Positions 1-64,000 of a DNA stretch of 64,000 bases are shown piece by piece (within the stretch, counting starts at the first letter, position 1; each line of letters starts with the position of its first letter). The notes under the pieces are model-generated. The model had not been told where the DNA came from. It did not search any database and saw only the letters and a program-made list of their open reading frames with translations. Position numbers and translations under genes: made by a program. The stretch is from Lachnospiraceae bacterium (GTDB lineage Bacteria > Bacillota > Clostridia > Lachnospirales > Lachnospiraceae), in the NCBI GenBank assembly GCA_017624855.1, contig JAGAMF010000005.1, forward strand, positions 248,001 through 312,000. The letters are read 5' to 3'.

Positions 1-118
1 TTTCTATAATTCATCAAGACTAAACTATAAGTTGATAGCATTTTTTAAACTTTAGTTACATAATTAAAATAGCGCGTTGTTGATAAATAGTAATAATCTC
101 AAGTAAAGGAGTGATTCT

Positions 119-673
119 ATGTCAAGACTTTTGTTGGATGATACCAATACACCGGCAAGCGAGCGTTCCTATCAGATTCCGTGGATATATGATGCCCATG
201 CATACAATATGTGCAACGAAATGCCGGAGCGTACAATCAATGTAACCGAAGGTGACTGGAAAAAGGAAATCGGAGATTTGGAAGAAGTGGAATCCTTATA
301 TATCATGACCGATCTTGAAGAAGCGGATTATGAAATCATTGGTCGAATGGTTAATCTTAAGGCACTGTATTTATATACGGCCAGGGAGTTGAAAGATATC
401 TCTTTTATAAAGGAATTGGTTAAGCTGAAGGAATTGTTGATTCATAGAAGCAAGGTGGAAGACCTTACGCCGATTGCGGATTTGCGTAGCAGGCAGGATA
501 GCCCCAAGCCGTGGGAACGGTTGATGCTGGTGGCAATTTTAAGGTCAGAGGTAAGCGATTTATCGCCGTTAAAAGACTGTACGCATTTTTCGGAGTTTCT
601 CTTGGTTGAGAGTAAGGTTTCCGAAGAGGATGAATTGTATAAGGATTTGGTAACAACTTACGAAAAGTATTAA
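119..673 (+). CDS. Leucine-rich-repeat protein of unknown function
   Basis: A 184-residue soluble protein without signal peptide or membrane segment. From about residue 57 to 165 it shows four irregular leucine-rich repeat units of 20-25 residues (for example VESLYIMTDL, LKALYLYTA, LKELLIHRS, LMLVAILRSEVSDLSPL), the pattern of a short internalin-like solenoid used for protein binding. The start is set by AAAGGAG eight bases upstream. It lies 46 bp ahead of two metallophosphatase genes on the same strand and may be co-transcribed with them. The fold assignment is from the repeat pattern; the partner is unknown. Confidence 0.75.
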   Translation: MSRLLLDDTNTPASERSYQIPWIYDAHAYNMCNEMPERTINVTEGDWKKEIGDLEEVESLYIMTDLEEADYEIIGRMVNLKALYLYTARELKDISFIKELVKLKELLIHRSKVEDLTPIADLRSRQDSPKPWERLMLVAILRSEVSDLSPLKDCTHFSEFLLVESKVSEEDELYKDLVTTYEKY

Positions 674-719
674 AATTGATTTGATGAACAGGTATTTATT
701 GTAAGAAGGGAGGAGTCCT

Positions 720-1457
720 ATGGCAACTTATGTTATGTCTGATATTCACGGAGATTATGAGCGTTACCGTAAAATGCTGCAGTTAATCAGTTTTCAGGAT
801 ACCGATACCTTATACATACTTGGTGATATAATTGATCGCGGCTCGAATGGCATCAAAATTCTGCAGGATATGATGATGCGTCCCAATGTGTACCCGATTC
901 TCGGCAACCACGAGTACATGGCTTCCCTTTGTATGGAATGGCTTTTGCAGGAGGTAACAGAGGACAGCATAAAAGACATCGAACCTGAGTTGATGCAGGG
1001 GCTCACGGAGTGGATGAATGTCGGCGGAAGTGTTACAATAAAAGAGTTTCATGCGTTAACTTTGGAAGAACGGGAAGATATTATAGACTATCTTTCAGAG
1101 TTTTCTTTATTTGAAGAGGTAAAAGCAGGAGGTAGGGATTATATTTTGGTCCATGCCGGTTTGGAAAACTTCCGGCCTGAGCGGCACCTTGAGGATTATG
1201 ATTTAAGCGAGTTTATCTTCCATAAGGCAAATTGGACAAAAGTATATTTTCCGGATAAGTACCTCGTAACGGGACATGTACCCACACATGTGGCTTATGC
1301 GCAGGAGCGGGGGCTTCTGTCTTCCGAGGTGCCCAAGGAAGAGCGCAAACATACAATTTTTATAAGGAATAACAATATATTCATAGATTGCGGTTGCATG
1401 TATGGCGGCCAACTGGGGTGTCTGTGCTTGGATACCATGGAAGAGTTTTATGTATAA
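720..1457 (+). CDS. PPP-family metallophosphatase (Ser/Thr phosphatase-like)
   Basis: A 245-residue calcineurin-like phosphoesterase of the PPP type. All the metal-binding motifs are present in order: SDIHGD at residue 7, GDIIDRG near 37, GNHEYM near 62, HAGL near 140 and TGHVPTH near 181. Members dephosphorylate Ser/Thr phosphoproteins or hydrolyse diadenosine polyphosphates using two metal ions; which substrate applies here cannot be told from sequence. A GGGAGGAG ribosome binding site fixes the start. It is followed 75 bp later by a second, unrelated metallophosphoesterase. Confidence 0.85.
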   Translation: MATYVMSDIHGDYERYRKMLQLISFQDTDTLYILGDIIDRGSNGIKILQDMMMRPNVYPILGNHEYMASLCMEWLLQEVTEDSIKDIEPELMQGLTEWMNVGGSVTIKEFHALTLEEREDIIDYLSEFSLFEEVKAGGRDYILVHAGLENFRPERHLEDYDLSEFIFHKANWTKVYFPDKYLVTGHVPTHVAYAQERGLLSSEVPKEERKHTIFIRNNNIFIDCGCMYGGQLGCLCLDTMEEFYV

Positions 1458-1532
1458 AAAAATTAAAAAAAGCAAAAAAACAAGTCATATTAAGAATAGA
1501 GAGATATACGATAAGATGAGGAGGATGAAAAA

Positions 1533-2234
1533 ATGGCAATTTATTTGACGGGAGATACACATAGAGATTTTGGCCGCATTGCGCAGTTTTGCGAGGAGTA
1601 CGAGACAACAAAGGATGATATTCTCATCATTCTCGGCGATGCGGGCATTAACATTTACGGTTTTGTAAAAGACCGTGTGATTAAAAATTATCTGGCGGAA
1701 AAACCGATTACCATTTTCTGCATTCATGGCAATCATGAGGAGCGTCCCTACCTTATGGGAGACTATGAAGAAGTGGAATGGCACGGTGGTATTGCGTATA
1801 TGGAGGCGGATTATCCCAACCTGATTTTTGCCAAAGACGGAGAAATCTATGATTTTAACGGCAAGAAAGCCATTGCCATCGGCGGTGCTTATTCGATTGA
1901 TAAATATTATCGTTTGGCCCACAACCTGCCCTGGTTTGAAAGTGAGCAGGCGGATGAAGCAACCATGGCTTATGTGGAAGCACAGCTGGATAAATGTGAC
2001 TGGAAAGTCGACTATGTTTTATCACATACCGTGCCCATTGAGTATGAGCCCACATGGGCTTTTATACCGGGGATAGACCAGAGCCGCGTAGATAAAACCA
2101 TGGAGAAATGGTTGCAGCGCATTGCGGAGAATCTGGAATTTGAGCGGTGGTACGCGGGGCACTATCATGTGGAAAGCGACGAAGATGGCGTAAGAATCAT
2201 GTTTGAAGATTATGAGGAATTAGGTGAAGATTAG
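1533..2234 (+). CDS. Metallophosphoesterase
   Basis: A 233-residue calcineurin-like phosphoesterase. The dinuclear metal motifs are visible: GDTHRD near residue 7, ILGDAG near 38, HGNHEE near 66, LSHTVP near 165 and AGHYH near 208. It has no signal peptide and should be cytoplasmic. It differs in length and motif wording from the preceding phosphatase, so the pair is not a recent tandem duplication. GAGGAGG lies eight bases before the start, and a strong terminator follows about 50 bp after the stop, closing a likely three-gene unit that begins with the leucine-rich-repeat gene. The substrate is unknown. Confidence 0.85.
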   Translation: MAIYLTGDTHRDFGRIAQFCEEYETTKDDILIILGDAGINIYGFVKDRVIKNYLAEKPITIFCIHGNHEERPYLMGDYEEVEWHGGIAYMEADYPNLIFAKDGEIYDFNGKKAIAIGGAYSIDKYYRLAHNLPWFESEQADEATMAYVEAQLDKCDWKVDYVLSHTVPIEYEPTWAFIPGIDQSRVDKTMEKWLQRIAENLEFERWYAGHYHVESDEDGVRIMFEDYEELGED

Positions 2235-2283
2235 AAAAGAGAATTGGTGACTTTTAAAATGTAGAACACATCATAAAGCAATT

Positions 2284-2325
2284 AACCCATGGAAAGATTA
2301 ACATTTCCATGGGTTTTATTTTTTC
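2284..2325 (+). terminator. Rho-independent terminator
   Basis: A perfect 12-bp stem (AACCCATGGAAA with TTTCCATGGGTT) with an 8-nt loop is followed by a T-rich tail. It ends the phosphatase unit. Confidence 0.9.
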
Positions 2326-2350
2326 ATAAAAATTTTTGTAATTAACAAAA

Positions 2351-2372
2351 CTTAAACATTTTTCAAACAATC
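2351..2372 (+). promoter_or_regulatory. Tandem 11-bp repeats, possible response-regulator site
   Basis: Two adjoining 11-bp units, CTTAAACATTT and TTCAAACAATC, preceded by TTAACAAAA, stand upstream of the small repeat protein gene; a TAAAAT -10-like box is at 2390. Similar units (CTTAAACAAAA, CTTTAACATTT) precede the response regulator gene at 3184. Eleven-base direct repeats are typical of OmpR/PhoB-family binding sites, so autoregulation by the neighbouring regulator is inferred, not shown. Confidence 0.4.
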
Positions 2373-2452
2373 CAAAAACAAATCACCGATAAAATGCAAT
2401 TACAAACTGAAACAAAACAAACAACATTTTTATAAGAAAAGGAGAATGAAAT

Positions 2453-2671
2453 ATGTCTAAATTTGCAGAAACAAACGAAAAAATTGCAGAGGCTGTAGTA
2501 GGTGGTTATAAGAAAATCGAGAACGGCGTGGTAAGCGGCTATAAGAAGATTGAGAACGGTGCTGTGGAAGGTTTTAACAAGGTAAGCGATGCTTGCGTAA
2601 ACACTTTCTTTACCAAGGAAGGCGAGACCGTGGAAGATGCCAAGAAGCGTTTGCAGGGAAATGTAAAGTAA
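2453..2671 (+). CDS. Small protein with GYKKIENG repeats
   Basis: A 72-residue protein without signal peptide or membrane segment. Two near-identical copies of the octapeptide GYKKIENG (residues about 22-29 and 33-40) are followed by a diverged third unit, EGFNKVSD, giving an 11-residue period, as in an amphipathic helix or short coiled coil. AAAAGGAGAA precedes the start. It sits between the phosphatase terminator and a membrane protein gene 43 bp downstream, and carries its own promoter region with 11-bp direct repeats. The family is not identified with certainty and no function is proposed. Confidence 0.75.
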   Translation: MSKFAETNEKIAEAVVGGYKKIENGVVSGYKKIENGAVEGFNKVSDACVNTFFTKEGETVEDAKKRLQGNVK

Positions 2672-2714
2672 GAAGCATAAGTAAATCAACAAAGAAAGAT
2701 AAGAGGTAATTACA

Positions 2715-3077
2715 ATGAACAGAAACGATCAGGAATTTTTAGTACAGAAAATCAGAAGCGAGTATACAGAGAAGGAGCATACACAGTTGGACGAATTAAA
2801 AGCATTGGATGCCAAAGTTAAGCGTCCTGCCAATGTGTTTGCATATACATTCGGTAGTCTTAGTGCAATCATTATGGGCGCGGGAATGAGCCTTGTAATG
2901 ACGGATATCGGCAAAACAATTGGTATGAGTAATCCGTTGGTGCCCGGCATTGTAATCGGTGTCATCGGCATGATTATGGCAATTGTAAACTATCCCATGT
3001 ACAAGAACATTCTTGCATCTCGTAAGAAGAAATATGGTGAAGAGATTCTTAAGCTTAGCGAGAAGTTGATGCAGTAA
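2715..3077 (+). CDS. Two-helix membrane protein, paralogue of the 5612 gene
   Basis: A 120-residue protein with a charged N-terminal segment (residues 1-38), two hydrophobic segments (about 42-64 and 76-98) and a charged C-terminal tail ending KLSEKLMQ. It is clearly homologous to the protein at 5612-5998: both carry the block MGxGMSLVMTD between the helices, the GIVIGxxGMI segment in helix 2 and an EEI/EVL-LSE-LL tail. The two copies bracket the two-component system and its membrane partner, so a role in sensing or responding to the same envelope signal is inferred. RBS AGAGG lies before the start. Confidence 0.8.
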   Translation: MNRNDQEFLVQKIRSEYTEKEHTQLDELKALDAKVKRPANVFAYTFGSLSAIIMGAGMSLVMTDIGKTIGMSNPLVPGIVIGVIGMIMAIVNYPMYKNILASRKKKYGEEILKLSEKLMQ

Positions 3078-3110
3078 AAACAGGCGAAGTTTTTACACAT
3101 AAAAAAGAAA

Positions 3111-3151
3111 CTTAAACAAAACTTTAACATTTGAATGTTATCGTATACACT
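3111..3151 (+). promoter_or_regulatory. Promoter with 11-bp direct repeats before the two-component operon
   Basis: Two abutting 11-bp units (CTTAAACAAAA at 3111, CTTTAACATTT at 3122) overlap a -35-like TTTAAC (3123-3128), which is 17 bp from TACACT (3146-3151). The arrangement suits binding of an OmpR-type regulator at its own promoter. Confidence 0.5.
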
Positions 3152-3183
3152 AGGATGGCAGACATTAAGAGGAGGAAGTTCCT

Positions 3184-3855
3184 ATGTTTAAAATTTTAGT
3201 GGTAGAAGATGACAGAGATTTAAATAAAACCGTTTGTTCCTTTTTGAATAACAGCGGATACGAGGCAACAGGATGTCTTGGGGCGGAGGAAGCCTATGAT
3301 GTAATGTATGATACCGTATTTGACTTAATCGTATCCGATGTAATGATGCCGGGAATAGACGGTTTTGAATTTGCTAAAACCGTGCGTTCTTTAAACGAGG
3401 AAATACCCATTCTTTTTATGACTGCAAGAGATGATTTTGCGTCAAAGCAGAGGGGCTTTCGTGTGGGTGTAGACGATTATATGGTGAAACCCATTGATTT
3501 GGATGAACTGTTCCTGCGTATAGGTGCGCTTTTGCGCCGAGCTAAAATTGCCACATCCAGAATTCTTGCGGTAGGCAATTTTAAAATGGATATGGATGAG
3601 CACACGGCTTATCTTGGAGAGAAAGAAATATCACTTACCACAAGAGAATTCAATATTTTATATAAAATGCTTTCCTATCCCAAGAAAACTTTTACACGAA
3701 GTCAGTTAATGGATGAATTCTGGGATGCAGATACGGTATCCGGAACCAGAACCGTAGATGTATATATGACAAAGCTTCGGGCAAAACTGGAAGACTGCAA
3801 TGATTTTGAAATCGTGACGGTACATGGTTTGGGATATAAGGTGGTGATTTCGTGA
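3184..3855 (+). CDS. OmpR-family response regulator
   Basis: A 223-residue DNA-binding response regulator. The receiver domain (residues 1-118) has the acidic pair at 9-10, the phosphoacceptor Asp52 in SDVMMPG, Thr80 in FMTARD and Lys102 in MVKPID. The C-terminal winged-helix domain (about 128-223) ends with the family hallmark TVHGLGYKV. It is translationally coupled to the kinase gene by a 4-bp GTGA overlap. The repeats just upstream are a plausible self-binding site. The signal is unknown. Confidence 0.95.
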   Translation: MFKILVVEDDRDLNKTVCSFLNNSGYEATGCLGAEEAYDVMYDTVFDLIVSDVMMPGIDGFEFAKTVRSLNEEIPILFMTARDDFASKQRGFRVGVDDYMVKPIDLDELFLRIGALLRRAKIATSRILAVGNFKMDMDEHTAYLGEKEISLTTREFNILYKMLSYPKKTFTRSQLMDEFWDADTVSGTRTVDVYMTKLRAKLEDCNDFEIVTVHGLGYKVVIS

Positions 3856-4925
3856 AAAAGAAAAACACATATGAGAAAGTGCTTTTTGCTATAAATAATT
3901 ATATTATTTTCTTCGCGCTGGTGGCATTTGTGACTACTTGCTGTATGCTACTTTTTATTAATGTGTTTGCGGATACATTACAGCTTTCACTGACGGAAGA
4001 GAATATCAATGCGGCGGCTAAACTTACTTTTGGAAATGTAGTGCTTTTAAGTTTTCTGTTTACGGTTATTGATGTGATTCGCAGAAAGATTACCGTGGAG
4101 CGTCCTGTAAAGCGTATTACAGATGCTACTGAGAAAATGATGCAGGGTGATTTTAGTGTACGGATTCAGCCTATCAGCCGTTTTGGTACGGATGCCAAAT
4201 TTAATGAAATTATCGAATGTTTTAATAAAATGGCGGAAGAACTCTCCGGAGTGGAAACATTGCGTACGGATTTTATTGCCAATGTTTCTCATGAGATGAA
4301 AACACCTCTGGCGGTAATGCAGAACTTCGGAACATTGTTGCAGGCAGAAGACTTGCCGGAGGATAAGCGAATAGAGTATGCAAAAGGCGTTACGGAAGGC
4401 TCTCGTCGTATATCCGACATGATGACCAATATTCTAAAATTAAATCGCTTGGAGAATCAGAATATCTACTGCAACACGGCAGAGTATAATTTAAGCGAGC
4501 AGTTGTGTGAATGTCTGTTGCAGTTTGAAAATGTGTGGGAAAAAGAAAATATTGAAATCGAAACGGATATTGCTGAGGATATCATGATTAACGCTGATGC
4601 AGAACTTCTGTATCTGGTGTGGAACAATCTTCTGTCCAATGCTTTTAAATTTACGCCGGAAGGCGGTAAAGTCAGCCTTATGCTGGAAGCCGATCATGAG
4701 TCAGCCATTGTAAAAATAAAAGACACCGGATGCGGAATGACTTCGGAAGTAGGGGCTCATATTTTTGAGAAATTTTATCAGGGAGATACTTCCAGAGCGA
4801 CACAGGGAAACGGTCTGGGGCTTGCCTTGGTAAAAAGAGTAATCGATATCATGGAAGGCGAAATCGGCGTAGAGAGCACACCGGGCGAGGGAAGTATTTT
4901 TACGGTAAAAGTGAGGAGGCAATAG
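3852..4925 (+). CDS. Sensor histidine kinase
   Basis: A 357-residue membrane kinase and partner of the upstream regulator. It has two transmembrane helices (about 12-37 and 61-76) separated by only some 25 extracellular residues, a HAMP domain (about 78-130), the phosphoacceptor His147 in NVSHEMKTP, the N box WNNLLSNA, the G1 box KDTGCGM and the G2 box GNGLGLALV. So small an external loop suggests it senses something within the membrane or through partner membrane proteins; the neighbouring small membrane proteins are candidates. It starts with GTG inside the regulator stop region. Confidence 0.95.
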   Translation: MKKKNTYEKVLFAINNYIIFFALVAFVTTCCMLLFINVFADTLQLSLTEENINAAAKLTFGNVVLLSFLFTVIDVIRRKITVERPVKRITDATEKMMQGDFSVRIQPISRFGTDAKFNEIIECFNKMAEELSGVETLRTDFIANVSHEMKTPLAVMQNFGTLLQAEDLPEDKRIEYAKGVTEGSRRISDMMTNILKLNRLENQNIYCNTAEYNLSEQLCECLLQFENVWEKENIEIETDIAEDIMINADAELLYLVWNNLLSNAFKFTPEGGKVSLMLEADHESAIVKIKDTGCGMTSEVGAHIFEKFYQGDTSRATQGNGLGLALVKRVIDIMEGEIGVESTPGEGSIFTVKVRRQ

Positions 4926-4926
4926 C

Positions 4927-5598
4927 ATGAAGGAAAAAATTGCTTCTTTGCGGGAAAGATATAGTAGCGATGTCAGATTTCGCGTCAATGCATCTTTGCA
5001 TTGGAATTTTTGGCTGAATATCGCATACGCATTGCTACAGCTTGGATTGGGATATAAGCATCATACGGTTTGGTATTATTCCCTTGCAGGTTATCATGCC
5101 ATTCTGGCTTTTATGCGTTTCTTTTTGATGAGATACAGTAGCAAGCATGAAATCAGAGAAGATGTAAAAAAGGAGTGGAAACTGTATCGTTTCTGCGGAA
5201 TTATGTTGTTTGGACTGAATGTTACCCTGGCAGGATTTGTTTACTACATTATGTGGCAGGGAAGGGCATTTGTACATCATGAAATTACGGTGATCGCCCT
5301 GGCAGCATATACATTTTATATGTTTACCATGTCTGTTATTTCGTTTAATAAGTATCGCAAATTAAAAAGTCCGGTGTATACGGCAGGACGAATGATTGGG
5401 CTTGCTACTGCGCTGGTATCCATGCTTACGCTGGAAAAAGCAATGCTTGCCACATTCGGGGCGGCAGACGGAGAAGAATTCCGACTGATTATGACCGGAG
5501 CTACGGGGGCCGGCGTTACGGTTTTGGTGCTTGGTATGGCAATATATATGGTTGTGGTGGCCAATCGCCGATTAAAAGGCTTCAAAGTAAAAGAGTGA
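4927..5598 (+). CDS. Multi-pass membrane protein linked to the two-component system
   Basis: A 223-residue integral membrane protein with a basic N-terminal segment and about six hydrophobic segments (near 26-42, 51-68, 91-111, 123-142, 154-170 and 186-212). The start codon follows the kinase stop after a single base, with GAGGAGG as ribosome binding site, so it is co-translated with the kinase. No family motif is recognised. The position suggests an accessory sensor or an output of the system. Confidence 0.8.
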   Translation: MKEKIASLRERYSSDVRFRVNASLHWNFWLNIAYALLQLGLGYKHHTVWYYSLAGYHAILAFMRFFLMRYSSKHEIREDVKKEWKLYRFCGIMLFGLNVTLAGFVYYIMWQGRAFVHHEITVIALAAYTFYMFTMSVISFNKYRKLKSPVYTAGRMIGLATALVSMLTLEKAMLATFGAADGEEFRLIMTGATGAGVTVLVLGMAIYMVVVANRRLKGFKVKE

Positions 5599-5611
5599 AA
5601 GGAACGGATCG

Positions 5612-5998
5612 ATGGATAAAGGATTTCAATATACATATTCGGCCAAGGAGCAGAATGAAATTCAGAATATACGCAAAAAATATGAAGTAAAAGAAGAAGA
5701 TAAACTGGACAGATTGCGTAAAATGGATGCACAGGTCACAAAGAAAGGTACGGCTATATCTTTGATTCTTGGCATTTTTGGTGCTTTGATTATGGGGTTT
5801 GGTATGAGCCTTGTAATGACGGATTTGGGAAGCAGATTAGGGCTGCCATATTACTATGTTTTCGGTATTGTAATCGGAATCGTGGGAATGATACCCGTGT
5901 GTCTGGCGTATCCTGTATATATGCGCATTACCAGGAAGGAGCGCGAACGCATTGCACCGGAGGTGCTTAGACTGAGTGAAGAATTGCTTAAACAGTAG
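5612..5998 (+). CDS. Two-helix membrane protein, paralogue of the 2715 gene
   Basis: A 128-residue protein with a long charged N-terminal segment (1-45), two hydrophobic helices (about 47-70 and 84-106) and a charged tail ending LRLSEELLKQ. It shares the signature MGxGMSLVMTD and overall layout with the 2715 protein. It is the last gene of the unit, 13 bp after the six-helix membrane protein and followed by a terminator. AAAGGA precedes the ATG. Confidence 0.8.
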   Translation: MDKGFQYTYSAKEQNEIQNIRKKYEVKEEDKLDRLRKMDAQVTKKGTAISLILGIFGALIMGFGMSLVMTDLGSRLGLPYYYVFGIVIGIVGMIPVCLAYPVYMRITRKERERIAPEVLRLSEELLKQ

Positions 5999-6019
5999 GA
6001 TGTATTTTATATAATAATT

Positions 6020-6057
6020 AAGCATTGCAATATGCCGAATATTGCGATGCTTTTTTG
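6020..6057 (+). terminator. Rho-independent terminator after the two-component operon
   Basis: A 14-bp imperfect stem (AAGCATTGCAATAT with ATATTGCGATGCTT) with a 5-nt loop and a T6 tail. Confidence 0.9.
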
Positions 6058-6169
6058 TTGTATAAATTTGTCATATAATTTACTATTTTATTACATTCTT
6101 TGTTTTATACATTTCATGTAAACAAATCGGCTTTATCGGCAAATATTTTCAAAGAAAACACAATTCGAG

Positions 6170-6198
6170 TTGACACCATATATGGTGTCAAATATAAT
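6170..6198 (+). promoter_or_regulatory. hicAB promoter with perfect palindromic operator
   Basis: The -35 box TTGACA (6170-6175) and the -10 box TATAAT (6193-6198) are both perfect consensus and are separated by exactly 17 bp. A perfect 22-bp palindrome (half-site TTGACACCATA, 6170-6191) covers the -35 box and nearly the entire spacer, so a dimer bound there must block RNA polymerase. The expected operator ligand is the ribbon-helix-helix domain of the HicB protein encoded downstream. The predicted transcript start is only about 11 nt from the hicA start codon. Confidence 0.9.
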
Positions 6199-6215
6199 GG
6201 AGAAAGGGATTATAA

Positions 6216-6470
6216 ATGTCTAAGTGGGATAAACTTATACATAAGTTGAAGAGTTCTTCAGCTGAAATCAGATATGAAGAATTAAAGAAAATATTAGAAG
6301 AGTATGGGTATAAAGCTAGGGAAACATCCGGTGGCAGCAGTCATATTACATTTCGAAAAGAAGGATGTAATAATATTACCGTTCCGAGGCATAAAAAGAT
6401 TAAAAGGGCTTATATCGAGTTGGTTCGAAAAGTTGTAGAGGAGGAAGCAAAAAATGAAGATGATGGATGA
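6216..6470 (+). CDS. hicA: HicA-type mRNA interferase toxin
   Basis: An 84-residue basic protein with the double-stranded RNA-binding-like fold of HicA toxins. The catalytic-histidine neighbourhood is visible as TSGGSSHITF (His44), followed by the basic stretch VPRHKKIKRAY. HicA cleaves mRNA and inhibits translation until bound by HicB. The stop overlaps the next start by 17 bp, giving the usual toxin-first order. Its promoter is strong and apparently self-repressed. Confidence 0.88.
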   Translation: MSKWDKLIHKLKSSSAEIRYEELKKILEEYGYKARETSGGSSHITFRKEGCNNITVPRHKKIKRAYIELVRKVVEEEAKNEDDG

Positions 6471-6792
6471 TTACATGAAACTGTCTTATAAATTTGTCAT
6501 AGTTGAAGATAAAGAAGAGGGTGGATACACAGGATACTACCCTGAATTAAGCGGTTGTATTACCTGTGCAGATACCATAGAAGAACTGATGGTGTTAGCA
6601 GAGGATGCAAAAAGAGTGTGGATTGAAAACAGCATAAAAGATGGGATTACAATTCCGGAACCTCAGAATTATTCCGGACAGTTTAAATTGCGCGTGCCCA
6701 AAACGCTCCATAAGCATTTGGCAGAAAAAGCAGAGATGGAAGGCGTAAGTATGAATCAGTATTGTGTAAGTATCCTGTCAAAATATGCTTAG
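6454..6792 (+). CDS. hicB: HicB-type antitoxin
   Basis: A 112-residue antitoxin with two parts. The N-terminal HicB domain (about 8-70; YTGYYPELSGC, then a DTIEEL segment) neutralises the toxin. The C-terminal ribbon-helix-helix segment (about 73-112; FKLRVPKTLHKHLAEKA then GVSMNQY) binds DNA. The start at 6454 has GGAGG nine bases upstream; the ATG codons at 6460 and 6463 are alternatives. The RHH domain makes it the likely ligand of the palindrome at 6170-6191. Confidence 0.88.
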   Translation: MKMMDDYMKLSYKFVIVEDKEEGGYTGYYPELSGCITCADTIEELMVLAEDAKRVWIENSIKDGITIPEPQNYSGQFKLRVPKTLHKHLAEKAEMEGVSMNQYCVSILSKYA

Positions 6793-6824
6793 TTAAGAAA
6801 TTTTTGGTTTTTTATAAAAAAAAA

Positions 6825-6853
6825 TTGATTTCTGATATTGAACTGATTATAAT
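6825..6853 (+). promoter_or_regulatory. Promoter of the GMP synthase gene
   Basis: TTGATT (6825-6830), a 17-bp spacer and consensus TATAAT (6848-6853) give a leader of about 40 nt. This separates the gene from hicAB. Confidence 0.75.
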
Positions 6854-6899
6854 AAACTTTGTCAAAAAACAATCTTATATGATTTTAGGAGGAAATACC

Positions 6900-7883
6900 A
6901 TGGATTCAAACAAGAGACCTGATACGATGGAACGTATCACAACTCCTGCTTTGGCAGACAAGTTCATTGAAGAACAGGTTGCTGCTGTGCGTGCACAGGT
7001 TGGCGACAAGAAAGTTTTATTAGCACTCTCAGGCGGTGTAGACAGCTCTGTAGTTGCTGCACTTTTAATTAAGGCTATCGGCAAGCAGTTGGTATGTGTA
7101 CATGTAAACCATGGTTTAATGCGTAAGGGTGAAAGCGAGCAGGTTATTGAAGTATTCCGCAATCAGCTTGATGCAAACCTTATTTATATTGATGCAACAG
7201 ACCGCTTCTTAGACAAGCTTGCAGGTGTTGCAGAACCCGAAAAGAAGCGTAAAATTATCGGTGAGGAATTCGTTCGTGTATTCGAAGAAGAGTCCGGAAA
7301 AGTAGAAGGAATTTCTTTCCTTGCACAGGGAACCATTTATCCCGATATTTTGGAATCAGATGGTGTTAAGGCACACCACAATGTAGGCGGACTTCCTGAA
7401 GACTTCAAGTTCGAAGGACTCGTTGAGCCTGTTAAATTACTTTTCAAGGATGAAGTTCGTGTAGTAGGTAAGGCACTTGGTCTTCCCGCAGAAATGGTTG
7501 ATCGTCAGCCTTTCCCCGGTCCCGGACTCGGTGTTCGTTGTACCGGTGCAATCACAAGAGACCGTTTACATGCTCTTCGTGAATCTGATGCAATCCTTCG
7601 TGAGGAATTCACAAAAGCTGGCTTAGACAAAGAAATCTGGCAGTTCTTTACCGTAGTGCCCGATATTACTTCTACCGGTGTAAAAGATGGTAAGCGTCTT
7701 GATTACTGGCCTGTAATCATTCGTGCCGTAAATACCGTGGATGCTATGCGCTGCAGCGTGCCTCGCATTGATTGGGATATTTTAGAGAAGATTACAAATC
7801 GTATTTTAAGTGAAGTGGATGGCGTTTGTAGAGTATGCTACGATATGAGCCCGAAGCCCATCGCAACAATCGAGTGGGAATAA
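6900..7883 (+). CDS. guaA: GMP synthase, ATP-pyrophosphatase and dimerisation part only
   Basis: A 327-residue protein matching the C-terminal two thirds of GMP synthase, which amidates XMP to GMP with ATP. The PP-loop SGGVDSS is at residues 44-50. Other GuaA signatures are HVNHGLMRKGE, the lid/XMP segment RQPFPGPGLGVR and the C-terminal end SPKPIATIEWE. The class I glutamine amidotransferase domain of about 190 residues that normally precedes this part is missing, and there is no such gene elsewhere in the window. AGGAGG at 6887 fixes the start at 6900. It either uses ammonia directly or pairs with a separate glutaminase subunit encoded elsewhere. Confidence 0.92.
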   Translation: MDSNKRPDTMERITTPALADKFIEEQVAAVRAQVGDKKVLLALSGGVDSSVVAALLIKAIGKQLVCVHVNHGLMRKGESEQVIEVFRNQLDANLIYIDATDRFLDKLAGVAEPEKKRKIIGEEFVRVFEEESGKVEGISFLAQGTIYPDILESDGVKAHHNVGGLPEDFKFEGLVEPVKLLFKDEVRVVGKALGLPAEMVDRQPFPGPGLGVRCTGAITRDRLHALRESDAILREEFTKAGLDKEIWQFFTVVPDITSTGVKDGKRLDYWPVIIRAVNTVDAMRCSVPRIDWDILEKITNRILSEVDGVCRVCYDMSPKPIATIEWE

Positions 7884-8160
7884 TCGCGTAGACAGCGAGC
7901 CAAGCACGTAGTGCTTGATAATATAAAAAGAGTCTTCCGGATGCTTGCATCCAAGGGAGACTCTTTTTATATTATCAGTAAATACGAAGTATTTGGCGAG
8001 CGTCCGCGTAGTAAGTGGCGAAAGTCACTTACGATGCATCGCGATGATGTTACAGAAAAGGGGGAGAGCTGGTGTTTGAGGTTCTCCCTTAATTACTGTT
8101 TTATCATCATACAACGCTAAATTGAAAGAAGATTTCGTCAGATACCGTTCTACGCCGGTT
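7884..8160 (+). repeat. Array of palindromes after guaA, including a long terminator-like hairpin
   Basis: This stretch is dense in short perfect palindromes. CAAGCAC/GTGCTTG (7901-7917) has a GTA loop. A 20-bp perfect stem at 7916-7935 and 7958-7977 encloses the inner hairpin GGATGC/GCATCC (7939-7952). AAATAC/GTATTT (7980-7994) has a GAA loop, and GTAAGTG/CACTTAC lies at 8011-8032. GCGAGC-like words (GCGAGCC, GCGAGCG) join them. The long hairpin has A-rich and T-rich flanks and could terminate transcription in both directions. The rest resembles REP-type intergenic palindromes. No credible gene is present between guaA and 8479. Confidence 0.7.
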
Positions 8161-8182
8161 GGTTATCTCATTATATTCCGGT

Positions 8183-8365
8183 TTATTCTTTTCTCTTAGT
8201 AAGCGTATTTGTTCCGGCACCATTATCTTCAAATATCACATATTCTTTGGTGTATTTTTTGATTTCTTTTTTCTCTATAAGTTTTGCGTCGTATTCCCTG
8301 AGAAAACGTGAATTTAAACGAAAAATAGGAGTTGTGCTATTATGTTTTTTCGGCAAATCAATCAA
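8183..8365 (-). CDS. Doubtful 60-residue reading frame
   Basis: A short open frame in the 595-bp gap between guaA and the MarR gene. It would have to start at TTG, has no convincing ribosome binding site, and its lysine-rich product matches no family I recognise. It may be a remnant of a decayed gene or chance. It is listed because nothing else explains this stretch. Confidence 0.15.
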   Translation of the reverse strand: MIDLPKKHNSTTPIFRLNSRFLREYDAKLIEKKEIKKYTKEYVIFEDNGAGTNTLTKRKE

Positions 8366-8478
8366 ACTGTCTTCTTGCTCCGCATTTTAATACCTCTAAA
8401 ATAGTTGATAAGAAAACAGTTGACAAACGCAACTAATAGCAGTATGATGGGGCATATCATTTAAGAGGAGGCAGAAGC

Positions 8479-8922
8479 ATGGATTTAGTAAAACAGTTTC
8501 GTGAGTATACACGACAATTAGAATGTCATTTTGGAAACATAAATAGTGCAGATTGTTGCTGTTGTAGTGTGAATAAAACACAATGTTTTTTGATTGTCGA
8601 AATTGGAAGAAAACCGGGTATATCAGTAAAAGAATTGGCAGAAATTTTACGGATTGATAAAAGCGGTGTAAGTCGATTTGTAGAAGATTTAGTGCAGAAA
8701 GACTATGTGGAAAGAAAACCGTCTCTTGAAGATAGGCGTTTTGTCACTTTACATTTATTGCCTAAAGGACAAGAGAGATTTGAGAAGATTGAACATGATA
8801 TGTATTATAAATTTAAAGAAGTGTTTGAGCAAATACCGGAGCATAAGAGAGAGCAGGTATTAGAAGCTTTAAAATTGTATAACGAGGCTTGTATGGCAGT
8901 GGAGGGTAATGCTAATGATTAG
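8479..8922 (+). CDS. MarR-family regulator with a cysteine cluster
   Basis: A 147-residue winged-helix regulator. Residues about 26-36 contain CCCC followed six residues later by another cysteine (SVNKTQC). The wHTH follows: GISVKELAEIL, recognition helix DKSGVSRFVEDLV, wing RKPSLEDRRFVTL. The cysteine placement just before the HTH resembles MarR-type regulators found beside arsenic methylation or detoxification genes in anaerobes, so thiol-mediated sensing of As(III) or another soft metal is inferred. GAGGAGG lies seven bases before the ATG. It overlaps the next gene by 8 bp, so the two are co-expressed. Confidence 0.85.
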   Translation: MDLVKQFREYTRQLECHFGNINSADCCCCSVNKTQCFLIVEIGRKPGISVKELAEILRIDKSGVSRFVEDLVQKDYVERKPSLEDRRFVTLHLLPKGQERFEKIEHDMYYKFKEVFEQIPEHKREQVLEALKLYNEACMAVEGNAND

Positions 8923-9823
8923 AGAGATGAATAAAAACGATTGGATACGGGTAGAAGAAATATATTTACAAGGAATTGAAAAAGGAACAGCTACATTTAA
9001 CACAATGTGTCCTTCTTATGAGGAATGGGATAATGGTCATGTTGATAGTTGTAGATTTGTGTATGTGGATGAGGGGAAGGTAGTTGGCTGGGTTGCAATA
9101 AGTCCTACATCAAGTCGTTGTGTATACAAAGGATGTGTGGAAATGAGTGTTTATATTGATAATGATTATCAAGGGAAAGGTATAGGAACAGAACTGGTTG
9201 AACAGCTATTGCAGGAGGCAAAGAGGTTGGGATATTGGAGTATCCTATCTACAGTTATTTCGCTAAACACAGCAAGCATAGCATTACATAAGAAATGCGG
9301 ATTTCGAGAAATAGGATATAGAGAAAAAATTGCAAAAGACCGATTTGGAAATTGGCAAAATACTACTTTGTTTGAATTAAGGTTAGAAAGTAAAGTGGAA
9401 AAGTCTGCTAACTATTTTAAGAATGGATTTAACTGTTCCCAAGCGGTGTTGGCAGCATTTGCTTCTGATTTTGGTCTTTCAGAGGAAATGGCACTTAAAA
9501 TCGCAACGCAGTTTGGCGGTGGTGCAAGAAAAGGAGAGATGTGTGGTGCTGTATCCGGAGCATTGATGGTATTAGGGTTAAAGTACGGTCACTATCATTA
9601 CAATGCACTTGAAGAAAAGGGAAATGCATATAAAATAGCAGAAGATTTTATGAACCGTTTTATAGCAAAGAAGGGAACGGTTGTATGTAGAGAGTTGCTT
9701 GGGTATGATGTGTCAAAACCAGAAGATATGATAAAGATAAAGGAAATGGATTTATTCAAGAAGACTTGCCCTGAGATGATAAAATGTGCAACAGAGATTG
9801 TGGAAGAAATGTTGCAGGAGTAG
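8915..9823 (+). CDS. GNAT acetyltransferase fused to a C_GCAxxG_C_C redox domain
   Basis: A 302-residue two-domain protein. Residues 1-160 are a GNAT N-acetyltransferase of the phosphinothricin/ArsN type (start MIREM, acetyl-CoA loop YQGKGIGTEL, then LHKKCGFREIG). Residues 168-302 are a C_GCAxxG_C_C domain (NCSQAV, GGGARKGEMCGAVSGA, then two further cysteines), thought to be redox active. The ATG at 8915 has GGAGGG eight bases upstream, better than the ATG at 8909. ArsN-type enzymes acetylate organoarsenicals such as arsinothricin. With the cysteine-rich MarR gene upstream, metalloid or thiol-reactive toxin resistance is the best inference. Confidence 0.85.
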   Translation: MIREMNKNDWIRVEEIYLQGIEKGTATFNTMCPSYEEWDNGHVDSCRFVYVDEGKVVGWVAISPTSSRCVYKGCVEMSVYIDNDYQGKGIGTELVEQLLQEAKRLGYWSILSTVISLNTASIALHKKCGFREIGYREKIAKDRFGNWQNTTLFELRLESKVEKSANYFKNGFNCSQAVLAAFASDFGLSEEMALKIATQFGGGARKGEMCGAVSGALMVLGLKYGHYHYNALEEKGNAYKIAEDFMNRFIAKKGTVVCRELLGYDVSKPEDMIKIKEMDLFKKTCPEMIKCATEIVEEMLQE

Positions 9824-10142
9824 TTGTTTTATATGCATAATTTGCTATAATACTTATGGCAACACTTTGGCAACAGAAAATCAGTAAGCCAAAATAAAAT
9901 GTGCAAATGAGGTAAAATAGCGCGCATACGCGCGGAGTGAAATGCATTCTCATGGTTTCTTTTATCCAATTTGCATAAAAATATTGCATATTCTACAACG
10001 GTAAGCTCCCTTTTTTATCTATTTTATACAAATATTTTTCTTAAAACAAATAATATTATAGACACTGTTTTTGATGCCGTATATGATATACCCAACAAGC
10101 AAAAACGTTTTTGGAAAAGAAATTAAACAAGGAGAAATAAAA
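9824..10142. other. Gene-free stretch between the acetyltransferase and the lipoprotein
   Basis: Nothing coding is credible here. It holds a promoter-like GCTATAATA at 9848, a small GC-rich hairpin (GCGCG, loop CATA, CGCGC, 9920-9933) resembling the palindromes after guaA, and the AT-rich leader of the lipoprotein gene with AAGGAG at 10129. No T-run terminator was found directly after 9823. Confidence 0.6.
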
Positions 10143-10847
10143 ATGAAAAAGAAAGTTTTACCTGTAATTATGGCAGTGTGTTTGTTGGCAGGCATTCTTG
10201 TAGGATGCAGTCAGGCAGAGGATACAGTAAATGATGTTAATACATCGGTAGAAGTGTCTGTGGAAGATGGCAATGTGGAGACATCCGCGGAGAGTAGTGA
10301 TGTGGTGACAGAAGTTGAAGAAAACGAAGCGGTTTCAGAAGAAGAGCAGGAAGTGAATGATGATGTAACACAAAGCTGCAGTCGCTGTCAGCGTGAAGTA
10401 GTATGCGGAACATATGAAGTGGATGGCGAAGTTTTTGTACTCTGTGATAGTTGTTTTACTGAATTTGCATATGAATATGATTACACATCAATCTGCGGAC
10501 TTTGCGAGAACGAAAAGGTTTGCGGTCACTTTGAAGTAGATGGTTCGGTATACGTTGTATGTGACGATTGCTATGAAGAATTTGCTTATGCAATGCAGAT
10601 TCCCGAAATGTGTGATTTGTGCCGTGAACTTGTTGTTTGCTCCAGCTATGAAGTGGACGGTACAGTTTGGGTAATCTGTCATGACTGCTATGGCGAATTT
10701 GCATATGCAAATAATATTTTAAGCTATTGTTCTCAGTGTACCGAAGATAAAATCTGCGGTCACTATATGGTAGATGATTTGCCTTATTCGGTTTGTGACG
10801 ATTGCTATGCTGCATTTGCTGAAGCTAACGGTTTACCTCAGCATTAA
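10143..10847 (+). CDS. Lipoprotein with four tandem CxxC modules
   Basis: A 234-residue exported lipoprotein. The signal peptide ends in the lipobox LVGC (Cys near residue 22), followed by an acidic Ser/Glu/Val-rich linker to about residue 78. Then come four repeats of about 38 residues, each of form CxxC-x5-C-x(GTYEVDG-like)-x-C-x2-C-x3-FAY, starting with CSRC, CGLC, CDLC and CSQC. Five cysteines recur per repeat, suggesting one metal site or disulfide knot per module. AAGGAG precedes the ATG. It is convergent with the next gene and shares its terminator. The family is not recognised. Confidence 0.85.
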   Translation: MKKKVLPVIMAVCLLAGILVGCSQAEDTVNDVNTSVEVSVEDGNVETSAESSDVVTEVEENEAVSEEEQEVNDDVTQSCSRCQREVVCGTYEVDGEVFVLCDSCFTEFAYEYDYTSICGLCENEKVCGHFEVDGSVYVVCDDCYEEFAYAMQIPEMCDLCRELVVCSSYEVDGTVWVICHDCYGEFAYANNILSYCSQCTEDKICGHYMVDDLPYSVCDDCYAAFAEANGLPQH

Positions 10848-10935
10848 TTACTGAGCGATACATTGTGATTGATCAAAAGATGGAAAAAACTATAATGAAA
10901 TCCCTTAGTGGCATGCTTTTTTAGTTACAACACAC

Positions 10936-10975
10936 AACCCCGAACCCTTGTTTTTACAAGAGTCCGGGGTTTTAT
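10936..10975. terminator. Bidirectional terminator
   Basis: A GC-rich stem (AACCCCG with CGGGGTT, extended inwards by CTTGT/ACAAG with mismatches) has T-runs on the plus-strand side. It separates the convergent lipoprotein and minus-strand genes. Confidence 0.7.
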
Positions 10976-10983
10976 AGTGCAAC

Positions 10984-11304
10984 TCATTCTTCTGTCTGTT
11001 CTTTCCAAGCAATGAGGTGAAAGTCTTCTTTATCGTCATCGAAATAACCGATATAAATATCCATAATAACGGAGTAACCGCACATTTCTTTATAATGATC
11101 AAAGAGGTCCTGATGCTTTTCGTACAGCTCGTTCAACTCTTTTTCCAACATATCCACAGTCAAAGTCCCGACAGGATAAGATTTTAAATGATTAAAATGT
11201 GCACCGGCAAATTCCCAGTAGTCCCAATAAAAATATGCATCAATTTCTTCTGTTTTTAAAATGTGTTCGAGTTCATCTTTTGGTATTGTTACCAGCTGTT
11301 TCAT
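10984..11304 (-). CDS. Conserved-looking hypothetical protein
   Basis: A 106-residue acidic cytoplasmic protein, rich in aromatic residues (YFYWDYWEFAGAHF near residue 24) and without membrane segments. The minus-strand start is preceded by AAAGGTGGAA. I do not recognise the family. The 190-bp region between its start and the next plus-strand gene would hold divergent promoters. Confidence 0.7.
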   Translation of the reverse strand: MKQLVTIPKDELEHILKTEEIDAYFYWDYWEFAGAHFNHLKSYPVGTLTVDMLEKELNELYEKHQDLFDHYKEMCGYSVIMDIYIGYFDDDKEDFHLIAWKEQTEE

Positions 11305-11495
11305 GGGTATTCCACCTTTCGGATTTTATTTTACTCTAATATATCATAAAAATATCTTTATGAATAGCAACCGTTTGTTGAACGGAACTTATTTTTTTGC
11401 TGCGGTGCTATTTTATAGAGAAAAAGCAATATTTTCCCATGTTTTTCCCCATTTTTAAAATATCGTGCTATAATATCATAAAAGGGGGAAATACT

Positions 11496-11990
11496 ATGGC
11501 TGAATTTAAATTTGCAGATGCCGTTGTGGACGGCAAAAAGATGTCAGAGTGGTTAAAGTCGGATGAAGGATTGGTGGATTATTCCAAATGTGAGTTTGGG
11601 AAAAATGTAAGTAACTCCAAAGATATCGGAATTTACGACTTGGGTGAATTTGAGCATGATCCGGATGTAAGGGAGACTCGTTATTGTAATGGAGTTGATT
11701 TGGCTCGTGTGGCAGGTTGTGTCAAATATAATGAGCCTTATTACGGAATGTCTGTCTTTACGGCTTTTAACGGAGACGATTATGTGAGAATATTTTATAA
11801 TTCATTTAGAGATGTAACCATTCGGGATTTTGTAATTTACTTTTTCCAGATGTTGGATGGCGATATTTATGTAAGCGAGACCAACTATCATGTATTTGTA
11901 AAAGGTAGATTTTACGATGAGGAAGAATGGCACGCTGCGGTGGATGAATTGTATTCCAGACAGACCAAAAAATTGAAAAGTATACCATAA
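11496..11990 (+). CDS. Hypothetical cytoplasmic protein
   Basis: A 164-residue soluble protein. The start is set by AAAGGGGG eight bases upstream; a TATAAT box lies at 11469-11474, so the leader is very short and the frame upstream of this ATG is not translated. No catalytic motif or family was recognised. It is a single-gene unit closed by a terminator 12 bp after the stop. Confidence 0.7.
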   Translation: MAEFKFADAVVDGKKMSEWLKSDEGLVDYSKCEFGKNVSNSKDIGIYDLGEFEHDPDVRETRYCNGVDLARVAGCVKYNEPYYGMSVFTAFNGDDYVRIFYNSFRDVTIRDFVIYFFQMLDGDIYVSETNYHVFVKGRFYDEEEWHAAVDELYSRQTKKLKSIP

Positions 11991-12001
11991 ATGACAAATA
12001 C

Positions 12002-12030
12002 AAGGAGGGGTTAAATGCCCTCCTTTTTAT
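12002..12030 (+). terminator. Rho-independent terminator
   Basis: Stem AAGGAGGG/CCCTCCTT with an 8-nt loop and a T5 tail. Confidence 0.85.
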
Positions 12031-12177
12031 ATTATCGGATTGCGCTTCCTGTGTTCTAATGTTATGATGAGAGTGTAGTGTTTATTGGGTTAATTAAAAT
12101 AGGCGGAAATCATTTTTTACATTAGGGGTAATGTATAAAAAAATCCGCGAATAATTTAATATCAAGGGGGTACGGGA

Positions 12178-13518
12178 ATGAAAGTTGCAGTATTGAGCGC
12201 GTCGCCGAAGCAGCAGCTTAGTTTGACGTTGCAAATTGTCAGAGCACTGCAAAAAATGTGTAAGGATGATGAATTTGATATCAGCTTCATCAAAAATGTA
12301 GATGACTGTTCCGAATTCGAGGCGAAGGCCAAAGAGGCGGATTTGGTTCTGATTTTATCATCGTTATACCACTTTAATACGCATGGTCAGTTAATGCGTT
12401 ATCTAAAAGGGCTTCATCTGCCGAAGAATAAGCCTTTTACTTATGTTTCATCTTCCGGCGGTAACATGGATGTTCCGGCGCATAATTATTTAAGGTCTTA
12501 TGCAAGACAGAACGGTTTAAAGTGGATTCGGAGCCTTAGCTTGTTGGACGAAGATGTTTTGGCAGAGCCGGGGCGCGAGGAAGTATATCGCTGGTTCCAA
12601 TATGTAAAAGATGTGGTTAGGAACACCGAGCTGAATGCTCAGAGTCTGAAAGATACCAGGATTGCTGTTTTGGATTGCGGTGACGAACCGGAAGAGACAG
12701 AGGCAAAGGTAGCGGAGATTGCAAAGAAATATGAAGATTTAGGCGCAAAGGTTACCGTATATAACCTTCGCGAAAAGAAGATAAAAGGTTGTATTGCATG
12801 CTTTGGGTGCTACACCAACAACAAATGTGTCATAAAGGATGATTTTGAAGCGCTGACGGATGAGCTGTACGGTAATTCCGATATGATTATTACCGTAAGC
12901 GGTATAAATTATAACCAGTTCAGTACCAACTACAAATATTTCCTGGACCGCCATGTAAAATTCGGTCGATTCGGACAGGATCTGGAATTGATAAAAGCTT
13001 ATGTATATTGCGGGGAAATGGACCCCATGGATTTGGTGGAATTGGAGCAACATACTCTGGTTGTGGACAGTTTGGGTTATGATGTGTATGTGGGAATGTA
13101 TCCCGGCACAGATGAGGGAATCAGTCAGTTGATTCAGGAGTCTGCTTATGTGTGCATCAACGATTTATATCCTCAGCGAAATACATATGGATACGGTTTA
13201 AGTATGCAGTTTGCGAACCTTGCATACAGACTTCAGAAGATGACCCCGAAGGATTATGAATATTTTAAGGCAAAAGGATATTATCAGATGCCTCAGGTGC
13301 TTAATCAGGTGCGACCGATTTCCGGTATCGAGGATGGTCGTATGTCCTGTCAGATGAGATTGATGGCCTTTGAAGATATGTTGTCTGCTTTGGATGGTCC
13401 ACCTAATATGACAAAGAGAGGAGAGCGCGGTAGATTCACCAAGATGATTGGGGCAGATTTATCTAAGGTTGATGAAGACAAACCGAAGAAGGGTTTTTCC
13501 TTTTTTAAAAAGAACTAA
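12178..13518 (+). CDS. Duplicated flavodoxin-fold NAD(P)H-dependent oxidoreductase
   Basis: A 446-residue protein with two flavodoxin-like halves. The first (about 1-150) starts with the FMN-phosphate loop SASPKQQLSLT. The second (about 160-300) contains the cysteine motif KGCIACFGCYTNNKC characteristic of NADPH-dependent FMN reductases and iron-sulfur flavoproteins. The C-terminal 120 residues are basic and unassigned. The ATG has AAGGGGG upstream. It is followed by a membrane protein and an AAA ATPase with short gaps (51 and 34 bp), suggesting a three-gene operon. The substrate is unknown. Confidence 0.8.
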   Translation: MKVAVLSASPKQQLSLTLQIVRALQKMCKDDEFDISFIKNVDDCSEFEAKAKEADLVLILSSLYHFNTHGQLMRYLKGLHLPKNKPFTYVSSSGGNMDVPAHNYLRSYARQNGLKWIRSLSLLDEDVLAEPGREEVYRWFQYVKDVVRNTELNAQSLKDTRIAVLDCGDEPEETEAKVAEIAKKYEDLGAKVTVYNLREKKIKGCIACFGCYTNNKCVIKDDFEALTDELYGNSDMIITVSGINYNQFSTNYKYFLDRHVKFGRFGQDLELIKAYVYCGEMDPMDLVELEQHTLVVDSLGYDVYVGMYPGTDEGISQLIQESAYVCINDLYPQRNTYGYGLSMQFANLAYRLQKMTPKDYEYFKAKGYYQMPQVLNQVRPISGIEDGRMSCQMRLMAFEDMLSALDGPPNMTKRGERGRFTKMIGADLSKVDEDKPKKGFSFFKKN

Positions 13519-13569
13519 ACATAGTATAAAATGAGTATTGTATAAAAAGAAAATGGAGGGTTACATACA

Positions 13570-14115
13570 ATGATTCAAAAGAAAATAGAAAGATATATCA
13601 GCATTCGAATGGGTATTGCAATGAGTATTACAATGTCGGTAGTTGGTCCTTTGTTGGGAGCAATCAGCGCCGTAAAACAAAGCGGTGCACCTTTTATTGC
13701 CGCATTTTTACCGTCATTTTTGGCATCCTTGGTTATTACAATGATTCTTGCCATTGGAATCGGTCTTATTATTTCAATGAAAAAAGTAAATGACGGTATT
13801 GAAAACGTAACAAAGACAAAAGGTTTTGTACTGCATTTATTACAGAGCTTGGCATCAGACTTAATTTACACACCGTTTATCGGCCTTGTAATGGCATTTT
13901 TCTCAACTGCGGTATTTGTTATTCCCAAAAGTCCTGCGCTTGGCATGAATATGTTGGTGCCTGTTGCGCTCGGCAATTTTGTAAAAAGCTTATTGCCTGA
14001 GTTTATCATTGCGCTCATTGTAATTATGATTCTGGAGCCCATTATCCAGAAGGCTGCATTCAAGAAATACATTCCCAATTATGGACAGAATGTAGCAGGC
14101 GATGAGGATATTTAA
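13570..14115 (+). CDS. Multi-pass membrane protein
   Basis: A 181-residue membrane protein with four strong hydrophobic segments (about 15-35, 42-70, 98-118 and 138-158). It starts after GGAGGG and lies between a flavoprotein gene and a CbxX-type ATPase gene with short gaps. It resembles small four-helix proteins of the DUF2798 kind, but I am not sure of the family. Confidence 0.75.
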   Translation: MIQKKIERYISIRMGIAMSITMSVVGPLLGAISAVKQSGAPFIAAFLPSFLASLVITMILAIGIGLIISMKKVNDGIENVTKTKGFVLHLLQSLASDLIYTPFIGLVMAFFSTAVFVIPKSPALGMNMLVPVALGNFVKSLLPEFIIALIVIMILEPIIQKAAFKKYIPNYGQNVAGDEDI

Positions 14116-14149
14116 TATGTTTTACAGCATATAAAACGGGGGAATACAT

Positions 14150-15529
14150 ATGTCAGAATTAAAACAGAGTTTATTGGAATGTAAAGCAATCTGTGACAAA
14201 TACGAAAGTACGATCGGCGGTTATGCGCCGGGCGGTTTGTATGTGGATTTTTGTGATGAAGTCATGAATATGGCATTTTTGATTGCCATTTGCGATGAAA
14301 ATGTGGTGGCAGCAGAAATCAACCTGATTAACAATACATTTGACAAGATGTTTAATTACGAAATGTTGGTCAGACGCTACGGTGATGACTGCCTCAGCGA
14401 TAACAGCTTCTTACAGAAAGTGCCGAAAAGTCTTCAAAAAATTGCGGGTGCTGAAAAGGCGGATGTTTTAAGAGAAACGAATTATCTTACAGATACATGG
14501 CGCTTGTATCGTTTTATGGAACAGTTTGGCAATGTCTTGATTAATTGTAGCGGTGCCCGTTTAAAATATGCGGTAAAATTGATGGAATACTTCTTGAACG
14601 GAATGAAGGAGTATATCTACAAAGTAGAGGCGAAATCCGGCTTGGAGGAATTGCCTAAGATTAAGGAGCAGCGTCTTGAGGACAAGGCTACATTGTTTGC
14701 CCGCAGCGAAGAGCCTTTTATCAAAGAAATCAGTCAGGTACTAAAAGAAATCGATGAATTGGTAGGCCTGGTAAATGTAAAAAAAGAAATTCATGATATG
14801 GTTAATCTTTTGATTGTGCAGAAAATCAGGGCACAGAAAGGATTTAAAACCACCAATATTTCACGGCACATGGTTTTTACAGGTAATCCCGGTACCGGTA
14901 AAACAACCATCGCCCGTAAAATGGCGGATATTTTTAAATATTTAGATATTTTGGAAAAGGGACATCTTGTAGAGGCGGACCGTTCCATGCTGGTTTCTCC
15001 TGAAATGGGTAAAACTGCAATCAATGTCCGTAAAATGGCGGAAGAAGCCATGGGCGGTGTTCTTTTTATTGATGAGGCATATTCTTTATATAATGAGAGT
15101 GAGGGCGACTATGGTCAGGAAGCCATTGATACCTTGCTTAAAATCATGGAAGATGAGCGTGAACATTTAGTGGTAATCGTGGCAGGATATAATGAGTTGA
15201 TGGAGCAGTTCTTGGATTCCAATCCCGGTTTCCGTTCCCGTTTCAGCAAATTCATACAGTTTGTGGATTACAGTGAGATGGAGCTGTATGAGATTTTTGC
15301 GTTATATTGCAAGCAGCAGGATTATATCTTGGCAGAAGGAACACAGCAGATGATTCTGGATAAAATCCGCAACATGAAGGAAATCAATATGCAGCATTTT
15401 GCAAATGCAAGAACTGTGCGTAATTATTTTGAGAGAGTTATCTCCAATCAGGCGAACCGCATGATTAACGAGTATGATATAAACGGCGGTGAAGAAGCGT
15501 TGATTACCATTACAGCGACAGATTTATAA
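14150..15529 (+). CDS. CbxX/CfxQ-type AAA ATPase with a TerB-like N-terminal domain
   Basis: A 459-residue cytoplasmic ATPase. The AAA domain carries Walker A GNPGTGKT at 245-252, Walker B LFIDEA near 304, and the CbxX-type sensor region with the arginine-rich FRSRFSKFI. The N-terminal helical region (about 10-165; AFLIAICDENVVAAEI near 43) resembles TerB-like helical modules, a weak inference. CbxX-type ATPases remodel protein assemblies. It is the last gene of a three-gene unit and is followed by a strong terminator. Confidence 0.85.
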   Translation: MSELKQSLLECKAICDKYESTIGGYAPGGLYVDFCDEVMNMAFLIAICDENVVAAEINLINNTFDKMFNYEMLVRRYGDDCLSDNSFLQKVPKSLQKIAGAEKADVLRETNYLTDTWRLYRFMEQFGNVLINCSGARLKYAVKLMEYFLNGMKEYIYKVEAKSGLEELPKIKEQRLEDKATLFARSEEPFIKEISQVLKEIDELVGLVNVKKEIHDMVNLLIVQKIRAQKGFKTTNISRHMVFTGNPGTGKTTIARKMADIFKYLDILEKGHLVEADRSMLVSPEMGKTAINVRKMAEEAMGGVLFIDEAYSLYNESEGDYGQEAIDTLLKIMEDEREHLVVIVAGYNELMEQFLDSNPGFRSRFSKFIQFVDYSEMELYEIFALYCKQQDYILAEGTQQMILDKIRNMKEINMQHFANARTVRNYFERVISNQANRMINEYDINGGEEALITITATDL

Positions 15530-15598
15530 ATGTAATATTTTGACACTCAAAATACCGATATCAAATTTTGGAGTTTTCATATTAAAATCATGTCATTC

Positions 15599-15634
15599 AA
15601 AAGGTACAAAAAATGGTTTTTTTGTACCTTTTTT
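15599..15634 (+). terminator. Rho-independent terminator
   Basis: Stem AAAGGTACAAAAAA with TTTTTTTGTACCTTT, loop TGG, T-rich tail. Confidence 0.9.
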
Positions 15635-15732
15635 CATTGTTTTGGAGCTTGCCTATCTTGTATCAAATAAAACAAAAATATATAATTATTAGTAGGTATT
15701 CAAGCATCTTTGAGGAGAAAGGGTGAGAAGAT

Positions 15733-17412
15733 ATGGGATACATATTAAGCAGTGATGGATTTGCAAAATTTATGGAAATGTTGTCCGGATGCGAAGGCAG
15801 TTTGGATTTGTTGGAAGGTCAGATCGGAGATGCACTTGCGCATGTTAAGGATGAATTACACTTGGGGAAGGCTGCCATGATTATGGAAGTGCATCCGAAT
15901 GCATTCCAACTTCGTGGCAGATCGATTAGCCATGATTTTTATACTTCCGAGAAGGGTTACGCTACTGAGGCGATAAAAGAAAGCTATATCACCGGTAACA
16001 AGGGTGTATTTAATATGTTTTTTCATCCGGAAATAGGTTATGTCTGGAATGAAGATGAGAAGAAGGCGGTACGCACACTGTCAAATGCAATTTATATATC
16101 GATGCGTAGAGTTAGGTTAAAAGAATTGGTTGAACGCGCCATGCTGACAGACAGTATGACGATGGTATCCAATGCAATGGGAATGAAGAGATTTGTTACG
16201 CAGATTATGGAAAAGAATAATCATTCGGCATATAACTGTGCATTCATGAATATTAAAAATTTCAGATATTATAATCAGAAAGTGGGTTCAACCCAAGGGG
16301 ATGAACTGCTTAAGGTATATGCCACGAAAATTAATGATTTTCTTTTACCTGATGAAAACATTACCCGTATGGGTGGCGATAATTTTATTGTGTATGTTAA
16401 AAAAGAACGAGTGGGTGCGTTCTTTGAGCGAATGAAAAAAATCAATGTCCAATTATGGGTGGATAATCACCCTATATCGTTGGATGTGGAAACACGAATC
16501 GGAATGCATGATATTGCACCGGGAGATACGATGGATGATGTGTTAAACTGTGCGGCTATTGCCTTAGCATACGCCAGACAGCAGAATGCCCGTAATGTAG
16601 TATGGTTCGAGAAGAAGATGAGAGATCTTGATTTACAGGCGCAGACAGTTTCCGTTGCTTTTCCTAAGGCACTGGCAAATGGAGAATTGATTGTATACTA
16701 TCAGCCTAAGGTTTGTTTGGAGGATAATTCTCTTTGCGGATGTGAGGCATTGGTTCGTTGGGTTCGTGAAGGGGTTATCGTCCCGCCTATGGATTTTATT
16801 CCCGCATTGGAAAGAGAAGGTACCGTTTGTGACTTGGATATGTATGTATTCGAAACGGTGTGTAAGGATATTCGAAGATGGCTGGATTGTGGAATGAATC
16901 CTGTGCGTGTATCGGTTAATTTCTCCAAACTTCATTTTAAGGATGACAGATTTGCCGATCATATTTTGGATATTATTCACAGGCATGGCGTTCCTTCAAA
17001 TTATATTGAAATAGAATTAACTGAGGCTTCCGGTTTTGAAAGCTTTGATAATTTTGAAAGATTCAGCAGAATTATGAGAGAAAATAAAATCGAAGTATCC
17101 ATTGATGATTTCGGTACCGGATACTCTTCTTTGAATATTTTAAAGCGGTTGAATGTGGATGTAATTAAGTTGGATAAATCCTTTATTGATACCATCGAAA
17201 ATGAAGATACGCAGGATGAGGTATTTATTAAAAATATTGTAAATATGATTAATGAATTGGGTATGCGTGTTGTGGCGGAAGGTGTTGAAACCAATAATCA
17301 GGTTGAATTCTTAAAGAAAATTCATTGCTCAGCAGTGCAAGGCTATTTCTATGACAGACCTATGCCGAGAGAACGCTACGAAGAAAGACTTCTTGAAAAG
17401 CGTATCTATTAG
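15733..17412 (+). CDS. Cyclic-di-GMP phosphodiesterase (degenerate GGDEF plus EAL)
   Basis: A 559-residue cytoplasmic signalling protein. An N-terminal region of about 140 residues of unclear fold precedes a GGDEF-like domain (about 140-300) whose signature reads GGDNF near residue 214, so cyclase activity is unlikely. The EAL domain (about 305-555) is complete: EALVRW near 338, NFSKLHF, IEIELTE, SIDDFGTGYSSL, KLDKSF and VAEGVET. It should hydrolyse c-di-GMP to pGpG, with the GGDEF part perhaps binding GTP as a regulator. A monocistronic unit with terminators on both sides. Confidence 0.92.
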   Translation: MGYILSSDGFAKFMEMLSGCEGSLDLLEGQIGDALAHVKDELHLGKAAMIMEVHPNAFQLRGRSISHDFYTSEKGYATEAIKESYITGNKGVFNMFFHPEIGYVWNEDEKKAVRTLSNAIYISMRRVRLKELVERAMLTDSMTMVSNAMGMKRFVTQIMEKNNHSAYNCAFMNIKNFRYYNQKVGSTQGDELLKVYATKINDFLLPDENITRMGGDNFIVYVKKERVGAFFERMKKINVQLWVDNHPISLDVETRIGMHDIAPGDTMDDVLNCAAIALAYARQQNARNVVWFEKKMRDLDLQAQTVSVAFPKALANGELIVYYQPKVCLEDNSLCGCEALVRWVREGVIVPPMDFIPALEREGTVCDLDMYVFETVCKDIRRWLDCGMNPVRVSVNFSKLHFKDDRFADHILDIIHRHGVPSNYIEIELTEASGFESFDNFERFSRIMRENKIEVSIDDFGTGYSSLNILKRLNVDVIKLDKSFIDTIENEDTQDEVFIKNIVNMINELGMRVVAEGVETNNQVEFLKKIHCSAVQGYFYDRPMPRERYEERLLEKRIY

Positions 17413-17433
17413 TAGAATTTTATATGACAGACT

Positions 17434-17467
17434 AATCCCCGGGTGTACTGGACATCCGGGGATTTTT
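17434..17467 (+). terminator. Rho-independent terminator
   Basis: Stem AATCCCCGG/CCGGGGATT with a short inner stem and a T5 tail, 21 bp after the EAL gene. Confidence 0.9.
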
Positions 17468-17490
17468 GCATAAGTGGAAGCTATTTTTAT

Positions 17491-17514
17491 AAGGAGGTAA
17501 GGGTTATGGCATAA
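17491..17514 (+). other. Strong ribosome binding site followed by a two-codon frame
   Basis: AAGGAGGTAA at ideal spacing is followed by ATG GCA TAA (17506-17514). No gene follows in frame; the next real start is at 17664. It could be a remnant of a lost gene or a minimal leader. The 250-bp gap otherwise shows only the AT-rich promoter area of the next gene (ATATAATAC near 17626). Confidence 0.4.
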
Positions 17515-17663
17515 AATACAAATGTTATGTTGCTGCGGTCATTTTTATCTCTTTGCTATATCATATGAAGAAATGCTTGACGAGTGACGAATTTTCTTAG
17601 AAAATGATAAAAGGGATAAGTTGTGATATAATACAATATATTAAAATTGTTTTGGAGGAATAG

Positions 17664-19460
17664 ATGAAAGAGCGTATATCATCTATCATAAAAAGTTTCC
17701 TGACAGCTTATGCGTTGACGGTAACTTTTCATCTACCCATACAGGCAGAACATTATGCTGACAGAATAGATTTTATGATTGCCTCTGTGTATGAATTGCT
17801 GGGCACATATAATTTTACGTTTATACTAATCGGTATTCTTGCATTTTTCTGCTTTGAAAAATATCGTTTACGCAGAATGAGCGGCAGTGTATACAGCAAT
17901 GTGGTGGCTGCTTTCTTTTCGATTGCCTTGTTGCTTGGCAACAGTTTTTATGAAACCGACAGCTGGATTTATTGCTTCGGCAGTATCGTTAATTTTATAA
18001 AAACAGCGATTGCATTTGCCGGATATTTTGTGATGTTCCGGGTGATTATTGATTTTATATTTGAAGGCTTGGACAAAGCTCGTATTACTTCGGAACAGAA
18101 ACATTTTTTCAGTAAAAATGCTTTTTGGAAGTGCTTCGGTATTTTGTCCGCCGTGTATCTGATTGTTTTGATTGTAAGTTTTCCCGGAAATTTGTGCTGG
18201 GATATTATAGGGCAGATTGAGCAGATAACCGTGGAAGGAAGAGGTTTCAGCCAACATCATCCGCTGATACACACACTTATTGCAGGCGGTTTGACACAGC
18301 TTGGAGAGAATCTTTTCGGTTCCAAAGAAATCGGTCTTTTCGTTTATATGCTGGTGCAGAATTTTATGCTGATAACGGCCCTTTCGGCCACTATTGCGGT
18401 GCTTGCAAAACGCAGAGTTAGATTTGGCATATTACTGTGTATGTTGTTGGTATATTGCATTTCGCCCATCTACACGAATCTGGCAAGTACGGCAATTAAG
18501 GATGTGCCATTTGCGGCATTTACCATAGGCTATATGATTTTCTACGGCTTATTGCTGGAAGAACCCAAGCGAATTACAAAGCCGAAATTTATCATTCCTT
18601 TTATAGCAGTTCAAGTGGGAGTTGTCCTTATGAGAAATAACGGGTTGCCTTGGATTGCATTGTGCGGCGTTGTTGCGGTGATTTACTTATGGCGTAAATA
18701 CAATGTAAAAGAGCGCGTATTAAGTATCGTTACACTGGTGGCAGCAGGTATTTTAATCGGTAAACTTGTGACTATGATTGTGGCGGCTCTCTTAGGCGCG
18801 AAAGAAGGCGGCAAGGCGGAGATGTTTTCTCTTCCCATGCAGCAGACTGCTCGCTATCTTACAGTATATTCAGAAGAATTAACTGTTGAAGAACGCAAGG
18901 GAATCGAGGGTGTTTTCGGTGATATTGAAGCCGTATCGGATGCGTATGATCCTAACAGTGCAGATCCGGTAAAAGCATTGTTTGATAACGACGCACCCAT
19001 GTCGGATGTAATGAATTATTTTAAGGCGTGGTTTATTGGGTTGTGTAAGCATCCCTTGATATATTTGGAAGCATTTGGTAATCATGTGTACGGCTGGTTT
19101 ACGCCGGGTGTGACCAGTGCGCTGCGTTATGAAATTCAGTATGAAGATATCCAACAGGGAATGTTGTTCCCTATGGCGGAAAAAGTAGTAATTTTTATCT
19201 ATCGTTTTCTGGATTTGATTCCGGGAGTCGGTTTGATTCAGAATGCAGGTTTTTATGTGTGGATTACCGTCTTGATGACGGCTTATGCGCTGAAAAACAA
19301 AAACAGTAAAGTGTCGCTTATGACAGTACCCTTGTGGGGAAGTCTGATTGTTTGCATTATGGCACCCTGTTTCTTCCTGCATCCCAGATATGCATTGCCT
19401 ATTATCATGGGAGTGCCTTTTATACTGGTGCATGGTTTGAATGCTGAGAAAAAGGATTAG
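17664..19460 (+). CDS. DUF6020-type multi-pass membrane protein
   Basis: A 598-residue membrane protein with 12 or more hydrophobic segments. It contains the signature of the DUF6020 family: FPGNLCWD then SQHHPLIHT and a following glycine-rich segment, then NLASTAIKDVP. These proteins resemble GT-C-type membrane glycosyltransferases, and a role in cell-surface polymer synthesis is inferred. TTGGAGG precedes the start. The next gene, an acyltransferase-3, begins 15 bp after the stop, supporting surface polymer modification. Confidence 0.8.
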   Translation: MKERISSIIKSFLTAYALTVTFHLPIQAEHYADRIDFMIASVYELLGTYNFTFILIGILAFFCFEKYRLRRMSGSVYSNVVAAFFSIALLLGNSFYETDSWIYCFGSIVNFIKTAIAFAGYFVMFRVIIDFIFEGLDKARITSEQKHFFSKNAFWKCFGILSAVYLIVLIVSFPGNLCWDIIGQIEQITVEGRGFSQHHPLIHTLIAGGLTQLGENLFGSKEIGLFVYMLVQNFMLITALSATIAVLAKRRVRFGILLCMLLVYCISPIYTNLASTAIKDVPFAAFTIGYMIFYGLLLEEPKRITKPKFIIPFIAVQVGVVLMRNNGLPWIALCGVVAVIYLWRKYNVKERVLSIVTLVAAGILIGKLVTMIVAALLGAKEGGKAEMFSLPMQQTARYLTVYSEELTVEERKGIEGVFGDIEAVSDAYDPNSADPVKALFDNDAPMSDVMNYFKAWFIGLCKHPLIYLEAFGNHVYGWFTPGVTSALRYEIQYEDIQQGMLFPMAEKVVIFIYRFLDLIPGVGLIQNAGFYVWITVLMTAYALKNKNSKVSLMTVPLWGSLIVCIMAPCFFLHPRYALPIIMGVPFILVHGLNAEKKD

Positions 19461-19475
19461 TGAGGACGATATAAA

Positions 19476-20540
19476 ATGCAAAAAGCGTTTACCAAAGAGC
19501 ATACAAACATCGCAAAGGGTTTTGCGATTATATTGATGTTAATGTATCACCTTTTTGAAGACCGCAATGAGGTGATTGCCATGGGAGTAAATTATGCTCC
19601 GCTTAACGCAGAAGTGTTCTCCATGATTAGCAAATTCGGTAATGTCTGCGTAAGTGTGTTTGTTTTCCTTACGGCTTACGGTATTGGCGTAGGGCTTTTT
19701 GAGAAGAAAGATATTTCGATTAAAGAAGCGTATTCGCAGGCTTTTAAGCGTTTCGGCAAGCTGATGTTTCAGTTCTTTCTTTTGTATGTCAGCGTTATAG
19801 TGGTAATGTTCCCCTATTTTGATTTAAAAGCATACTATGGCGGCGGCTGGCAGGGCGGCGTAAATATGCTGACGGATGCACTGGGACTTCAGTTTTTTTA
19901 CAGTGAAAATTCCCTAAATATGACATGGTGGTACATGGAGCTGGCATATATCTTGATTTTCCTTATTCCCGCTTTAGTATGGATGACTCGTAAAATCGGT
20001 TATGCAATGCTTCCGGTTATGTACTTTTTACCTTTCGTGATTAACATGAATTTCGATGTGGAGAGATATTTGTTTGTTGCCACGGTGGGAGTTTGTGCAG
20101 CCTACGGAAACTGGCTTGGTAAGGGTATGGGATGGAAAGTTCCTGCAATTGTAAAATGGCTGATTGCCCTTGTAGGCCTTGTGGCAGCGGTACTGCTTCG
20201 GCAGAATTATCTCATACAGGAAGAATATTTACCTTTTGTGGATGCTTTTATCTCTTTGTTTATTGTGTGGGGTACAAGTGTCACCATAGGAATGATTCCG
20301 GGCATTCGAAAGGCCTTTGCATTTCTTGGAAGACATTCCATGAATATATATCTGGTGCATACATTTTTCTATCTGTCTGTGTGGAGAGTGGAAACATACC
20401 AATTTAAGTATGCCATACTGATTCTGTTGTTCCTTCTTGTTGCTACATTGGGCTACTCCGTTGTATTGGAAGGTGTTAAGAAATTGGGTGCTTGGATATA
20501 TCGCTCCATAAAAAAGAAAACAGTCAAAAAGAGTGAGTAA
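19476..20540 (+). CDS. Acyltransferase-3 family membrane protein
   Basis: A 354-residue membrane protein of the acyltransferase-3 type with about ten hydrophobic helices. The conserved N-terminal histidine lies in LMYHLFEDRN near residue 24, and HSMNIYLVHTFF appears near the C-terminal end. Such enzymes transfer acetyl or other acyl groups to extracellular sugars. It follows the DUF6020 gene by 15 bp, so the two probably act on the same surface glycan. A terminator follows. Confidence 0.85.
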   Translation: MQKAFTKEHTNIAKGFAIILMLMYHLFEDRNEVIAMGVNYAPLNAEVFSMISKFGNVCVSVFVFLTAYGIGVGLFEKKDISIKEAYSQAFKRFGKLMFQFFLLYVSVIVVMFPYFDLKAYYGGGWQGGVNMLTDALGLQFFYSENSLNMTWWYMELAYILIFLIPALVWMTRKIGYAMLPVMYFLPFVINMNFDVERYLFVATVGVCAAYGNWLGKGMGWKVPAIVKWLIALVGLVAAVLLRQNYLIQEEYLPFVDAFISLFIVWGTSVTIGMIPGIRKAFAFLGRHSMNIYLVHTFFYLSVWRVETYQFKYAILILLFLLVATLGYSVVLEGVKKLGAWIYRSIKKKTVKKSE

Positions 20541-20550
20541 AAGAATAATA

Positions 20551-20582
20551 AAAGGTCCGGAAATAAACCGGACCTTTATTTA
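20551..20582. terminator. Bidirectional terminator
   Basis: Stem AAAGGTCCGG/CCGGACCTTT with loop AAATAAA, between convergent genes. Confidence 0.85.
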
Positions 20583-20606
20583 TTGGAATTTTATATAATT
20601 ATACGA

Positions 20607-21572
20607 TTACATCTTAGCCAATTCTTCTGTGAGAGGAATTACTTCAAGGATTGCATCACGCATTTCGTCATACAAAGCGTTCTTGTTATTCTGGCATGAG
20701 CTGATAATATTAACACTTCCCGATACATTGTTGTAGCAAGTCTGAGAAGAATCGGTTAATACGCTGATACCTTCAACTGCCTGCTTAGACTGTGCAAGGG
20801 ATGCGGTTAAGTCTTCACAAGAAGCATCCATACCGGTTGCAAGGGTCTGAACCTTTTCTACGATAGAGTAAGCAGATGCAACATTGGCATTACTTGCTTC
20901 AAACGCAGATTCGGAAGTAGTGATGGACTGGCTTAATCCCTGTGTATCTTTCTCTACATTGTTAACGATTTCTGCGATGTTAGCTGTAAGCTTCTTAATT
21001 TCATCCGAAAGAACACGAACCTGATCGGCAACGATGGCGAAACCACGACCTGCCTCACCTGCACGAGCTGCTTCGATGGAAGCGTTCAAGGAAAGGAGAT
21101 TGGTCTGGTTTGCAATTTCGGTAATGCCCTTCATACAATCACGGATATCAGAAACGGATTCCTGCAAAGTAAGGAAAGTTTCATGCATTTCATTAAAGCT
21201 TGCAACTACCTGCTCAGAGCTTTCTTTTAAATTAGTAATCTCTGTTTTGGCATCTTCTACGGAATCAATAATAGCAACTTTGGCATCCTGGAAATTCAAT
21301 GCTGCTTCAGCGGTTTTCAATAATGCTGCCTGAGAGGTCTCAACCAAGCTGTTTAAACCTTCCACAGAACTGTTGATTTCGTTTAAGTTCTCGCAGATGC
21401 TTCCTAATTCACCGTTGATTACGGTTTCTTCCGACAACATCTCATCATATTTGTTTCCAATCAATGTAGAACCTTCCATAATGGGGGTGGCTTTTTCTTT
21501 TACAATATCAATGGAGATTGTTTTCACTGTTTCACTTTGTTCCACTACAGTTTTCTTCTTAAAAATGCCCAT
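20607..21572 (-). CDS. Soluble methyl-accepting chemotaxis-like protein
   Basis: A 321-residue cytoplasmic protein without membrane segments. It consists of long coiled coil with the conserved chemoreceptor hairpin tip ([20 protein letters not shown], then [12 protein letters not shown]). The first about 70 residues precede the coiled coil and carry no recognised sensor domain. The ATG encoding MGIFKKK has AGAAGG eight bases upstream, better than the GTG nine bases earlier. It would couple to CheA/CheW encoded elsewhere. Confidence 0.85.
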
Positions 21573-21733
21573 ATCCGTCACCTTCTCTTTCCCAAATATA
21601 TTATTTTATGCTATTTCAATTAACAAAAAACCTATGTATCTTGCTTCATAAAATGCGTAAACTGATTATAGCAAATTTTTCACAAAAATTAAATGATTTT
21701 TCTTGAAAATTTGTGAAAAATATATAATTTATT

Positions 21734-21979
21734 TTACCATGTGCATTTTTGGTCTTTATGGGTGAATTTTTCCATCCGACTTTTATATTCCGCAAGCTTA
21801 TTTTCGTAAAAAACGATTCGTTTTTCTTTTAATTTACCGGAGTTTTTTGCTTCGGTAAGCATGGCTTCAAATTCTTTTAGATTCAATTGAGCCGCATCTT
21901 TATAATTGTTTTCAAAATTATTTTGAATGCGGTTGATTTTTTCGTCCAGTTGTTTTTCGGTGGCATTTTTAAAAAACAT
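21734..21979 (-). CDS. Small coiled-coil protein
   Basis: An 81-residue highly charged, mostly helical protein (MFFKNATEKQLDEK start). AAAGGAG lies seven bases before the chosen ATG; a longer frame upstream lacks such a site. It has no recognised family. It is divergent from the DUF3006-like gene at 22180. Confidence 0.65.
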   Translation of the reverse strand: MFFKNATEKQLDEKINRIQNNFENNYKDAAQLNLKEFEAMLTEAKNSGKLKEKRIVFYENKLAEYKSRMEKFTHKDQKCTW

Positions 21980-22179
21980 ATAAAAGCTCCTTTCGTGCGG
22001 AAGTATCCATTGATAAAATAACAATTCATTTCGAACACTGTTTTTGCTTGATTCGGTATGGTATAATACAATTGAAATTGTAATTTCAGTATATCATAAT
22101 TGTGTAAATTATCCACGAAGAATTGTGTTTTTACGAGGATAAATCACAAGATAAAATTATGTGAAAAGGAGAACGGTTT

Positions 22180-22350
22180 ATGTTTGAGCGTAAAGAATAC
22201 ACCGTAGAGCGTCTGGACGGCGATTATGCGTATTTAAAAGAAGATAACATTGAGGATTTAAAATGTGTGGCAAGAGCCTTGTTACCTGCGGAAATCCGCG
22301 AAGGAAGCAGACTTGCTTATGAGATGATGGAGTATGAAATAATTCAATAG
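22180..22350 (+). CDS. DUF3006-like small protein
   Basis: A 56-residue protein starting MFERKEYTVERLDGDYAYL, with the layout of DUF3006 proteins (short beta-rich domain: V-x-R-x-D-G-x-x-A-x-L, then ALLP-x-x-I-x-E-G). AAAAGGAG precedes the ATG. Functions in this family are unknown; members often accompany secreted nucleases or peptidases, which are not seen here. A terminator follows within 35 bp. Confidence 0.75.
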   Translation: MFERKEYTVERLDGDYAYLKEDNIEDLKCVARALLPAEIREGSRLAYEMMEYEIIQ

Positions 22351-22382
22351 TGTATGTAAAATTTTATTTCCAAAAATAAAAG

Positions 22383-22436
22383 CAGACCGTTGAAAGTCAT
22401 AAAGGGGGAAGCGACTTTTAAGCGGTCTGTTTTATG
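22383..22436 (+). terminator. Rho-independent terminator
   Basis: A long imperfect stem (CAGACCG with CGGTCTG outside, TGAAAGTC with GACTTTTA inside) is followed by TTTT. Confidence 0.8.
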
Positions 22437-22499
22437 TGAATAGTATAAACGAGGAAGCCACAGACAGATTGGAGGAAGGGCTTCCTGCGGGTTTATCGT

Positions 22500-22805
22500 T
22501 TAAGCAAGACTGTGTCTGTGTGTTGCAGAAACGGCGTCCTGTTCTTTGTCGATATGTCTGTTTCTGAAATAAACCACAAGGTTAACGGTTACGATTGCAA
22601 GATTGATAAAGTACACAACCAAAACATAGTTAATCTGGTGAGATAATAACTTTGCACTGATGCCGGCGATATAACCGGAAATAATTAAAAGAATAAAAGG
22701 CAAGCTCATGCTTTTGGCACTGCGGGCTTTGATTGCCTTCATTACATTGATTGGCCATGAGAGGCCGAAGCATACTAACATGAATGTTTCTAATAAGGGG
22801 CTCAT
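22500..22805 (-). CDS. PQ-loop/SemiSWEET-like small membrane protein
   Basis: A 101-residue protein with three hydrophobic segments (about 6-22, 35-55 and 59-80). The first loop, WPINVMKAIKARSAKSMS, has the proline and the basic K-x-K/R-S-A pattern of PQ-loop transporters; half-size members (SemiSWEETs) dimerise to move sugars. AAGGAGA precedes the start. It is divergent from a LysR regulator gene, which may control it. Confidence 0.65.
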   Translation of the reverse strand: MSPLLETFMLVCFGLSWPINVMKAIKARSAKSMSLPFILLIISGYIAGISAKLLSHQINYVLVVYFINLAIVTVNLVVYFRNRHIDKEQDAVSATHRHSLA

Positions 22806-22919
22806 TCTTCTTTTCTCCTTTTTCTTCGTCTTCTGTTACATCATACCCTTGATTATTCAAAATGTATAATATATAATTTAATTGATATTCATAATTTTAA
22901 AGTTATGAAAGGGGCAAGT

Positions 22920-23816
22920 ATGGAGATTTTACAATTAAAATATTTTTATGCGCTGGCACAGACACAGCATGTAACGAAAACCGCTGAGCAGTTACATATT
23001 GCCCAGCCTGCGTTAACTCAGACGATACACCGACTGGAAAAAGAGCTGGGGGTAAAATTGTTTGAGTCCAAGGGACGAAATATTGTACTGACAGAATACG
23101 GCAGATATTTGGAGAAACGGATTGAACCCGTTTTAAAAGCGTTGAACGATATTCCCAATGAATTACAGATTTTGGCGGGAGAACGCAAGAAACTATTAAA
23201 AATAAACGTAAAAGCGGCGTCGGGACTTGTAACAGACACCATTATACGCTTTCAAAAAGAGCATAGCGAATTGCGTTTTCAGATTACGCAGAACGCAGAG
23301 ACGGAAGATGCAGATATTACTATTTTTACGCAGGAATCTTTTAAAATGCCACAAAACAGCAAGGATAAATTTTATATATTCTCGGAGCGAATCTTTCTTG
23401 CGGTGCCTAAGAATTCGGAATATGAAGCATACGACAGTATTACTTTAAGTGAAGTATCGGATAAAAAATTCATATCCCTGACCGGTGCAAAAAATTTGCG
23501 TGCAATATGTGATAACTGTTGCATGCATGCCGGGTTTAAGCCGGATGTTATATTTGAAGGCGACAGTACTTCCGCCGTGGAGAATTTAATTGCCGCCGGA
23601 TTGGGTGTGGGATTTTGGCCCCATTATACCTGGGAGCGTTATTTGGAAGGGGCAATGAAACTTTTACCTATTTCAGAGCCGGAGTGTCACAGAGATATTG
23701 TAATTCGCTTGCACAGTAATTCCTTGGAACATGAAGAAGCTGTGGAGTATTTTAAATATCTTTCGGCCTTTTTTGATAAACTGAAAGAAGAGCGTCATAA
23801 AAGAGGTCTTTTATAA
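22920..23816 (+). CDS. LysR-family transcriptional regulator
   Basis: A 298-residue regulator. The N-terminal winged HTH (residues 1-60; LKYFYALAQTQHVTKTAEQL, then QPALTQTIHRLEKELG) is followed by a periplasmic-binding-like effector domain (about 90-295). AAAGGGG places the start at the ATG at 22920 rather than 22905. It is divergent from the PQ-loop gene with a 114-bp shared intergenic region, the classic LysR layout. The effector is unknown. Confidence 0.9.
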   Translation: MEILQLKYFYALAQTQHVTKTAEQLHIAQPALTQTIHRLEKELGVKLFESKGRNIVLTEYGRYLEKRIEPVLKALNDIPNELQILAGERKKLLKINVKAASGLVTDTIIRFQKEHSELRFQITQNAETEDADITIFTQESFKMPQNSKDKFYIFSERIFLAVPKNSEYEAYDSITLSEVSDKKFISLTGAKNLRAICDNCCMHAGFKPDVIFEGDSTSAVENLIAAGLGVGFWPHYTWERYLEGAMKLLPISEPECHRDIVIRLHSNSLEHEEAVEYFKYLSAFFDKLKEERHKRGLL

Positions 23817-23918
23817 AATGTGCTTGCCAGAATTACATAATTAAAGTATACTGTGCAAGGACTTGAAGTCTGTGGTGTAAAAGGGAACAAAAGAAAAACA
23901 AACGAAGGAAATCATACC

Positions 23919-24743
23919 ATGGATAAAAAAGACATTAAATATTTGGTGCTGGACATTGACGGCACTTTGACAAATTCGGAGAAAGAGATTACACCCCGCA
24001 CCAAAGAAGGTATCATTCGTGTAATGGAGCGTGGACATAAAGTAATCCTTGCATCCGGAAGACCCACCGCGGGCATGATGCGTTATGCCGAAGAACTGGA
24101 ATTTGGTAAAAGAGGCGGTTATCTTCTGGCATTTAACGGCGGATGTATTTTTGAATACAAAACCGGAAATATTCTATTTCAAAAGACGCTTCCGCCTCAG
24201 GTGATTCCCGGATTGCATCGTTTCGCGGTAGAAAACGATTGCGGACTGGTAACTTACCTGGGCAATAATATTGTTGTAGGAACCCGCATGGATGACTATA
24301 TCCGTCTGGAAGCAACCATTAACGGAATGGGCATTCGTCCGGTGGAAAATTTCGTCAATTTTGTTACTTTTGATGTAAACAAATGCCTTATGACGGCGCC
24401 TCCCGAGAAAGCGGAAGTGCTGGTGGGCAAGTTACAGGAGCAGTACAGAGATATTTTAAGCATCTATCGCTCAGAGCCGTTTTTTATTGAGATTATGCCC
24501 AAAAACATCGATAAGGCACAGTCTTTGGATCGTATGATGACAACCGTTGGCTTAAGCAAGGACAACTGCATCTGTTGCGGTGACGGTTTTAACGATATGA
24601 CGATGATTCGTTATGCCGGTGTCGGTGTGGCAATGGAGAATGCGCAACCCGCCATAAAAGAAGCGGCTGATTTCGTGACAGATTCCAATGACAATGACGG
24701 TATTGTAAAAGTAATCGATACTTTTATTTTTCCCCAAGAATAA
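23919..24743 (+). CDS. Cof-type HAD-superfamily phosphatase
   Basis: A 274-residue HAD hydrolase of the Cof/IIB type. The nucleophile motif is LDIDGTLTNS (Asp12, Asp14), motif II LASGRPT, and motif IV GDGFNDMTMI. These enzymes dephosphorylate sugar phosphates or flavin nucleotides; the exact substrate is not predictable. GAAGGA precedes the chosen ATG. A terminator closes the unit. Confidence 0.9.
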   Translation: MDKKDIKYLVLDIDGTLTNSEKEITPRTKEGIIRVMERGHKVILASGRPTAGMMRYAEELEFGKRGGYLLAFNGGCIFEYKTGNILFQKTLPPQVIPGLHRFAVENDCGLVTYLGNNIVVGTRMDDYIRLEATINGMGIRPVENFVNFVTFDVNKCLMTAPPEKAEVLVGKLQEQYRDILSIYRSEPFFIEIMPKNIDKAQSLDRMMTTVGLSKDNCICCGDGFNDMTMIRYAGVGVAMENAQPAIKEAADFVTDSNDNDGIVKVIDTFIFPQE

Positions 24744-24766
24744 AATTTTATATTGTTTCAAATAAT

Positions 24767-24794
24767 AAAAGGACCGGAATGCGGTCCTTTTTTT
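24767..24794 (+). terminator. Rho-independent terminator
   Basis: Stem AAAGGACCG/CGGTCCTTT with loop GAATG and a T7 tail. Confidence 0.9.
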
Positions 24795-24867
24795 CATGGA
24801 AATTTCCCGTGAAGTAAAAAATGCATCCGGCAAAAAGTGCTTTCAATAAGCGGAAAGGCGGAGTGGA

Positions 24868-26310
24868 ATGTTTTCGACGGATATCCGGGAGAATATTATG
24901 GCGGCGAGGAGTCGGATGGCGATAAAGCAAAGCTTTGATTATATTGAAAGAGAATTGTTTTTCGGCAAAAGTAAAGTGTATATGTTGGCAATCAACGGTT
25001 TTACCCAGACGGAGGTTTTGCAACACATTGTGGCAGATGTGCAGAGTCTGTCTGACGGAGAAGGTAAAATCAGGGATTTAGAGAATTTTATTGATAGCAA
25101 ACTTGGCTTTGCGCAAGTGGCCTATGTAGAAGATTGGGATGCCTTGATTAAAAATCTTTTAAGCGGACAGACCATCCTTATGATAGACGGTTTCGACCGG
25201 GCGGTATCAATAGACACAAGAACCTATCCCATTCGAAGCATTTCTGAACCGGACACCGAGAAGGTCACCAGAGGTGCCAAGGACGGTTTTGTGGAAAACA
25301 TTATCATGAACACGGCTCTTATGCGTCGGCGCATTCGCGATCCGAAACTTACATTTGAATTGCATCAGGTGGGAACGGACAGTAAGACCGATGTAGCCAT
25401 TGCGTATATAAAAGGAAAAGCGGAAGAAGGGTTAATTGAAGAGGTGCGTCACAAGCTGGACGATATGCAGATTACTTCTCTTACTATGGGAATGCAAAGC
25501 TTAAAAGAATTGTTGATTCCCAGAAGTTATTTTCATCCGCTGCCAAGTGTTTTAACAACGGAACGGCCGGATGTGGCAAGCAGTTATTTGGAGGAAGGCT
25601 ATGTTTTGCTTGTGCCGGACGCTTCGCCAATGGTTATGGTATTACCATGCAGTATTTTTCAATTTACCCAGAGCCCTGAGGATTACTATAAAAGTCCCAT
25701 TATCGGCAATTATATCCGAATGATGCGAATGTTTTCTCTGCTTGCCAGTTTGCTTTTGTTACCGCTGTTTTTATTGTTTGGCGTGCATATTCCCTTGCCG
25801 GAGGAATTTGCGCTGGTAAATACGGAAGGAATGACACCGCTAAAACTTTTTATCATGGTTTTGGTGATTGAGGTTGCGTTGGAGCTGTTTCGTTATTCCA
25901 CGGCGCATACTTCGGAGCGTTTTGCGGGGGCCTTGTCAATCGTAGGCGGTTTGATTATAGGCGATATAGCCATTGATTTGGAGTGGGCGAGTTTAGAGGT
26001 GCTGTTTTACGGTGCGGTAACCATGTTAAGTACGCTATCCATAGCCAGTCTGGAAATGGCAGAAGGAATTAGGATATATCGCGTGTTTTTGATTTTATGC
26101 ACGGGTTTTTGGGGTGTATGGGGATTTGCAATCGGTCTAGTGCTGGTGCTGCTGTCGGTGATTACCACACCCACTTTCCACAGGACAAGTTATTTTTGGC
26201 CCTTGGTGCCCTTTAATGGGGGCGCATTAAAAACACTGCTGTTTCGGTATCCCACTTGTAAAGCGCAGCCCAGCAGTATTTTAAAAGAACAAAAAAAGAA
26301 AAGAAAGTAA
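24868..26310 (+). CDS. GerA-family spore germination protein (SpoVAF-like)
   Basis: A 480-residue protein of the GerA family: a cytoplasmic N-terminal domain (about 1-285; SFDYIERELFFGK, and the PRSYFHPLPSVLTTERPDV block) followed by about five membrane helices (285-440) with RTSYFWPLVPFN near the end. The family detects germinants or, as SpoVAF, aids germination in the spore inner membrane. No GerB or GerC gene is adjacent, which favours a SpoVAF-like orphan. The upstream start at 24868 is kept because the segment TDIRENI fits the family's N-terminus. Confidence 0.85.
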   Translation: MFSTDIRENIMAARSRMAIKQSFDYIERELFFGKSKVYMLAINGFTQTEVLQHIVADVQSLSDGEGKIRDLENFIDSKLGFAQVAYVEDWDALIKNLLSGQTILMIDGFDRAVSIDTRTYPIRSISEPDTEKVTRGAKDGFVENIIMNTALMRRRIRDPKLTFELHQVGTDSKTDVAIAYIKGKAEEGLIEEVRHKLDDMQITSLTMGMQSLKELLIPRSYFHPLPSVLTTERPDVASSYLEEGYVLLVPDASPMVMVLPCSIFQFTQSPEDYYKSPIIGNYIRMMRMFSLLASLLLLPLFLLFGVHIPLPEEFALVNTEGMTPLKLFIMVLVIEVALELFRYSTAHTSERFAGALSIVGGLIIGDIAIDLEWASLEVLFYGAVTMLSTLSIASLEMAEGIRIYRVFLILCTGFWGVWGFAIGLVLVLLSVITTPTFHRTSYFWPLVPFNGGALKTLLFRYPTCKAQPSSILKEQKKKRK

Positions 26311-26412
26311 TAGCACCGGAATCGTAACGGCATTTTTATAAAAGTATGCATAAAAAGCGTGAAGGCGGAAATGATAAACACCATAGACAGATTAAAAACG
26401 GAGGTTTTTGTA

Positions 26413-27174
26413 ATGAAAAAAATTGTTAAATTATTAGTGATTGCAGTGATTTTTGTTATGTGCTTTGCCCATGTGGCTTGCATGAGCTGTAATGATACAC
26501 CCGCTGAACCCAATGTAACGGATTCCGTACCTTCCGAAAACAATTCGGAACCTGCATCTGACACAACAAACGGAACATCCGAAACAAATTCGGAAGAAGT
26601 AGCATATCAGGAGTGGAAGCAGATGGAGATTTCCGATCCTGCATTCGGAGAAACCGGAGCAAACATCAGCGCAGGAAAATTGTTGGAGCGTGCTGTTACG
26701 GTTGAGAAATTCATCACAGAGTATCCCGACAGTAAGTATCGCAACGAGGCAGTGGAGCATTATAACAGACTTGTGACCGCAGCCATTACCGGCGGTTATA
26801 TGGAAGGTGAAAACAACAACCATTTATACTTGGATGAGAATGGCGGAACATTCAGTGCAGATGTGGTAACAGAGTACGATACATTCGTAAATGATTACGG
26901 CGATACACAAACTGCGGCCATTGTAAAAGAATACACAACTTTAATCGGTGACCAGGACGGTTCTTTTACCGATGATGTTAAAAGCTTTTATAATGATTTA
27001 ATGAACCGATTAATGAATGTATTTGACATGGACGGAGTAAATGAAGGTATGAACGGTGGAAGTGCCGGCGGAAATAACGAAAGCAATGGAAATACAGGTA
27101 GCGGTACAAACGGAAATACCATGGGTACACAGGGCAATACAGGAAGCGGTAACAATTCCGGCCAGAGTGTGCAG
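26413..27174 (+). CDS. Lipoprotein with an Asn/Gly-rich tail
   Basis: A 254-residue exported lipoprotein; GGAGG lies eight bases before the ATG. The hydrophobic signal ends in HVAC (Cys near residue 23). A Ser/Glu/Asn-rich linker follows, then a helical TPR-like region (about 75-205; LLERAVTVEKFITEYPDSKYRNEAVEHY split across two helices). The C-terminal 45 residues are low-complexity Gly/Asn/Ser. It is single-gene with its own terminator. The function is unknown. Confidence 0.8.
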
Positions 27175-27196
27175 TAAGTTGTATAAAATGATAATA

Positions 27197-27232
27197 AAAA
27201 TGCGTATATCGTAGTGATATACGCATTTTGTA
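27197..27232. terminator. Bidirectional terminator
   Basis: A perfect 14-bp stem AAAATGCGTATATC/GATATACGCATTTT with a 5-nt loop, between convergent genes. Confidence 0.9.
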
Positions 27233-27264
27233 TTGCATAACCTCTTTTATATTAAAAGATTAAA

Positions 27265-28152
27265 TTAATTTACTCTCTTATCGCCCCAGAAGAATAAAGC
27301 TACGGTTCCGGGACCTGTGTGCGCGCCGATTACAGCGCCGATACTGTTGATTTCTACTTTGCCGTTCAAGTTGGGGAAGCTTGCTTCCACAAGGTCGGCT
27401 ACCTTTCTTGCATCATCTTCGCATGCAGAGCAGGAGATGTAGCATTTGCCGTTATAGTCTTTGCCATTTTCGGCCAGTTCGATCATTTTATTAACGATTT
27501 CTACAATTACTTTCTTCTTTCCGCGGATTTTATGACGCACAATCAACTTGCCCATGTAATCCACATTCATAAGAGGACAAAGATTTAAAATATTGCCTAA
27601 TGTGGCAGCAGTTGCGGAGATGCGTCCGCCTCTTTTAAAATGAGTCAAATCTGTGGAGAAAAACCAATGCTGAAGCTTTAATTTATTGTCCTCCGCAAAT
27701 AAGTAGATTTCTTCCAGACTCTTGCCGGCATCACGCATTTCTACCAGCTTATCTAAAAATAATCCGTATCCGGAGCTTGCAGCCAATGAGTCTACCACTT
27801 TAATGGTTCTTTCGGGATATTTGGCAGCCAATTCTTCTTTTGCATTGTAAGCGGAATTGCAGGTGCCGGAAATTCCGGAAGACATAGACAAGTGTAAAAT
27901 ATCTTTTCCTTCTTTTAAGAAGGGTTCAAAAAATGCGATAAATTCACTGATGTTAATCTGTGATGTGGTAGGCATGGAACCCTCGGCGATTCTTTTATAA
28001 AATTCGGGGAAAGGAATGCTTTGTCCCAAATCATCAAGATATTCTTCGCCATCCATGATGTAATGATAGCAAGCATAAGGAATATTGTTCTTTTCGAAGT
28101 ATTCCTTAGATAAGTCAACGGTTGAACAACAGGTAATTACAAATGAACTCAT
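27265..28152 (-). CDS. DegV-family fatty-acid-binding protein
   Basis: A 295-residue DegV-type protein. Family motifs include CSTVDL near the start, SMPTTSQIN for lipid head-group contact, HLSMSSGISGT and FKRGGRIS. DegV/FakB proteins bind fatty acids and present them to the FakA kinase. GGAGG lies five bases before the ATG at 28152. It is alone on the minus strand, and the FakA partner is not in this window. Confidence 0.9.
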   Translation of the reverse strand: MSSFVITCCSTVDLSKEYFEKNNIPYACYHYIMDGEEYLDDLGQSIPFPEFYKRIAEGSMPTTSQINISEFIAFFEPFLKEGKDILHLSMSSGISGTCNSAYNAKEELAAKYPERTIKVVDSLAASSGYGLFLDKLVEMRDAGKSLEEIYLFAEDNKLKLQHWFFSTDLTHFKRGGRISATAATLGNILNLCPLMNVDYMGKLIVRHKIRGKKKVIVEIVNKMIELAENGKDYNGKCYISCSACEDDARKVADLVEASFPNLNGKVEINSIGAVIGAHTGPGTVALFFWGDKRVN

Positions 28153-28349
28153 AGAAACCTCCAAATATATAGAAAGTGAAACTTTTGCATGTAGTTTTTA
28201 AAACTATGTATATTATATCAACGATATAAGAGAAGTCAATAGCTTTTTACTGATATTGTTGACAAGAATCATACTTTTCAGTACATTTTAATTAAGAAAT
28301 ATGAAGTTTTTGTTAAATATCGGCTATGGATTTTTTGAGGGGAATATAA

Positions 28350-28910
28350 ATGCGGGATTTTGGAACTTTTGATACAATAAGCGATGAAGAAGATACCATA
28401 TATAATCGTCTTGCATTGATAAAAAGAAAGCTGAACTCTCTGGAACTGGAACATAACGAAGTTCAGCAGGATATTAAAATGTGGCGCAATAAAATGATGG
28501 ACGATAAATTTAAGGTAAAAATGTGGCTGACAGTCACGCTTATTTGTTTGTTTTTATCTGTTATGTGGATGTTTCTTCCAGAACCGGATGCGGCATTTAC
28601 AATGGGTGGCGCCTATATTATCAATGTTATTTTAACTTTTCTTGCTTTGGTCGGATCATTTGTGATGTATCCATTAAGTATAATATTTGCAATAGTTACT
28701 ATGGTATTGTTCTGCATACATACTTTGCGCAACAATAAAAGTGACAGAGTGATTCGTTTTGCAAAAAATATCGGGGTTACCAATCGTAATGTACTAATCG
28801 ATGAAAAAAGAGAGCTTGTAAAAGGAATTTATACGGAATTGGAAAGCTTACGGGAAGAAGAGGAAGAATTAAAAAAGCAGCTGGAAAAAATAAAAAAAGA
28901 AAAAATATAA
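28350..28910 (+). CDS. Membrane protein with flanking coiled coils
   Basis: A 186-residue protein. An N-terminal coiled coil (about 20-52) precedes two hydrophobic segments (about 59-78 and 88-130, the latter possibly two helices), then a charged C-terminal coiled coil (about 145-186, Glu/Lys rich). GAGGGGAA precedes the start. No family was recognised. It ends 77 bp before the tRNA-Gln gene. Confidence 0.75.
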   Translation: MRDFGTFDTISDEEDTIYNRLALIKRKLNSLELEHNEVQQDIKMWRNKMMDDKFKVKMWLTVTLICLFLSVMWMFLPEPDAAFTMGGAYIINVILTFLALVGSFVMYPLSIIFAIVTMVLFCIHTLRNNKSDRVIRFAKNIGVTNRNVLIDEKRELVKGIYTELESLREEEEELKKQLEKIKKEKI

Positions 28911-28987
28911 AAAATTTAAAATTAGGGCTTGTCAAACCGAGAAAAAAAGTGTATATTAAGTAAGCGTGAGCGGAAAAACGCATATAT

Positions 28988-29059
28988 AGGGCTATCGCCA
29001 AACGGTAAGGCAACGGACTCTGACTCCGTCATCTCAAGGTTCGAATCCTTGTAGCCCTG
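28988..29059 (+). tRNA. tRNA-Gln (anticodon CTG)
   Basis: A full cloverleaf of 72 nt: acceptor AGGGCTA/TAGCCCT, D arm GCC/GGC, anticodon stem ACGGA/TCCGT with loop CTCTGAC (anticodon CTG at 29020-29022), and T stem CAAGG/CCTTG with loop TTCGAAT. The discriminator is G and CCA is not encoded. It reads CAG codons. Confidence 0.96.
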
Positions 29060-29062
29060 CTA

Positions 29063-29096
29063 AAAAACCTCTGAAGGAAACTTCAGAGGTTTTTTG
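29063..29096. terminator. Terminator after tRNA-Gln, shared with the minus-strand gene
   Basis: Stem AACCTCTGAAG/CTTCAGAGGTT with loop GAAA; A-run and T-run on the two sides make it work in both directions. Confidence 0.9.
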
Positions 29097-29113
29097 TGTG
29101 TTCAAGTATCAGA

Positions 29114-30451
29114 TTAGTAGCACCAGAGCACCTCATCCTCAAGATACAGCGCAAGCCAGATAGAGCCCTCTTCGCTGTTTGGCAGTGCTCCACCCTGATC
29201 GGCGTAGAGTTCGCAGGATGCTTTGCTTCCATCGTCGAAGGAGATTACACAGGAATACGCGCTGTCCATCTCATAGTTGAAAGGACGCCCTTTTTCAGTG
29301 TCTGTCCAGAAGCATCCGCGACCATCTTCCTCAAAAGTAAGGAATCTCACATCATCACTTGTTTCAAAACTTACTTCACCGGATGTCGTGTCAACGATCT
29401 CGTACAGAATATAATACTCATCTGACATCAGAACCTGTGCATCGAATGAGGCGACCTTAAGGCGCGTCATATCCAGGGCGAAGAACTCACCGTCTTCTTT
29501 CGATTCTTCGGCCTCAAACTGGCAGTCTTCTCCGAACACAAAGTTTCCATGGTCCTGCAATTCCATGTTGAGTCGTGCGCTTTCCCAGCAACCGAAGGTA
29601 CAGCGTTCAAAGCACGCTCCGCTTTCGTTGTCGCTGTGGTGGTAAGCGGGAAGAAAATTGTCCCCCTCGTTTCCGGTGAAGGAGCAGTCTTCGAAGTGGG
29701 CGAAGGAGCCGCTGAGGCTCAGCATGTCGAAGCCTCTGTTGTCCCTGAAAGTGCAACCCTCAAAGACAGTGTCGCTACATAGCAGGTCGACGATGCCGTA
29801 ACTACACTCGCGGATAATGCAGTCCTTGAGCGTAATGTCTTCCGTGTGGTCTGCCACCACGCCGTAGGTGCCGCAACCGTAGAGGTCCAGGCTGTTAAGA
29901 CTGATTTTTTGACAGTAATCAAACGCCAGTACCGCGCCCTCGCAGTTTCCCTGCTCAATCGTATGGCCGAAGGTGATGTTCTCAATGGTGATGTCGGAAC
30001 AGTCGTTAAAGTAGAGCACATCGGAATAGCGGGGCTCTGCCACGACCTCGACCTTGCCGTCCTTTGCACCGCGAATGGTCAGACTATCGACCTCGTGGAT
30101 CTCTGCCTGCCAACCGTCAGTGAAACTGCGAGCAACATAGTTCGAGACATTATCGGAGGCATCGTGGAGATACTCCGTAAGGTTATAGGTGCCCGGCGCG
30201 AGTTCAATGACCACGCCCGGGGCGATAGCTTCGAGGAACTCGCCCGCTGTGCTGACATGGATCACTTCGTTCTCAGCCACAGATTCCACCGGCGGAGTGG
30301 GAGACTCTGGCAGAATCGGCGAGGGAGCGGTGGATGTCTGTTCCGGCGTCACGGCAGGCTCTTCTTTGTCGGAAGCACCACTGCACCCGGCAAGCGACAC
30401 GAGCAGTAAAAGCGCCAACGCAAAGGCGCAGACATTCAACTTCTTATCCAT
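29114..30451 (-). CDS. Beta-helix lipoprotein, GC-rich copy
   Basis: A 445-residue exported lipoprotein. The signal peptide ends in LAGC (Cys near residue 23), followed by a Pro/Thr/Ser-rich linker. From about 80 to 310 there are pectate-lyase-like right-handed beta-helix repeats (LTIRGA, DITIENITFGH, LDLYGCGTYGVV, DITLKDCIIREC). The C-terminal 100 residues are a small beta domain ending EDEVLWCY. It is paralogous to the 33286 gene, which shares LEAIAPG, LDLYGCG and the C-terminal end, but this copy is visibly richer in G+C than every neighbour. The ATG at 30451 has AAAGGA upstream; 30475 is an alternative. Confidence 0.85.
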   Translation of the reverse strand: MDKKLNVCAFALALLLLVSLAGCSGASDKEEPAVTPEQTSTAPSPILPESPTPPVESVAENEVIHVSTAGEFLEAIAPGVVIELAPGTYNLTEYLHDASDNVSNYVARSFTDGWQAEIHEVDSLTIRGAKDGKVEVVAEPRYSDVLYFNDCSDITIENITFGHTIEQGNCEGAVLAFDYCQKISLNSLDLYGCGTYGVVADHTEDITLKDCIIRECSYGIVDLLCSDTVFEGCTFRDNRGFDMLSLSGSFAHFEDCSFTGNEGDNFLPAYHHSDNESGACFERCTFGCWESARLNMELQDHGNFVFGEDCQFEAEESKEDGEFFALDMTRLKVASFDAQVLMSDEYYILYEIVDTTSGEVSFETSDDVRFLTFEEDGRGCFWTDTEKGRPFNYEMDSAYSCVISFDDGSKASCELYADQGGALPNSEEGSIWLALYLEDEVLWCY

Positions 30452-30781
30452 ATTTCTTAATCCTTTTTTATTCATATTTTTCAATCCTCATCCTCTTTTC
30501 ACCAATAGATTGATTCAGCCTAACAAAAGAGATAAGGCCTGCTGATGGTTCGGTAGGACATATTTTCATTGTTATTTAGCATAGCATGACCTGACAAAAA
30601 AATCTACTGTTTCCGCTTGCTATGCAGGTTTTTGTAGTTGTGTCCTGAAATGTTGTATGTAATCAACAAAGTGCCGGCAATTGGAAATGAAGATTGGATG
30701 AATGGACTATTTTGATAGTTTAAAAGGGATTGTAGATGAGAAACGAGAGTGATATAATAACAGGCAAAGGGGGTATAAAAT
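30452..30781. promoter_or_regulatory. 330-bp divergent intergenic region
   Basis: No gene is present. It contains an inverted repeat (GCATAGCA near 30579 and TGCTATGC near 30618) and, for the plus strand, TTGTAG (30730-30735) 17 bp from consensus TATAAT (30753-30758), the likely promoter of the 30782 operon. Confidence 0.65.
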
Positions 30782-31219
30782 ATGAGTTATATAGGAAAAT
30801 GGAAATTTCATTCTATCGGAACGGTAGATGATGAAACCTATGAAAGAGTTTGGCTGAACGGAGAGGAATATATGAATTCCCCAATGCCTTACATTGATGA
30901 AACAGATGAGAAATCTGTTGCAGATGAAATGAAGGAGCGCAAGAAAACAGTAGGTATGCTTCTCGAAGTATGTGAGGATGGGAATTTATATGTTTTAATG
31001 CCTTTGCCGGAGGGAGTTTCAAAAGAAGAAATAGAGGCGGCAGTAGAGGCAGGAGTAATTAAAGTCCGCGACGGTATGATGACGGATGATCCTTTTATTT
31101 GGGAGGAGCGCGATGGCGAACTCTGGGTAAAAATGGGAAGAACGGATGATTTCATGCAGTTCAGTGGCGATGATGAATTTTTAACTATGGTAACTACTCG
31201 TTTTGAGAGATTACAGTAA
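30782..31219 (+). CDS. Hypothetical acidic protein
   Basis: A 145-residue soluble, acidic protein with no signal peptide. The opening YIGKWKFHSIG and several alternating beta-like segments hint at a lipocalin-like barrel, but this is a guess. AAAGGGGG precedes the ATG. It is first in a cluster of four genes in the same direction, 15 bp before the next. Confidence 0.7.
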   Translation: MSYIGKWKFHSIGTVDDETYERVWLNGEEYMNSPMPYIDETDEKSVADEMKERKKTVGMLLEVCEDGNLYVLMPLPEGVSKEEIEAAVEAGVIKVRDGMMTDDPFIWEERDGELWVKMGRTDDFMQFSGDDEFLTMVTTRFERLQ

Positions 31220-31234
31220 AAGGAGGATACTAAA

Positions 31235-31846
31235 ATGGCATTTTTTGACTCAATCAAAAACCAAATGACATCTCAATTAAAAAGAGAGGCATCAAAAGCG
31301 GTAAATAGTGCGACACAAGATGTATCTCAAACAATTGCAAAGGGCAGAAACCGCACAGAAAGTTTTTCATTTGCTTCGTTACCTACGAGCGTGGCAGAAT
31401 TGCAGGCGTTACCGGAGGCTTCTTTGGACACCGCATTTAAGACAACGGCTCTTTGTATTGCTGCTTTATGTAACTGGGAAAAGGATACTAATGCAACCTG
31501 GGAAATGCTGGACTTTTTGAAGGGACCGGAGACTGTGAATGAAAGAGAAAAGCAGTTCATTAAGGACCGTCTGTCAGGAAAACAATATAAGACATTATCC
31601 TTTTTTAAAGGAGCAACTCCGGACAATGGTTATACTCCGACCTCACCGTATACAATTACCGTAAGTGAGAATCCTTATTCTTTTGATGAAGAGAATTGGG
31701 CGACTCTTTATGTGACGAGTGGCGGCGCAGATGCTCCCAGACCTGTAAAATTACGTAGAAAGCCTTCTACAAATCAGTGGTTTATTAATGATATTCAGTG
31801 TCTTGCGGATATTAGAATTCCTACGGAACAGGACCCTTGGGCATAG
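31235..31846 (+). CDS. Hypothetical protein, possibly DUF6935-type
   Basis: A 203-residue cytoplasmic protein. An amphipathic N-terminal helix (residues 1-40) is followed by a globular part with ALPEASLDTAFKTTALCIAAL and a C-terminal beta-rich part ending IPTEQDPWA. I associate this pattern with an uncharacterised family (DUF6935-like) but cannot verify it. AAAAGGAGG precedes the ATG. Confidence 0.7.
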   Translation: MAFFDSIKNQMTSQLKREASKAVNSATQDVSQTIAKGRNRTESFSFASLPTSVAELQALPEASLDTAFKTTALCIAALCNWEKDTNATWEMLDFLKGPETVNEREKQFIKDRLSGKQYKTLSFFKGATPDNGYTPTSPYTITVSENPYSFDEENWATLYVTSGGADAPRPVKLRRKPSTNQWFINDIQCLADIRIPTEQDPWA

Positions 31847-31867
31847 AAGAAGTGAGGTATTATATCA

Positions 31868-33199
31868 GTGAAAAAATTACTGTTGGTTACATTAATGGTA
31901 TGTGTTATCGGCACTTTTGTGGCGTGTAGAAGTGAAAATCCGATAATGGAAACGGAAAATTCATACGCAACGGAAACTACAGAAGAGAGCGTTGTAGAAA
32001 ATGATGTTGAAGAGATACCGGAAGATACTTCAAACGAAGGTGAAGAAGTAGTTGAGCTACCGCAAGTATTGTCAATGGCACAGACTTATACTACACGATA
32101 CGAATGGCAGGATGATATTTGGGTATTGTATAGTGAATACTCCAACATAACAATGTGGGAAGGTGCGGAGGAATATCCTGAAATGGATGGTACACTATCC
32201 GAAATAGCAGGTATGCAAACCCGAACGATGGACGATGAGGCGGATAACATTATAAGCTTTGTACAGGAGATTATGGATGCAAATTCCACGGACTTTGAAA
32301 CCCAGGTATCCACATTGGATGTTCAGGTCAGAAGAGCAGATAGTGTGGTGGTAAGTTTCTTGTCTGATTCGTATTCGGATTATGGATTTATTGAGGACTT
32401 CAGAGGCATGTGGGGAAGTAACTATGATGCACAGACCGGTGAGCAATTGTTGTTGTCGGATGTGGTTCTTGATATGGAAGCAATCCCCGGAATTGTGCTT
32501 GAGGAGTTAAACAGTCATCTTTGGGCAGGAGATTTTTATCAGGAAGCAGTTGTTAAAGATTATTTTGCGAATACACCGGAGGATAACATCAGCTGGACTT
32601 TGGATTACAATGGAGTGACTTTCTATTTTGGGGATGGTGAACTTACAGAATCAGGTAATGGAAGACAGACTGCAACTGTTTCTTTTGCAGAACATCCGGA
32701 ACTGTTTCATGAAAAGTATATGAATGTACCGGAAGCGTACATGGTAAGACTTCCGTTGGATCAGTCCTTTTTTACGGATTTGGATGGAGATGGAACCTTA
32801 GAGGAATTGAATTGTACAGGTTTTTTTAATCAGACAGACAGATTCTATAGCCAGTTTGGACTTTACACGGATTCAGATGGTTATTATCATTATGAAGATT
32901 TGTTTGCATATGATTTTCAGCCGTATTATGTAAAAACAGAGGACGGAAATCACTATATTTATTTGTTCTGCGAGGAAAGCGAAGGCGAAAGCCGTGATAT
33001 GATGCTGGTGGTATATAATGTAAATGGCGGTGGTTTTATAAGGGTTGGCGATATGAATATTGCACCGGCTTATATTCCGTCGGACACATTTGTGATACCG
33101 CTTGATCCTAATAATATGCTATTGGATAATTATGATAGTATGGCTCAGGACGCCGAAGTTTATGTGGTTGGAAGCGATGGTATGCCTGCTAAAAAATAA
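31868..33199 (+). CDS. Lipoprotein with DUF3298/RsiV-like domain
   Basis: A 443-residue lipoprotein starting at GTG. The signal peptide ends FVAC (Cys near residue 20), followed by an acidic linker. The region about 80-260 has the layout of the DUF4163/DUF3298 pair seen in RsiV and PdaC, including the block YDAQTGEQLLLSDVV. A C-terminal region with an EF-hand-like FTDLDGDGTLEEL follows. RsiV binds lysozyme; a similar ligand role here is inference only. It is co-directional with its neighbours. Confidence 0.7.
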   Translation: MKKLLLVTLMVCVIGTFVACRSENPIMETENSYATETTEESVVENDVEEIPEDTSNEGEEVVELPQVLSMAQTYTTRYEWQDDIWVLYSEYSNITMWEGAEEYPEMDGTLSEIAGMQTRTMDDEADNIISFVQEIMDANSTDFETQVSTLDVQVRRADSVVVSFLSDSYSDYGFIEDFRGMWGSNYDAQTGEQLLLSDVVLDMEAIPGIVLEELNSHLWAGDFYQEAVVKDYFANTPEDNISWTLDYNGVTFYFGDGELTESGNGRQTATVSFAEHPELFHEKYMNVPEAYMVRLPLDQSFFTDLDGDGTLEELNCTGFFNQTDRFYSQFGLYTDSDGYYHYEDLFAYDFQPYYVKTEDGNHYIYLFCEESEGESRDMMLVVYNVNGGGFIRVGDMNIAPAYIPSDTFVIPLDPNNMLLDNYDSMAQDAEVYVVGSDGMPAKK

Positions 33200-33285
33200 G
33201 AAATATACCGGCAGTAGTATGATGAAAAAGAAAGATAAGTTTTGTTGGATGTGGTTATATCAGCTATGGTTGGATGGAGTGAAAG

Positions 33286-34542
33286 ATGAAACGAAACAAT
33301 AAAAAATGCATTAGAATAACGCTGTGTATACTGGCGATTTCTTTGTGTGTTTTATCGGGATGCATAAAAATAGATACCGGGGATGTTGCGACAAATGTAA
33401 CAGAGGAGAATCCGAATATAGAAGAAATGTCCGATAATGAAGAAGAACCGGAAGTAGAGGATGTACAGTCGGAAGAAACACTACAGGTGAATAACGTGCA
33501 AGAGCTATTGGAAGCAATAGCCCCCGGAGCTACTATCGTTCTTTCACCCGGTTATTATAATCTGAGTGAATATACAGAGGAAATTTGGGCTACAGAAGGG
33601 GAAGAATGGAACCAAAACCACCAGTATGTAAAATTAAGAGAATGCTTCGACGGAGGCGTAGAGGTTGTAGTTCAGAATGTAGATGAAATTTTCATTATAG
33701 GCGATTTAGAAAGTGATACGGTAACAGAACTTGTAGTGGAGACGAGATATGGTGCTGTACTTAATTTTGAGGATTGTAATAATGTATCGTTAAATGGCCT
33801 TACAATGGGACATACACAAGCCGGAGCATGCGACGAGAGTGTTATTACATTTTCAAACAGTATGGATATTTCTCTGTCGGCGATGGATCTTTACGGATGC
33901 GGTATGTATGGTTTTACGGCAAAGGATGAAAGCGGTAATATATATGTACAGAGCTGCACCATTCGTGACTGCGTGGCGGGACCGTTTTATATTACAGAAC
34001 CGGTAGGTAAGTATGAATTTAGGAATTGCTGGTTAAATGGATCCTTCGGCGGTGGCTATTATGAGCCGTCAGAAGAAGCGGAACTTATCTTCGCAGAATG
34101 TAATTTTGGCCAAAACGAAACAAATTACTGGTACTTTAATCAAGATGCTGTATTTGAAAATTGTTATTGGGACGAAATTACGGAGTATCCTGATGTGGAA
34201 CCGGAAGAAGGGGATATGTTTGATTATGACAGTTTGATTCTCGTGGATAGTAACGAGGTGGAAATTGCGGATACATATTATGCGTATATGGTTGCAGATC
34301 AGCAGTCGGGTGAAACGGAGTATTATCCCGGTATAACATTGCACTTGTCTGAAGACGGAACCGGTTACTATGAATCGGAAGATGAATATTATGATATTAC
34401 GTGGAGCTGTGAAACGGATGGTACTTTGACCTTGGAATACGAAATATATCGTTATGCGGACGTATACGTGGATCATCAGGACGGATTTGATATGCTGTGG
34501 ATTATGGTACAAATGGATGAAGAGGTTATATGGTTTTATTAG
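33286..34542 (+). CDS. Beta-helix lipoprotein, AT-rich copy
   Basis: A 418-residue lipoprotein. Its signal peptide ends LSGC (Cys near residue 26), an acidic linker follows, and right-handed beta-helix repeats run from about 90 to 290 (VSLNGLTMGHT, LSAMDLYGCGMYGF, IYVQSCTIRDC). The C-terminal domain ends DEEVIWFY. It is a clear paralogue of the minus-strand gene at 29114, but with base composition like the rest of the window. Beta-helix proteins on the surface usually bind or cleave polysaccharide; no catalytic residues are assignable. A terminator follows. Confidence 0.82.
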   Translation: MKRNNKKCIRITLCILAISLCVLSGCIKIDTGDVATNVTEENPNIEEMSDNEEEPEVEDVQSEETLQVNNVQELLEAIAPGATIVLSPGYYNLSEYTEEIWATEGEEWNQNHQYVKLRECFDGGVEVVVQNVDEIFIIGDLESDTVTELVVETRYGAVLNFEDCNNVSLNGLTMGHTQAGACDESVITFSNSMDISLSAMDLYGCGMYGFTAKDESGNIYVQSCTIRDCVAGPFYITEPVGKYEFRNCWLNGSFGGGYYEPSEEAELIFAECNFGQNETNYWYFNQDAVFENCYWDEITEYPDVEPEEGDMFDYDSLILVDSNEVEIADTYYAYMVADQQSGETEYYPGITLHLSEDGTGYYESEDEYYDITWSCETDGTLTLEYEIYRYADVYVDHQDGFDMLWIMVQMDEEVIWFY

Positions 34543-34570
34543 CATTTAAATTCTTATAGACTTTCGAGTA

Positions 34571-34603
34571 AAAACCTCAACGAGTATTCGTTGGGGTTTT
34601 TGT
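34571..34603 (+). terminator. Rho-independent terminator
   Basis: Stem AAAACCTCAACGA/TCGTTGGGGTTTT with a 4-nt loop and T tail. Confidence 0.85.
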
Positions 34604-34726
34604 ATGCCTGTCTTTGTGTGATGAGGTCTGTACAAATATTATATTTGCCAAACATTACATTTTGCGATAGAATTTGAAGGAATGTAAAAGTGATTCGCCA
34701 AACAACGATATATAAGGGGAATGAAT

Positions 34727-35440
34727 ATGTACGAATGGAAAACCCGTATACGATACAGTGAAGTAGGAACCGACGGTCTTTTAACCATGTGCTCTCTGAT
34801 TGATTATTTTCAGGATTGCGTTAATTTAGATTCCGATGACCGTAAGGTGGGCTATTGGGAGTTAAGTAAAAAGAATTTAGGCTGGATTCTTCTGACCTGG
34901 CAGATAGAAGTGAACCGCTATCCGCGAATGGGTGAAACCGTGGTGATTTCTACGGCGCCTCATGGATTCAGAGGAACTTTCGGCTATCGTAATTTCCTGA
35001 TGCATGATGAGGCTGGCGAACTTCTGGCGGTTGCCGACAGTACATGGATGCTTATGGACTTTACGGCGATGAAACCGGTGCGGCCTTCCGACGAAATTTT
35101 AAATGCTTACGAATTGGAAGAGCGCTATCCTATGGAGTATTCCAGAGCCAAAATCGTACTTGGTGATAACAAGGAAGAGCAGGAACACTTTTATGTGGGA
35201 GTACATCACCTGGATACCAATCATCATGTAAACAACGGCCAGTATGTGGCTATGGCGCAGCAGTATCTTCCCGATGGATATGTGGTAAACAGACTTCGGG
35301 TGGAATATCGTAAACAGGCTATGCTTGGAGATGAAATCGCTCCCTGGGTATCCTGCGAGGAGGGTGCTTATAAGGTATCCATAAACAATGGCGAAGACGC
35401 TGCTTTTGCAGTGTTGCTTTTTGAAACCAATGTAAAATAG
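34727..35440 (+). CDS. Acyl-ACP thioesterase
   Basis: A 237-residue double hot-dog thioesterase of the FatA/FatB-like bacterial type, releasing fatty acids from acyl carrier protein. The catalytic region is VHHLDTNHHVNNGQYV (Asn/His/Glu-type site), with MYEWKTRIRYSEVG at the N-terminus. AAGGGG lies seven bases before the ATG at 34727 and only one before 34721, so the former is chosen. It precedes the CvfB gene by 50 bp. Confidence 0.9.
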   Translation: MYEWKTRIRYSEVGTDGLLTMCSLIDYFQDCVNLDSDDRKVGYWELSKKNLGWILLTWQIEVNRYPRMGETVVISTAPHGFRGTFGYRNFLMHDEAGELLAVADSTWMLMDFTAMKPVRPSDEILNAYELEERYPMEYSRAKIVLGDNKEEQEHFYVGVHHLDTNHHVNNGQYVAMAQQYLPDGYVVNRLRVEYRKQAMLGDEIAPWVSCEEGAYKVSINNGEDAAFAVLLFETNVK

Positions 35441-35490
35441 ACATAAACGGGTATGGAGAAATACCCACAACCAACAGAACGGAGGACATC

Positions 35491-36333
35491 ATGTTAGAAT
35501 TAGGAAAAGTACAAACATTACAGGCGGTTAAGAAAGTAGAATTCGGTATGTATTTTGTTGCCTTGGATGATAAAAAAGGCGAGGAGCGAGTTCTCCTTCC
35601 GGCCAAGCAGGTGCCCAAAGGAATGGAAATCGGCGACCGGGCAGAATTGTTTCTGTATAAGGATTCATCCGATCGTTTGATTGCGACTACAAGAACCCCG
35701 ATGGTTACTTTGGGAAAAGTGGCAAGATTAAAAGTTGCAGGCACCACCAAAATCGGCGCATTCCTGGATTGGGGCCTGGAGAAAGATTTGCTTCTTCCTT
35801 TCAGAGAGCAGACCTATCGCGTGCGGGAAGGCGATGAAGTGCTTGCGGCTCTTTATATCGATAAAAGTAACCGCCTATGTGCAACCATGAAATTATATCA
35901 CTATCTGGAAAAAGGCGGCGATTATAAAAAAGATGACTGGGTAACCGGTACACTGTATGAAATCAGCGATAATTTCGGTGCTTTTATTGCGGTGGACGAT
36001 AAATATTCCGGTCTGGTTCCTGCCAAGGATTTTCATAAAAATGTGGAGTGCGGAACGAAAGTTGAGGCCAGAGTTACGGGAATTCTGGAAGATGGCAAAA
36101 TCAATCTTAGCTTAAAAGATAAGGCGTATTTGCAGATTAGCAAGGATGCGGAAGAAATCATGAGTGTTATCGAAAGCTATGACGGTGTACTGCCTTTTAA
36201 CGATAAGGCTTCACCGGAAACCATTAAGCGTGAAATGGGAATGAGTAAAAACGAATTCAAGCGTGCCGTAGGCAATCTGTTAAAAGCGGGGCGTATTGAA
36301 ATTACGGAAAAATCCATTCGCAAAGTGAAGTAA
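35491..36333 (+). CDS. cvfB: CvfB-type S1 RNA-binding protein
   Basis: A 280-residue protein with tandem S1-like OB folds (about 1-65, 68-135 and 145-212, the last with GTLYEISDNFGAFIAVDD and DGKINLSL) and a C-terminal winged helix (about 220-280). This is the CvfB/YitL architecture. CvfB binds RNA and affects virulence-factor expression in staphylococci; the role here is unknown. CGGAGG precedes the ATG. Confidence 0.9.
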   Translation: MLELGKVQTLQAVKKVEFGMYFVALDDKKGEERVLLPAKQVPKGMEIGDRAELFLYKDSSDRLIATTRTPMVTLGKVARLKVAGTTKIGAFLDWGLEKDLLLPFREQTYRVREGDEVLAALYIDKSNRLCATMKLYHYLEKGGDYKKDDWVTGTLYEISDNFGAFIAVDDKYSGLVPAKDFHKNVECGTKVEARVTGILEDGKINLSLKDKAYLQISKDAEEIMSVIESYDGVLPFNDKASPETIKREMGMSKNEFKRAVGNLLKAGRIEITEKSIRKVK

Positions 36334-36334
36334 G

Positions 36335-36363
36335 TTGAAACGCAGACAACTTTCTGCTATACT
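36335..36363 (+). promoter_or_regulatory. Promoter of the WecG-type gene
   Basis: TTGAAA (36335-36340), a 17-bp spacer and TATACT (36358-36363). A small hairpin AGCCG/CGGCT lies in the leader near 36377. Confidence 0.7.
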
Positions 36364-36434
36364 AAGCAGAGTAATAAGCCGTTAATCGCGGCTGGGTATA
36401 TATAGGGACAAGCATAAACAAGAAGGTGATACTT

Positions 36435-37178
36435 GTGAAAGTAATTGATGTTTTGGGAATGCATATTACCGATTATCCGATTAAAGAGGCGATTAAGCAT
36501 GCTTTAAAATATATCGGTAACGGTGCAATGAACACAATCTTTTATGTATCTTCGCCTGTGTTGCTGGAAGCAGGGGAAAATCCGCAACAGAGAGAATGGC
36601 TGGAATCCATGGATATGCTTCTTTACGGAGAACCAACGGTTCTGGATGTTCTGGGGGAGAACACAAGAGAGCGTAAAAATGAAATCAAGCAGGATGCTTT
36701 TTTACACGAATATATAAAAAAGATTGCCCGAGGAAAGCAGCGGGTGTATCTTATTCTTGATTCGCAGGAGAAGGCCGATCAGTTAAATGAATATCTTCAT
36801 GATTTGCATGAAAGCGTAGATGTGATCGGAATATATATATGGGATGAAGAAAACTCCAAGGCGGAGGATTTGGTGAATGAACTGAACGATGTTTCGCCGG
36901 ATGTTATCATTTCCAAGATCCCGAATCTTGTGCAGCAGAAGTTAATCTGCGAGAATCGCAGAATGATTAATGCCAGTGTGTGGATTGCATTGTTGCATGA
37001 GCGTGTAATTAAAAAGAAAAAAGTAACTTTCGGTTCGAAGTTAAACAGATTGTTTTATATGCGACTTTTTAAGCGCAAGGTAAACAAGTACGAAACGGAG
37101 AAAACCGAAGTTGCGCAAGCAGAGCAGAAGGAAACCGATGCGGATGGTGCCGACGGTCAGGCTGCGGATGCGGAATAA
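36435..37178 (+). CDS. WecG/TagA/CpsF-type glycosyltransferase
   Basis: A 247-residue protein with the GT26 layout: IDVLGMHITDYPI at the N-terminus, MLLYGEPTVLDVLG in the middle, then a Rossmann-like part with VYLILDSQEKADQL. GT26 enzymes add ManNAc or related sugars to lipid-linked precursors of surface polymers. The GTG at 36435 is chosen because AGAAGG overlaps the upstream GTG. The C-terminal tail is basic then Glu/Ala rich. It ends a few bases before the cobalamin riboswitch. Confidence 0.75.
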   Translation: MKVIDVLGMHITDYPIKEAIKHALKYIGNGAMNTIFYVSSPVLLEAGENPQQREWLESMDMLLYGEPTVLDVLGENTRERKNEIKQDAFLHEYIKKIARGKQRVYLILDSQEKADQLNEYLHDLHESVDVIGIYIWDEENSKAEDLVNELNDVSPDVIISKIPNLVQQKLICENRRMINASVWIALLHERVIKKKKVTFGSKLNRLFYMRLFKRKVNKYETEKTEVAQAEQKETDADGADGQAADAE

Positions 37179-37183
37179 TACAA

Positions 37184-37396
37184 CTACATAACGGAACAGG
37201 TGATGCGGGAGCCGTAGGCTTGGCTGCATTGAAAAGGGAAGCAGGTGTAAGTCCTGCACGAACTCGTCACTGTAATAGGGGAGCTCATCCTAAGATGCCA
37301 CTGGGGGACCGGGAAGGCAGGTTGAGTGATGAACCTTAAGTCAGGAGACCTGCCTGGTGTCCGGTACGAAAAGCAAACGCTTTTAAGCCACGAGTA
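37184..37396 (+). ncRNA. Cobalamin (B12) riboswitch
   Basis: Hallmarks of the adenosylcobalamin element are present in order: GCAGGTGTAAGTCCTGC (37241-37257), CACTG, and the B12 box AGTCAGGAGACCTGCCT (37339-37355). A strong terminator follows at 37448. It controls the downstream DUF4430 and ECF-S genes, which should be switched off when the cofactor is plentiful. Confidence 0.93.
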
Positions 37397-37447
37397 ATTG
37401 GCGGTACGAGATTCCGAAAGTCTAAGGACTTTATTTTGGTGTGCGTA

Positions 37448-37479
37448 AACCTCTTACTCGTTGAGTAAGAGGTTTTTTG
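37448..37479 (+). terminator. Riboswitch-controlled terminator
   Basis: A perfect 12-bp stem AACCTCTTACTC/GAGTAAGAGGTT and T6 tail. The upstream CGAGTAA (near 37391) could compete with the stem as antiterminator. Confidence 0.85.
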
Positions 37480-37563
37480 TTGTATAAACATGTTTATTTA
37501 AAAGCGTCAATTCACATTATTCGTAAAAAAATGTGCAGCACATTTTTTTATATAAAAACAAAA

Positions 37564-37600
37564 AGAAAGGAGAGTATAATTCATAAAATACGAATTATAC
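37564..37600 (+). promoter_or_regulatory. Ribosome binding site separated from its start by a hairpin
   Basis: AAAGGAGA (37566-37573) is followed directly by a perfect 9-bp hairpin, GTATAATTC/GAATTATAC (37574-37600). Nine further nucleotides lead to the ATG at 37610. Linear spacing is far too long, but folding of the hairpin leaves about nine or ten nucleotides, the normal distance. No alternative start lies in frame, since TAA at 37577 blocks it. Confidence 0.65.
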
Positions 37601-37609
37601 AAGAAAGAA

Positions 37610-38020
37610 ATGAGTAGTAAAACAAAGAAAATTCTGGGAATTGTTTTGGGAGCATTGGCAATTGTTATCCTTATCGGTGGAATGATTGCCGCATGGTTGA
37701 TTTTTGGAGCAAAGCCCCAGGCAGGTGAAAAAGAAATTACCATAGAGGTCATTAACTCCGCGGACGAATCCGTTCTCTATGAATTAAACACGGATGCTGA
37801 GTTTTTACGACAGGCAATGGATGAAGCGGATGGCTTGACTTATGAGGGCGAAGAAGGCGCTTACGGTCTTATGATCACAACCGTAAACGGAGAGCAGGCT
37901 ATTTATGAGGAAAACGGTGCTTACTGGAGTTTCTATGTAAATGGCGAATACTGCAATTACGGTATCGATGAGCAACCTGTGGCGGATGGTGATGCATTTG
38001 TGATTGAGTATGCACAGTAA
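37610..38020 (+). CDS. Membrane-anchored DUF4430 protein, probable cobalamin capture
   Basis: A 136-residue protein with one N-terminal membrane helix (about 8-33) and an extracellular DUF4430 domain (about 42-136; ELNTDAEFLRQAMDEA, then GAYWSFYVNGEYCNYGID). DUF4430 resembles the C-terminal domain of transcobalamin and intrinsic factor. Placed behind a B12 riboswitch and before an ECF substrate component, it probably hands cobalamin or a precursor to the transporter. Translation appears to depend on a hairpin-bridged ribosome binding site. Confidence 0.85.
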   Translation: MSSKTKKILGIVLGALAIVILIGGMIAAWLIFGAKPQAGEKEITIEVINSADESVLYELNTDAEFLRQAMDEADGLTYEGEEGAYGLMITTVNGEQAIYEENGAYWSFYVNGEYCNYGIDEQPVADGDAFVIEYAQ

Positions 38021-38077
38021 AATATAAGCAATGCTACAAATAATAAGCAAACATAATTGAAGTGAGATAAAGCAAAA

Positions 38078-38641
38078 ATGACAGACAGAGAAACCGGAAA
38101 CATTGAGAAGAAAAAAAGAATATCGGCCAAAGATATAGCTCTCATCGGAATGATGATCGCTATAATTGAGGTGTGCAAATATGCTCTGGCGGGAGTGCCC
38201 AATGTGGAGCTTACCACTTTTTGGATTATCATGTTTACCCTGTATTTGGGTAAAAGAATTTTTTATGTTATTCCGGCATTTATTCTGATAGAAGCGGTTG
38301 TTTACGGTTTTCATATATGGATTATCATGTATATTTATGCCTGGCCCCTGCTTGCATTGGCCACCTTGCTGATTAGAAAGAAAAATTCCTATTTGGGGTG
38401 TGCGTTCCTTTCTTGCGTGTTTGGCTTGTTATTTGGTTTGCTTTGTTCGATTCCCTACATTTTTACAGGGGCATTTGACGGCGGTCTGTTAAACGGGTTT
38501 CGCGTGGCATTCACATGGTGGATTGCCGGTATTCCTTGGGATTTGGTTCACGGTATAAGCAATCTTGTGATTATGCTGGTACTTTATTTCCCGATATCCA
38601 AGGCAATGCAATTGGCAGCAGGATTTGTAGAGAAAGATTGA
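38078..38641 (+). CDS. ECF transporter substrate-binding (S) component, probable cobalamin
   Basis: A 187-residue membrane protein with about six hydrophobic segments and a short basic N-terminus (KKKRISAKDIALIGMMIA), as in ECF S components, which dock on a shared energy-coupling module. No EcfA or EcfT gene is adjacent. Substrate assignment rests on the riboswitch and the DUF4430 partner 57 bp upstream. A terminator follows. Confidence 0.82.
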   Translation: MTDRETGNIEKKKRISAKDIALIGMMIAIIEVCKYALAGVPNVELTTFWIIMFTLYLGKRIFYVIPAFILIEAVVYGFHIWIIMYIYAWPLLALATLLIRKKNSYLGCAFLSCVFGLLFGLLCSIPYIFTGAFDGGLLNGFRVAFTWWIAGIPWDLVHGISNLVIMLVLYFPISKAMQLAAGFVEKD

Positions 38642-38645
38642 TGAA

Positions 38646-38686
38646 AAGAGGTTCCCCGAAGTAAATTTGGGGAACTCTTATTTTTT
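38646..38686 (+). terminator. Rho-independent terminator
   Basis: Stem AAGAGGTTCCCC/GGGGAACTCTT (one bulge) with an 11-nt loop and T6 tail. Confidence 0.85.
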
Positions 38687-38730
38687 GTGTTTTTATCCTT
38701 GTAACCTTTGTTAAAACAATGCCTCTGCCC

Positions 38731-38760
38731 TTGACATTATGGACATCCGTGGTTTATAAT
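38731..38760 (+). promoter_or_regulatory. greA promoter
   Basis: Consensus TTGACA (38731-38736) and TATAAT (38755-38760) with an 18-bp spacer. Confidence 0.85.
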
Positions 38761-38830
38761 ACTAAATTGCTATAAGAATAAGCGTGGGAAGATATTACCT
38801 GCGGTCCAGAAGGAAGAAAGGGAGCTTAAA

Positions 38831-39319
38831 ATGGCAGAAATTAAGAAAAATCTATTAACACGTGAAGGTTTAAAAAAATACGAGGACGAATTACAGGAGT
38901 TAAAAGTTGTAAGACGTAAAGAAGTTTCCCAGAAGTTAAAAGAAGCAAGAGCCCAGGGTGACTTATCCGAAAACGCTGAATATGATGCAGCGAAAGAAGA
39001 ACAGCGCGACATTGAAGCAAGAATCTTCGAATTGGAGCAGTTGTTAAAGACAGCAGAAGTTGTTGATGTTGATACCGAAAATGCATCGGACAAAGTGGTT
39101 GCTTTCGGTCATACCGTCAAGCTTCTTGATAAGGAATTAAAGCAGGAGAGAATCGTTACCATTAAAGGTGCGTCAGAAGCAGACAGCATAAGCGGAAGTA
39201 TTTCCAACGAATCACCTTTGGGTAAGGCATTAATCGGTGCTAAGAAGGGTGAAACCATTAGCGTGGAAGCACCTGTTGGCGTGATTAAATATAAAGTTGT
39301 GGATATTATTAAACAGTAA
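38831..39319 (+). CDS. greA: Transcription elongation factor GreA
   Basis: A 162-residue GreA. The N-terminal coiled coil carries the acidic tip and QGDLSENAEYDAAKE, and the C-terminal FKBP-like domain ends GVIKYKVVDI. It rescues backtracked RNA polymerase by stimulating transcript cleavage. GGGAG precedes the ATG. It lies 92 bp upstream of lysS, a common Clostridia arrangement. Confidence 0.97.
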   Translation: MAEIKKNLLTREGLKKYEDELQELKVVRRKEVSQKLKEARAQGDLSENAEYDAAKEEQRDIEARIFELEQLLKTAEVVDVDTENASDKVVAFGHTVKLLDKELKQERIVTIKGASEADSISGSISNESPLGKALIGAKKGETISVEAPVGVIKYKVVDIIKQ

Positions 39320-39411
39320 AACCAAAATATGAAAAAATGAGGGGTTGTTTGCGGAAGCAGACAACTTCTTGCTTGATAGCAGTAATTATAGACAGATAAA
39401 GGAGTAAAATT

Positions 39412-41034
39412 GTGGCAGAACAGAATCAGCAGAATCAGAAGAATCAGCAGCCGGAGCAGGATTTAAACCAGCTTTTAAAAGTGCGTCGTGAAAAACTTGC
39501 AAATCTTCAGGAGTCCGGCAAAGATCCTTTTGTAATTACGAAATATGATCAGACACATCATACAGCAGATGCAAAAGAGTTATACATTGCACATGAAGAG
39601 GAGTTGTTGGCCGGAAGAACTGAGCCGAATGTAGATGGCTTGGACGAGGCTCAGGCCAGAGAAGTAATCAATGCGGATTACAATGAAAGAAGAGCAATTA
39701 TGGACGCAAGTCCCATTGAAGTCTCCATTGCAGGACGTATGATGTCAAAGCGTGTTATGGGTAAGGCTTCTTTCTGTAACATTCAGGACTTAAAGGGCAA
39801 AATTCAGGTTTATGTAGCCAGAGATGCTGTGGGCGAAGAAACCTATGCAGATTTTAAGAAAGCGGATATCGGTGATATCTATGGCGTGAAGGGATATGTA
39901 TTTCGTACCAAGGCCGGAGAAATTTCGGTACATGCGGTTGAAATGACTATGTTATCCAAGAGCTTACAGATTTTGCCGGAGAAATTCCACGGCTTAACCA
40001 ATACGGATATTCGTTATCGTCAGAGATATACCGATTTAATCATGAACGAAGAAGTAAAAGATACTTTTATTAAGCGTTCTAAAATTATCAGCACTATTCG
40101 TAAGTATTTGGCAGGCGAAGGTTTTATGGAAGTGGAAACACCTATGCTTGTGGCTAACGCAGGCGGTGCTGCGGCAAGACCTTTCGAGACTCATTTCAAT
40201 GCATTGGATGAGGACTTAAAGCTTAGAATCTCTCTTGAATTATACTTAAAGAGATTAATCGTAGGTGGACTTGAGCGTGTATATGAAATCGGTCGTGTAT
40301 TCCGTAACGAAGGTCTTGATACAAGACATAATCCGGAATTTACTTTGATGGAATTATATCAGGCATATACTGACTACAACGGAATGATGGATTTAACCGA
40401 GAATATGTTCCGCTATGTGGCTCAGGAAGTTTTGGGTACCACTAAGATTGTATATAACGGCATTGAAATGGATTGGGGCAAGCCCTTCGAAAGAATTACC
40501 ATGATTGATGCGGTTAAAAAATATACCGGCGTTGATTTTAACGAGATTGCAGATACGGAAGCAGCTAAGGCAATCGCTAAGGAAAAACATGTTGAGTTCG
40601 AAGCTCATCATACAAAGGGCGATATCTTGAATCTTTTCTTTGAAGAGTTTGTAGAAGAACATTTGATTCAGCCTACTTTTGTTATGGATCATCCTATCGA
40701 GATTTCACCTCTTACCAAGAAGAAACCCGAAGATCCCAACTATGTTGAGCGTTTCGAGTTATTCATGAACGGATGGGAAATGTGTAACGCATATTCAGAG
40801 CTTAACGATCCCATCGACCAGAGAGAACGATTCAAGGCACAGGAAGCATTGCTTGCTCTCGGTGATGAAGAAGCGAACACTACAGATGAAGATTTCATGT
40901 ATGCATTGGAACTTGGTATGCCTCCCACAGGTGGTATCGGCTATGGTATCGACAGACTCTGTATGTTGCTTACAGACAGCTATGCAATCAGAGATGTATT
41001 GTTGTTCCCGACAATGAAGAGTTTAGATAAATAA
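39412..41034 (+). CDS. lysS: Lysyl-tRNA synthetase, class II
   Basis: A 540-residue class II LysRS. An anticodon-binding OB fold (about 100-195) precedes the catalytic domain with motif 1 around FMEVETPML, motif 2 FRNEGLDTRHNPEFT and motif 3 GIGYGIDRL. It starts at GTG after AAAGGAG. It is about 40 residues longer than typical because of an extra segment around residues 60-100 before the OB fold (EELLAGRTEPNVDGLDEA). Its terminator is duplicated 1.35 kb downstream. Confidence 0.97.
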   Translation: MAEQNQQNQKNQQPEQDLNQLLKVRREKLANLQESGKDPFVITKYDQTHHTADAKELYIAHEEELLAGRTEPNVDGLDEAQAREVINADYNERRAIMDASPIEVSIAGRMMSKRVMGKASFCNIQDLKGKIQVYVARDAVGEETYADFKKADIGDIYGVKGYVFRTKAGEISVHAVEMTMLSKSLQILPEKFHGLTNTDIRYRQRYTDLIMNEEVKDTFIKRSKIISTIRKYLAGEGFMEVETPMLVANAGGAAARPFETHFNALDEDLKLRISLELYLKRLIVGGLERVYEIGRVFRNEGLDTRHNPEFTLMELYQAYTDYNGMMDLTENMFRYVAQEVLGTTKIVYNGIEMDWGKPFERITMIDAVKKYTGVDFNEIADTEAAKAIAKEKHVEFEAHHTKGDILNLFFEEFVEEHLIQPTFVMDHPIEISPLTKKKPEDPNYVERFELFMNGWEMCNAYSELNDPIDQRERFKAQEALLALGDEEANTTDEDFMYALELGMPPTGGIGYGIDRLCMLLTDSYAIRDVLLFPTMKSLDK

Positions 41035-41081
41035 AATATCGATTTTACAAGGCTTTCCGAGATTTTCGGAGAGCCTTTTTT
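41030..41081 (+). repeat. Terminator and 52-bp direct repeat, copy 1
   Basis: The lysS terminator (stem AAGGCTTTCCGA with TTCGGAGAGCCTT, T6 tail) forms part of a 52-bp segment that recurs at 42383-42434 with only two differences. The stem itself works as a normal Rho-independent terminator. Confidence 0.9.
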
Positions 41082-41316
41082 GTTGCTTTACACGGAAATT
41101 ACACGGATTGCGATTTGATTTGTGTAAATGTGAGCAGGACATAAAGAAAGAGTAGCCTAATATTGCTTCCATGTATATAGCAAAGGAAAAGAAAAAGTTG
41201 CCACAAAAATTGTAATCAGTTTTTATGTTATAGCCTAGATTTTCTGCATTGGTTTACATTGAAAAAGCGTGATTTTTATGCTAATCTTATAAAATATAAA
41301 TAAAGAAAAGGGGCAG
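41082..41316 (+). promoter_or_regulatory. Leader of the Abi gene, possible structured RNA
   Basis: This 235-bp stretch has no credible coding frame. TTTACAC (41087-41093) can pair with GTGTAAA (41122-41128), and TTACAC recurs at 41099. A weak promoter, TTTACA (41253) with TATGCT (41277), precedes the Abi gene. AbiF-type relatives have been reported with an RNA antitoxin, so a small RNA could be encoded here; that is inference. Confidence 0.35.
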
Positions 41317-41322
41317 ATGTTG

Positions 41323-42267
41323 ATGGATATTGTTAAGCCGAAACTGTCAATTGATGAACAAATTGAGCATCTTAAAGTTAAAGGTGTTTTATTTAATATA
41401 ATGGATGAGAAAACAGCAAAAGATTATTTGAGAAAGCATAATAACTATTTCAAATTGACGGCTTACAGAAAAAATTATTCAAAGCATCCAGATGGTGAAA
41501 ACAAAGATAAATATATTAAATTAGAATTTGCATATTTGGTTGATATTTCTATTTCAGATATGAAACTCAGATATCAAATTATTCATATGGCACTTGATAT
41601 TGAACATCATGTAAAATTACAGCTTTTACAGAAAATTGATGCCAGTGATGAGGATGGATATCAAATTGTAAAAGATTATATTGATTCGTTACCGGAAAAT
41701 CAAAGAAATCAATTGTTGAGTGAAATTTCTCGAAATGAAAATAATATATATTGTGGTGATATTATTAACAAATATAATCCGGATTATCCGATTTGGGCAT
41801 TTGTTGAAATTATTCCGTTTGGAAGAGTAATATCGTTTTATGGATTCTGTGCGAATAGATTTCAGGATAAGAAGATGAATAATACATATTATCAGTTGCT
41901 AACCTGTAAGGAAATTAGAAATGCAGCGGCGCATAGTAATTGTATATTAAATGATTTGAAATCAGGAACGGCAAAGCACGCTACAAGTAATGATGTAACA
42001 AAGGAATTGGCAAAGATTAGAGCTATAAGCAAGGGATTTCGAAATATAAAAATGAGTAACGCCAGGATTCAACAAGTTGTTACATTGTTGTATGTACATA
42101 AAAACATAGTTGCTAGCGATGGAATTCGAAAAAATGAATGTGCTGAATTAGCAAAGGTTGTAGACAGGATGTTTCAGAATGAGGTCTATTATAAAGAAAA
42201 TGATATAATCAAAGGCACTTTTAATTACCTAAAATTGGTGGTTGACAATTGGTTTCCCATCGCATAA
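41323..42267 (+). CDS. Abi_2 family (AbiD/AbiF-type) abortive infection protein
   Basis: A 314-residue protein matching the Abi_2 pattern: KPKLSIDEQIEHLKVKG, then YLRKHNNYFKLTAYR and the LRYQIIHMALDIEHHVK helix. A HEPN ribonuclease motif R-x4-H is present as RNAAAH near residue 207. Such proteins abort phage infection by cutting RNA. AAAAGGGG precedes the ATG codons at 41317 and 41323; the latter has better spacing. It is a lone gene between two 52-bp direct repeats, has lower G+C than its flanks, and ends in a long hairpin, all pointing to horizontal acquisition. Confidence 0.88.
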   Translation: MDIVKPKLSIDEQIEHLKVKGVLFNIMDEKTAKDYLRKHNNYFKLTAYRKNYSKHPDGENKDKYIKLEFAYLVDISISDMKLRYQIIHMALDIEHHVKLQLLQKIDASDEDGYQIVKDYIDSLPENQRNQLLSEISRNENNIYCGDIINKYNPDYPIWAFVEIIPFGRVISFYGFCANRFQDKKMNNTYYQLLTCKEIRNAAAHSNCILNDLKSGTAKHATSNDVTKELAKIRAISKGFRNIKMSNARIQQVVTLLYVHKNIVASDGIRKNECAELAKVVDRMFQNEVYYKENDIIKGTFNYLKLVVDNWFPIA

Positions 42268-42274
42268 AATAATA

Positions 42275-42360
42275 ACACATAGAAAAAGAAAATCTTTTGC
42301 AGAGCGGCATTGCCTTGTGTGATGTTTGCTCTGATTTTCTTTATGTGTATAGTTTTTCTT
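42275..42360 (+). terminator. Long hairpin after the Abi gene
   Basis: Three paired blocks: ACACAT/ATGTGT (42275, 42343), AAAGAAAATC/GATTTTCTTT (42285, 42333) and CAGAGC/GCTCTG (42300, 42328). A T-rich stretch follows. It is probably the terminator of the Abi gene; a structured RNA is possible. Confidence 0.6.
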
Positions 42361-42382
42361 GTCTTTTTGCTTGGTAAAAAAG

Positions 42383-42434
42383 AATAAAATAACGATTTTA
42401 CAAGGCTTTCCGAAATTTTCGGAGAGCCTTTTTT
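42383..42434 (+). repeat. Terminator and 52-bp direct repeat, copy 2
   Basis: A copy of 41030-41081 with 50 of 52 positions identical, including the whole terminator stem and T6 tail. It separates the Abi gene from the Ter island. Confidence 0.9.
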
Positions 42435-42492
42435 ATGTCTGATATCCAAACGCCAAATATGTAAACTTACACTATAAAAAAAGCAATTTTTT

Positions 42493-42501
42493 TGCTATAA
42501 T
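42493..42501 (+). promoter_or_regulatory. Extended -10 promoter of the Ter island
   Basis: TG-C-TATAAT (-10 at 42496-42501) without a clear -35 box, 71 bp before the first gene of the island. A short AGCAA/TTGCT inverted repeat overlaps it, so regulation by a bound factor is possible. Confidence 0.5.
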
Positions 42502-42572
42502 ATATGAAGTGCGTAAAATGAATGCTTAAACCAAATTTTAGATAAAAAGAGAAAAACAAAAGGAGATTCATT

Positions 42573-45551
42573 ATGGGGTTATTGGAAATTGCAGCATGCG
42601 TCGAAGAGTATGAGGAATTAAAAAATGACTTGAAGCGGGAAGTGTGCGGCCAGGACAAGGTAATAGAAGAGGTTGTTGATGCAATTGTCAACAGTGAGGT
42701 GTATGAAAAGAAATCAGATTTCAGACCTAAGGGGATGTTCTTGTTTGCGGGACCTCCCGGTGTAGGTAAAACTTTCCTTGCAGAAAAAATTGCAGAGGAA
42801 ATCGGATATTCTTTTAAAAGATTTGATATGAGTTCCTATAATGGCAGGGAAGACGGTAAATTGGCAATGTTCGGTATGGACGGTGCATGGAAGAATTCCA
42901 AGGAAGGAACACTTCTTGAGTTTGTGTATTCCCAAAAGGGCAGACCTTGCATTATTTTGTTGGATGAATTCGAAAAGGCTCATCAGGAAGTAATTTTACA
43001 ATTCTTACAGATCCTTGAAAGCGGCAGATGCGAGTCTATCTATTTGAAGGGATGCAGAGGTAACAGCGAAAAGGCAAGCAAGTTGGCGCCGGATGTTGCG
43101 GCACGACCGGATGAGGCGTCATTTGCCAATGTTATTTTTTTCTTTACCACCAATGCGGGACGGTCTTTGTATGAGAACGGAAAACAGCCTTCGCCGGACC
43201 TTACCAAGGATGTTATTATTGATGCGATTCGTTCGGATATTAATCCGGAAACCAAAACACCGTATTTCCCGGATGCGATTTTATCGAGATTGCAGACCGG
43301 AACCGTTGTGATGTTCCGCCACTTAAATACAAATGAGTTGTTGAATATCGGTAAATGGGAATTTGAGAAAAATATCAGGGAAATCAGAAGAAGATATCAG
43401 CTTGATATTGATGTGGAAGATAATATACTTCCGCTTTTGTTGTTGCGTGAAGGCGGTCAGGTTGATGCCCGTAACTATCGTAAAATCGCAGAATCATTTT
43501 TGCGTGAAGAAATTACAAGGCTTGCAGTGTCTTTAAGACAGGAAAAGCTGGATGTAAAAAAAATACATATTGGCGTGGATCCTGACGAGAAGGAAGCGCT
43601 TTTTGAGTTAATGTTCGGTGAGCAACAGGAGCAGGAAGTTGTTTTTGTGTGCGAAGATGAGGCAAAATTGCGTATCATCATGAGCTTATTAAAGGATGTA
43701 GAAGGCGTTAAAATCAAGAAGACCACCGACTATGAAGAAGCCCTTTCCATGGTAAAAGATGATGTATTCAATACTCCCTTGGTTTTTGCTATCATGCCTT
43801 CCATTAAGAACAGCGGAAGTCTTACCATGGATTCTTCCAACAATATGTTGCAGTCAAGAAAACTAAAGAATTTCAGGACTTTTATTGAAGATATCAAGGC
43901 TTTTAATGAAAAGGCCAACATTTGTGTCATCGGCTTGGAGCATTTGACAAACGAAACCAAGAAAGAGCTTTTGACAAAAGGCGCAACGGATATCATTGAT
44001 TACAACGCAAGTATTGATATAAAAAGCCTTGTGGAAAAGAAAGTTGAGGTTCTCAGTTTAAACAGCATGGCCTTTGAATTTGCAAGAAAAGGTAAGGCGC
44101 TTAAATTCGATATCGTTCCTTTGGTAGAGCAAGGAGTGGCTTATATTCGCCTTCGCTTCTTTGAAAAGATTGACAACATCAAAGGTGCTGACGGTGAATT
44201 CCTGGTTGGACAGGAAAGAATGCCGAATGTGTCTTTTGATATGGTTGTGGGTGGAGAACGCATCAAAGAAGAAGCGGCCGATTTTATCAGTTTCTTACAG
44301 AATCCCAAGTCTTTCGTGAAAAAAGGCTTGAGTGCGCCCAAGGGCTTGTTGTTCTACGGACCTGCCGGTACCGGTAAGACATATATGGCAAAGGCAATCG
44401 CCCATGAGGCGGGAGTTCCTTTTATTGCTACCAACGGTGGTGATATAAAAATGGGTCGCGAAAATAAGAGCGGAGCCGAACTTTTGAAAAAATATTTTGC
44501 CATAGCAAGAAAATATGCGCCGGCTATTTTATTTATTGATGAAATGGAAACCATCGCATTGAACAGAACCGGAGCGGACACCTATGCGGATACGCTGGTA
44601 AATACCCTTCTTAGCGAAATGGACGGCTTTGAAGGACATGACAGTAATCCGGTTGTGGTAATCGGTGCAACCAACGCAGGTATTGACAGAGAACATCATG
44701 TGGATGGCAGATTTTTGGACCCTGCCGTTGTAAGAAGATTTACCCGTAAGTTCTTTGTGGATGTTCCCATAAAAGAAGAGCGATTGATTCATTTGGCTAA
44801 GAGAACCGGTTTATCAGAACAGGAATTGGAAACTGCGGCGCAAATGAGTCAGGGATTAAGTTTCGGTAAAATTAACAATGCTGTTGAAATTGCCAAAAGA
44901 CTTGCTGTGCGCGAAGGAAGAGCGTTGCAGAAAGAAGATGTGGAAAATGCGGTAGAAACCGAAAACTATGGCGAAGCCAGAGAGAGAAATCCCGAAAGCA
45001 AAATAAGAACCGCATATCATGAAGCGGGACATGCTTGTATCGGTTGTCTGGTTGGCGGTGCATTAATGCCCGATCATGCTACCATTGTATCCCGCGGTGA
45101 TTTTGGCGGTTATGTAGGAATTGCCGGCGATGAAAAGGGTGTTTGCCTCAGTAAAGAATTCATGGAGAATCGCGTGCGCATGGCACTTGCCGGAAGATGT
45201 GCAGAAGTGATTCACTATGGCATGTATGACGGCTTGACAGCAGGACCGTCTTCAGATATCAAGACGGCGTACCACACTATTTACAGAATGGTTTGTCATT
45301 TGGGTATGGATGAGGAAGTCGGAATGGCATATTATGCAGATCCTTTTGACAGCAATACAAACGAGTATACACATTTGCCGGAAAAGATACAGAATCGTAT
45401 CAATGAATTACTTACCAAGCATTATAACGAAACCATGTCAATGCTTAAGGATAACATGGAATTGTTTGAAGAGATTGCGCAGGCATTGCTTGAAAAGGAA
45501 TCATTGGGTAAAAGCGATCTGGAGGCTATTGCGCAGAAATATAAGAACTAA
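42573..45551 (+). CDS. ClpB-like AAA / receiver-like / FtsH-like AAA-M41 protease
   Basis: A 992-residue soluble protein. Residues about 20-345 form a ClpA/ClpB D2-type AAA module (Walker A GPPGVGKT 60-67, Walker B ILLDEFEKAH). Residues about 355-490 look like a CheY-type receiver fold without a clear phosphoacceptor. Residues about 560-790 form an FtsH-type AAA module (second Walker A GPAGTGKT near 596, FIDEME, LDPAVVRRF). The C-terminus is an M41 zinc peptidase with HEAGH near 817 and the third-ligand Asp in GPSSDIKTAY. There is no membrane segment, unlike FtsH, and the usual aromatic pore-loop motif is not evident. It is the first gene of the Ter island and so a probable ATP-driven protease of the stress system. 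Confidence 0.88.
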   Translation: MGLLEIAACVEEYEELKNDLKREVCGQDKVIEEVVDAIVNSEVYEKKSDFRPKGMFLFAGPPGVGKTFLAEKIAEEIGYSFKRFDMSSYNGREDGKLAMFGMDGAWKNSKEGTLLEFVYSQKGRPCIILLDEFEKAHQEVILQFLQILESGRCESIYLKGCRGNSEKASKLAPDVAARPDEASFANVIFFFTTNAGRSLYENGKQPSPDLTKDVIIDAIRSDINPETKTPYFPDAILSRLQTGTVVMFRHLNTNELLNIGKWEFEKNIREIRRRYQLDIDVEDNILPLLLLREGGQVDARNYRKIAESFLREEITRLAVSLRQEKLDVKKIHIGVDPDEKEALFELMFGEQQEQEVVFVCEDEAKLRIIMSLLKDVEGVKIKKTTDYEEALSMVKDDVFNTPLVFAIMPSIKNSGSLTMDSSNNMLQSRKLKNFRTFIEDIKAFNEKANICVIGLEHLTNETKKELLTKGATDIIDYNASIDIKSLVEKKVEVLSLNSMAFEFARKGKALKFDIVPLVEQGVAYIRLRFFEKIDNIKGADGEFLVGQERMPNVSFDMVVGGERIKEEAADFISFLQNPKSFVKKGLSAPKGLLFYGPAGTGKTYMAKAIAHEAGVPFIATNGGDIKMGRENKSGAELLKKYFAIARKYAPAILFIDEMETIALNRTGADTYADTLVNTLLSEMDGFEGHDSNPVVVIGATNAGIDREHHVDGRFLDPAVVRRFTRKFFVDVPIKEERLIHLAKRTGLSEQELETAAQMSQGLSFGKINNAVEIAKRLAVREGRALQKEDVENAVETENYGEARERNPESKIRTAYHEAGHACIGCLVGGALMPDHATIVSRGDFGGYVGIAGDEKGVCLSKEFMENRVRMALAGRCAEVIHYGMYDGLTAGPSSDIKTAYHTIYRMVCHLGMDEEVGMAYYADPFDSNTNEYTHLPEKIQNRINELLTKHYNETMSMLKDNMELFEEIAQALLEKESLGKSDLEAIAQKYKN

Positions 45552-45615
45552 TTTTATAAATGTAATCCGGATGAAATATGATATATAACCGGAGAGATAC
45601 ATAACGGAGCAGGGT

Positions 45616-47706
45616 ATGGCGAAATTAACACCATCTAACAAAGCAAAAATATTCAGACAATTGAATGAGAGAAATCTGCCTTGGCCGGATTCGAAATTTA
45701 TATTTACTACCGACAATGATTACGAATGGCTGGGAAGCGGCGGCTTTTCCGAGGTGGTCGTAATGGAGGACTGTGAGAATCCTGACATTCAGTATGCCGT
45801 AAAAGTAATCGGTTTAAGCGAGCACAGAAGAGTTCACAGTACCGATATCAAGGCATATAAACAGGAGCCGGTATTGCAGTCTGAATTGGCAAAGCATTGC
45901 CAATCTGTAGTAAAGATTATCGACACGGAAGTACTGTATATTAAGATTAACAATAATTGTGAAATCGAAGATGTTAAGATGTCTACCTTTGAAGGGGACA
46001 TTACAGGATGGCTTGTTCTTGTTATGATTAAAATGGAACGATTGACTCCTATTGTTGAACAGAACATCAGTGGCGATTACAGTTTTACCATGGAGAAATT
46101 AAAACAGGCCGATGAAAAGACCGTACTTTCTCTGGCGATTGATATTGCGGAAGCTTTGACTGCTTCTCATAATATGGACATTATGCATAGGGATGTAAAG
46201 CCTGAAAATATCTTTTATGATGAGAAAAGCGGTAAATTCAAGCTGGGAGATTTTGGAATTGCCCGTATTACAAACCAGGGAAGCGCATCTACCAAAGGTG
46301 CGGGAACCATGGGATATGAGGCACCCGAGGTGGCAAACGGCAATGATGAAAAGTACAGTTATCAGGCGGATATTTATTCGTTCGGTATTACATTGTATTT
46401 GATTTTGAATGACTTAAAGTTTCCCGGTTCGGATGAGTACTATGTGAACAGAGCGGTTCAGTATAATCCGGATTCTGAGATTGCACCGCCTGCTCATGGT
46501 TCGCCTCGCTTAAAGGCATTGGTTTGCGATATGATAAAATATCGTGCGGAAGAAAGACCGGTAGCCATGGTGGTTGTGTCGTTAATTTTAAAGCAAATTA
46601 AACTTGAAATGAAACGACAGGAAAAAGCTTTGGACAACAAGGCCGATGCTGTCAATGCGGCTTATCCGGTACCGGATTTCGGCCCGGTAAAGAGCGATGG
46701 TTTTGGGGCGCCTTCTGTTGAAGCGGGCGTAAAACCCGGTTCGTCTGATGCAATGCCGGTGCATAAGGATGCGATGCCGAATACATCGTACAGTATGCCC
46801 GTTCATGCGCAAGCTACAGGGGCTGTGCTTCGTAATGCGGAAGCAAAGCCTGAAAAGAGAGAAGCGAAACCTTTTGTTATGCCTGAGGAAGCGGAAACTA
46901 AAATTTACAGGCGTGAGGATTTGGAAACAGTGGATCAAACCACATATAATAAGCAAAAAGAGGCATCCGCTCCCACGAAGGAAATTACGAAAAAAGAGGC
47001 TATTCTGTTTGGTATTATGATGTTTGCCGTTCCTTCCGTAATCGCTATGTTTGTGGGTTTACTGTTCCTTCGGATTGTAACGCAGGATGTTCAGAGTGCT
47101 CAAGTAGGCAATGTTACTTTTATATCTTTGATTGTATACAGTGTCTTTGCGGTTGTTGCTATGCTTCGGGAGCAAATCAAGCGGAAGGATATGCCTTATT
47201 TTATATATTTTCTGTTAAGCGTTTCTGCCGTTGTGGTTCTTTTTATAGACGGTGCGAATTGGTTGTATGTGGTTTTGGCGGTTGCTTTGTTGTTTGCCAG
47301 AAATGCGCAGATTTTGGCGATTTTGTTGGCTATGTGGGTATCGATTATACTGCCGAAGCTTGCGTTTGCGGAAAGCGTTTACGGATTCTGCAATGAGAAA
47401 TATGCGTGGATTTTTTATTTGATTCTGTTGCTGGGATTTTGGGGAACGGAATTTTGGCATAAAAAAGACGATATGCTGGGCGTTCTTTTATATGAACCGG
47501 TTGGAATGCTTTTCATTGGTGTTCTGTCCATCGTATTTGGTATTGTCACATCGGTATTGAAGTTAATTCCTGCTATATCGGTGGCAAGCATTTTTACGGG
47601 AATGCATCCAATCTGGGTTGGCGTGATTTTGTTGGTAATCAGCTTTTTTGCAGTAACATCAACAGAAGGGGGAAAATCAAAAAATGGAAACAGCGCGAAA
47701 TCTTAG
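45616..47706 (+). CDS. Ser/Thr protein kinase with C-terminal membrane domain
   Basis: A 696-residue Hanks-type kinase. The catalytic domain (about 30-335) has the glycine loop LGSGGFSEV, AVKVIG, HRDVKPEN near 191, DFGIA near 212 and APEVA. A charged Ala/Pro/Met linker (about 340-455) follows, then six or seven hydrophobic helices (about 460-690). The usual order, with an extracellular sensor after one helix, is absent; the sensor is probably the membrane part. It overlaps the phosphatase gene by 23 bp, so kinase and phosphatase are coupled. Confidence 0.92.
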   Translation: MAKLTPSNKAKIFRQLNERNLPWPDSKFIFTTDNDYEWLGSGGFSEVVVMEDCENPDIQYAVKVIGLSEHRRVHSTDIKAYKQEPVLQSELAKHCQSVVKIIDTEVLYIKINNNCEIEDVKMSTFEGDITGWLVLVMIKMERLTPIVEQNISGDYSFTMEKLKQADEKTVLSLAIDIAEALTASHNMDIMHRDVKPENIFYDEKSGKFKLGDFGIARITNQGSASTKGAGTMGYEAPEVANGNDEKYSYQADIYSFGITLYLILNDLKFPGSDEYYVNRAVQYNPDSEIAPPAHGSPRLKALVCDMIKYRAEERPVAMVVVSLILKQIKLEMKRQEKALDNKADAVNAAYPVPDFGPVKSDGFGAPSVEAGVKPGSSDAMPVHKDAMPNTSYSMPVHAQATGAVLRNAEAKPEKREAKPFVMPEEAETKIYRREDLETVDQTTYNKQKEASAPTKEITKKEAILFGIMMFAVPSVIAMFVGLLFLRIVTQDVQSAQVGNVTFISLIVYSVFAVVAMLREQIKRKDMPYFIYFLLSVSAVVVLFIDGANWLYVVLAVALLFARNAQILAILLAMWVSIILPKLAFAESVYGFCNEKYAWIFYLILLLGFWGTEFWHKKDDMLGVLLYEPVGMLFIGVLSIVFGIVTSVLKLIPAISVASIFTGMHPIWVGVILLVISFFAVTSTEGGKSKNGNSAKS

Positions 47707-48571
47707 GATAACTGCTTTTTCAGATAAAGGAGCAACACGAAGCAATAATGAAGACAATCTGTATGTAAGTTGCTGGCCTCTTATAAATCCTCTGTCGTTG
47801 GATTCGGTAGAAGCCTCCGAGACGGTTGAATATACATCCGATTGGTTTGTTGCCGCGGTTTTTGACGGAATGGGTGGGGCTGATGACGGTGAACTGGCCT
47901 CTCTTTGTGCTGTCCGATTTATGCCCTCATTGGTAGAAAAACTTGCCCGAAAAGATGAGTACACTCAGGCGGAATTGCAGGATATTCTTCACGAAAGCAA
48001 GACTGAAATCGAAAGCGAAATTCGTAAAGAAGCAACGAATGAGCAGGGGCAAACGCCGGGCACGACCTGTTGTGGATTTGCCATGAAAGACGGATGGCTT
48101 GTGCCTTTTTGGATTGGGGACAGCCGTATGTACCTTCTTCGAAAAGAGAAGCTGTATTTGATGACCAAGGACCATACTGTGGCGCAGGAAAAAATCGACC
48201 AAGGTGAGGTGTCGGAGAATGAAGCCAAAACACTTCGTTCCTGGCATTATATTACTGCGTACATCGGAGATGAGCGTACGGATTTTGCCGTAGACAAAGG
48301 CTTTGCCTTAGAACCCGGAGATAAAATTTTATTGTGTACGGACGGTGTGTCGGACGAATTTACAGACGGACAGATTGCAGATTATATGGTGCAGCCTTAT
48401 GAAGAAGCCAAGGAAGAAATGCTCAATAAAATTCGCGAGTCCGGAGATGATAACGCAACGGCTCTTTTAATTGAGTATATTTCCGAGGAAGAGCAGAAAA
48501 GTGCCGGAGTAAAAAGGATAGAGCGTTTGAAGGAGAATATGTTAAATCTCTTTACAAACAAATTAAAATAA
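47684..48571 (+). CDS. PP2C-type Ser/Thr phosphatase
   Basis: A 295-residue cytoplasmic PPM phosphatase. Metal-binding motifs are intact: SNNEDNLYV near 20, FDGMGGADDGE near 62, GTTCCGF, WIGDSRMY, CTDGVSDEF and GDDNATALL. It should reverse phosphorylation by the overlapping upstream kinase. Its start lies inside the kinase frame, after a GGGGG ribosome binding site. Confidence 0.95.
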   Translation: METARNLRITAFSDKGATRSNNEDNLYVSCWPLINPLSLDSVEASETVEYTSDWFVAAVFDGMGGADDGELASLCAVRFMPSLVEKLARKDEYTQAELQDILHESKTEIESEIRKEATNEQGQTPGTTCCGFAMKDGWLVPFWIGDSRMYLLRKEKLYLMTKDHTVAQEKIDQGEVSENEAKTLRSWHYITAYIGDERTDFAVDKGFALEPGDKILLCTDGVSDEFTDGQIADYMVQPYEEAKEEMLNKIRESGDDNATALLIEYISEEEQKSAGVKRIERLKENMLNLFTNKLK

Positions 48572-48620
48572 AACCGTTGAAAGTTGACGGTAAACGAAAT
48601 AAAAAGGAATTTACAGAAAA

Positions 48621-49724
48621 ATGAAATATTCACACGAAGATTTGGTAAGGGTAGCCAAAAGACAAAATAATAATAAAAGAGGCTATCTGGTAGTCAATCC
48701 CATGCAGGGAAAACATGTGCCGGTATCCCCGGGCAATGCGCTGCGCTTATTTGATGATTTGGCAAAAGTTGTGGAAAACGAATTTGGCGACGATAAGCTT
48801 CTGGTAATCGGCTTTGCGGAAACGGCCACTGCAATCGGAGCGCAGGTGGCGATTTCTTTAAACGCCAAATATATTCAAACCACAAGGGAAATTATTCCGA
48901 ATGTTGATTATATCTATTTTTCGGAAGCTCACAGCCATGCTACGGAGCAGAAGCTGGTAAAAGATGACATGGATGCGGTTATAAAGGAGATTGACCGCAT
49001 TGTATTTGTGGAAGATGAGGTAACAACCGGCAATACCATTATGAATATCATTACGATTTTGCGTAGGATGTATTCACAGGAAATTCAATTTTCTGTTTTA
49101 TCATTATTAAACGGTATGGATGAGTCGGCATTGAAAAAGTATGAAGAACAGGGGATTTCAGTCTTTTATTTATTGAAGACCAACCATGAAACTTATGACG
49201 AAATTGCCAATACTTTTGCCGGAGACGGAGTGTATCATGATTGCAAGGACAAAGTTTCCGAAGCGCCGTTTGTATTTTATAATGTGGAAGGTAAGCTGAA
49301 TCCCAGAAGGTTATTGGATTCCAAAGTCTATGACGAAGCCAATCAAAAACTTGCCCAAGCCGTTATGGGACGGTTCTCTTTTGAGAAGTCACAACGGATA
49401 TTGGTAATAGGCAGTGAAGAGTGTATGTACCCGGCTTTGTTTGTGGGCAGCAGGATTGAAGAAGCAGGCTGCGTTGTGAAGTGTCACTCCACGACCAGAA
49501 GCCCCATAGAAGTAAGCAGTGAAGATACATATCCCTTGAAAGCCAGATATGAATTAAACAGTTTATACGACCGTGAGCGGAGGACTTTTATTTATAATTT
49601 GGACAAGTATGACTGTGTTATTGTAATTACGGATTCGGAGCTGAAGGAACAAGAGGGACTTTTATCTCTTATAAGTGCGTTAGCCCTTCAGAACTCGAAT
49701 ATCAGTGTGTTTAGGTGGTATTAG
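48621..49724 (+). CDS. Phosphoribosyltransferase with TRSP domain (Ter biosynthetic module)
   Basis: A 367-residue protein. The N-terminal part (about 15-215) is a type I phosphoribosyltransferase with the PRPP loop VFVEDEVTTGNT near 130. The C-terminal TRSP domain (about 225-367) contains the name-giving sequence TTRSPI near 295. In Ter operons this protein belongs to a conserved pathway thought to make a nucleoside-like metabolite. It lies 49 bp after the phosphatase and runs into the StiP gene. Confidence 0.88.
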   Translation: MKYSHEDLVRVAKRQNNNKRGYLVVNPMQGKHVPVSPGNALRLFDDLAKVVENEFGDDKLLVIGFAETATAIGAQVAISLNAKYIQTTREIIPNVDYIYFSEAHSHATEQKLVKDDMDAVIKEIDRIVFVEDEVTTGNTIMNIITILRRMYSQEIQFSVLSLLNGMDESALKKYEEQGISVFYLLKTNHETYDEIANTFAGDGVYHDCKDKVSEAPFVFYNVEGKLNPRRLLDSKVYDEANQKLAQAVMGRFSFEKSQRILVIGSEECMYPALFVGSRIEEAGCVVKCHSTTRSPIEVSSEDTYPLKARYELNSLYDRERRTFIYNLDKYDCVIVITDSELKEQEGLLSLISALALQNSNISVFRWY

Positions 49725-49729
49725 GAAGA

Positions 49730-50779
49730 ATGAGAAGTTCGTATAAAAAAGAAGATGTAGTGCTTTTACTGAAAGACATTACAGGTATGGTGGAGCCTCA
49801 GTCTACGCAAGAGAGGGAGAAACTGATACAGTCAGGAAAGCATTACAGTGAAATGTTACCCATAGAATATGTGCCTACAGATGTGTATATGAAAGTGTAC
49901 AAATCGGCGTTGGAAAAATACTCCGGGGATGTGGCTCGGGCGGTAGGCGTACTGGCCGGAAAAATTATTGATAAAAGAGGCAAAGATGTGGTTCTCGTAT
50001 CTTTGGCAAGAGCCGGTATTCCCATCGGAATCTTGCTGAAAAGATATATTGCGAAGAAATACAATTTGGATTTGCCCCATTATTCGATCTCTATTATTCG
50101 CGGCCGCGGCATCGATAACAATGCCATGGAATATCTGCTTGAAAGATATGAGCCGCACAGGTTATTGTTCGTAGACGGCTGGATTGGCAAGGGTGCAATT
50201 TTAAATGAATTAAAAAAAGACATTTCGGCGTATGAAGGTGTTTCGCCGGAAATCGCAGTTGTGGCAGATCCGGCCAATGTGACGGATTTGTGCGGTACCC
50301 ACAAAGATATTTTGATTCCCAGCTCCTGCTTAAACAGTACGGTTTCCGGACTGGTAAGCAGAACTTTTTTGCGGGATGATATTATCGGCAAAGATGATTT
50401 TCACGGAGCTGTTTTTTATGAGGAATTAATGGAATCGGATTTGTCCTATGAATTCATTCATGCCATTGAGAAGGAATTCGACATGGATAATTCCGTAAAA
50501 GAAGAAATGGTGGAAGGCTGTGGAATTGATGAAGTAAGAAAAATTGCCGAGGAATACGGCGTTTCGGACATCAATTTGGTAAAACCGGGAATCGGGGAAG
50601 CGACCCGCGTGCTATTGAGAAGGGTTCCCTGGAAGGTATTGATTGACGAAAGATATATGGATGATCCTCAATTGGAGCACTTGGTCAGACTGGCTGAAGA
50701 GAAAGGGGTTCCGGTGGAATCTTATCCCATGGTGCACTACAAGTGCTGCGGAATCATCAAAAAAATGGCAGATGCATAA
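49730..50779 (+). CDS. StiP-type phosphoribosyltransferase-like protein (Ter module)
   Basis: A 349-residue protein of the StiP family, described in Ter operons as a phosphoribosyltransferase-like domain that may also act as a cysteine protease. Visible blocks are VLVSLARAGIPIG near 88 and LLFVDGWIGKGAI near 143. The C-terminal part (about 250-349) contains conserved-looking HYKCCGIIKKM. The ATG at 49730 has AGGA close upstream; a GTG at 49715 is the alternative. It is tightly packed between the TRSP and ATP-grasp genes. Confidence 0.82.
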   Translation: MRSSYKKEDVVLLLKDITGMVEPQSTQEREKLIQSGKHYSEMLPIEYVPTDVYMKVYKSALEKYSGDVARAVGVLAGKIIDKRGKDVVLVSLARAGIPIGILLKRYIAKKYNLDLPHYSISIIRGRGIDNNAMEYLLERYEPHRLLFVDGWIGKGAILNELKKDISAYEGVSPEIAVVADPANVTDLCGTHKDILIPSSCLNSTVSGLVSRTFLRDDIIGKDDFHGAVFYEELMESDLSYEFIHAIEKEFDMDNSVKEEMVEGCGIDEVRKIAEEYGVSDINLVKPGIGEATRVLLRRVPWKVLIDERYMDDPQLEHLVRLAEEKGVPVESYPMVHYKCCGIIKKMADA

Positions 50780-50788
50780 GGATAAAAT

Positions 50789-51793
50789 ATGACAAGAATA
50801 TGGTTTAATCATTGGTTTAGTACATCCTACGGTTTGATTGAGATATTAAAAAGTGATTCGGAGCTGGATGCTTATGTTATTGCGTCAAATAAACAGCGAG
50901 ACTCCGTGATTCAAAAAGTATGCGATGAATGGTATGACGAGCCTTTGACAGAAGGCGAAGAGTATGTCAGAGATTGCATTGCATTCTGTAAGGAACACAG
51001 CGTTGATGTGTTTGTTCCGCGAAATCAAATGGTGGAAATCAGCAAAAACAAAGCCCTCTTTTATGAAATCGGTGTGAAAGTGCTGGTGGACGAATATGAC
51101 ATAATCGACCTGCTTAACAATAAAGCGGAAACATACGATTATTTTAAAAAGATTGGCGGCATTAACATTCCGGAATATGAAGTGGTAACCGATGCGGCTA
51201 TGTTTGAAAAGGCATATAAAAGCTTGCAGAAAAACCACGATAAATTATGTGTAAAATTCGTAAATGACGAAGGTGCAAAAAGCTTTCGCCGCATCGTGGA
51301 AGAAATCGATATTTTTGCCGGATTGAAAAATTATCGGCGGATGGATGTTACATATGAGGAATATCTGAGAGCATTAAAAACCGTGGATTCTTTTGATGAG
51401 TTAATGATTATGCCTTATATGCCGGGACCGGAAATCAGTGTGGATTGCTTAAAAACCGCAAGCGGGTTGATTGCCGTACCCAGAATCAAAAGCGAGTCGC
51501 GGCATGAGAATATTGTGTTTGATGAAGAGATTTTAAGGCAGACTCAAGTTGTTATGGAGCATGTTCAATTGGAGTGCCCCTGCAATGTGCAATTCAGAAT
51601 GGAAAACGGTATGCCGTATTTGTTGGAAATCAACACGCGAATGTCCGGCGGCCTGCAAATGAGCTGTCTGGCGAAAGAAATTAATATTCCGGCCATTGCC
51701 ATTCATAAACTGTTAGGCAGAGATATGGCTTGGTCTATGGATATAACCCCCAGAGTGGTTTCGCATATCGAAATTCCCAAGGTGATTCGATAA
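50789..51793 (+). CDS. ATP-grasp ligase (Ter biosynthetic module)
   Basis: A 334-residue ATP-grasp enzyme. A Rossmann-like N-terminal part (1-100) precedes the nucleotide-binding part (LCVKFVNDEGAKSF near 150) and the metal-binding end (FRMENGMPYLLEINTRMSGG near 270-290). It should form an amide or similar bond in the pathway with the two preceding proteins. The start lies 9 bp after the StiP stop with AAGGA upstream. Confidence 0.88.
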   Translation: MTRIWFNHWFSTSYGLIEILKSDSELDAYVIASNKQRDSVIQKVCDEWYDEPLTEGEEYVRDCIAFCKEHSVDVFVPRNQMVEISKNKALFYEIGVKVLVDEYDIIDLLNNKAETYDYFKKIGGINIPEYEVVTDAAMFEKAYKSLQKNHDKLCVKFVNDEGAKSFRRIVEEIDIFAGLKNYRRMDVTYEEYLRALKTVDSFDELMIMPYMPGPEISVDCLKTASGLIAVPRIKSESRHENIVFDEEILRQTQVVMEHVQLECPCNVQFRMENGMPYLLEINTRMSGGLQMSCLAKEINIPAIAIHKLLGRDMAWSMDITPRVVSHIEIPKVIR

Positions 51794-51931
51794 GTCATAA
51801 AAAATCAGGATAAATAATCTGCTTGCAAGGTTGAGACGGATGTATTATTCTATTTTATAATCACAGGCGTTTTGCATGTGGGAAAACAATGTTTTAAACA
51901 TAATTTATAGTGTAAAAGGGAGGTAAACGTT

Positions 51932-52492
51932 ATGTTTGATAAGGCAACCAAAACAGTACAAGAAATGGGAGAAAATGTATTTGATTCGGCGAAGAAGGTT
52001 GGAAACAGCATTTACAACATTTCAAAAGAGCAGAGCGAAATTGCCGGCTTAAAAGTACAGAAGGCAATGGTGGAGAAAAAGCTTCAGGAGTATTATGCTG
52101 CAATCGGTAAGAGATATGTGGAATACATTAAAGCCGCTTCCACAGATGCTTTTGATGTAAGCGATATCCTTGATGAAATGCAGGCAGATAAGACTAAGTT
52201 GGAAGGAATCGAAGAAAGTCTTGCGGAAAAAGAGATTAATGCCAAGAAAGCGGAAGAAGCACGCAGAGAACAGAAGGCGTTGGAAGCTTTTGAAGAAGGT
52301 AAGGCTAAATTGGATAAGGCGTTGGCGTTGGATATCATTACTGTTGAAGAATACAGTGATAAATTGGCTTCCATTCAGAAGAAGTATGACAATCACGAAC
52401 AGCTTAGAAAGATTGACATGCAGTTACAGATGGGAATCATTACCAAGGAAGAGCATAAATTAAAGATTGAAAAGCTTTTAAACGGTAACTAA
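51932..52492 (+). CDS. Coiled-coil protein with SHOCT-like C-terminus
   Basis: A 186-residue charged helical protein. Residues about 35-110 form a coiled coil (MVEKKLQEYYAAIGKRY, then EESLAEKEINAKKAEE). The C-terminal part holds two short-helix units, ALDIITVEEYSDKL and QMGIITKEEHKLKI, each of SHOCT-like form, often used for oligomerisation. GGGAGG precedes the ATG, 138 bp after the ATP-grasp gene. It may be an adaptor in the system. Confidence 0.7.
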   Translation: MFDKATKTVQEMGENVFDSAKKVGNSIYNISKEQSEIAGLKVQKAMVEKKLQEYYAAIGKRYVEYIKAASTDAFDVSDILDEMQADKTKLEGIEESLAEKEINAKKAEEARREQKALEAFEEGKAKLDKALALDIITVEEYSDKLASIQKKYDNHEQLRKIDMQLQMGIITKEEHKLKIEKLLNGN

Positions 52493-52508
52493 TTTTATGA
52501 ATTATAAA

Positions 52509-52543
52509 ACGGACATATCGGTAAGATATGTCCGTCTTTTTTT
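52509..52543. terminator. Bidirectional terminator inside the Ter island
   Basis: A perfect 11-bp stem ACGGACATATC/GATATGTCCGT, loop GGTAA, T7 tail, between convergent genes. It overlaps the minus-strand stop by two bases. Confidence 0.9.
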
Positions 52544-53504
52544 ATTCTTCTATACCAAAAGCTTCTGCCAGATACATTGTTTTATGTGCCCAATTCACAT
52601 GGGTTTTATATTCGTTCATTCGCTCCTTGGATTCGCTTCCGCAAACAAGGGAATCGGAATCTTTATTCCAGCCCAGTATGCTTTGCGCATCATTGTAATC
52701 GGCGCGGGATACCCGGTAGGTTTTGTTAACCACCTCAATTTGTTTGGGGTGAATAACGGTTTTGCCGGTAAAACCGCACAGCTGATCATCTTTAATTTCC
52801 GCAATCAGGCCTTTTTCCCAGTTGTCACCGGAATAGTATTCCCAAACGGGACCGGATACCACATAATCCGTTCCGTATATGGTAATCATATCGGAAAAGA
52901 TGTTCGCAATCGGTCGAATTCTGTGGATGGATTCGTCGGAATGGCGACGGAATCCGAAAACATGACACAAATCATTGCCGCCCACGCGGATGTTAAGAAC
53001 CAGGTCTTCAACCTTGGCGAGAGAATCTTTTAATTCGTATAACAATTCATAACGGGTGTTCAGGTTGATGATAGTGGAGCTTTCGTAAATGGGCATCATG
53101 TACAGCTTCTTGTTTGCAATTTCATTCGCCCGAATAATTTCGTTGATATATGTACCGGAAGTTTCAAGGCAAAACTTCGGAATGATAAAACCGGTAATGA
53201 CGGAAATGCTTTCGCCCAGTGCCAGAGTCAAGCGGACAATCTGCTCGGGAACTCTTACCCTTATGAAAATTTTGGGAAGATAAAAGGACTTTTCCTTGGA
53301 GCTGATATAAATTTTATTTATAGATTCTACCAAATCCTGTTCTGCCTCAGCGACAAATTTATCGTTTATGGTATCTTCCAGGCACAGTGCCAGTGAGAAC
53401 TTTGTGCCAAAACTTTCGTTAATGATAGAATCTGCGATGCTTTTTTTGTTGGCCGGGCAATAAAGCAAGGCGCCTACGCTGTAGTATAAAACATCATTTT
53501 TCAT
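52542..53504 (-). CDS. HpcH/CitE-like aldolase (Ter biosynthetic module)
   Basis: A 320-residue TIM-barrel protein of the HpcH/HpaI-citrate lyase beta type. Typical blocks are LALCLEDTI near 38, FIRVRVPE, FIIPKF, PIYESSTI, RVGGNDLCHVFG and KTVIHPKQI. Such proteins cleave or form carbon-carbon bonds in acyl-CoA-like or keto-acid substrates; in Ter operons they accompany the phosphoribosyltransferases. AAGGGG lies ten bases before the ATG. It is the only minus-strand gene of the island and is divergent from the YceG-trypsin gene. Confidence 0.85.
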   Translation of the reverse strand: MKNDVLYYSVGALLYCPANKKSIADSIINESFGTKFSLALCLEDTINDKFVAEAEQDLVESINKIYISSKEKSFYLPKIFIRVRVPEQIVRLTLALGESISVITGFIIPKFCLETSGTYINEIIRANEIANKKLYMMPIYESSTIINLNTRYELLYELKDSLAKVEDLVLNIRVGGNDLCHVFGFRRHSDESIHRIRPIANIFSDMITIYGTDYVVSGPVWEYYSGDNWEKGLIAEIKDDQLCGFTGKTVIHPKQIEVVNKTYRVSRADYNDAQSILGWNKDSDSLVCGSESKERMNEYKTHVNWAHKTMYLAEAFGIEE

Positions 53505-53648
53505 TTTAAAATTACCCCTTTTTAAAACTGATACGATAAAAGCGTATCGAAGTGAAGTATAACACATTTGTTTTATGAAAGATAGACTAAAAAGTACAAA
53601 TGTGGTAAAATCACAATTATTACACAAATAAAGGCGGTGTGGGTTGTT

Positions 53649-55142
53649 ATGACCGATTTGACATACAGACATAACATTATGGGAATCAATTCTTTGGACT
53701 TTTTTATTGGTATAAAAGGCGGAGTGTCCAACGGCGTCAGAGATGTATATTTTGTCCGAATGCTGGGGGAAAATACATCTTTATTATCTGATGTAACAAC
53801 GCTGGATGAATGTATGTACCGTGAAATGAAAAACGGCATAAAAAAATACCACAGAATCAATTCGTTACCGGTGCCCACAGATGCGAAAGATGCCGAAAAA
53901 TATGGGGGAATCTACGCAAAGTGGCAGGCGGAGAGAACGATAGAATTTGCGGGAAGAAATTTGTCGCCGGATTTGGAGCAGTGTATGGCAACCGCCTGTA
54001 CACGCATTGTAGAGTATTATACCCAAAGTAAAGGCAATGCGTCGGAAACCATGATTAAAAATCTTGTGGTTAAAATTTTCTACTGGTTTGACCAAATTGA
54101 CCGGGCTGTTTTTACCAATTGGGATGATAAAAGCAATATAAAAATAATCGCAAGTAATGTTATAAAAGACCATGAGTATCTTTTTTGTCTCTTTTTGACT
54201 TTTTTGGGGTGTGATGTGCTCCTGATACAGAATCAAAAAGATGTGGTGGTAGCGGATGCCTTAAAGGCATTCAGCAAGGAATTTGTAATCGGCGGATTCG
54301 GAAACGGTAAGCTCGGTGAGTACAATCCTGCGATCCTTGAACGAAAGTATGCAGACATGCAGCGTGCTGCCGAAACCAACCGTACGATGAATAACATCAA
54401 TGTGTCTGCTGCTTCCAATACGGTAAGCGGAAATAACATGAACTCCGGCGGTATGAACCGACTTGTGATACCGGAGCATCCCGGTAGAAAGAAGACACCG
54501 GCGCCGGCGGCTCCGGCGGTGGGGAATATAAGAAGCGGCAATGCATCGACAGCAAATCAGGGCAGACGGGAAAAGAGCTTTGAGGAACTGGCGCAGTTGG
54601 CGGCATCTATTGTTTTGATTGCCATTCACGATTCCACCGGCGAAGTAATCGGTACGGGATCGGGCATTATGATTGGCAGAAACGGATACATATTAACCAA
54701 CAATCATGTTGCTTCCGGCGGAAGATTTTACAGTGTCCGCATAGAAGACGACGATCAGGTTTATAAAACCGGGGAAGTGATTAAATACAACCCTTCTACG
54801 GATTTGGCGGTTATCCGTATTGACAGGGTTCTGGAACCGTTGCCGATTTATAACGGCAAGGATAAGCTTGTGAGGGGACAGAAGGTTGTGGCCATCGGAA
54901 GTCCTTTGGGATTGTTTAATTCCGTATCCGACGGTATTATTTCCGGCTTCCGTAAAATTAACGATGTAGACATGATACAGTTTACTGCCCCCATATCCCA
55001 CGGAAGTTCCGGCGGCGCGGTGCTGAATATGTACGGAGAAGTTGTGGGAATCAGTACGGCCGGCATTGACAGCGGGCAGAATATCAACCTGGCAATCGGC
55101 TATGAAAATATCTTGCCTTTTGCAGGCGGTTTTATGAAATAA
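53649..55142 (+). CDS. YceG-like domain fused to a trypsin-like serine protease
   Basis: A 497-residue protein. Residues about 1-225 resemble the YceG-like proteins of Ter operons (KIFYWFDQID, LTFLGCDVLLI) and share this pattern with the 55873 gene. A low-complexity Asn/Pro/Ala linker follows (about 230-300). The C-terminal domain (about 305-497) is an S1-type protease with a complete triad: His353 in NNHVA, Asp385 in STDLAVI and Ser454 in HGSSGG. No signal peptide or membrane helix is seen, so it is probably intracellular. The ATG at 53649 is preferred over GTG at 53637. Confidence 0.88.
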   Translation: MTDLTYRHNIMGINSLDFFIGIKGGVSNGVRDVYFVRMLGENTSLLSDVTTLDECMYREMKNGIKKYHRINSLPVPTDAKDAEKYGGIYAKWQAERTIEFAGRNLSPDLEQCMATACTRIVEYYTQSKGNASETMIKNLVVKIFYWFDQIDRAVFTNWDDKSNIKIIASNVIKDHEYLFCLFLTFLGCDVLLIQNQKDVVVADALKAFSKEFVIGGFGNGKLGEYNPAILERKYADMQRAAETNRTMNNINVSAASNTVSGNNMNSGGMNRLVIPEHPGRKKTPAPAAPAVGNIRSGNASTANQGRREKSFEELAQLAASIVLIAIHDSTGEVIGTGSGIMIGRNGYILTNNHVASGGRFYSVRIEDDDQVYKTGEVIKYNPSTDLAVIRIDRVLEPLPIYNGKDKLVRGQKVVAIGSPLGLFNSVSDGIISGFRKINDVDMIQFTAPISHGSSGGAVLNMYGEVVGISTAGIDSGQNINLAIGYENILPFAGGFMK

Positions 55143-55201
55143 ATCATAAAAAATCCCCTATGCTAAGATATGGCAAATTGTGAAACGGCAAGGGCTGTGC
55201 T

Positions 55202-55230
55202 ATTGAAAAAGGCACTTTCGTGTGCTATAA
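55202..55230 (+). promoter_or_regulatory. Promoter of the rhomboid gene
   Basis: TTGAAA (55202-55207), a 17-bp spacer and an extended TG-C-TATAAT -10 (55225-55230). It opens a second transcription unit covering the TelA and TerD genes. Confidence 0.8.
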
Positions 55231-55267
55231 TATTTTTGGTAAAAAATCGTTTTGTGCGAGGTGTTTT

Positions 55268-55858
55268 ATGAGCGGGGAAAAGAAGAAATTAAAGTTATCG
55301 TTTAATTCTCCCATTGTGTTGGGATTTACGATACTGTGTGTGGTTGTTTTAATTGTGGATATGTTGACTTTGGGTGCATCTACCAATGCATTGTTCAGCG
55401 TGTATCGTTCTTCGCTGTTGAATCCTCTTACATATATTCGTTTCTTTGGACATGTGCTTGGACATGCAGACTGGAGCCATTTCTTCGGAAACATCATGAT
55501 GCTTTTGGTGGTTGGACCGCTTTTGGAGGAAAAGTACGGTTCTTCCAATATTTTGTTTGTAATACTTACCACCGCTTTTGTTACGGGACTGACTAATTTC
55601 ATATTCTTTCCCAATATTCAGCTGCTTGGTGCAAGCGGAGTGGTATTTGCATTTATTTTACTGGCATCCATGACCAGTATAAAAGAAGGCAAGTTGCCCT
55701 TGACATTTATATTGGTGGCGGTGTTGTACATAGGGGAACAGATTTATAGCGGAATTTTTATTCATGATAATGTATCTAACCTCACACATATTATAGGCGG
55801 TGCGGTTGGTTCTGTACTGGGATATATCATGAATAAGAATAAGATGAACAGATATTGA
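55268..55858 (+). CDS. Rhomboid-family intramembrane serine protease
   Basis: A 196-residue membrane protease with six hydrophobic helices. The catalytic Ser123 lies in GASGVV, the catalytic His174 in NLTHIIGG, and HADWSHFFGNIMML (67-80) is the family signature. It cleaves membrane proteins near helix boundaries. GCGAGGTG lies before the ATG at 55268. It is followed 14 bp later by the large YceG-like gene. Confidence 0.92.
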   Translation: MSGEKKKLKLSFNSPIVLGFTILCVVVLIVDMLTLGASTNALFSVYRSSLLNPLTYIRFFGHVLGHADWSHFFGNIMMLLVVGPLLEEKYGSSNILFVILTTAFVTGLTNFIFFPNIQLLGASGVVFAFILLASMTSIKEGKLPLTFILVAVLYIGEQIYSGIFIHDNVSNLTHIIGGAVGSVLGYIMNKNKMNRY

Positions 55859-55872
55859 GGTGAGAACGGCTT

Positions 55873-58149
55873 ATGTTAGAACACAAAAAGATTCGTAGCC
55901 TTAACGACTTTTTTGTGGATTTACAGAATCGTCAAAGCAAAGAAGTTTATTTCTACAGAATAAACGGATATTCTGAGGAAATAGGTGCTTTTATAAAAAA
56001 ATACTATGATGTTGCCAGACGGACGGGAGTTGTGTTGGAAGGTAAAATTCCCAATCCGGATGAGAAAAATCTTGCTTACTACAATGAGATTATGGGTATG
56101 CAGTTTCAGATGAGTGCCGCTTTTATAGAGGCGAGTCTGAAAAAATGGTTGCCCAGAATGACTGATTTTCAGAGGCAGACCGTGGCATCGGCGATTTATG
56201 ATTCACTGGATTCCATGCGTAAGACAGGCAAGACGGAGAATATGCTTAAAAATGCGTATATCAAGTATATGTGTTGGCTGTATTATAAATTTGAACGCAT
56301 TGTGAATCAGTTGGGTGAGAACAATGTACCGAAGATTTTATATGAGGGCGACATCAGCAATTATGAATTGATGCTGATTTCCATTTTGTCCAATGCAGGT
56401 TGCGATGTTGTAATGTTGCAATATAACGGTGATGATGCATATATGAAACTGGATCCGCAGTCAAAGTTATCGGATAATCTGGTTATGAACGGGATGGGAA
56501 GCTTTCCGGCAGGATATTCCGTTAAGGCGGTAAGAGAAGCACAGCAGGAAGAAATGAAAACGGCACACTTATATGGAGCCATGCCTGCGGTGAATAATTG
56601 CACAAACGCATGGATTTCCGGGAAGATACTGGAAGATATTCAGCAGAGCATTGCAGTTCGCGGAAATGACACAAATTTCTTTTATAATTGTTTCTGCCGC
56701 ATGAACGGTGCCGACGATAAGTTAACATATCCCAATGAACTTTATCAGATGCATCAGGCAATAAAAAATGCCGGGCGCAAGGTTGTAATTGTAAACGGTG
56801 AAATTCCTAAGCCCACCAATGATGAAATCACCGGGATCAAAAGAGGTAATTACGCCAAGTTCGAACAACTGGTTATGGATTTGGCAAACAATATAAAATA
56901 TACGGCAAACCCTGAACTGCAAAAGATTATGAATAAGGCGTTTGTGGATTTGATGATAGCCGAGAACAAGAAAGATGCATCAAATCTGAACCGTTTAACC
57001 AACAAGGCAGTATACATATTATGTTGGTTAAAACGATATATGCCCATGTTGTTTCAAAACTGGAAACAACCGGAGATTTCATGTTTTATCTATATGGGTG
57101 GCTGTAAAAACGAGAACGAAGCACTTTTTATGAAGTTGCTGGCAAAACTTCCCGTGGATGTATTAATCCTGTGCCCGAATCTTAACTTTAAGTGTTGCTT
57201 AGAGGATAGTGTATTGTACGAGGCGAATTATACGGAAAGCATCGTAATGGATAAATTCCCTGAGCAGAATACGCAGTTTAGAATCGGAACCGCCGCATAT
57301 CACGCAGAGCGGGAGCTGGATACATTGATGTATCAGGATACAGGCTTGTATCGTAATCAGCAGTACGGTAAAGCTAATGCAATTACGCTTCAGACCATGT
57401 ATGAGGAAATTAAGATTTTATGGGATCAGGAGCTGAAGTACAGACCGAATTTCAGTACGGCTGACGGAGTGGTTAACATTCCCGTTATATTTGCTAAGGT
57501 CTCAGGAGTTAAAAACGGTCAGTTGCCGCAGTATTGGGTATCCATCAAAGAACTCATGACCCCGGATACGTTTTTGATTACCAGAGTTCCTTTTATACAA
57601 CCCGCATCGCCGAACCCCATGAAGAGTTACGCGACGGAGTTTTATAAAAACGGCAAATTACAAAAAAATACAATTAAAAATCATCCAAAATACCCTTACG
57701 GTATTTTGCGTGAAGAAATGCAGGACTTCCTGCTGGATAAATTAGAACTTTTGATTCAACAGAAATTGATTAAAGGTATTGGGGAGAACGGAACCGAGTA
57801 TACCGTAATTGCTCAGGTTTTGAATTTACCGAAAGATATGGTTCGTATGATTCAGAAGTTCGATTTTACCAAAAAGAATCCCAAGCTGGTATATGTAAAT
57901 ACCACAGAGAATGTGATATCCCTCGAGGATTCGATTATGGTTGCTTTTCTGAATTTGATTGGATTTGATGTGGTATTCTTTGTTCCCACCGGATATCAAA
58001 GTGTAGAGAAGCATTTTAACAAGAAACTAATGGAAGAGCATCAAATCGGCGAATACAAATACGATTTGGAGATGCCGGATTTGAAAACGATTCCATTAAA
58101 TAGTCCGCGCCCTAACTGGCGTGATAAAATATTTAAGAGAGGTAATTAA
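55873..58149 (+). CDS. Large YceG-like protein of the Ter island
   Basis: A 758-residue soluble protein. It appears to contain two related YceG-like units: about 60-220 (MCWLYYKFERIVNQ, LSNAGCDVVMLQYNGDD) and about 340-470 (ILCWLKRYMPMLFQNW, LAKLPVDVLILCPN), plus a C-terminal unit near 680 (LNLIGFDVVFFVP). The same pattern occurs once in the trypsin fusion protein. Proteins of this kind accompany TelA and TerD in Firmicutes, but their activity is unknown. GAGGTGAG precedes the start; the stop abuts the telA start. Confidence 0.8.
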   Translation: MLEHKKIRSLNDFFVDLQNRQSKEVYFYRINGYSEEIGAFIKKYYDVARRTGVVLEGKIPNPDEKNLAYYNEIMGMQFQMSAAFIEASLKKWLPRMTDFQRQTVASAIYDSLDSMRKTGKTENMLKNAYIKYMCWLYYKFERIVNQLGENNVPKILYEGDISNYELMLISILSNAGCDVVMLQYNGDDAYMKLDPQSKLSDNLVMNGMGSFPAGYSVKAVREAQQEEMKTAHLYGAMPAVNNCTNAWISGKILEDIQQSIAVRGNDTNFFYNCFCRMNGADDKLTYPNELYQMHQAIKNAGRKVVIVNGEIPKPTNDEITGIKRGNYAKFEQLVMDLANNIKYTANPELQKIMNKAFVDLMIAENKKDASNLNRLTNKAVYILCWLKRYMPMLFQNWKQPEISCFIYMGGCKNENEALFMKLLAKLPVDVLILCPNLNFKCCLEDSVLYEANYTESIVMDKFPEQNTQFRIGTAAYHAERELDTLMYQDTGLYRNQQYGKANAITLQTMYEEIKILWDQELKYRPNFSTADGVVNIPVIFAKVSGVKNGQLPQYWVSIKELMTPDTFLITRVPFIQPASPNPMKSYATEFYKNGKLQKNTIKNHPKYPYGILREEMQDFLLDKLELLIQQKLIKGIGENGTEYTVIAQVLNLPKDMVRMIQKFDFTKKNPKLVYVNTTENVISLEDSIMVAFLNLIGFDVVFFVPTGYQSVEKHFNKKLMEEHQIGEYKYDLEMPDLKTIPLNSPRPNWRDKIFKRGN

Positions 58150-58150
58150 T

Positions 58151-59317
58151 ATGGCACTTGATTTTAGCAAAACAACAACAATGGCACCGTCGGCCACCAC
58201 TACAGCTGCTGTTCCTGCGCCTGTTCAGACAGAAGAATTAGCGGTTGTGGAGCAGTATGATATTGTTGCCGACAGAGAGAGCATGAACGCTCAGTTGGTT
58301 AATTCCGAAGAAGTTGATCGTCTTGTAAGTACAATCGAAATCAATAATTTGGAGACCATTGTATCATTCGGTTCGGAAGTTGCGGATGAAATTTCCAAGG
58401 CATCCGATATCGTATTGAACAGTATGGATATGTCTCAGCTTGATGATACAAGCGAGCTGTTAAGCGTATTGGCAAAGATTATGGGTAAGTTTGATATTGA
58501 AGAAATCAAAGACAACCCCAGCTTATTCGGAAAGCTTTTCGGTAACTTAAAGAAACAGCTCGAAAAGATTTTGGCTAAGTATCATACCATGGGCGAAGAA
58601 ATCGATAAGATTTATGTTCAGTTGAAGGGTTATGAATCTGAAATCAAGCAGTCAAATAAGAAATTAAATATGATGTTCGAGGCAAATGTTAATTATTACC
58701 ATGATTTGGTAAAATACATTTTGGCCGGCGAACAGGCTTGCAAGGAAATTGAAGCGTACATTGCTCAGAGACAGAAAGATATGGAAACCACAGGTGACCA
58801 GTCTATTCAGTTCGAGCTTACCAGTTTGAATCAGGCGTTAATGATGATGGAACAGCGTACACAGGATTTGCGTATTGCAGAGAATGTTGCTATGCAGTCT
58901 ATCCCCATGATTAAGACAATGGAATTCAGTAACTATAATTTGGTTAGAAAGATTAATTCCGCATTCATCGTAACACTTCCCGTGTTTAAGCAGGCATTGG
59001 CTCAGGCAATCTTATTAAAGAGACAGAAGGTTCAGGCAGAGTCTTTGGCTGAGCTTGATAAGAAGACCAATGAAATGTTGATTAAGAATGCTCAGAATTC
59101 CGTTGAAGTATCTAAGGCAACCGCTAAGCTTGCTTCCGGTAATTCCATTCAGATTGAAACTCTTGAAACCACATGGCGTACCATTACAAGCGGTATCGAA
59201 GAAACCAAGAGAATTCAGGAAGAAGCAAAGAAGAAGCGTGTTGAAGATCAGGCAAAACTTGAAACAATCAAGGATGATTTCAATAAGATGTATCATATGC
59301 CTCCCGTGAAGAAATAG
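58151..59317 (+). CDS. telA: TelA-family toxic anion resistance protein
   Basis: A 388-residue, largely helical cytoplasmic protein of the TelA/KlaA family (VEQYDIVADRESMNAQLV, KYHTMGEEIDKIYVQL, ITSGIEETKRIQEEAKKKR). Members are linked to tellurite and cell-envelope stress tolerance. GAGAGG lies eight bases before the ATG at 58151, one base past the preceding stop. It stands directly upstream of three terD genes. Confidence 0.93.
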   Translation: MALDFSKTTTMAPSATTTAAVPAPVQTEELAVVEQYDIVADRESMNAQLVNSEEVDRLVSTIEINNLETIVSFGSEVADEISKASDIVLNSMDMSQLDDTSELLSVLAKIMGKFDIEEIKDNPSLFGKLFGNLKKQLEKILAKYHTMGEEIDKIYVQLKGYESEIKQSNKKLNMMFEANVNYYHDLVKYILAGEQACKEIEAYIAQRQKDMETTGDQSIQFELTSLNQALMMMEQRTQDLRIAENVAMQSIPMIKTMEFSNYNLVRKINSAFIVTLPVFKQALAQAILLKRQKVQAESLAELDKKTNEMLIKNAQNSVEVSKATAKLASGNSIQIETLETTWRTITSGIEETKRIQEEAKKKRVEDQAKLETIKDDFNKMYHMPPVKK

Positions 59318-59360
59318 GGTGTGCTGTAGATAGAAATTTTATAAAAGGAGGGAATTTTTT

Positions 59361-59942
59361 ATGCCTATTAATTTATCTAAAGGACAGAAAGTTGATTTAA
59401 CAAAAGGAAATCCGGGATTGAAGAATATTATGGTAGGTCTCGGATGGGATGTGAATGCATTTGATTCAGGTGCTGATTTTGACCTTGACGCTGCTGCATT
59501 CATGCTTGGTGCAAGCGGAAAATGCATCACAGAAAAAGATTTCGTATTTTACGGTAATTTATCACATGTCAGCGGTGCTGTAAATCACATGGGTGATAAC
59601 CTCACAGGTGCCGGCGATGGTGATGATGAGCAGATTCAGGTTGATTTATCTAAGGTTCCTGCGGAAATCGAAAAGATTGCGTTTACCGTTACAATTTATG
59701 ATGCGGATTCCCGTCGTCAGAATTTCGGTCAGGTATCTAACGCTTTTATCCGTTTGGTAGACGAAAGCACAGGAACTGAATTAATAAGATATGACTTGGG
59801 AGAAGACTTCTCTATTGAAACAGCTGTTGTTGTCGGAGAGCTGTATCGTCATAACGGAGAATGGAAGTTTAATGCAATTGGTAGCGGATTCCAGGGTGGC
59901 TTGGCTGCACTTTGCGGTCACTACGGAATTCAGACAGCATAA
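59361..59942 (+). CDS. terD: TerD-family stress protein 1
   Basis: A 193-residue TerD-domain protein. The calcium-binding acidic clusters are intact: [20 protein letters not shown] in the N-terminal half and [12 protein letters not shown] near 90. TerD proteins bind calcium and associate with membrane-linked stress complexes. AAAGGAGGG precedes the start, and 14 bp separate it from the second copy, with which it is nearly collinear. Confidence 0.95.
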
Positions 59943-59956
59943 GGAGGTAAAAAGAG

Positions 59957-60538
59957 ATGCCGGTTAGTTTACAGAAGGGTCAGAAAGTAAGCCTTACAAA
60001 GGGAAATCCCGGGCTTAATAATGTAGTTGTAGGTATTGGATGGGATGTGAATGCATTTGATACCGGTGGTGATTTCGATTTGGACAGTGCTGCATTTTTA
60101 CTTGGAGATAACGGAAAAGTAACAGCACAGACCGATTTCGTTTTCTTTGGTAATTTAAATCATCCTTCAGGTGCTGTACAGCACTTAGGTGATAACAAGA
60201 CAGGTGTTGGTGACGGAGATGATGAGCAGATTAAGCTTGACTTATCAAAGATTCCCGCAAATGTAACCAAGATTGCATTTACCGTTACCATTTATGAAGC
60301 AGAAGCTCGCCGCCAGAATTTCGGTCAGGTTTCCAATGCGTTTGTTCGTATCTACAATGAAGCAAATGGTGAAGAACTTTTAAGATATGACTTAGGCGAA
60401 GATTTCTCTATTGAAACCGCAGTAGTTTTCGGTGAACTTTACAAGAACGGAGACGAATGGAAGTTCAACGCAATCGGTAGCGGATACCAGGGTGGCCTTG
60501 CAGCATTGTGTGGTAACTATGGTGTAGAAGTAGGTTAA
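59957..60538 (+). CDS. terD: TerD-family stress protein 2
   Basis: A 193-residue TerD-domain protein, same length as the first and highly similar throughout, with [20 protein letters not shown] and [12 protein letters not shown]. It is a tandem duplicate; the pair probably forms mixed assemblies. AAGGAGG precedes the ATG. Confidence 0.95.
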
Positions 60539-60560
60539 TTAGGAAGGAGACAGAATCGAT

Positions 60561-61166
60561 ATGTCAGTTAGTTTACAAAAAGGACAGAAAGTTAGCTTAT
60601 CCAAGGATAATGCAGGTTTATCTAAAATCGTTGTAGGTCTTGGATGGGATGAAATTAAGCAGGCATCAGGCGGTTTCTTTGGTTCATTGTTTGGATCAAG
60701 CCAGCCTTCCATCGACTGTGATGCATCTGCAATTATGTTAAAGAACGGCAGATTAACCGATAAGGCAGATATTATCTACTTCGGTAATCTCAGACACCGT
60801 ACAGGTACCGTTGTTCACCAGGGTGATAACCTTACCGGTGCCGGCGATGGCGATGATGAGCAGATTGTTGTAGATTTAGCAAATATTCCCCAGGAATATG
60901 ACAAGGTTGTCTTTGTTGTTAATATTTATCAGGCTGTTCAGAGAAATCAGCACTTTGGCTTAATCCAGAATGCATTTATCAGATTGGTAGATGGCAGAAA
61001 CGGTAGCGAAATGTGCAAATACAACCTTACAGACAATTACTCCGGTATGACAGCCATGATTTTTGGTGAAGTGTACAGACACAACGGAGAGTGGAAGTTC
61101 TCAGCAATCGGTCAGGGAACAAACGATCCCGGCTTAGGAGAACTTAGCAGAAGATTTATTCAGTAG
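60561..61166 (+). CDS. TerD-family stress protein 3, diverged
   Basis: A 201-residue TerD-domain protein that departs from copies 1 and 2. The first acidic cluster is interrupted by a Gly/Phe/Ser segment (GGFFGSLFGSSQ near 38-49) and reads SIDCDASAIML, while the second cluster [14 protein letters not shown] is kept. It may bind calcium differently or contact the membrane through the inserted hydrophobic segment. AGGAAGGAG precedes the ATG. A terminator hairpin follows. Confidence 0.92.
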   Translation: MSVSLQKGQKVSLSKDNAGLSKIVVGLGWDEIKQASGGFFGSLFGSSQPSIDCDASAIMLKNGRLTDKADIIYFGNLRHRTGTVVHQGDNLTGAGDGDDEQIVVDLANIPQEYDKVVFVVNIYQAVQRNQHFGLIQNAFIRLVDGRNGSEMCKYNLTDNYSGMTAMIFGEVYRHNGEWKFSAIGQGTNDPGLGELSRRFIQ

Positions 61167-61180
61167 TAAATGTCTATTGA

Positions 61181-61217
61181 TTGAGAGAAACTGTATCTAT
61201 GGTTTCTCTCAATTTTT
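61181..61217 (+). terminator. Terminator between the terD genes and the calcium ATPase
   Basis: Stem TTGAGAGAAAC/GTTTCTCTCAA with a 10-nt loop and T5 tail. It probably lowers, rather than stops, expression of the ATPase, since no clear promoter lies between. Confidence 0.8.
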
Positions 61218-61241
61218 AGCCCGTAGGAGGTTTAAATTTTA

Positions 61242-63881
61242 ATGAGTGATATAAATAAAGCCGAGCTTATGAGTGGTCTTAATGACGCGCAGGTGGCTGA
61301 AAGCAAAGAAAAATACGGTACAAATGAGTTGGCAAAGAAGGAACCGGAATCTTTATGGTCCATGTTCATCGGCGCTTTTAACGATATATGGATTAAGGTA
61401 CTTTGCGGTGCATTGTTGTTAAAAATTGTGCTTGCTGTTTTGGCAGCATTTATTCCCGCATTGTCAGGTGAAAACGATGTTATCGAAATTATCAGTATTG
61501 TTTTAGCCATTGGTTTGGCAACAGGTTTCAGTACATGGTCAGAGTACAGAAACAGCAGCCGTAGTGAGGCATTACAGGAAGAATACAGTAAAACCTACGC
61601 TAAGGTAATGCGTAACGGTAAATTGGTAAATATTCTTACCAGTGAAATCGTTAAAGGTGACACTGTATTGGTACAGGCCGGTGATAAGATTCCCGTAGAC
61701 GGCGTTATTTTTGAAGGTAAAATTAAGGTATCTCAGGCAGCTCTTAACGGTGAATCCAGAGATGAGACAAAAGAAGCGGCAGCTAATCTTGAAGAGGCAG
61801 AGTCAACCGATTATGGCTCAGCACATAAGGTATTTATGGGCTCCGTTGTAACATCCGGTGAAGGATATATGGTTGCTACTGTTATCGGTGATGATTCGGA
61901 ACTTGGTAAAATCAATAAGGCATTGACTGATGATGAAGAGGAAGAAAGAAAAGATACTTCCAGCTTGAAGCTTGAAGTTGTTGCAGCAGGTATCGGTAAA
62001 TTAGGTGTTTCCGCAGCTGCAATTGCAGGTGTTTTACACATTGTTTTAACTTTACTGAGAGCAAATGAAGCGGCTACCGTTGTAAGTATTTTATTATTGG
62101 TTGCTGAAGCGATTATGCTTATGGCATCTATCGTTATTATGGCTGTTCCCGAAGGTTTGCCCATGATGAACAGCTTGGTTCAGTCCATGAATACTGAATC
62201 TATGTACAAGAAGAATATTCTTGTAAGTCACAAGGCTGCGTTTTCAGACTCTGCATACATGAATGTGTTGTTCAGTGATAAGACCGGTACCATTACCGAA
62301 GGTAACTTATCATTGGTAGAGTTTATTACCGGTGACGGTAAAATTGTTGAGAATATTCAGGACAGAGAGTTTATTGAGGCAATTACCGTTAATAATCTTG
62401 CGAAGGTATCCTCCGAAGGTAAGTCCATCGGTAGTAACAACATGGACAGAGCATTATTAACTTATGCTTTGGAAAACGGATACGACGATTCCAAGAACGA
62501 CCCCGATAAAGTTGAGGAAATCAGCGGCTTTGATTCAGAGAAGAAGTGCGCTACCGCAACAATGAAAAGCGGTGTTGTATATTGGAAGGGTGCGACAGAA
62601 AATATTATCGATGAAGTTACACATTATATGATGCCCGACGGCGAAGTATGTGAATTCACTTCCGACAATAAAAAGCTTGTTGCTGAGCAGATGGTAGTAC
62701 AGGCTAAGAGAACAATGAAACTTTTATCTGTTGCTAAAATTGCAGACGGCAAGACTGTATTGATGGCAGTATTGTGCTTGCGTGACAATGTAAGAACCGA
62801 TGCAATTGAAACAGTTGAAATTCTTAATACAGCAGGAATTCAGGTTGTAATGGTTACAGGTGATGCGGAAGAAACAGCCATCGCCATTGCAAAAGAAGCC
62901 GGCATTTTGAAGAATGAAGGCGAAGATGTTGTATTGACACATGAGCAGTTGGAGAAGATGTCCGATGAAGAACTTCAGAAGATCCTTCCTAAATTGCGCG
63001 TGGTAAGTAGAGCAAAACCTTTGGATAAGAAGCGTTTGGTATCCATTTCACAGCAGATTGGTGATGTGTGTGGTATGACCGGTGACGGTGTTAACGACGC
63101 ACCTGCTTTAAAACAGGCAGACATCGGATTCGCTATGGGTGACGGAACCGCTGTTGCTCAGGAAGCCGGAGACGTTATTATCCTTAACAACAGTTTGACA
63201 TCTATTAAAGACTGTGTTCTTAACAGTAGAACTATGGCAAAATCAGTAGGAAAGTTCTTGATTTTCCAGTTGACTGTAAACATCAGTACTTTGTTGATGA
63301 ATATTATTGCACCGATTCTCGGTTGGACAGAGCCCTTCTCAATTGTTCAGATTTTGTGGATCAACTTGATTATGGATACTTTGGCAGCTATGGCATTCGG
63401 TGGAGAACCTATTTTAGACAGATATATGAAGGATAAGCCGGCATTAAGAACCGATAACATTTTAACTTCATATATTAAATCAGCCATCGGAACCAGTGCG
63501 GTGTTTATTACCTTGGGTTCTATCCTTATTTTGGAAAACATTGGCGGTATTACAGATTTCGTAACACCTGAAAATTGTGCAGATCCGGAATTGTATAAGA
63601 AGACATTTATGTTTGCATTCTTCATTTATTCTATTATCTTTAATAGTATGAATACCAGATCTGAGAAACTTAACCTGTTTGAACACATTAGTGAAAACAA
63701 GCGTTTCATTATCGTAATGGGTGCAATCTTCGTGCTTCAGACCGTAATTATTGAAATTGGTGGTAAAGTATTTAATACTACCATGCTTAATGTAAGAGCT
63801 TTGGTTGTATCTATGTTGCTGGCATTGTTAATCATTCCGGTTGATATGATCAGAAAGTTAATTGTAGTTAAGAAGAAATAA
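61242..63881 (+). CDS. Calcium-translocating P-type ATPase
   Basis: An 879-residue P2-type ATPase of the PMCA/SERCA-like bacterial group. It has the actuator motif NGESRDE (usual TGES), the ion-site helix motif AVPEGLP, the phosphorylation motif DKTGTITEG with Asp346, and the hinge GDGVNDAPALKQADIGFAMG. About ten membrane helices are visible. It would export calcium using ATP. Its position behind three calcium-binding TerD proteins suggests it sets the calcium level they sense. GTAGGAGG precedes the start. Confidence 0.93.
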   Translation: MSDINKAELMSGLNDAQVAESKEKYGTNELAKKEPESLWSMFIGAFNDIWIKVLCGALLLKIVLAVLAAFIPALSGENDVIEIISIVLAIGLATGFSTWSEYRNSSRSEALQEEYSKTYAKVMRNGKLVNILTSEIVKGDTVLVQAGDKIPVDGVIFEGKIKVSQAALNGESRDETKEAAANLEEAESTDYGSAHKVFMGSVVTSGEGYMVATVIGDDSELGKINKALTDDEEEERKDTSSLKLEVVAAGIGKLGVSAAAIAGVLHIVLTLLRANEAATVVSILLLVAEAIMLMASIVIMAVPEGLPMMNSLVQSMNTESMYKKNILVSHKAAFSDSAYMNVLFSDKTGTITEGNLSLVEFITGDGKIVENIQDREFIEAITVNNLAKVSSEGKSIGSNNMDRALLTYALENGYDDSKNDPDKVEEISGFDSEKKCATATMKSGVVYWKGATENIIDEVTHYMMPDGEVCEFTSDNKKLVAEQMVVQAKRTMKLLSVAKIADGKTVLMAVLCLRDNVRTDAIETVEILNTAGIQVVMVTGDAEETAIAIAKEAGILKNEGEDVVLTHEQLEKMSDEELQKILPKLRVVSRAKPLDKKRLVSISQQIGDVCGMTGDGVNDAPALKQADIGFAMGDGTAVAQEAGDVIILNNSLTSIKDCVLNSRTMAKSVGKFLIFQLTVNISTLLMNIIAPILGWTEPFSIVQILWINLIMDTLAAMAFGGEPILDRYMKDKPALRTDNILTSYIKSAIGTSAVFITLGSILILENIGGITDFVTPENCADPELYKKTFMFAFFIYSIIFNSMNTRSEKLNLFEHISENKRFIIVMGAIFVLQTVIIEIGGKVFNTTMLNVRALVVSMLLALLIIPVDMIRKLIVVKKK

Positions 63882-63896
63882 TATATGCTTTTAATG

Positions 63897-63936
63897 GGGT
63901 GTGCTCACAGTTAAGTGTCGCACACCCTGTTTTTTG
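63897..63936 (+). terminator. Rho-independent terminator
   Basis: An 8-bp GC-rich stem GGGTGTGC/GCACACCC with a 15-nt loop and the tail TGTTTTTT. Confidence 0.85.
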
Positions 63937-63945
63937 GGAGATTTT

Positions 63946-64000
63946 ATGATTGTATTTAATACGGATTTGGACAATACGATTATTTATTCATATAAGCATG
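63946..64000 (+). CDS. HAD-family phosphatase, start only (cut by window edge)
   Basis: Only 18 codons are in the window: MIVFNTDLDNTIIYSYKH. The DLDNT motif is the nucleophile motif of HAD phosphatases. GGGAG lies six bases before the ATG. A HAD phosphatase is a standard member of the Ter biosynthetic module, so it is probably the last enzyme of the pathway begun by the phosphoribosyltransferases. Confidence 0.7.
   Translation, partial: MIVFNTDLDNTIIYSYKH

Follow-up and report, generated by a model that had tools for sequence, protein, structure and literature searches.

A predicted soluble AAA+ protease joining a Clp-type motor to the FtsH cytosolic half in a Lachnospiraceae genome

The window, which is the whole stretch of 64,000 nucleotides analysed here, contains a long gene, P0001, whose reading frame is uninterrupted across 992 codons (Table 1). 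By eye, an AAGGAG lies 7 nt 5' of its ATG and an extended -10 element, TGCTATAAT, at 42493-42501. Since this element is accompanied by a terminator-like hairpin upstream, P0001 is probably the first gene of a transcription unit. On the other side of the hairpin there is an Abi_2/AbiD-like gene (41317-42267) with 30.1% G+C in a window of 40.2%, flanked by 52-nt direct repeats (41030-41081 and 42383-42434, 96% identical) that contain the terminator-like hairpin; the gene ahead of the first repeat and its hairpin is presumably lysS. Because of its low G+C, the flanking repeats and the hairpin, the Abi_2 gene resembles a separate insertion, and it looks like an inserted defence gene. Downstream of P0001 follow genes for a protein kinase, a PP2C-type phosphatase and a series of Ter stress-response proteins. 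In the Ter region, PRTase_2-TRSP, StiP-PELOTA and ATPgrasp_Ter genes were identified by Pfam and a SHOCT-like protein gave a weak match (5.8e-4); the other ORFs, which have homologous genes in other Ter loci, we take to be CitE-like, trypsin-like, rhomboid-like, YceG-like, TelA and three TerD. Ter systems were reportedly the subject of a study by Anantharaman et al. 2012. The trypsin-like gene (53637-55142) has a partial PADLOC match to RT-Protease_XI (6e-17) and the rhomboid-like gene (55220-55858) was recognised by reading, so that together with P0001 three protease types occur within 14 kb.

Table 1. Positions in the window of P0001, its domains and motifs, and the adjoining features.
Feature	Position	Strand	Details
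Terminator-like hairpin upstream of P0001	42402..42430	+	
P0001, whole gene	42573..45551	+	992 aa: Clp-type AAA, pseudo-receiver, FtsH-type AAA, M41 peptidase
AAA1, Clp/Hsp100 D2-type AAA+ module	42573..43577	+	residues 1-335
AAA1 Walker A, GPPGVGKT	42750..42773	+	residues 60-67
Pore loop 1 of AAA1, aromatic residue W106	42873..42908	+	residues 101-112
Receiver-fold (pseudo-receiver) domain	43632..44087	+	residues 354-505
Long beta-hairpin between receiver and AAA2	44097..44171	+	residues 509-533, from the model
AAA2, FtsH-type AAA module	44214..44972	+	residues 548-800
AAA2 Walker A, GPAGTGKT	44358..44381	+	residues 596-603
AAA2 pore loop 1, FtsH aromatic missing	44436..44477	+	about residues 622-635
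M41 zinc metallopeptidase domain	44991..45530	+	residues 807-986, Pfam 2.8e-34
HEAGH zinc site	45018..45032	+	residues 816-820
D895, third zinc ligand by FtsH position	45255..45257	+	
Ser/Thr protein kinase	45616..47706	+	Pkinase 5.9e-33; starts 64 bp past P0001
PP2C-type phosphatase	47684..48571	+	PP2C_2 5.2e-17; overlaps the kinase gene
Ter stress-response genes	48621..61166	+	CitE-like gene on the minus strand

The C-terminal half of P0001 is clearly FtsH-derived. Pfam places an AAA domain at residues 592-730 (7e-42), and this classic-clade module, with Walker A, Walker B and SRH, stands directly ahead of the M41 domain. The NCBIfam FtsH model TIGR01241 matches the back half with 2.3e-83 and 281 bits, short of its cut-off of 600 bits. 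The HEAGH zinc site and third-ligand Asp reported in the initial annotation are indeed in place as H816-E817-A818-G819-H820 and D895, and in the P0001 family both HExGH and the third-ligand Asp are found in all 19 rows that extend to M41. It had also been stated that the 992-residue chain has no membrane helix. This agrees with a 19-residue hydropathy scan, in which the maximum of P0001 is 1.43 as opposed to 2.88 and 2.57 for the two classical FtsH proteins of the same genome, and in which neither a hydrophobic helix nor an FtsH-style N-terminal membrane anchor was found.

The front of the protein has a different origin. The two Walker A sites (residues 60-67 and 596-603), initially assigned to different AAA clades, are supported as such by motifs, profiles, relatives and tree. 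Pfam AAA_2 was found at residues 51-226 (6.7e-23 in a whole-protein search), and positions 447-715 of the NCBIfam ClpA model, its D2 half, match the front part with 1.7e-34. Each of the 12 front parts compared (P0001 and 11 relatives) gave matches to the five models ClpA, ClpB, ClpV, ClpK and ClpG, with the lowest E-values for ClpA and ClpB. For this module, formerly described as ClpB-like, Clp/Hsp100 D2-type is the more fitting name; the top NCBIfam Clp model for P0001 is ClpA. A D2-type AAA_2 module with an aromatic pore loop, as in class 1 of Hsp100/Clp proteins, is present, and the aromatic is kept in 19 of 21 family rows, being missing in the relatives L037 and L257. P0001 lacks a D1 AAA ring ahead of D2, as its D2-type module begins at the N-terminus, and it lacks a Clp N-domain, having just 11 residues where relatives have N-terminal regions. 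Three relatives, L250, L251 and L256, do have a Clp N-domain ahead of AAA1: their match reaches 90.2% (E 1.5e-6), with controls at 0.3% or lower, and Pfam Clp_N gives 0.06 for L250 by itself. The other relative groups tested, which did not include L248, L255 and L257, gave 0.1-1.0%, and the group of L254, L249 and L258a gave 27.1% over 25 columns. A Clp N-domain common to all relatives was thus rejected, because it is convincing in those three and not in the other groups tested. The ClpP-docking IGF/IGL tripeptide is absent from P0001, and the pattern is absent from 20 of the 21 family rows, whereas [LIVM]G[FL] stands at that place in 53 of 56 Clp controls; in the 21st row, L252, a VGL seen by eye lies near the arginine finger, away from the Clp site. 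Since three relatives have the Clp N-domain and the ClpP tripeptide is missing, the front of P0001 probably originated as a Clp ATPase and has ceased to work with ClpP.

Between the two AAA modules a CheY-like segment had been proposed. Searching Pfam by domain recovers AAA_2, AAA and Peptidase_M41 and leaves Response_reg below threshold: it is the best Pfam match to the central segment in P0001 (7.2e-4) and in the relative L036 (1.4e-4), both below cut-off, and Response_reg gave no match to the segment of L037. The profile-profile comparison is stronger, since a profile of 20 segments from the family matched 15 receivers encoded in the genome of P0001 at 96.6% (E 4.7e-10), and the same segment profile gave 0.5% or less against AAA1, AAA2 and M41 controls. 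The segment modelled alone (pLDDT 63.5, from 3 sequences) has a receiver-like sequence of strands and helices, and the full-length model shows the same order. In a PDB fold search with the segment model there were 13 matches at E <=0.001; the pilus-assembly, TadZ CheY-like and LuxO receiver structures ranked 1, 4 and 5, a designed P-loop fold ranked 2 and an RCK domain ranked 3. As these non-receiver matches stand at ranks 2 and 3 and the query TM-scores are at most 0.44, the fold search by itself is indecisive for the receiver call, and it is profile-profile comparison and modelled strand/helix order that bear the CheY-like segment out. Profile comparison, models and fold search all fit an alternating beta-alpha receiver fold.

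The catalytic residues of a receiver are another matter. Sixteen of 20 family rows have the acceptor Asp, P0001 not being among them, and the receiver Lys and Thr are found in none of the 20; P0001 lacks the acceptor Asp, the Thr/Ser and the Lys, so the domain is named a pseudo-receiver. A phosphorylation-gated receiver was rejected for P0001 on these grounds, and gating of the protease by its central domain in the usual sense is not supported. The pseudo-receiver may have a structural or coupling role.

The layout of P0001 recurs in other genomes. Seventeen other genes have the complete order of domains, AAA1 through M41, with their ATPase motifs intact and 28.2-33.7% identity to P0001, which argues that the layout is not a product of chance. 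L257 also runs from AAA1 to M41, with degenerate ATPase motifs and 23.0% identity. The working table of 21 rows comprises P0001, the 17 intact-motif relatives, L257, L256 (contig end, no M41) and L258a (AAA1 only), the last two being counted solely where they reach; the AAA1-only fragment of G556 (L253), ended by a contig edge, was excluded from the counts. The tree also holds 25 FtsH rows, and C13pep and C5triple entered the tree only. An ordinary FtsH that has diverged, or a chimera from misassembly, would account for the clearly FtsH-derived back half. It is nevertheless very improbable, since the 17 further genes with the full layout and intact motifs contradict a diverged plain FtsH and stand apart from the 25 FtsH tree rows, and P0001 lacks the membrane helix. 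Nor did a known family of the same layout appear within the NCBIfam matches listed and the literature searched: none of the 25 listed matches to P0001 (of 62) reaches its cut-off, and a published account of a P0001-type chain was not found in a search of open-access literature, whose silence is weak evidence. The new protease architecture first suggested is supported by profiles, relatives, tree and the 992-residue model; gating by the central domain in its usual sense is not. That full-length model is a monomer with a pTM of 0.57, which does not fix the relative placement of the domains, and its receiver part was built from 3 sequences.

Other arrangements were seen beside this one. L243 (7142-11965) encodes a relative of 1608 aa with a Clp-type AAA, a receiver segment, two tandem FtsH-type AAA and M41, and L010 has an additional copy of the FtsH-type AAA. 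On contig C13 of the same genome as P0001 there is a paralogue of the same layout, L258 (7285-8709 and 8713-11433), in which a single in-frame TAG separates the Clp-type AAA (L258a being this AAA1 half) from the part with receiver-like segment, AAA and M41; it may be a pseudogene, a sequencing error or a two-part protein. Contig C5 of this genome carries a second kind of multi-AAA M41 protein, L259 (9321-13412). Its 1364 aa include AAA regions at about 566-658 and 878-1022 and M41 at 1181-1358, the pore aromatic is also missing, and the stretch around it has kinase and PP2C genes as well.

The distribution of the P0001 type is patchy from genus to phylum. In an alignment search with the front part at E 1e-70, and counting its own genome each time, there were positives in 5 of 31 genomes at the level of the genus, in at least 6 of 392 for the order, and in at least 3 of 391 and 3 of 398 for class and phylum; the three best candidates per genome were scored in the bacterial-family, order, class and phylum surveys, so the counts from these four are lower bounds. 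The bacterial-family survey at a looser limit gave 355 of 397 genomes, nearly all of them Clp background, with five other genomes prominent (G043, G432, G366, G355 and G424). At least two members, L036 from an Acetatifactor MAG and L037 from an uncultured Christensenella, are among the 80 loci listed from a named collection. A mobile or phage origin was considered and rejected: 28 phage records matched, not one of them over 80% of P0001, and the matches listed, 10 in number, lie at residue 491 or beyond. A single frame with both a Clp-type Walker B string and HExGH occurred in none of 80 viral loci in one set and none of 49 in another, and the front part of P0001 had no match on plasmids at 1e-30.

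The aromatic of the FtsH pore loop, F or Y in 25 of 25 canonical FtsH rows, is missing from AAA2 of P0001, as had been noticed at the outset. In the family it is lost in 11 of 20 rows (P0001 included) and kept in 9, so that a division of labour between the rings is not a family rule. Apart from L257, all of the 19 rows showing both rings have at least one aromatic ring. This pattern would be consistent with a task shared between rings; about 0.5 double losses are expected against 0 seen (1 and 10 losses, 19 rows), and the complementarity is not significant. In a tree of AAA2-M41 with the pore-loop columns removed, the family separates from FtsH (98/96 if the C5 protein is included, 100/99 if it is left out), and the label 'lost' requires 8 changes, at least 3 of them forced by well-supported branches. 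Because all FtsH rows have the aromatic, the simplest reading of the sequences is that it was lost repeatedly within the family. The P0001 branch is long (2.29) and the program warns that long branches meet, hence its position inside the family is unsure. In L257 (8076-10934) the Walker B motif, the Walker A of AAA2 and the arginine finger are degenerate and HEAGH and the Asp intact; it is apparently an ATPase-dead member that has retained its zinc site.

These features, together with the kinase and PP2C genes immediately downstream of P0001, could also point to a regulated signalling protease, in which the M41 ring would cleave a single partner in a limited, site-specific way. Such a partner might be the kinase or phosphatase encoded next to it or one of the Ter proteins, and the rings of AAA1 and AAA2 would serve recognition and assembly instead of processive shredding. 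AAA2 without its grip aromatic and the zinc site retained alone in L257 would suit such a function, as would the genomic contexts of some relatives: PP2C and kinase genes lie upstream of L250 and L251 (in L250 also FHA-kinase and kinase-WD40 genes), and a vWA gene and a kinase lie downstream of L037, together with a putative PP2C recognised by reading alone and without Pfam match. However, threading-motor motifs, aromatic included, are retained in AAA1, and when matches to the window genes were listed over all 22 loci, no gene like the kinase or PP2C of the window appeared in the remaining contexts, in a search that missed the L037 kinase and where several contexts are short. We regard a signalling protease as unlikely, and the tie of the P0001 family to phosphosignalling, judged from gene contexts, as suggestive. 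A YbjN-type small protein adjoins L247 (7581-7985, 3.8e-12) and a weaker one adjoins L249 (11943-12461, 2.8e-4, just below the Pfam cut-off); they are possible substrate adaptors.

The Ter genes are a separate question. Among the other Ter (TRSP) loci of the bacterial family, some of which end at contig edges, 0 of 11 have an ORF with HExGH or a match to P0001, the kinase or PP2C. The tie between P0001 and Ter is thus seen in the source genome only, and P0001 as a core component of the Ter system was rejected.

It has also to be considered that the AbiD-like Abi_2 protein, the kinase and the protease act jointly as a phage-defence or conflict module. PADLOC relates the Abi_2 protein to AbiD (1.4e-24), the kinase to mad6 (2.2e-38) and PD-T4-6 (1.7e-26), AAA2 to IetA (1.5e-35) and AAA1 to DolB (3.7e-19), and the patchy distribution of the family would agree with this. 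Nevertheless, every PADLOC match of P0001 spans one AAA domain and none the whole layout, the NCBIfam anti-phage ATPase model is far below its cut-off (98.6 of 510 bits), and the Abi_2 gene is set apart by the terminator-like hairpin, low G+C and the 52-bp repeats, which makes a joint module quite improbable.

By its sequence, P0001 would belong to a kind already known, the AAA+ proteases, in an unusual architecture, and we consider it fairly likely to be a soluble, self-contained ATP-dependent protease in which a Clp/Hsp100 motor is fused to the cytosolic half of FtsH. Such a protein would reside in the cytosol and would most likely assemble as a stacked hexamer. The Clp-type ring of AAA1 would bind ATP, grip the substrate by the W106 pore loop, unfold it and pass it via the receiver-fold tier, which would couple or space the two motors, into the AAA2 ring and the M41 chamber, where the M41 ring would cut what the AAA rings deliver. 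As AAA2 keeps its ATPase motifs and has lost the FtsH aromatic, it would probably be a gate, a spacer or a slow conveyor. Its substrates could perhaps be the products of the neighbouring kinase, phosphatase and Ter genes.

AAA+ proteases usually consist of a motor and a separate peptidase, as in Clp, or of a membrane-anchored chain with motor and peptidase, as in FtsH. A soluble single-chain hybrid of the two, with one ring lacking its grip residue, would allow one to ask which ring pulls, whether motors from two clades can be coupled and how a peptidase ring without a grip of its own is fed. In one genome, that of P0001, such a predicted protease stands beside genes for a kinase, a phosphatase and the Ter stress response. 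Somewhat short of an even chance, in our opinion, is the wider proposal of a distinct class of single-chain AAA+ proteases with motors of two clades and a built-in zinc peptidase. A captured Clp ring would have taken over the grip, the FtsH ring would have lost it repeatedly and independently, and a pseudo-receiver tier would couple the motors. If true, this would be a natural experiment on pulling versus gating in stacked AAA+ rings.

In comparison with known systems, P0001 differs from FtsH, m-AAA and i-AAA proteases (TIGR01241, M41) by the Clp-type ring and receiver in front, the lack of a membrane anchor, the missing pore aromatic in AAA2 and a score of 281 against the 600-bit cut-off. With ClpA and ClpC it shares a D2-type AAA1, preceded by a Clp N-domain in L250, L251 and L256, and two stacked rings with a peptidase would represent the same working principle; unlike them, it has an FtsH-clade second ring, a fused zinc peptidase, no ClpP tripeptide and no D1. 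Cdc48/p97 resembles P0001 as a double-ring AAA and offers a precedent for such a loss: for Cdc48, PMC5511170 describes one ring as having lost the aromatic and the artificial return of this residue as lethal. The clade of AAA1 is different there and the protease is separate. The FtsH ternary systems of Kaur et al. 2020, as presented in section 21 of that article (PMC7159879), contain a two-AAA protein with both domains of FtsH type and the first inactive, MoxR-vWA partners, and ClpN repeats in some partner proteins. That section mentions no M41 peptidase or receiver for the two-AAA protein, in contrast to P0001, and what the two have in common is a pair of AAA domains in one chain with the FtsH type present (PMC7159879).
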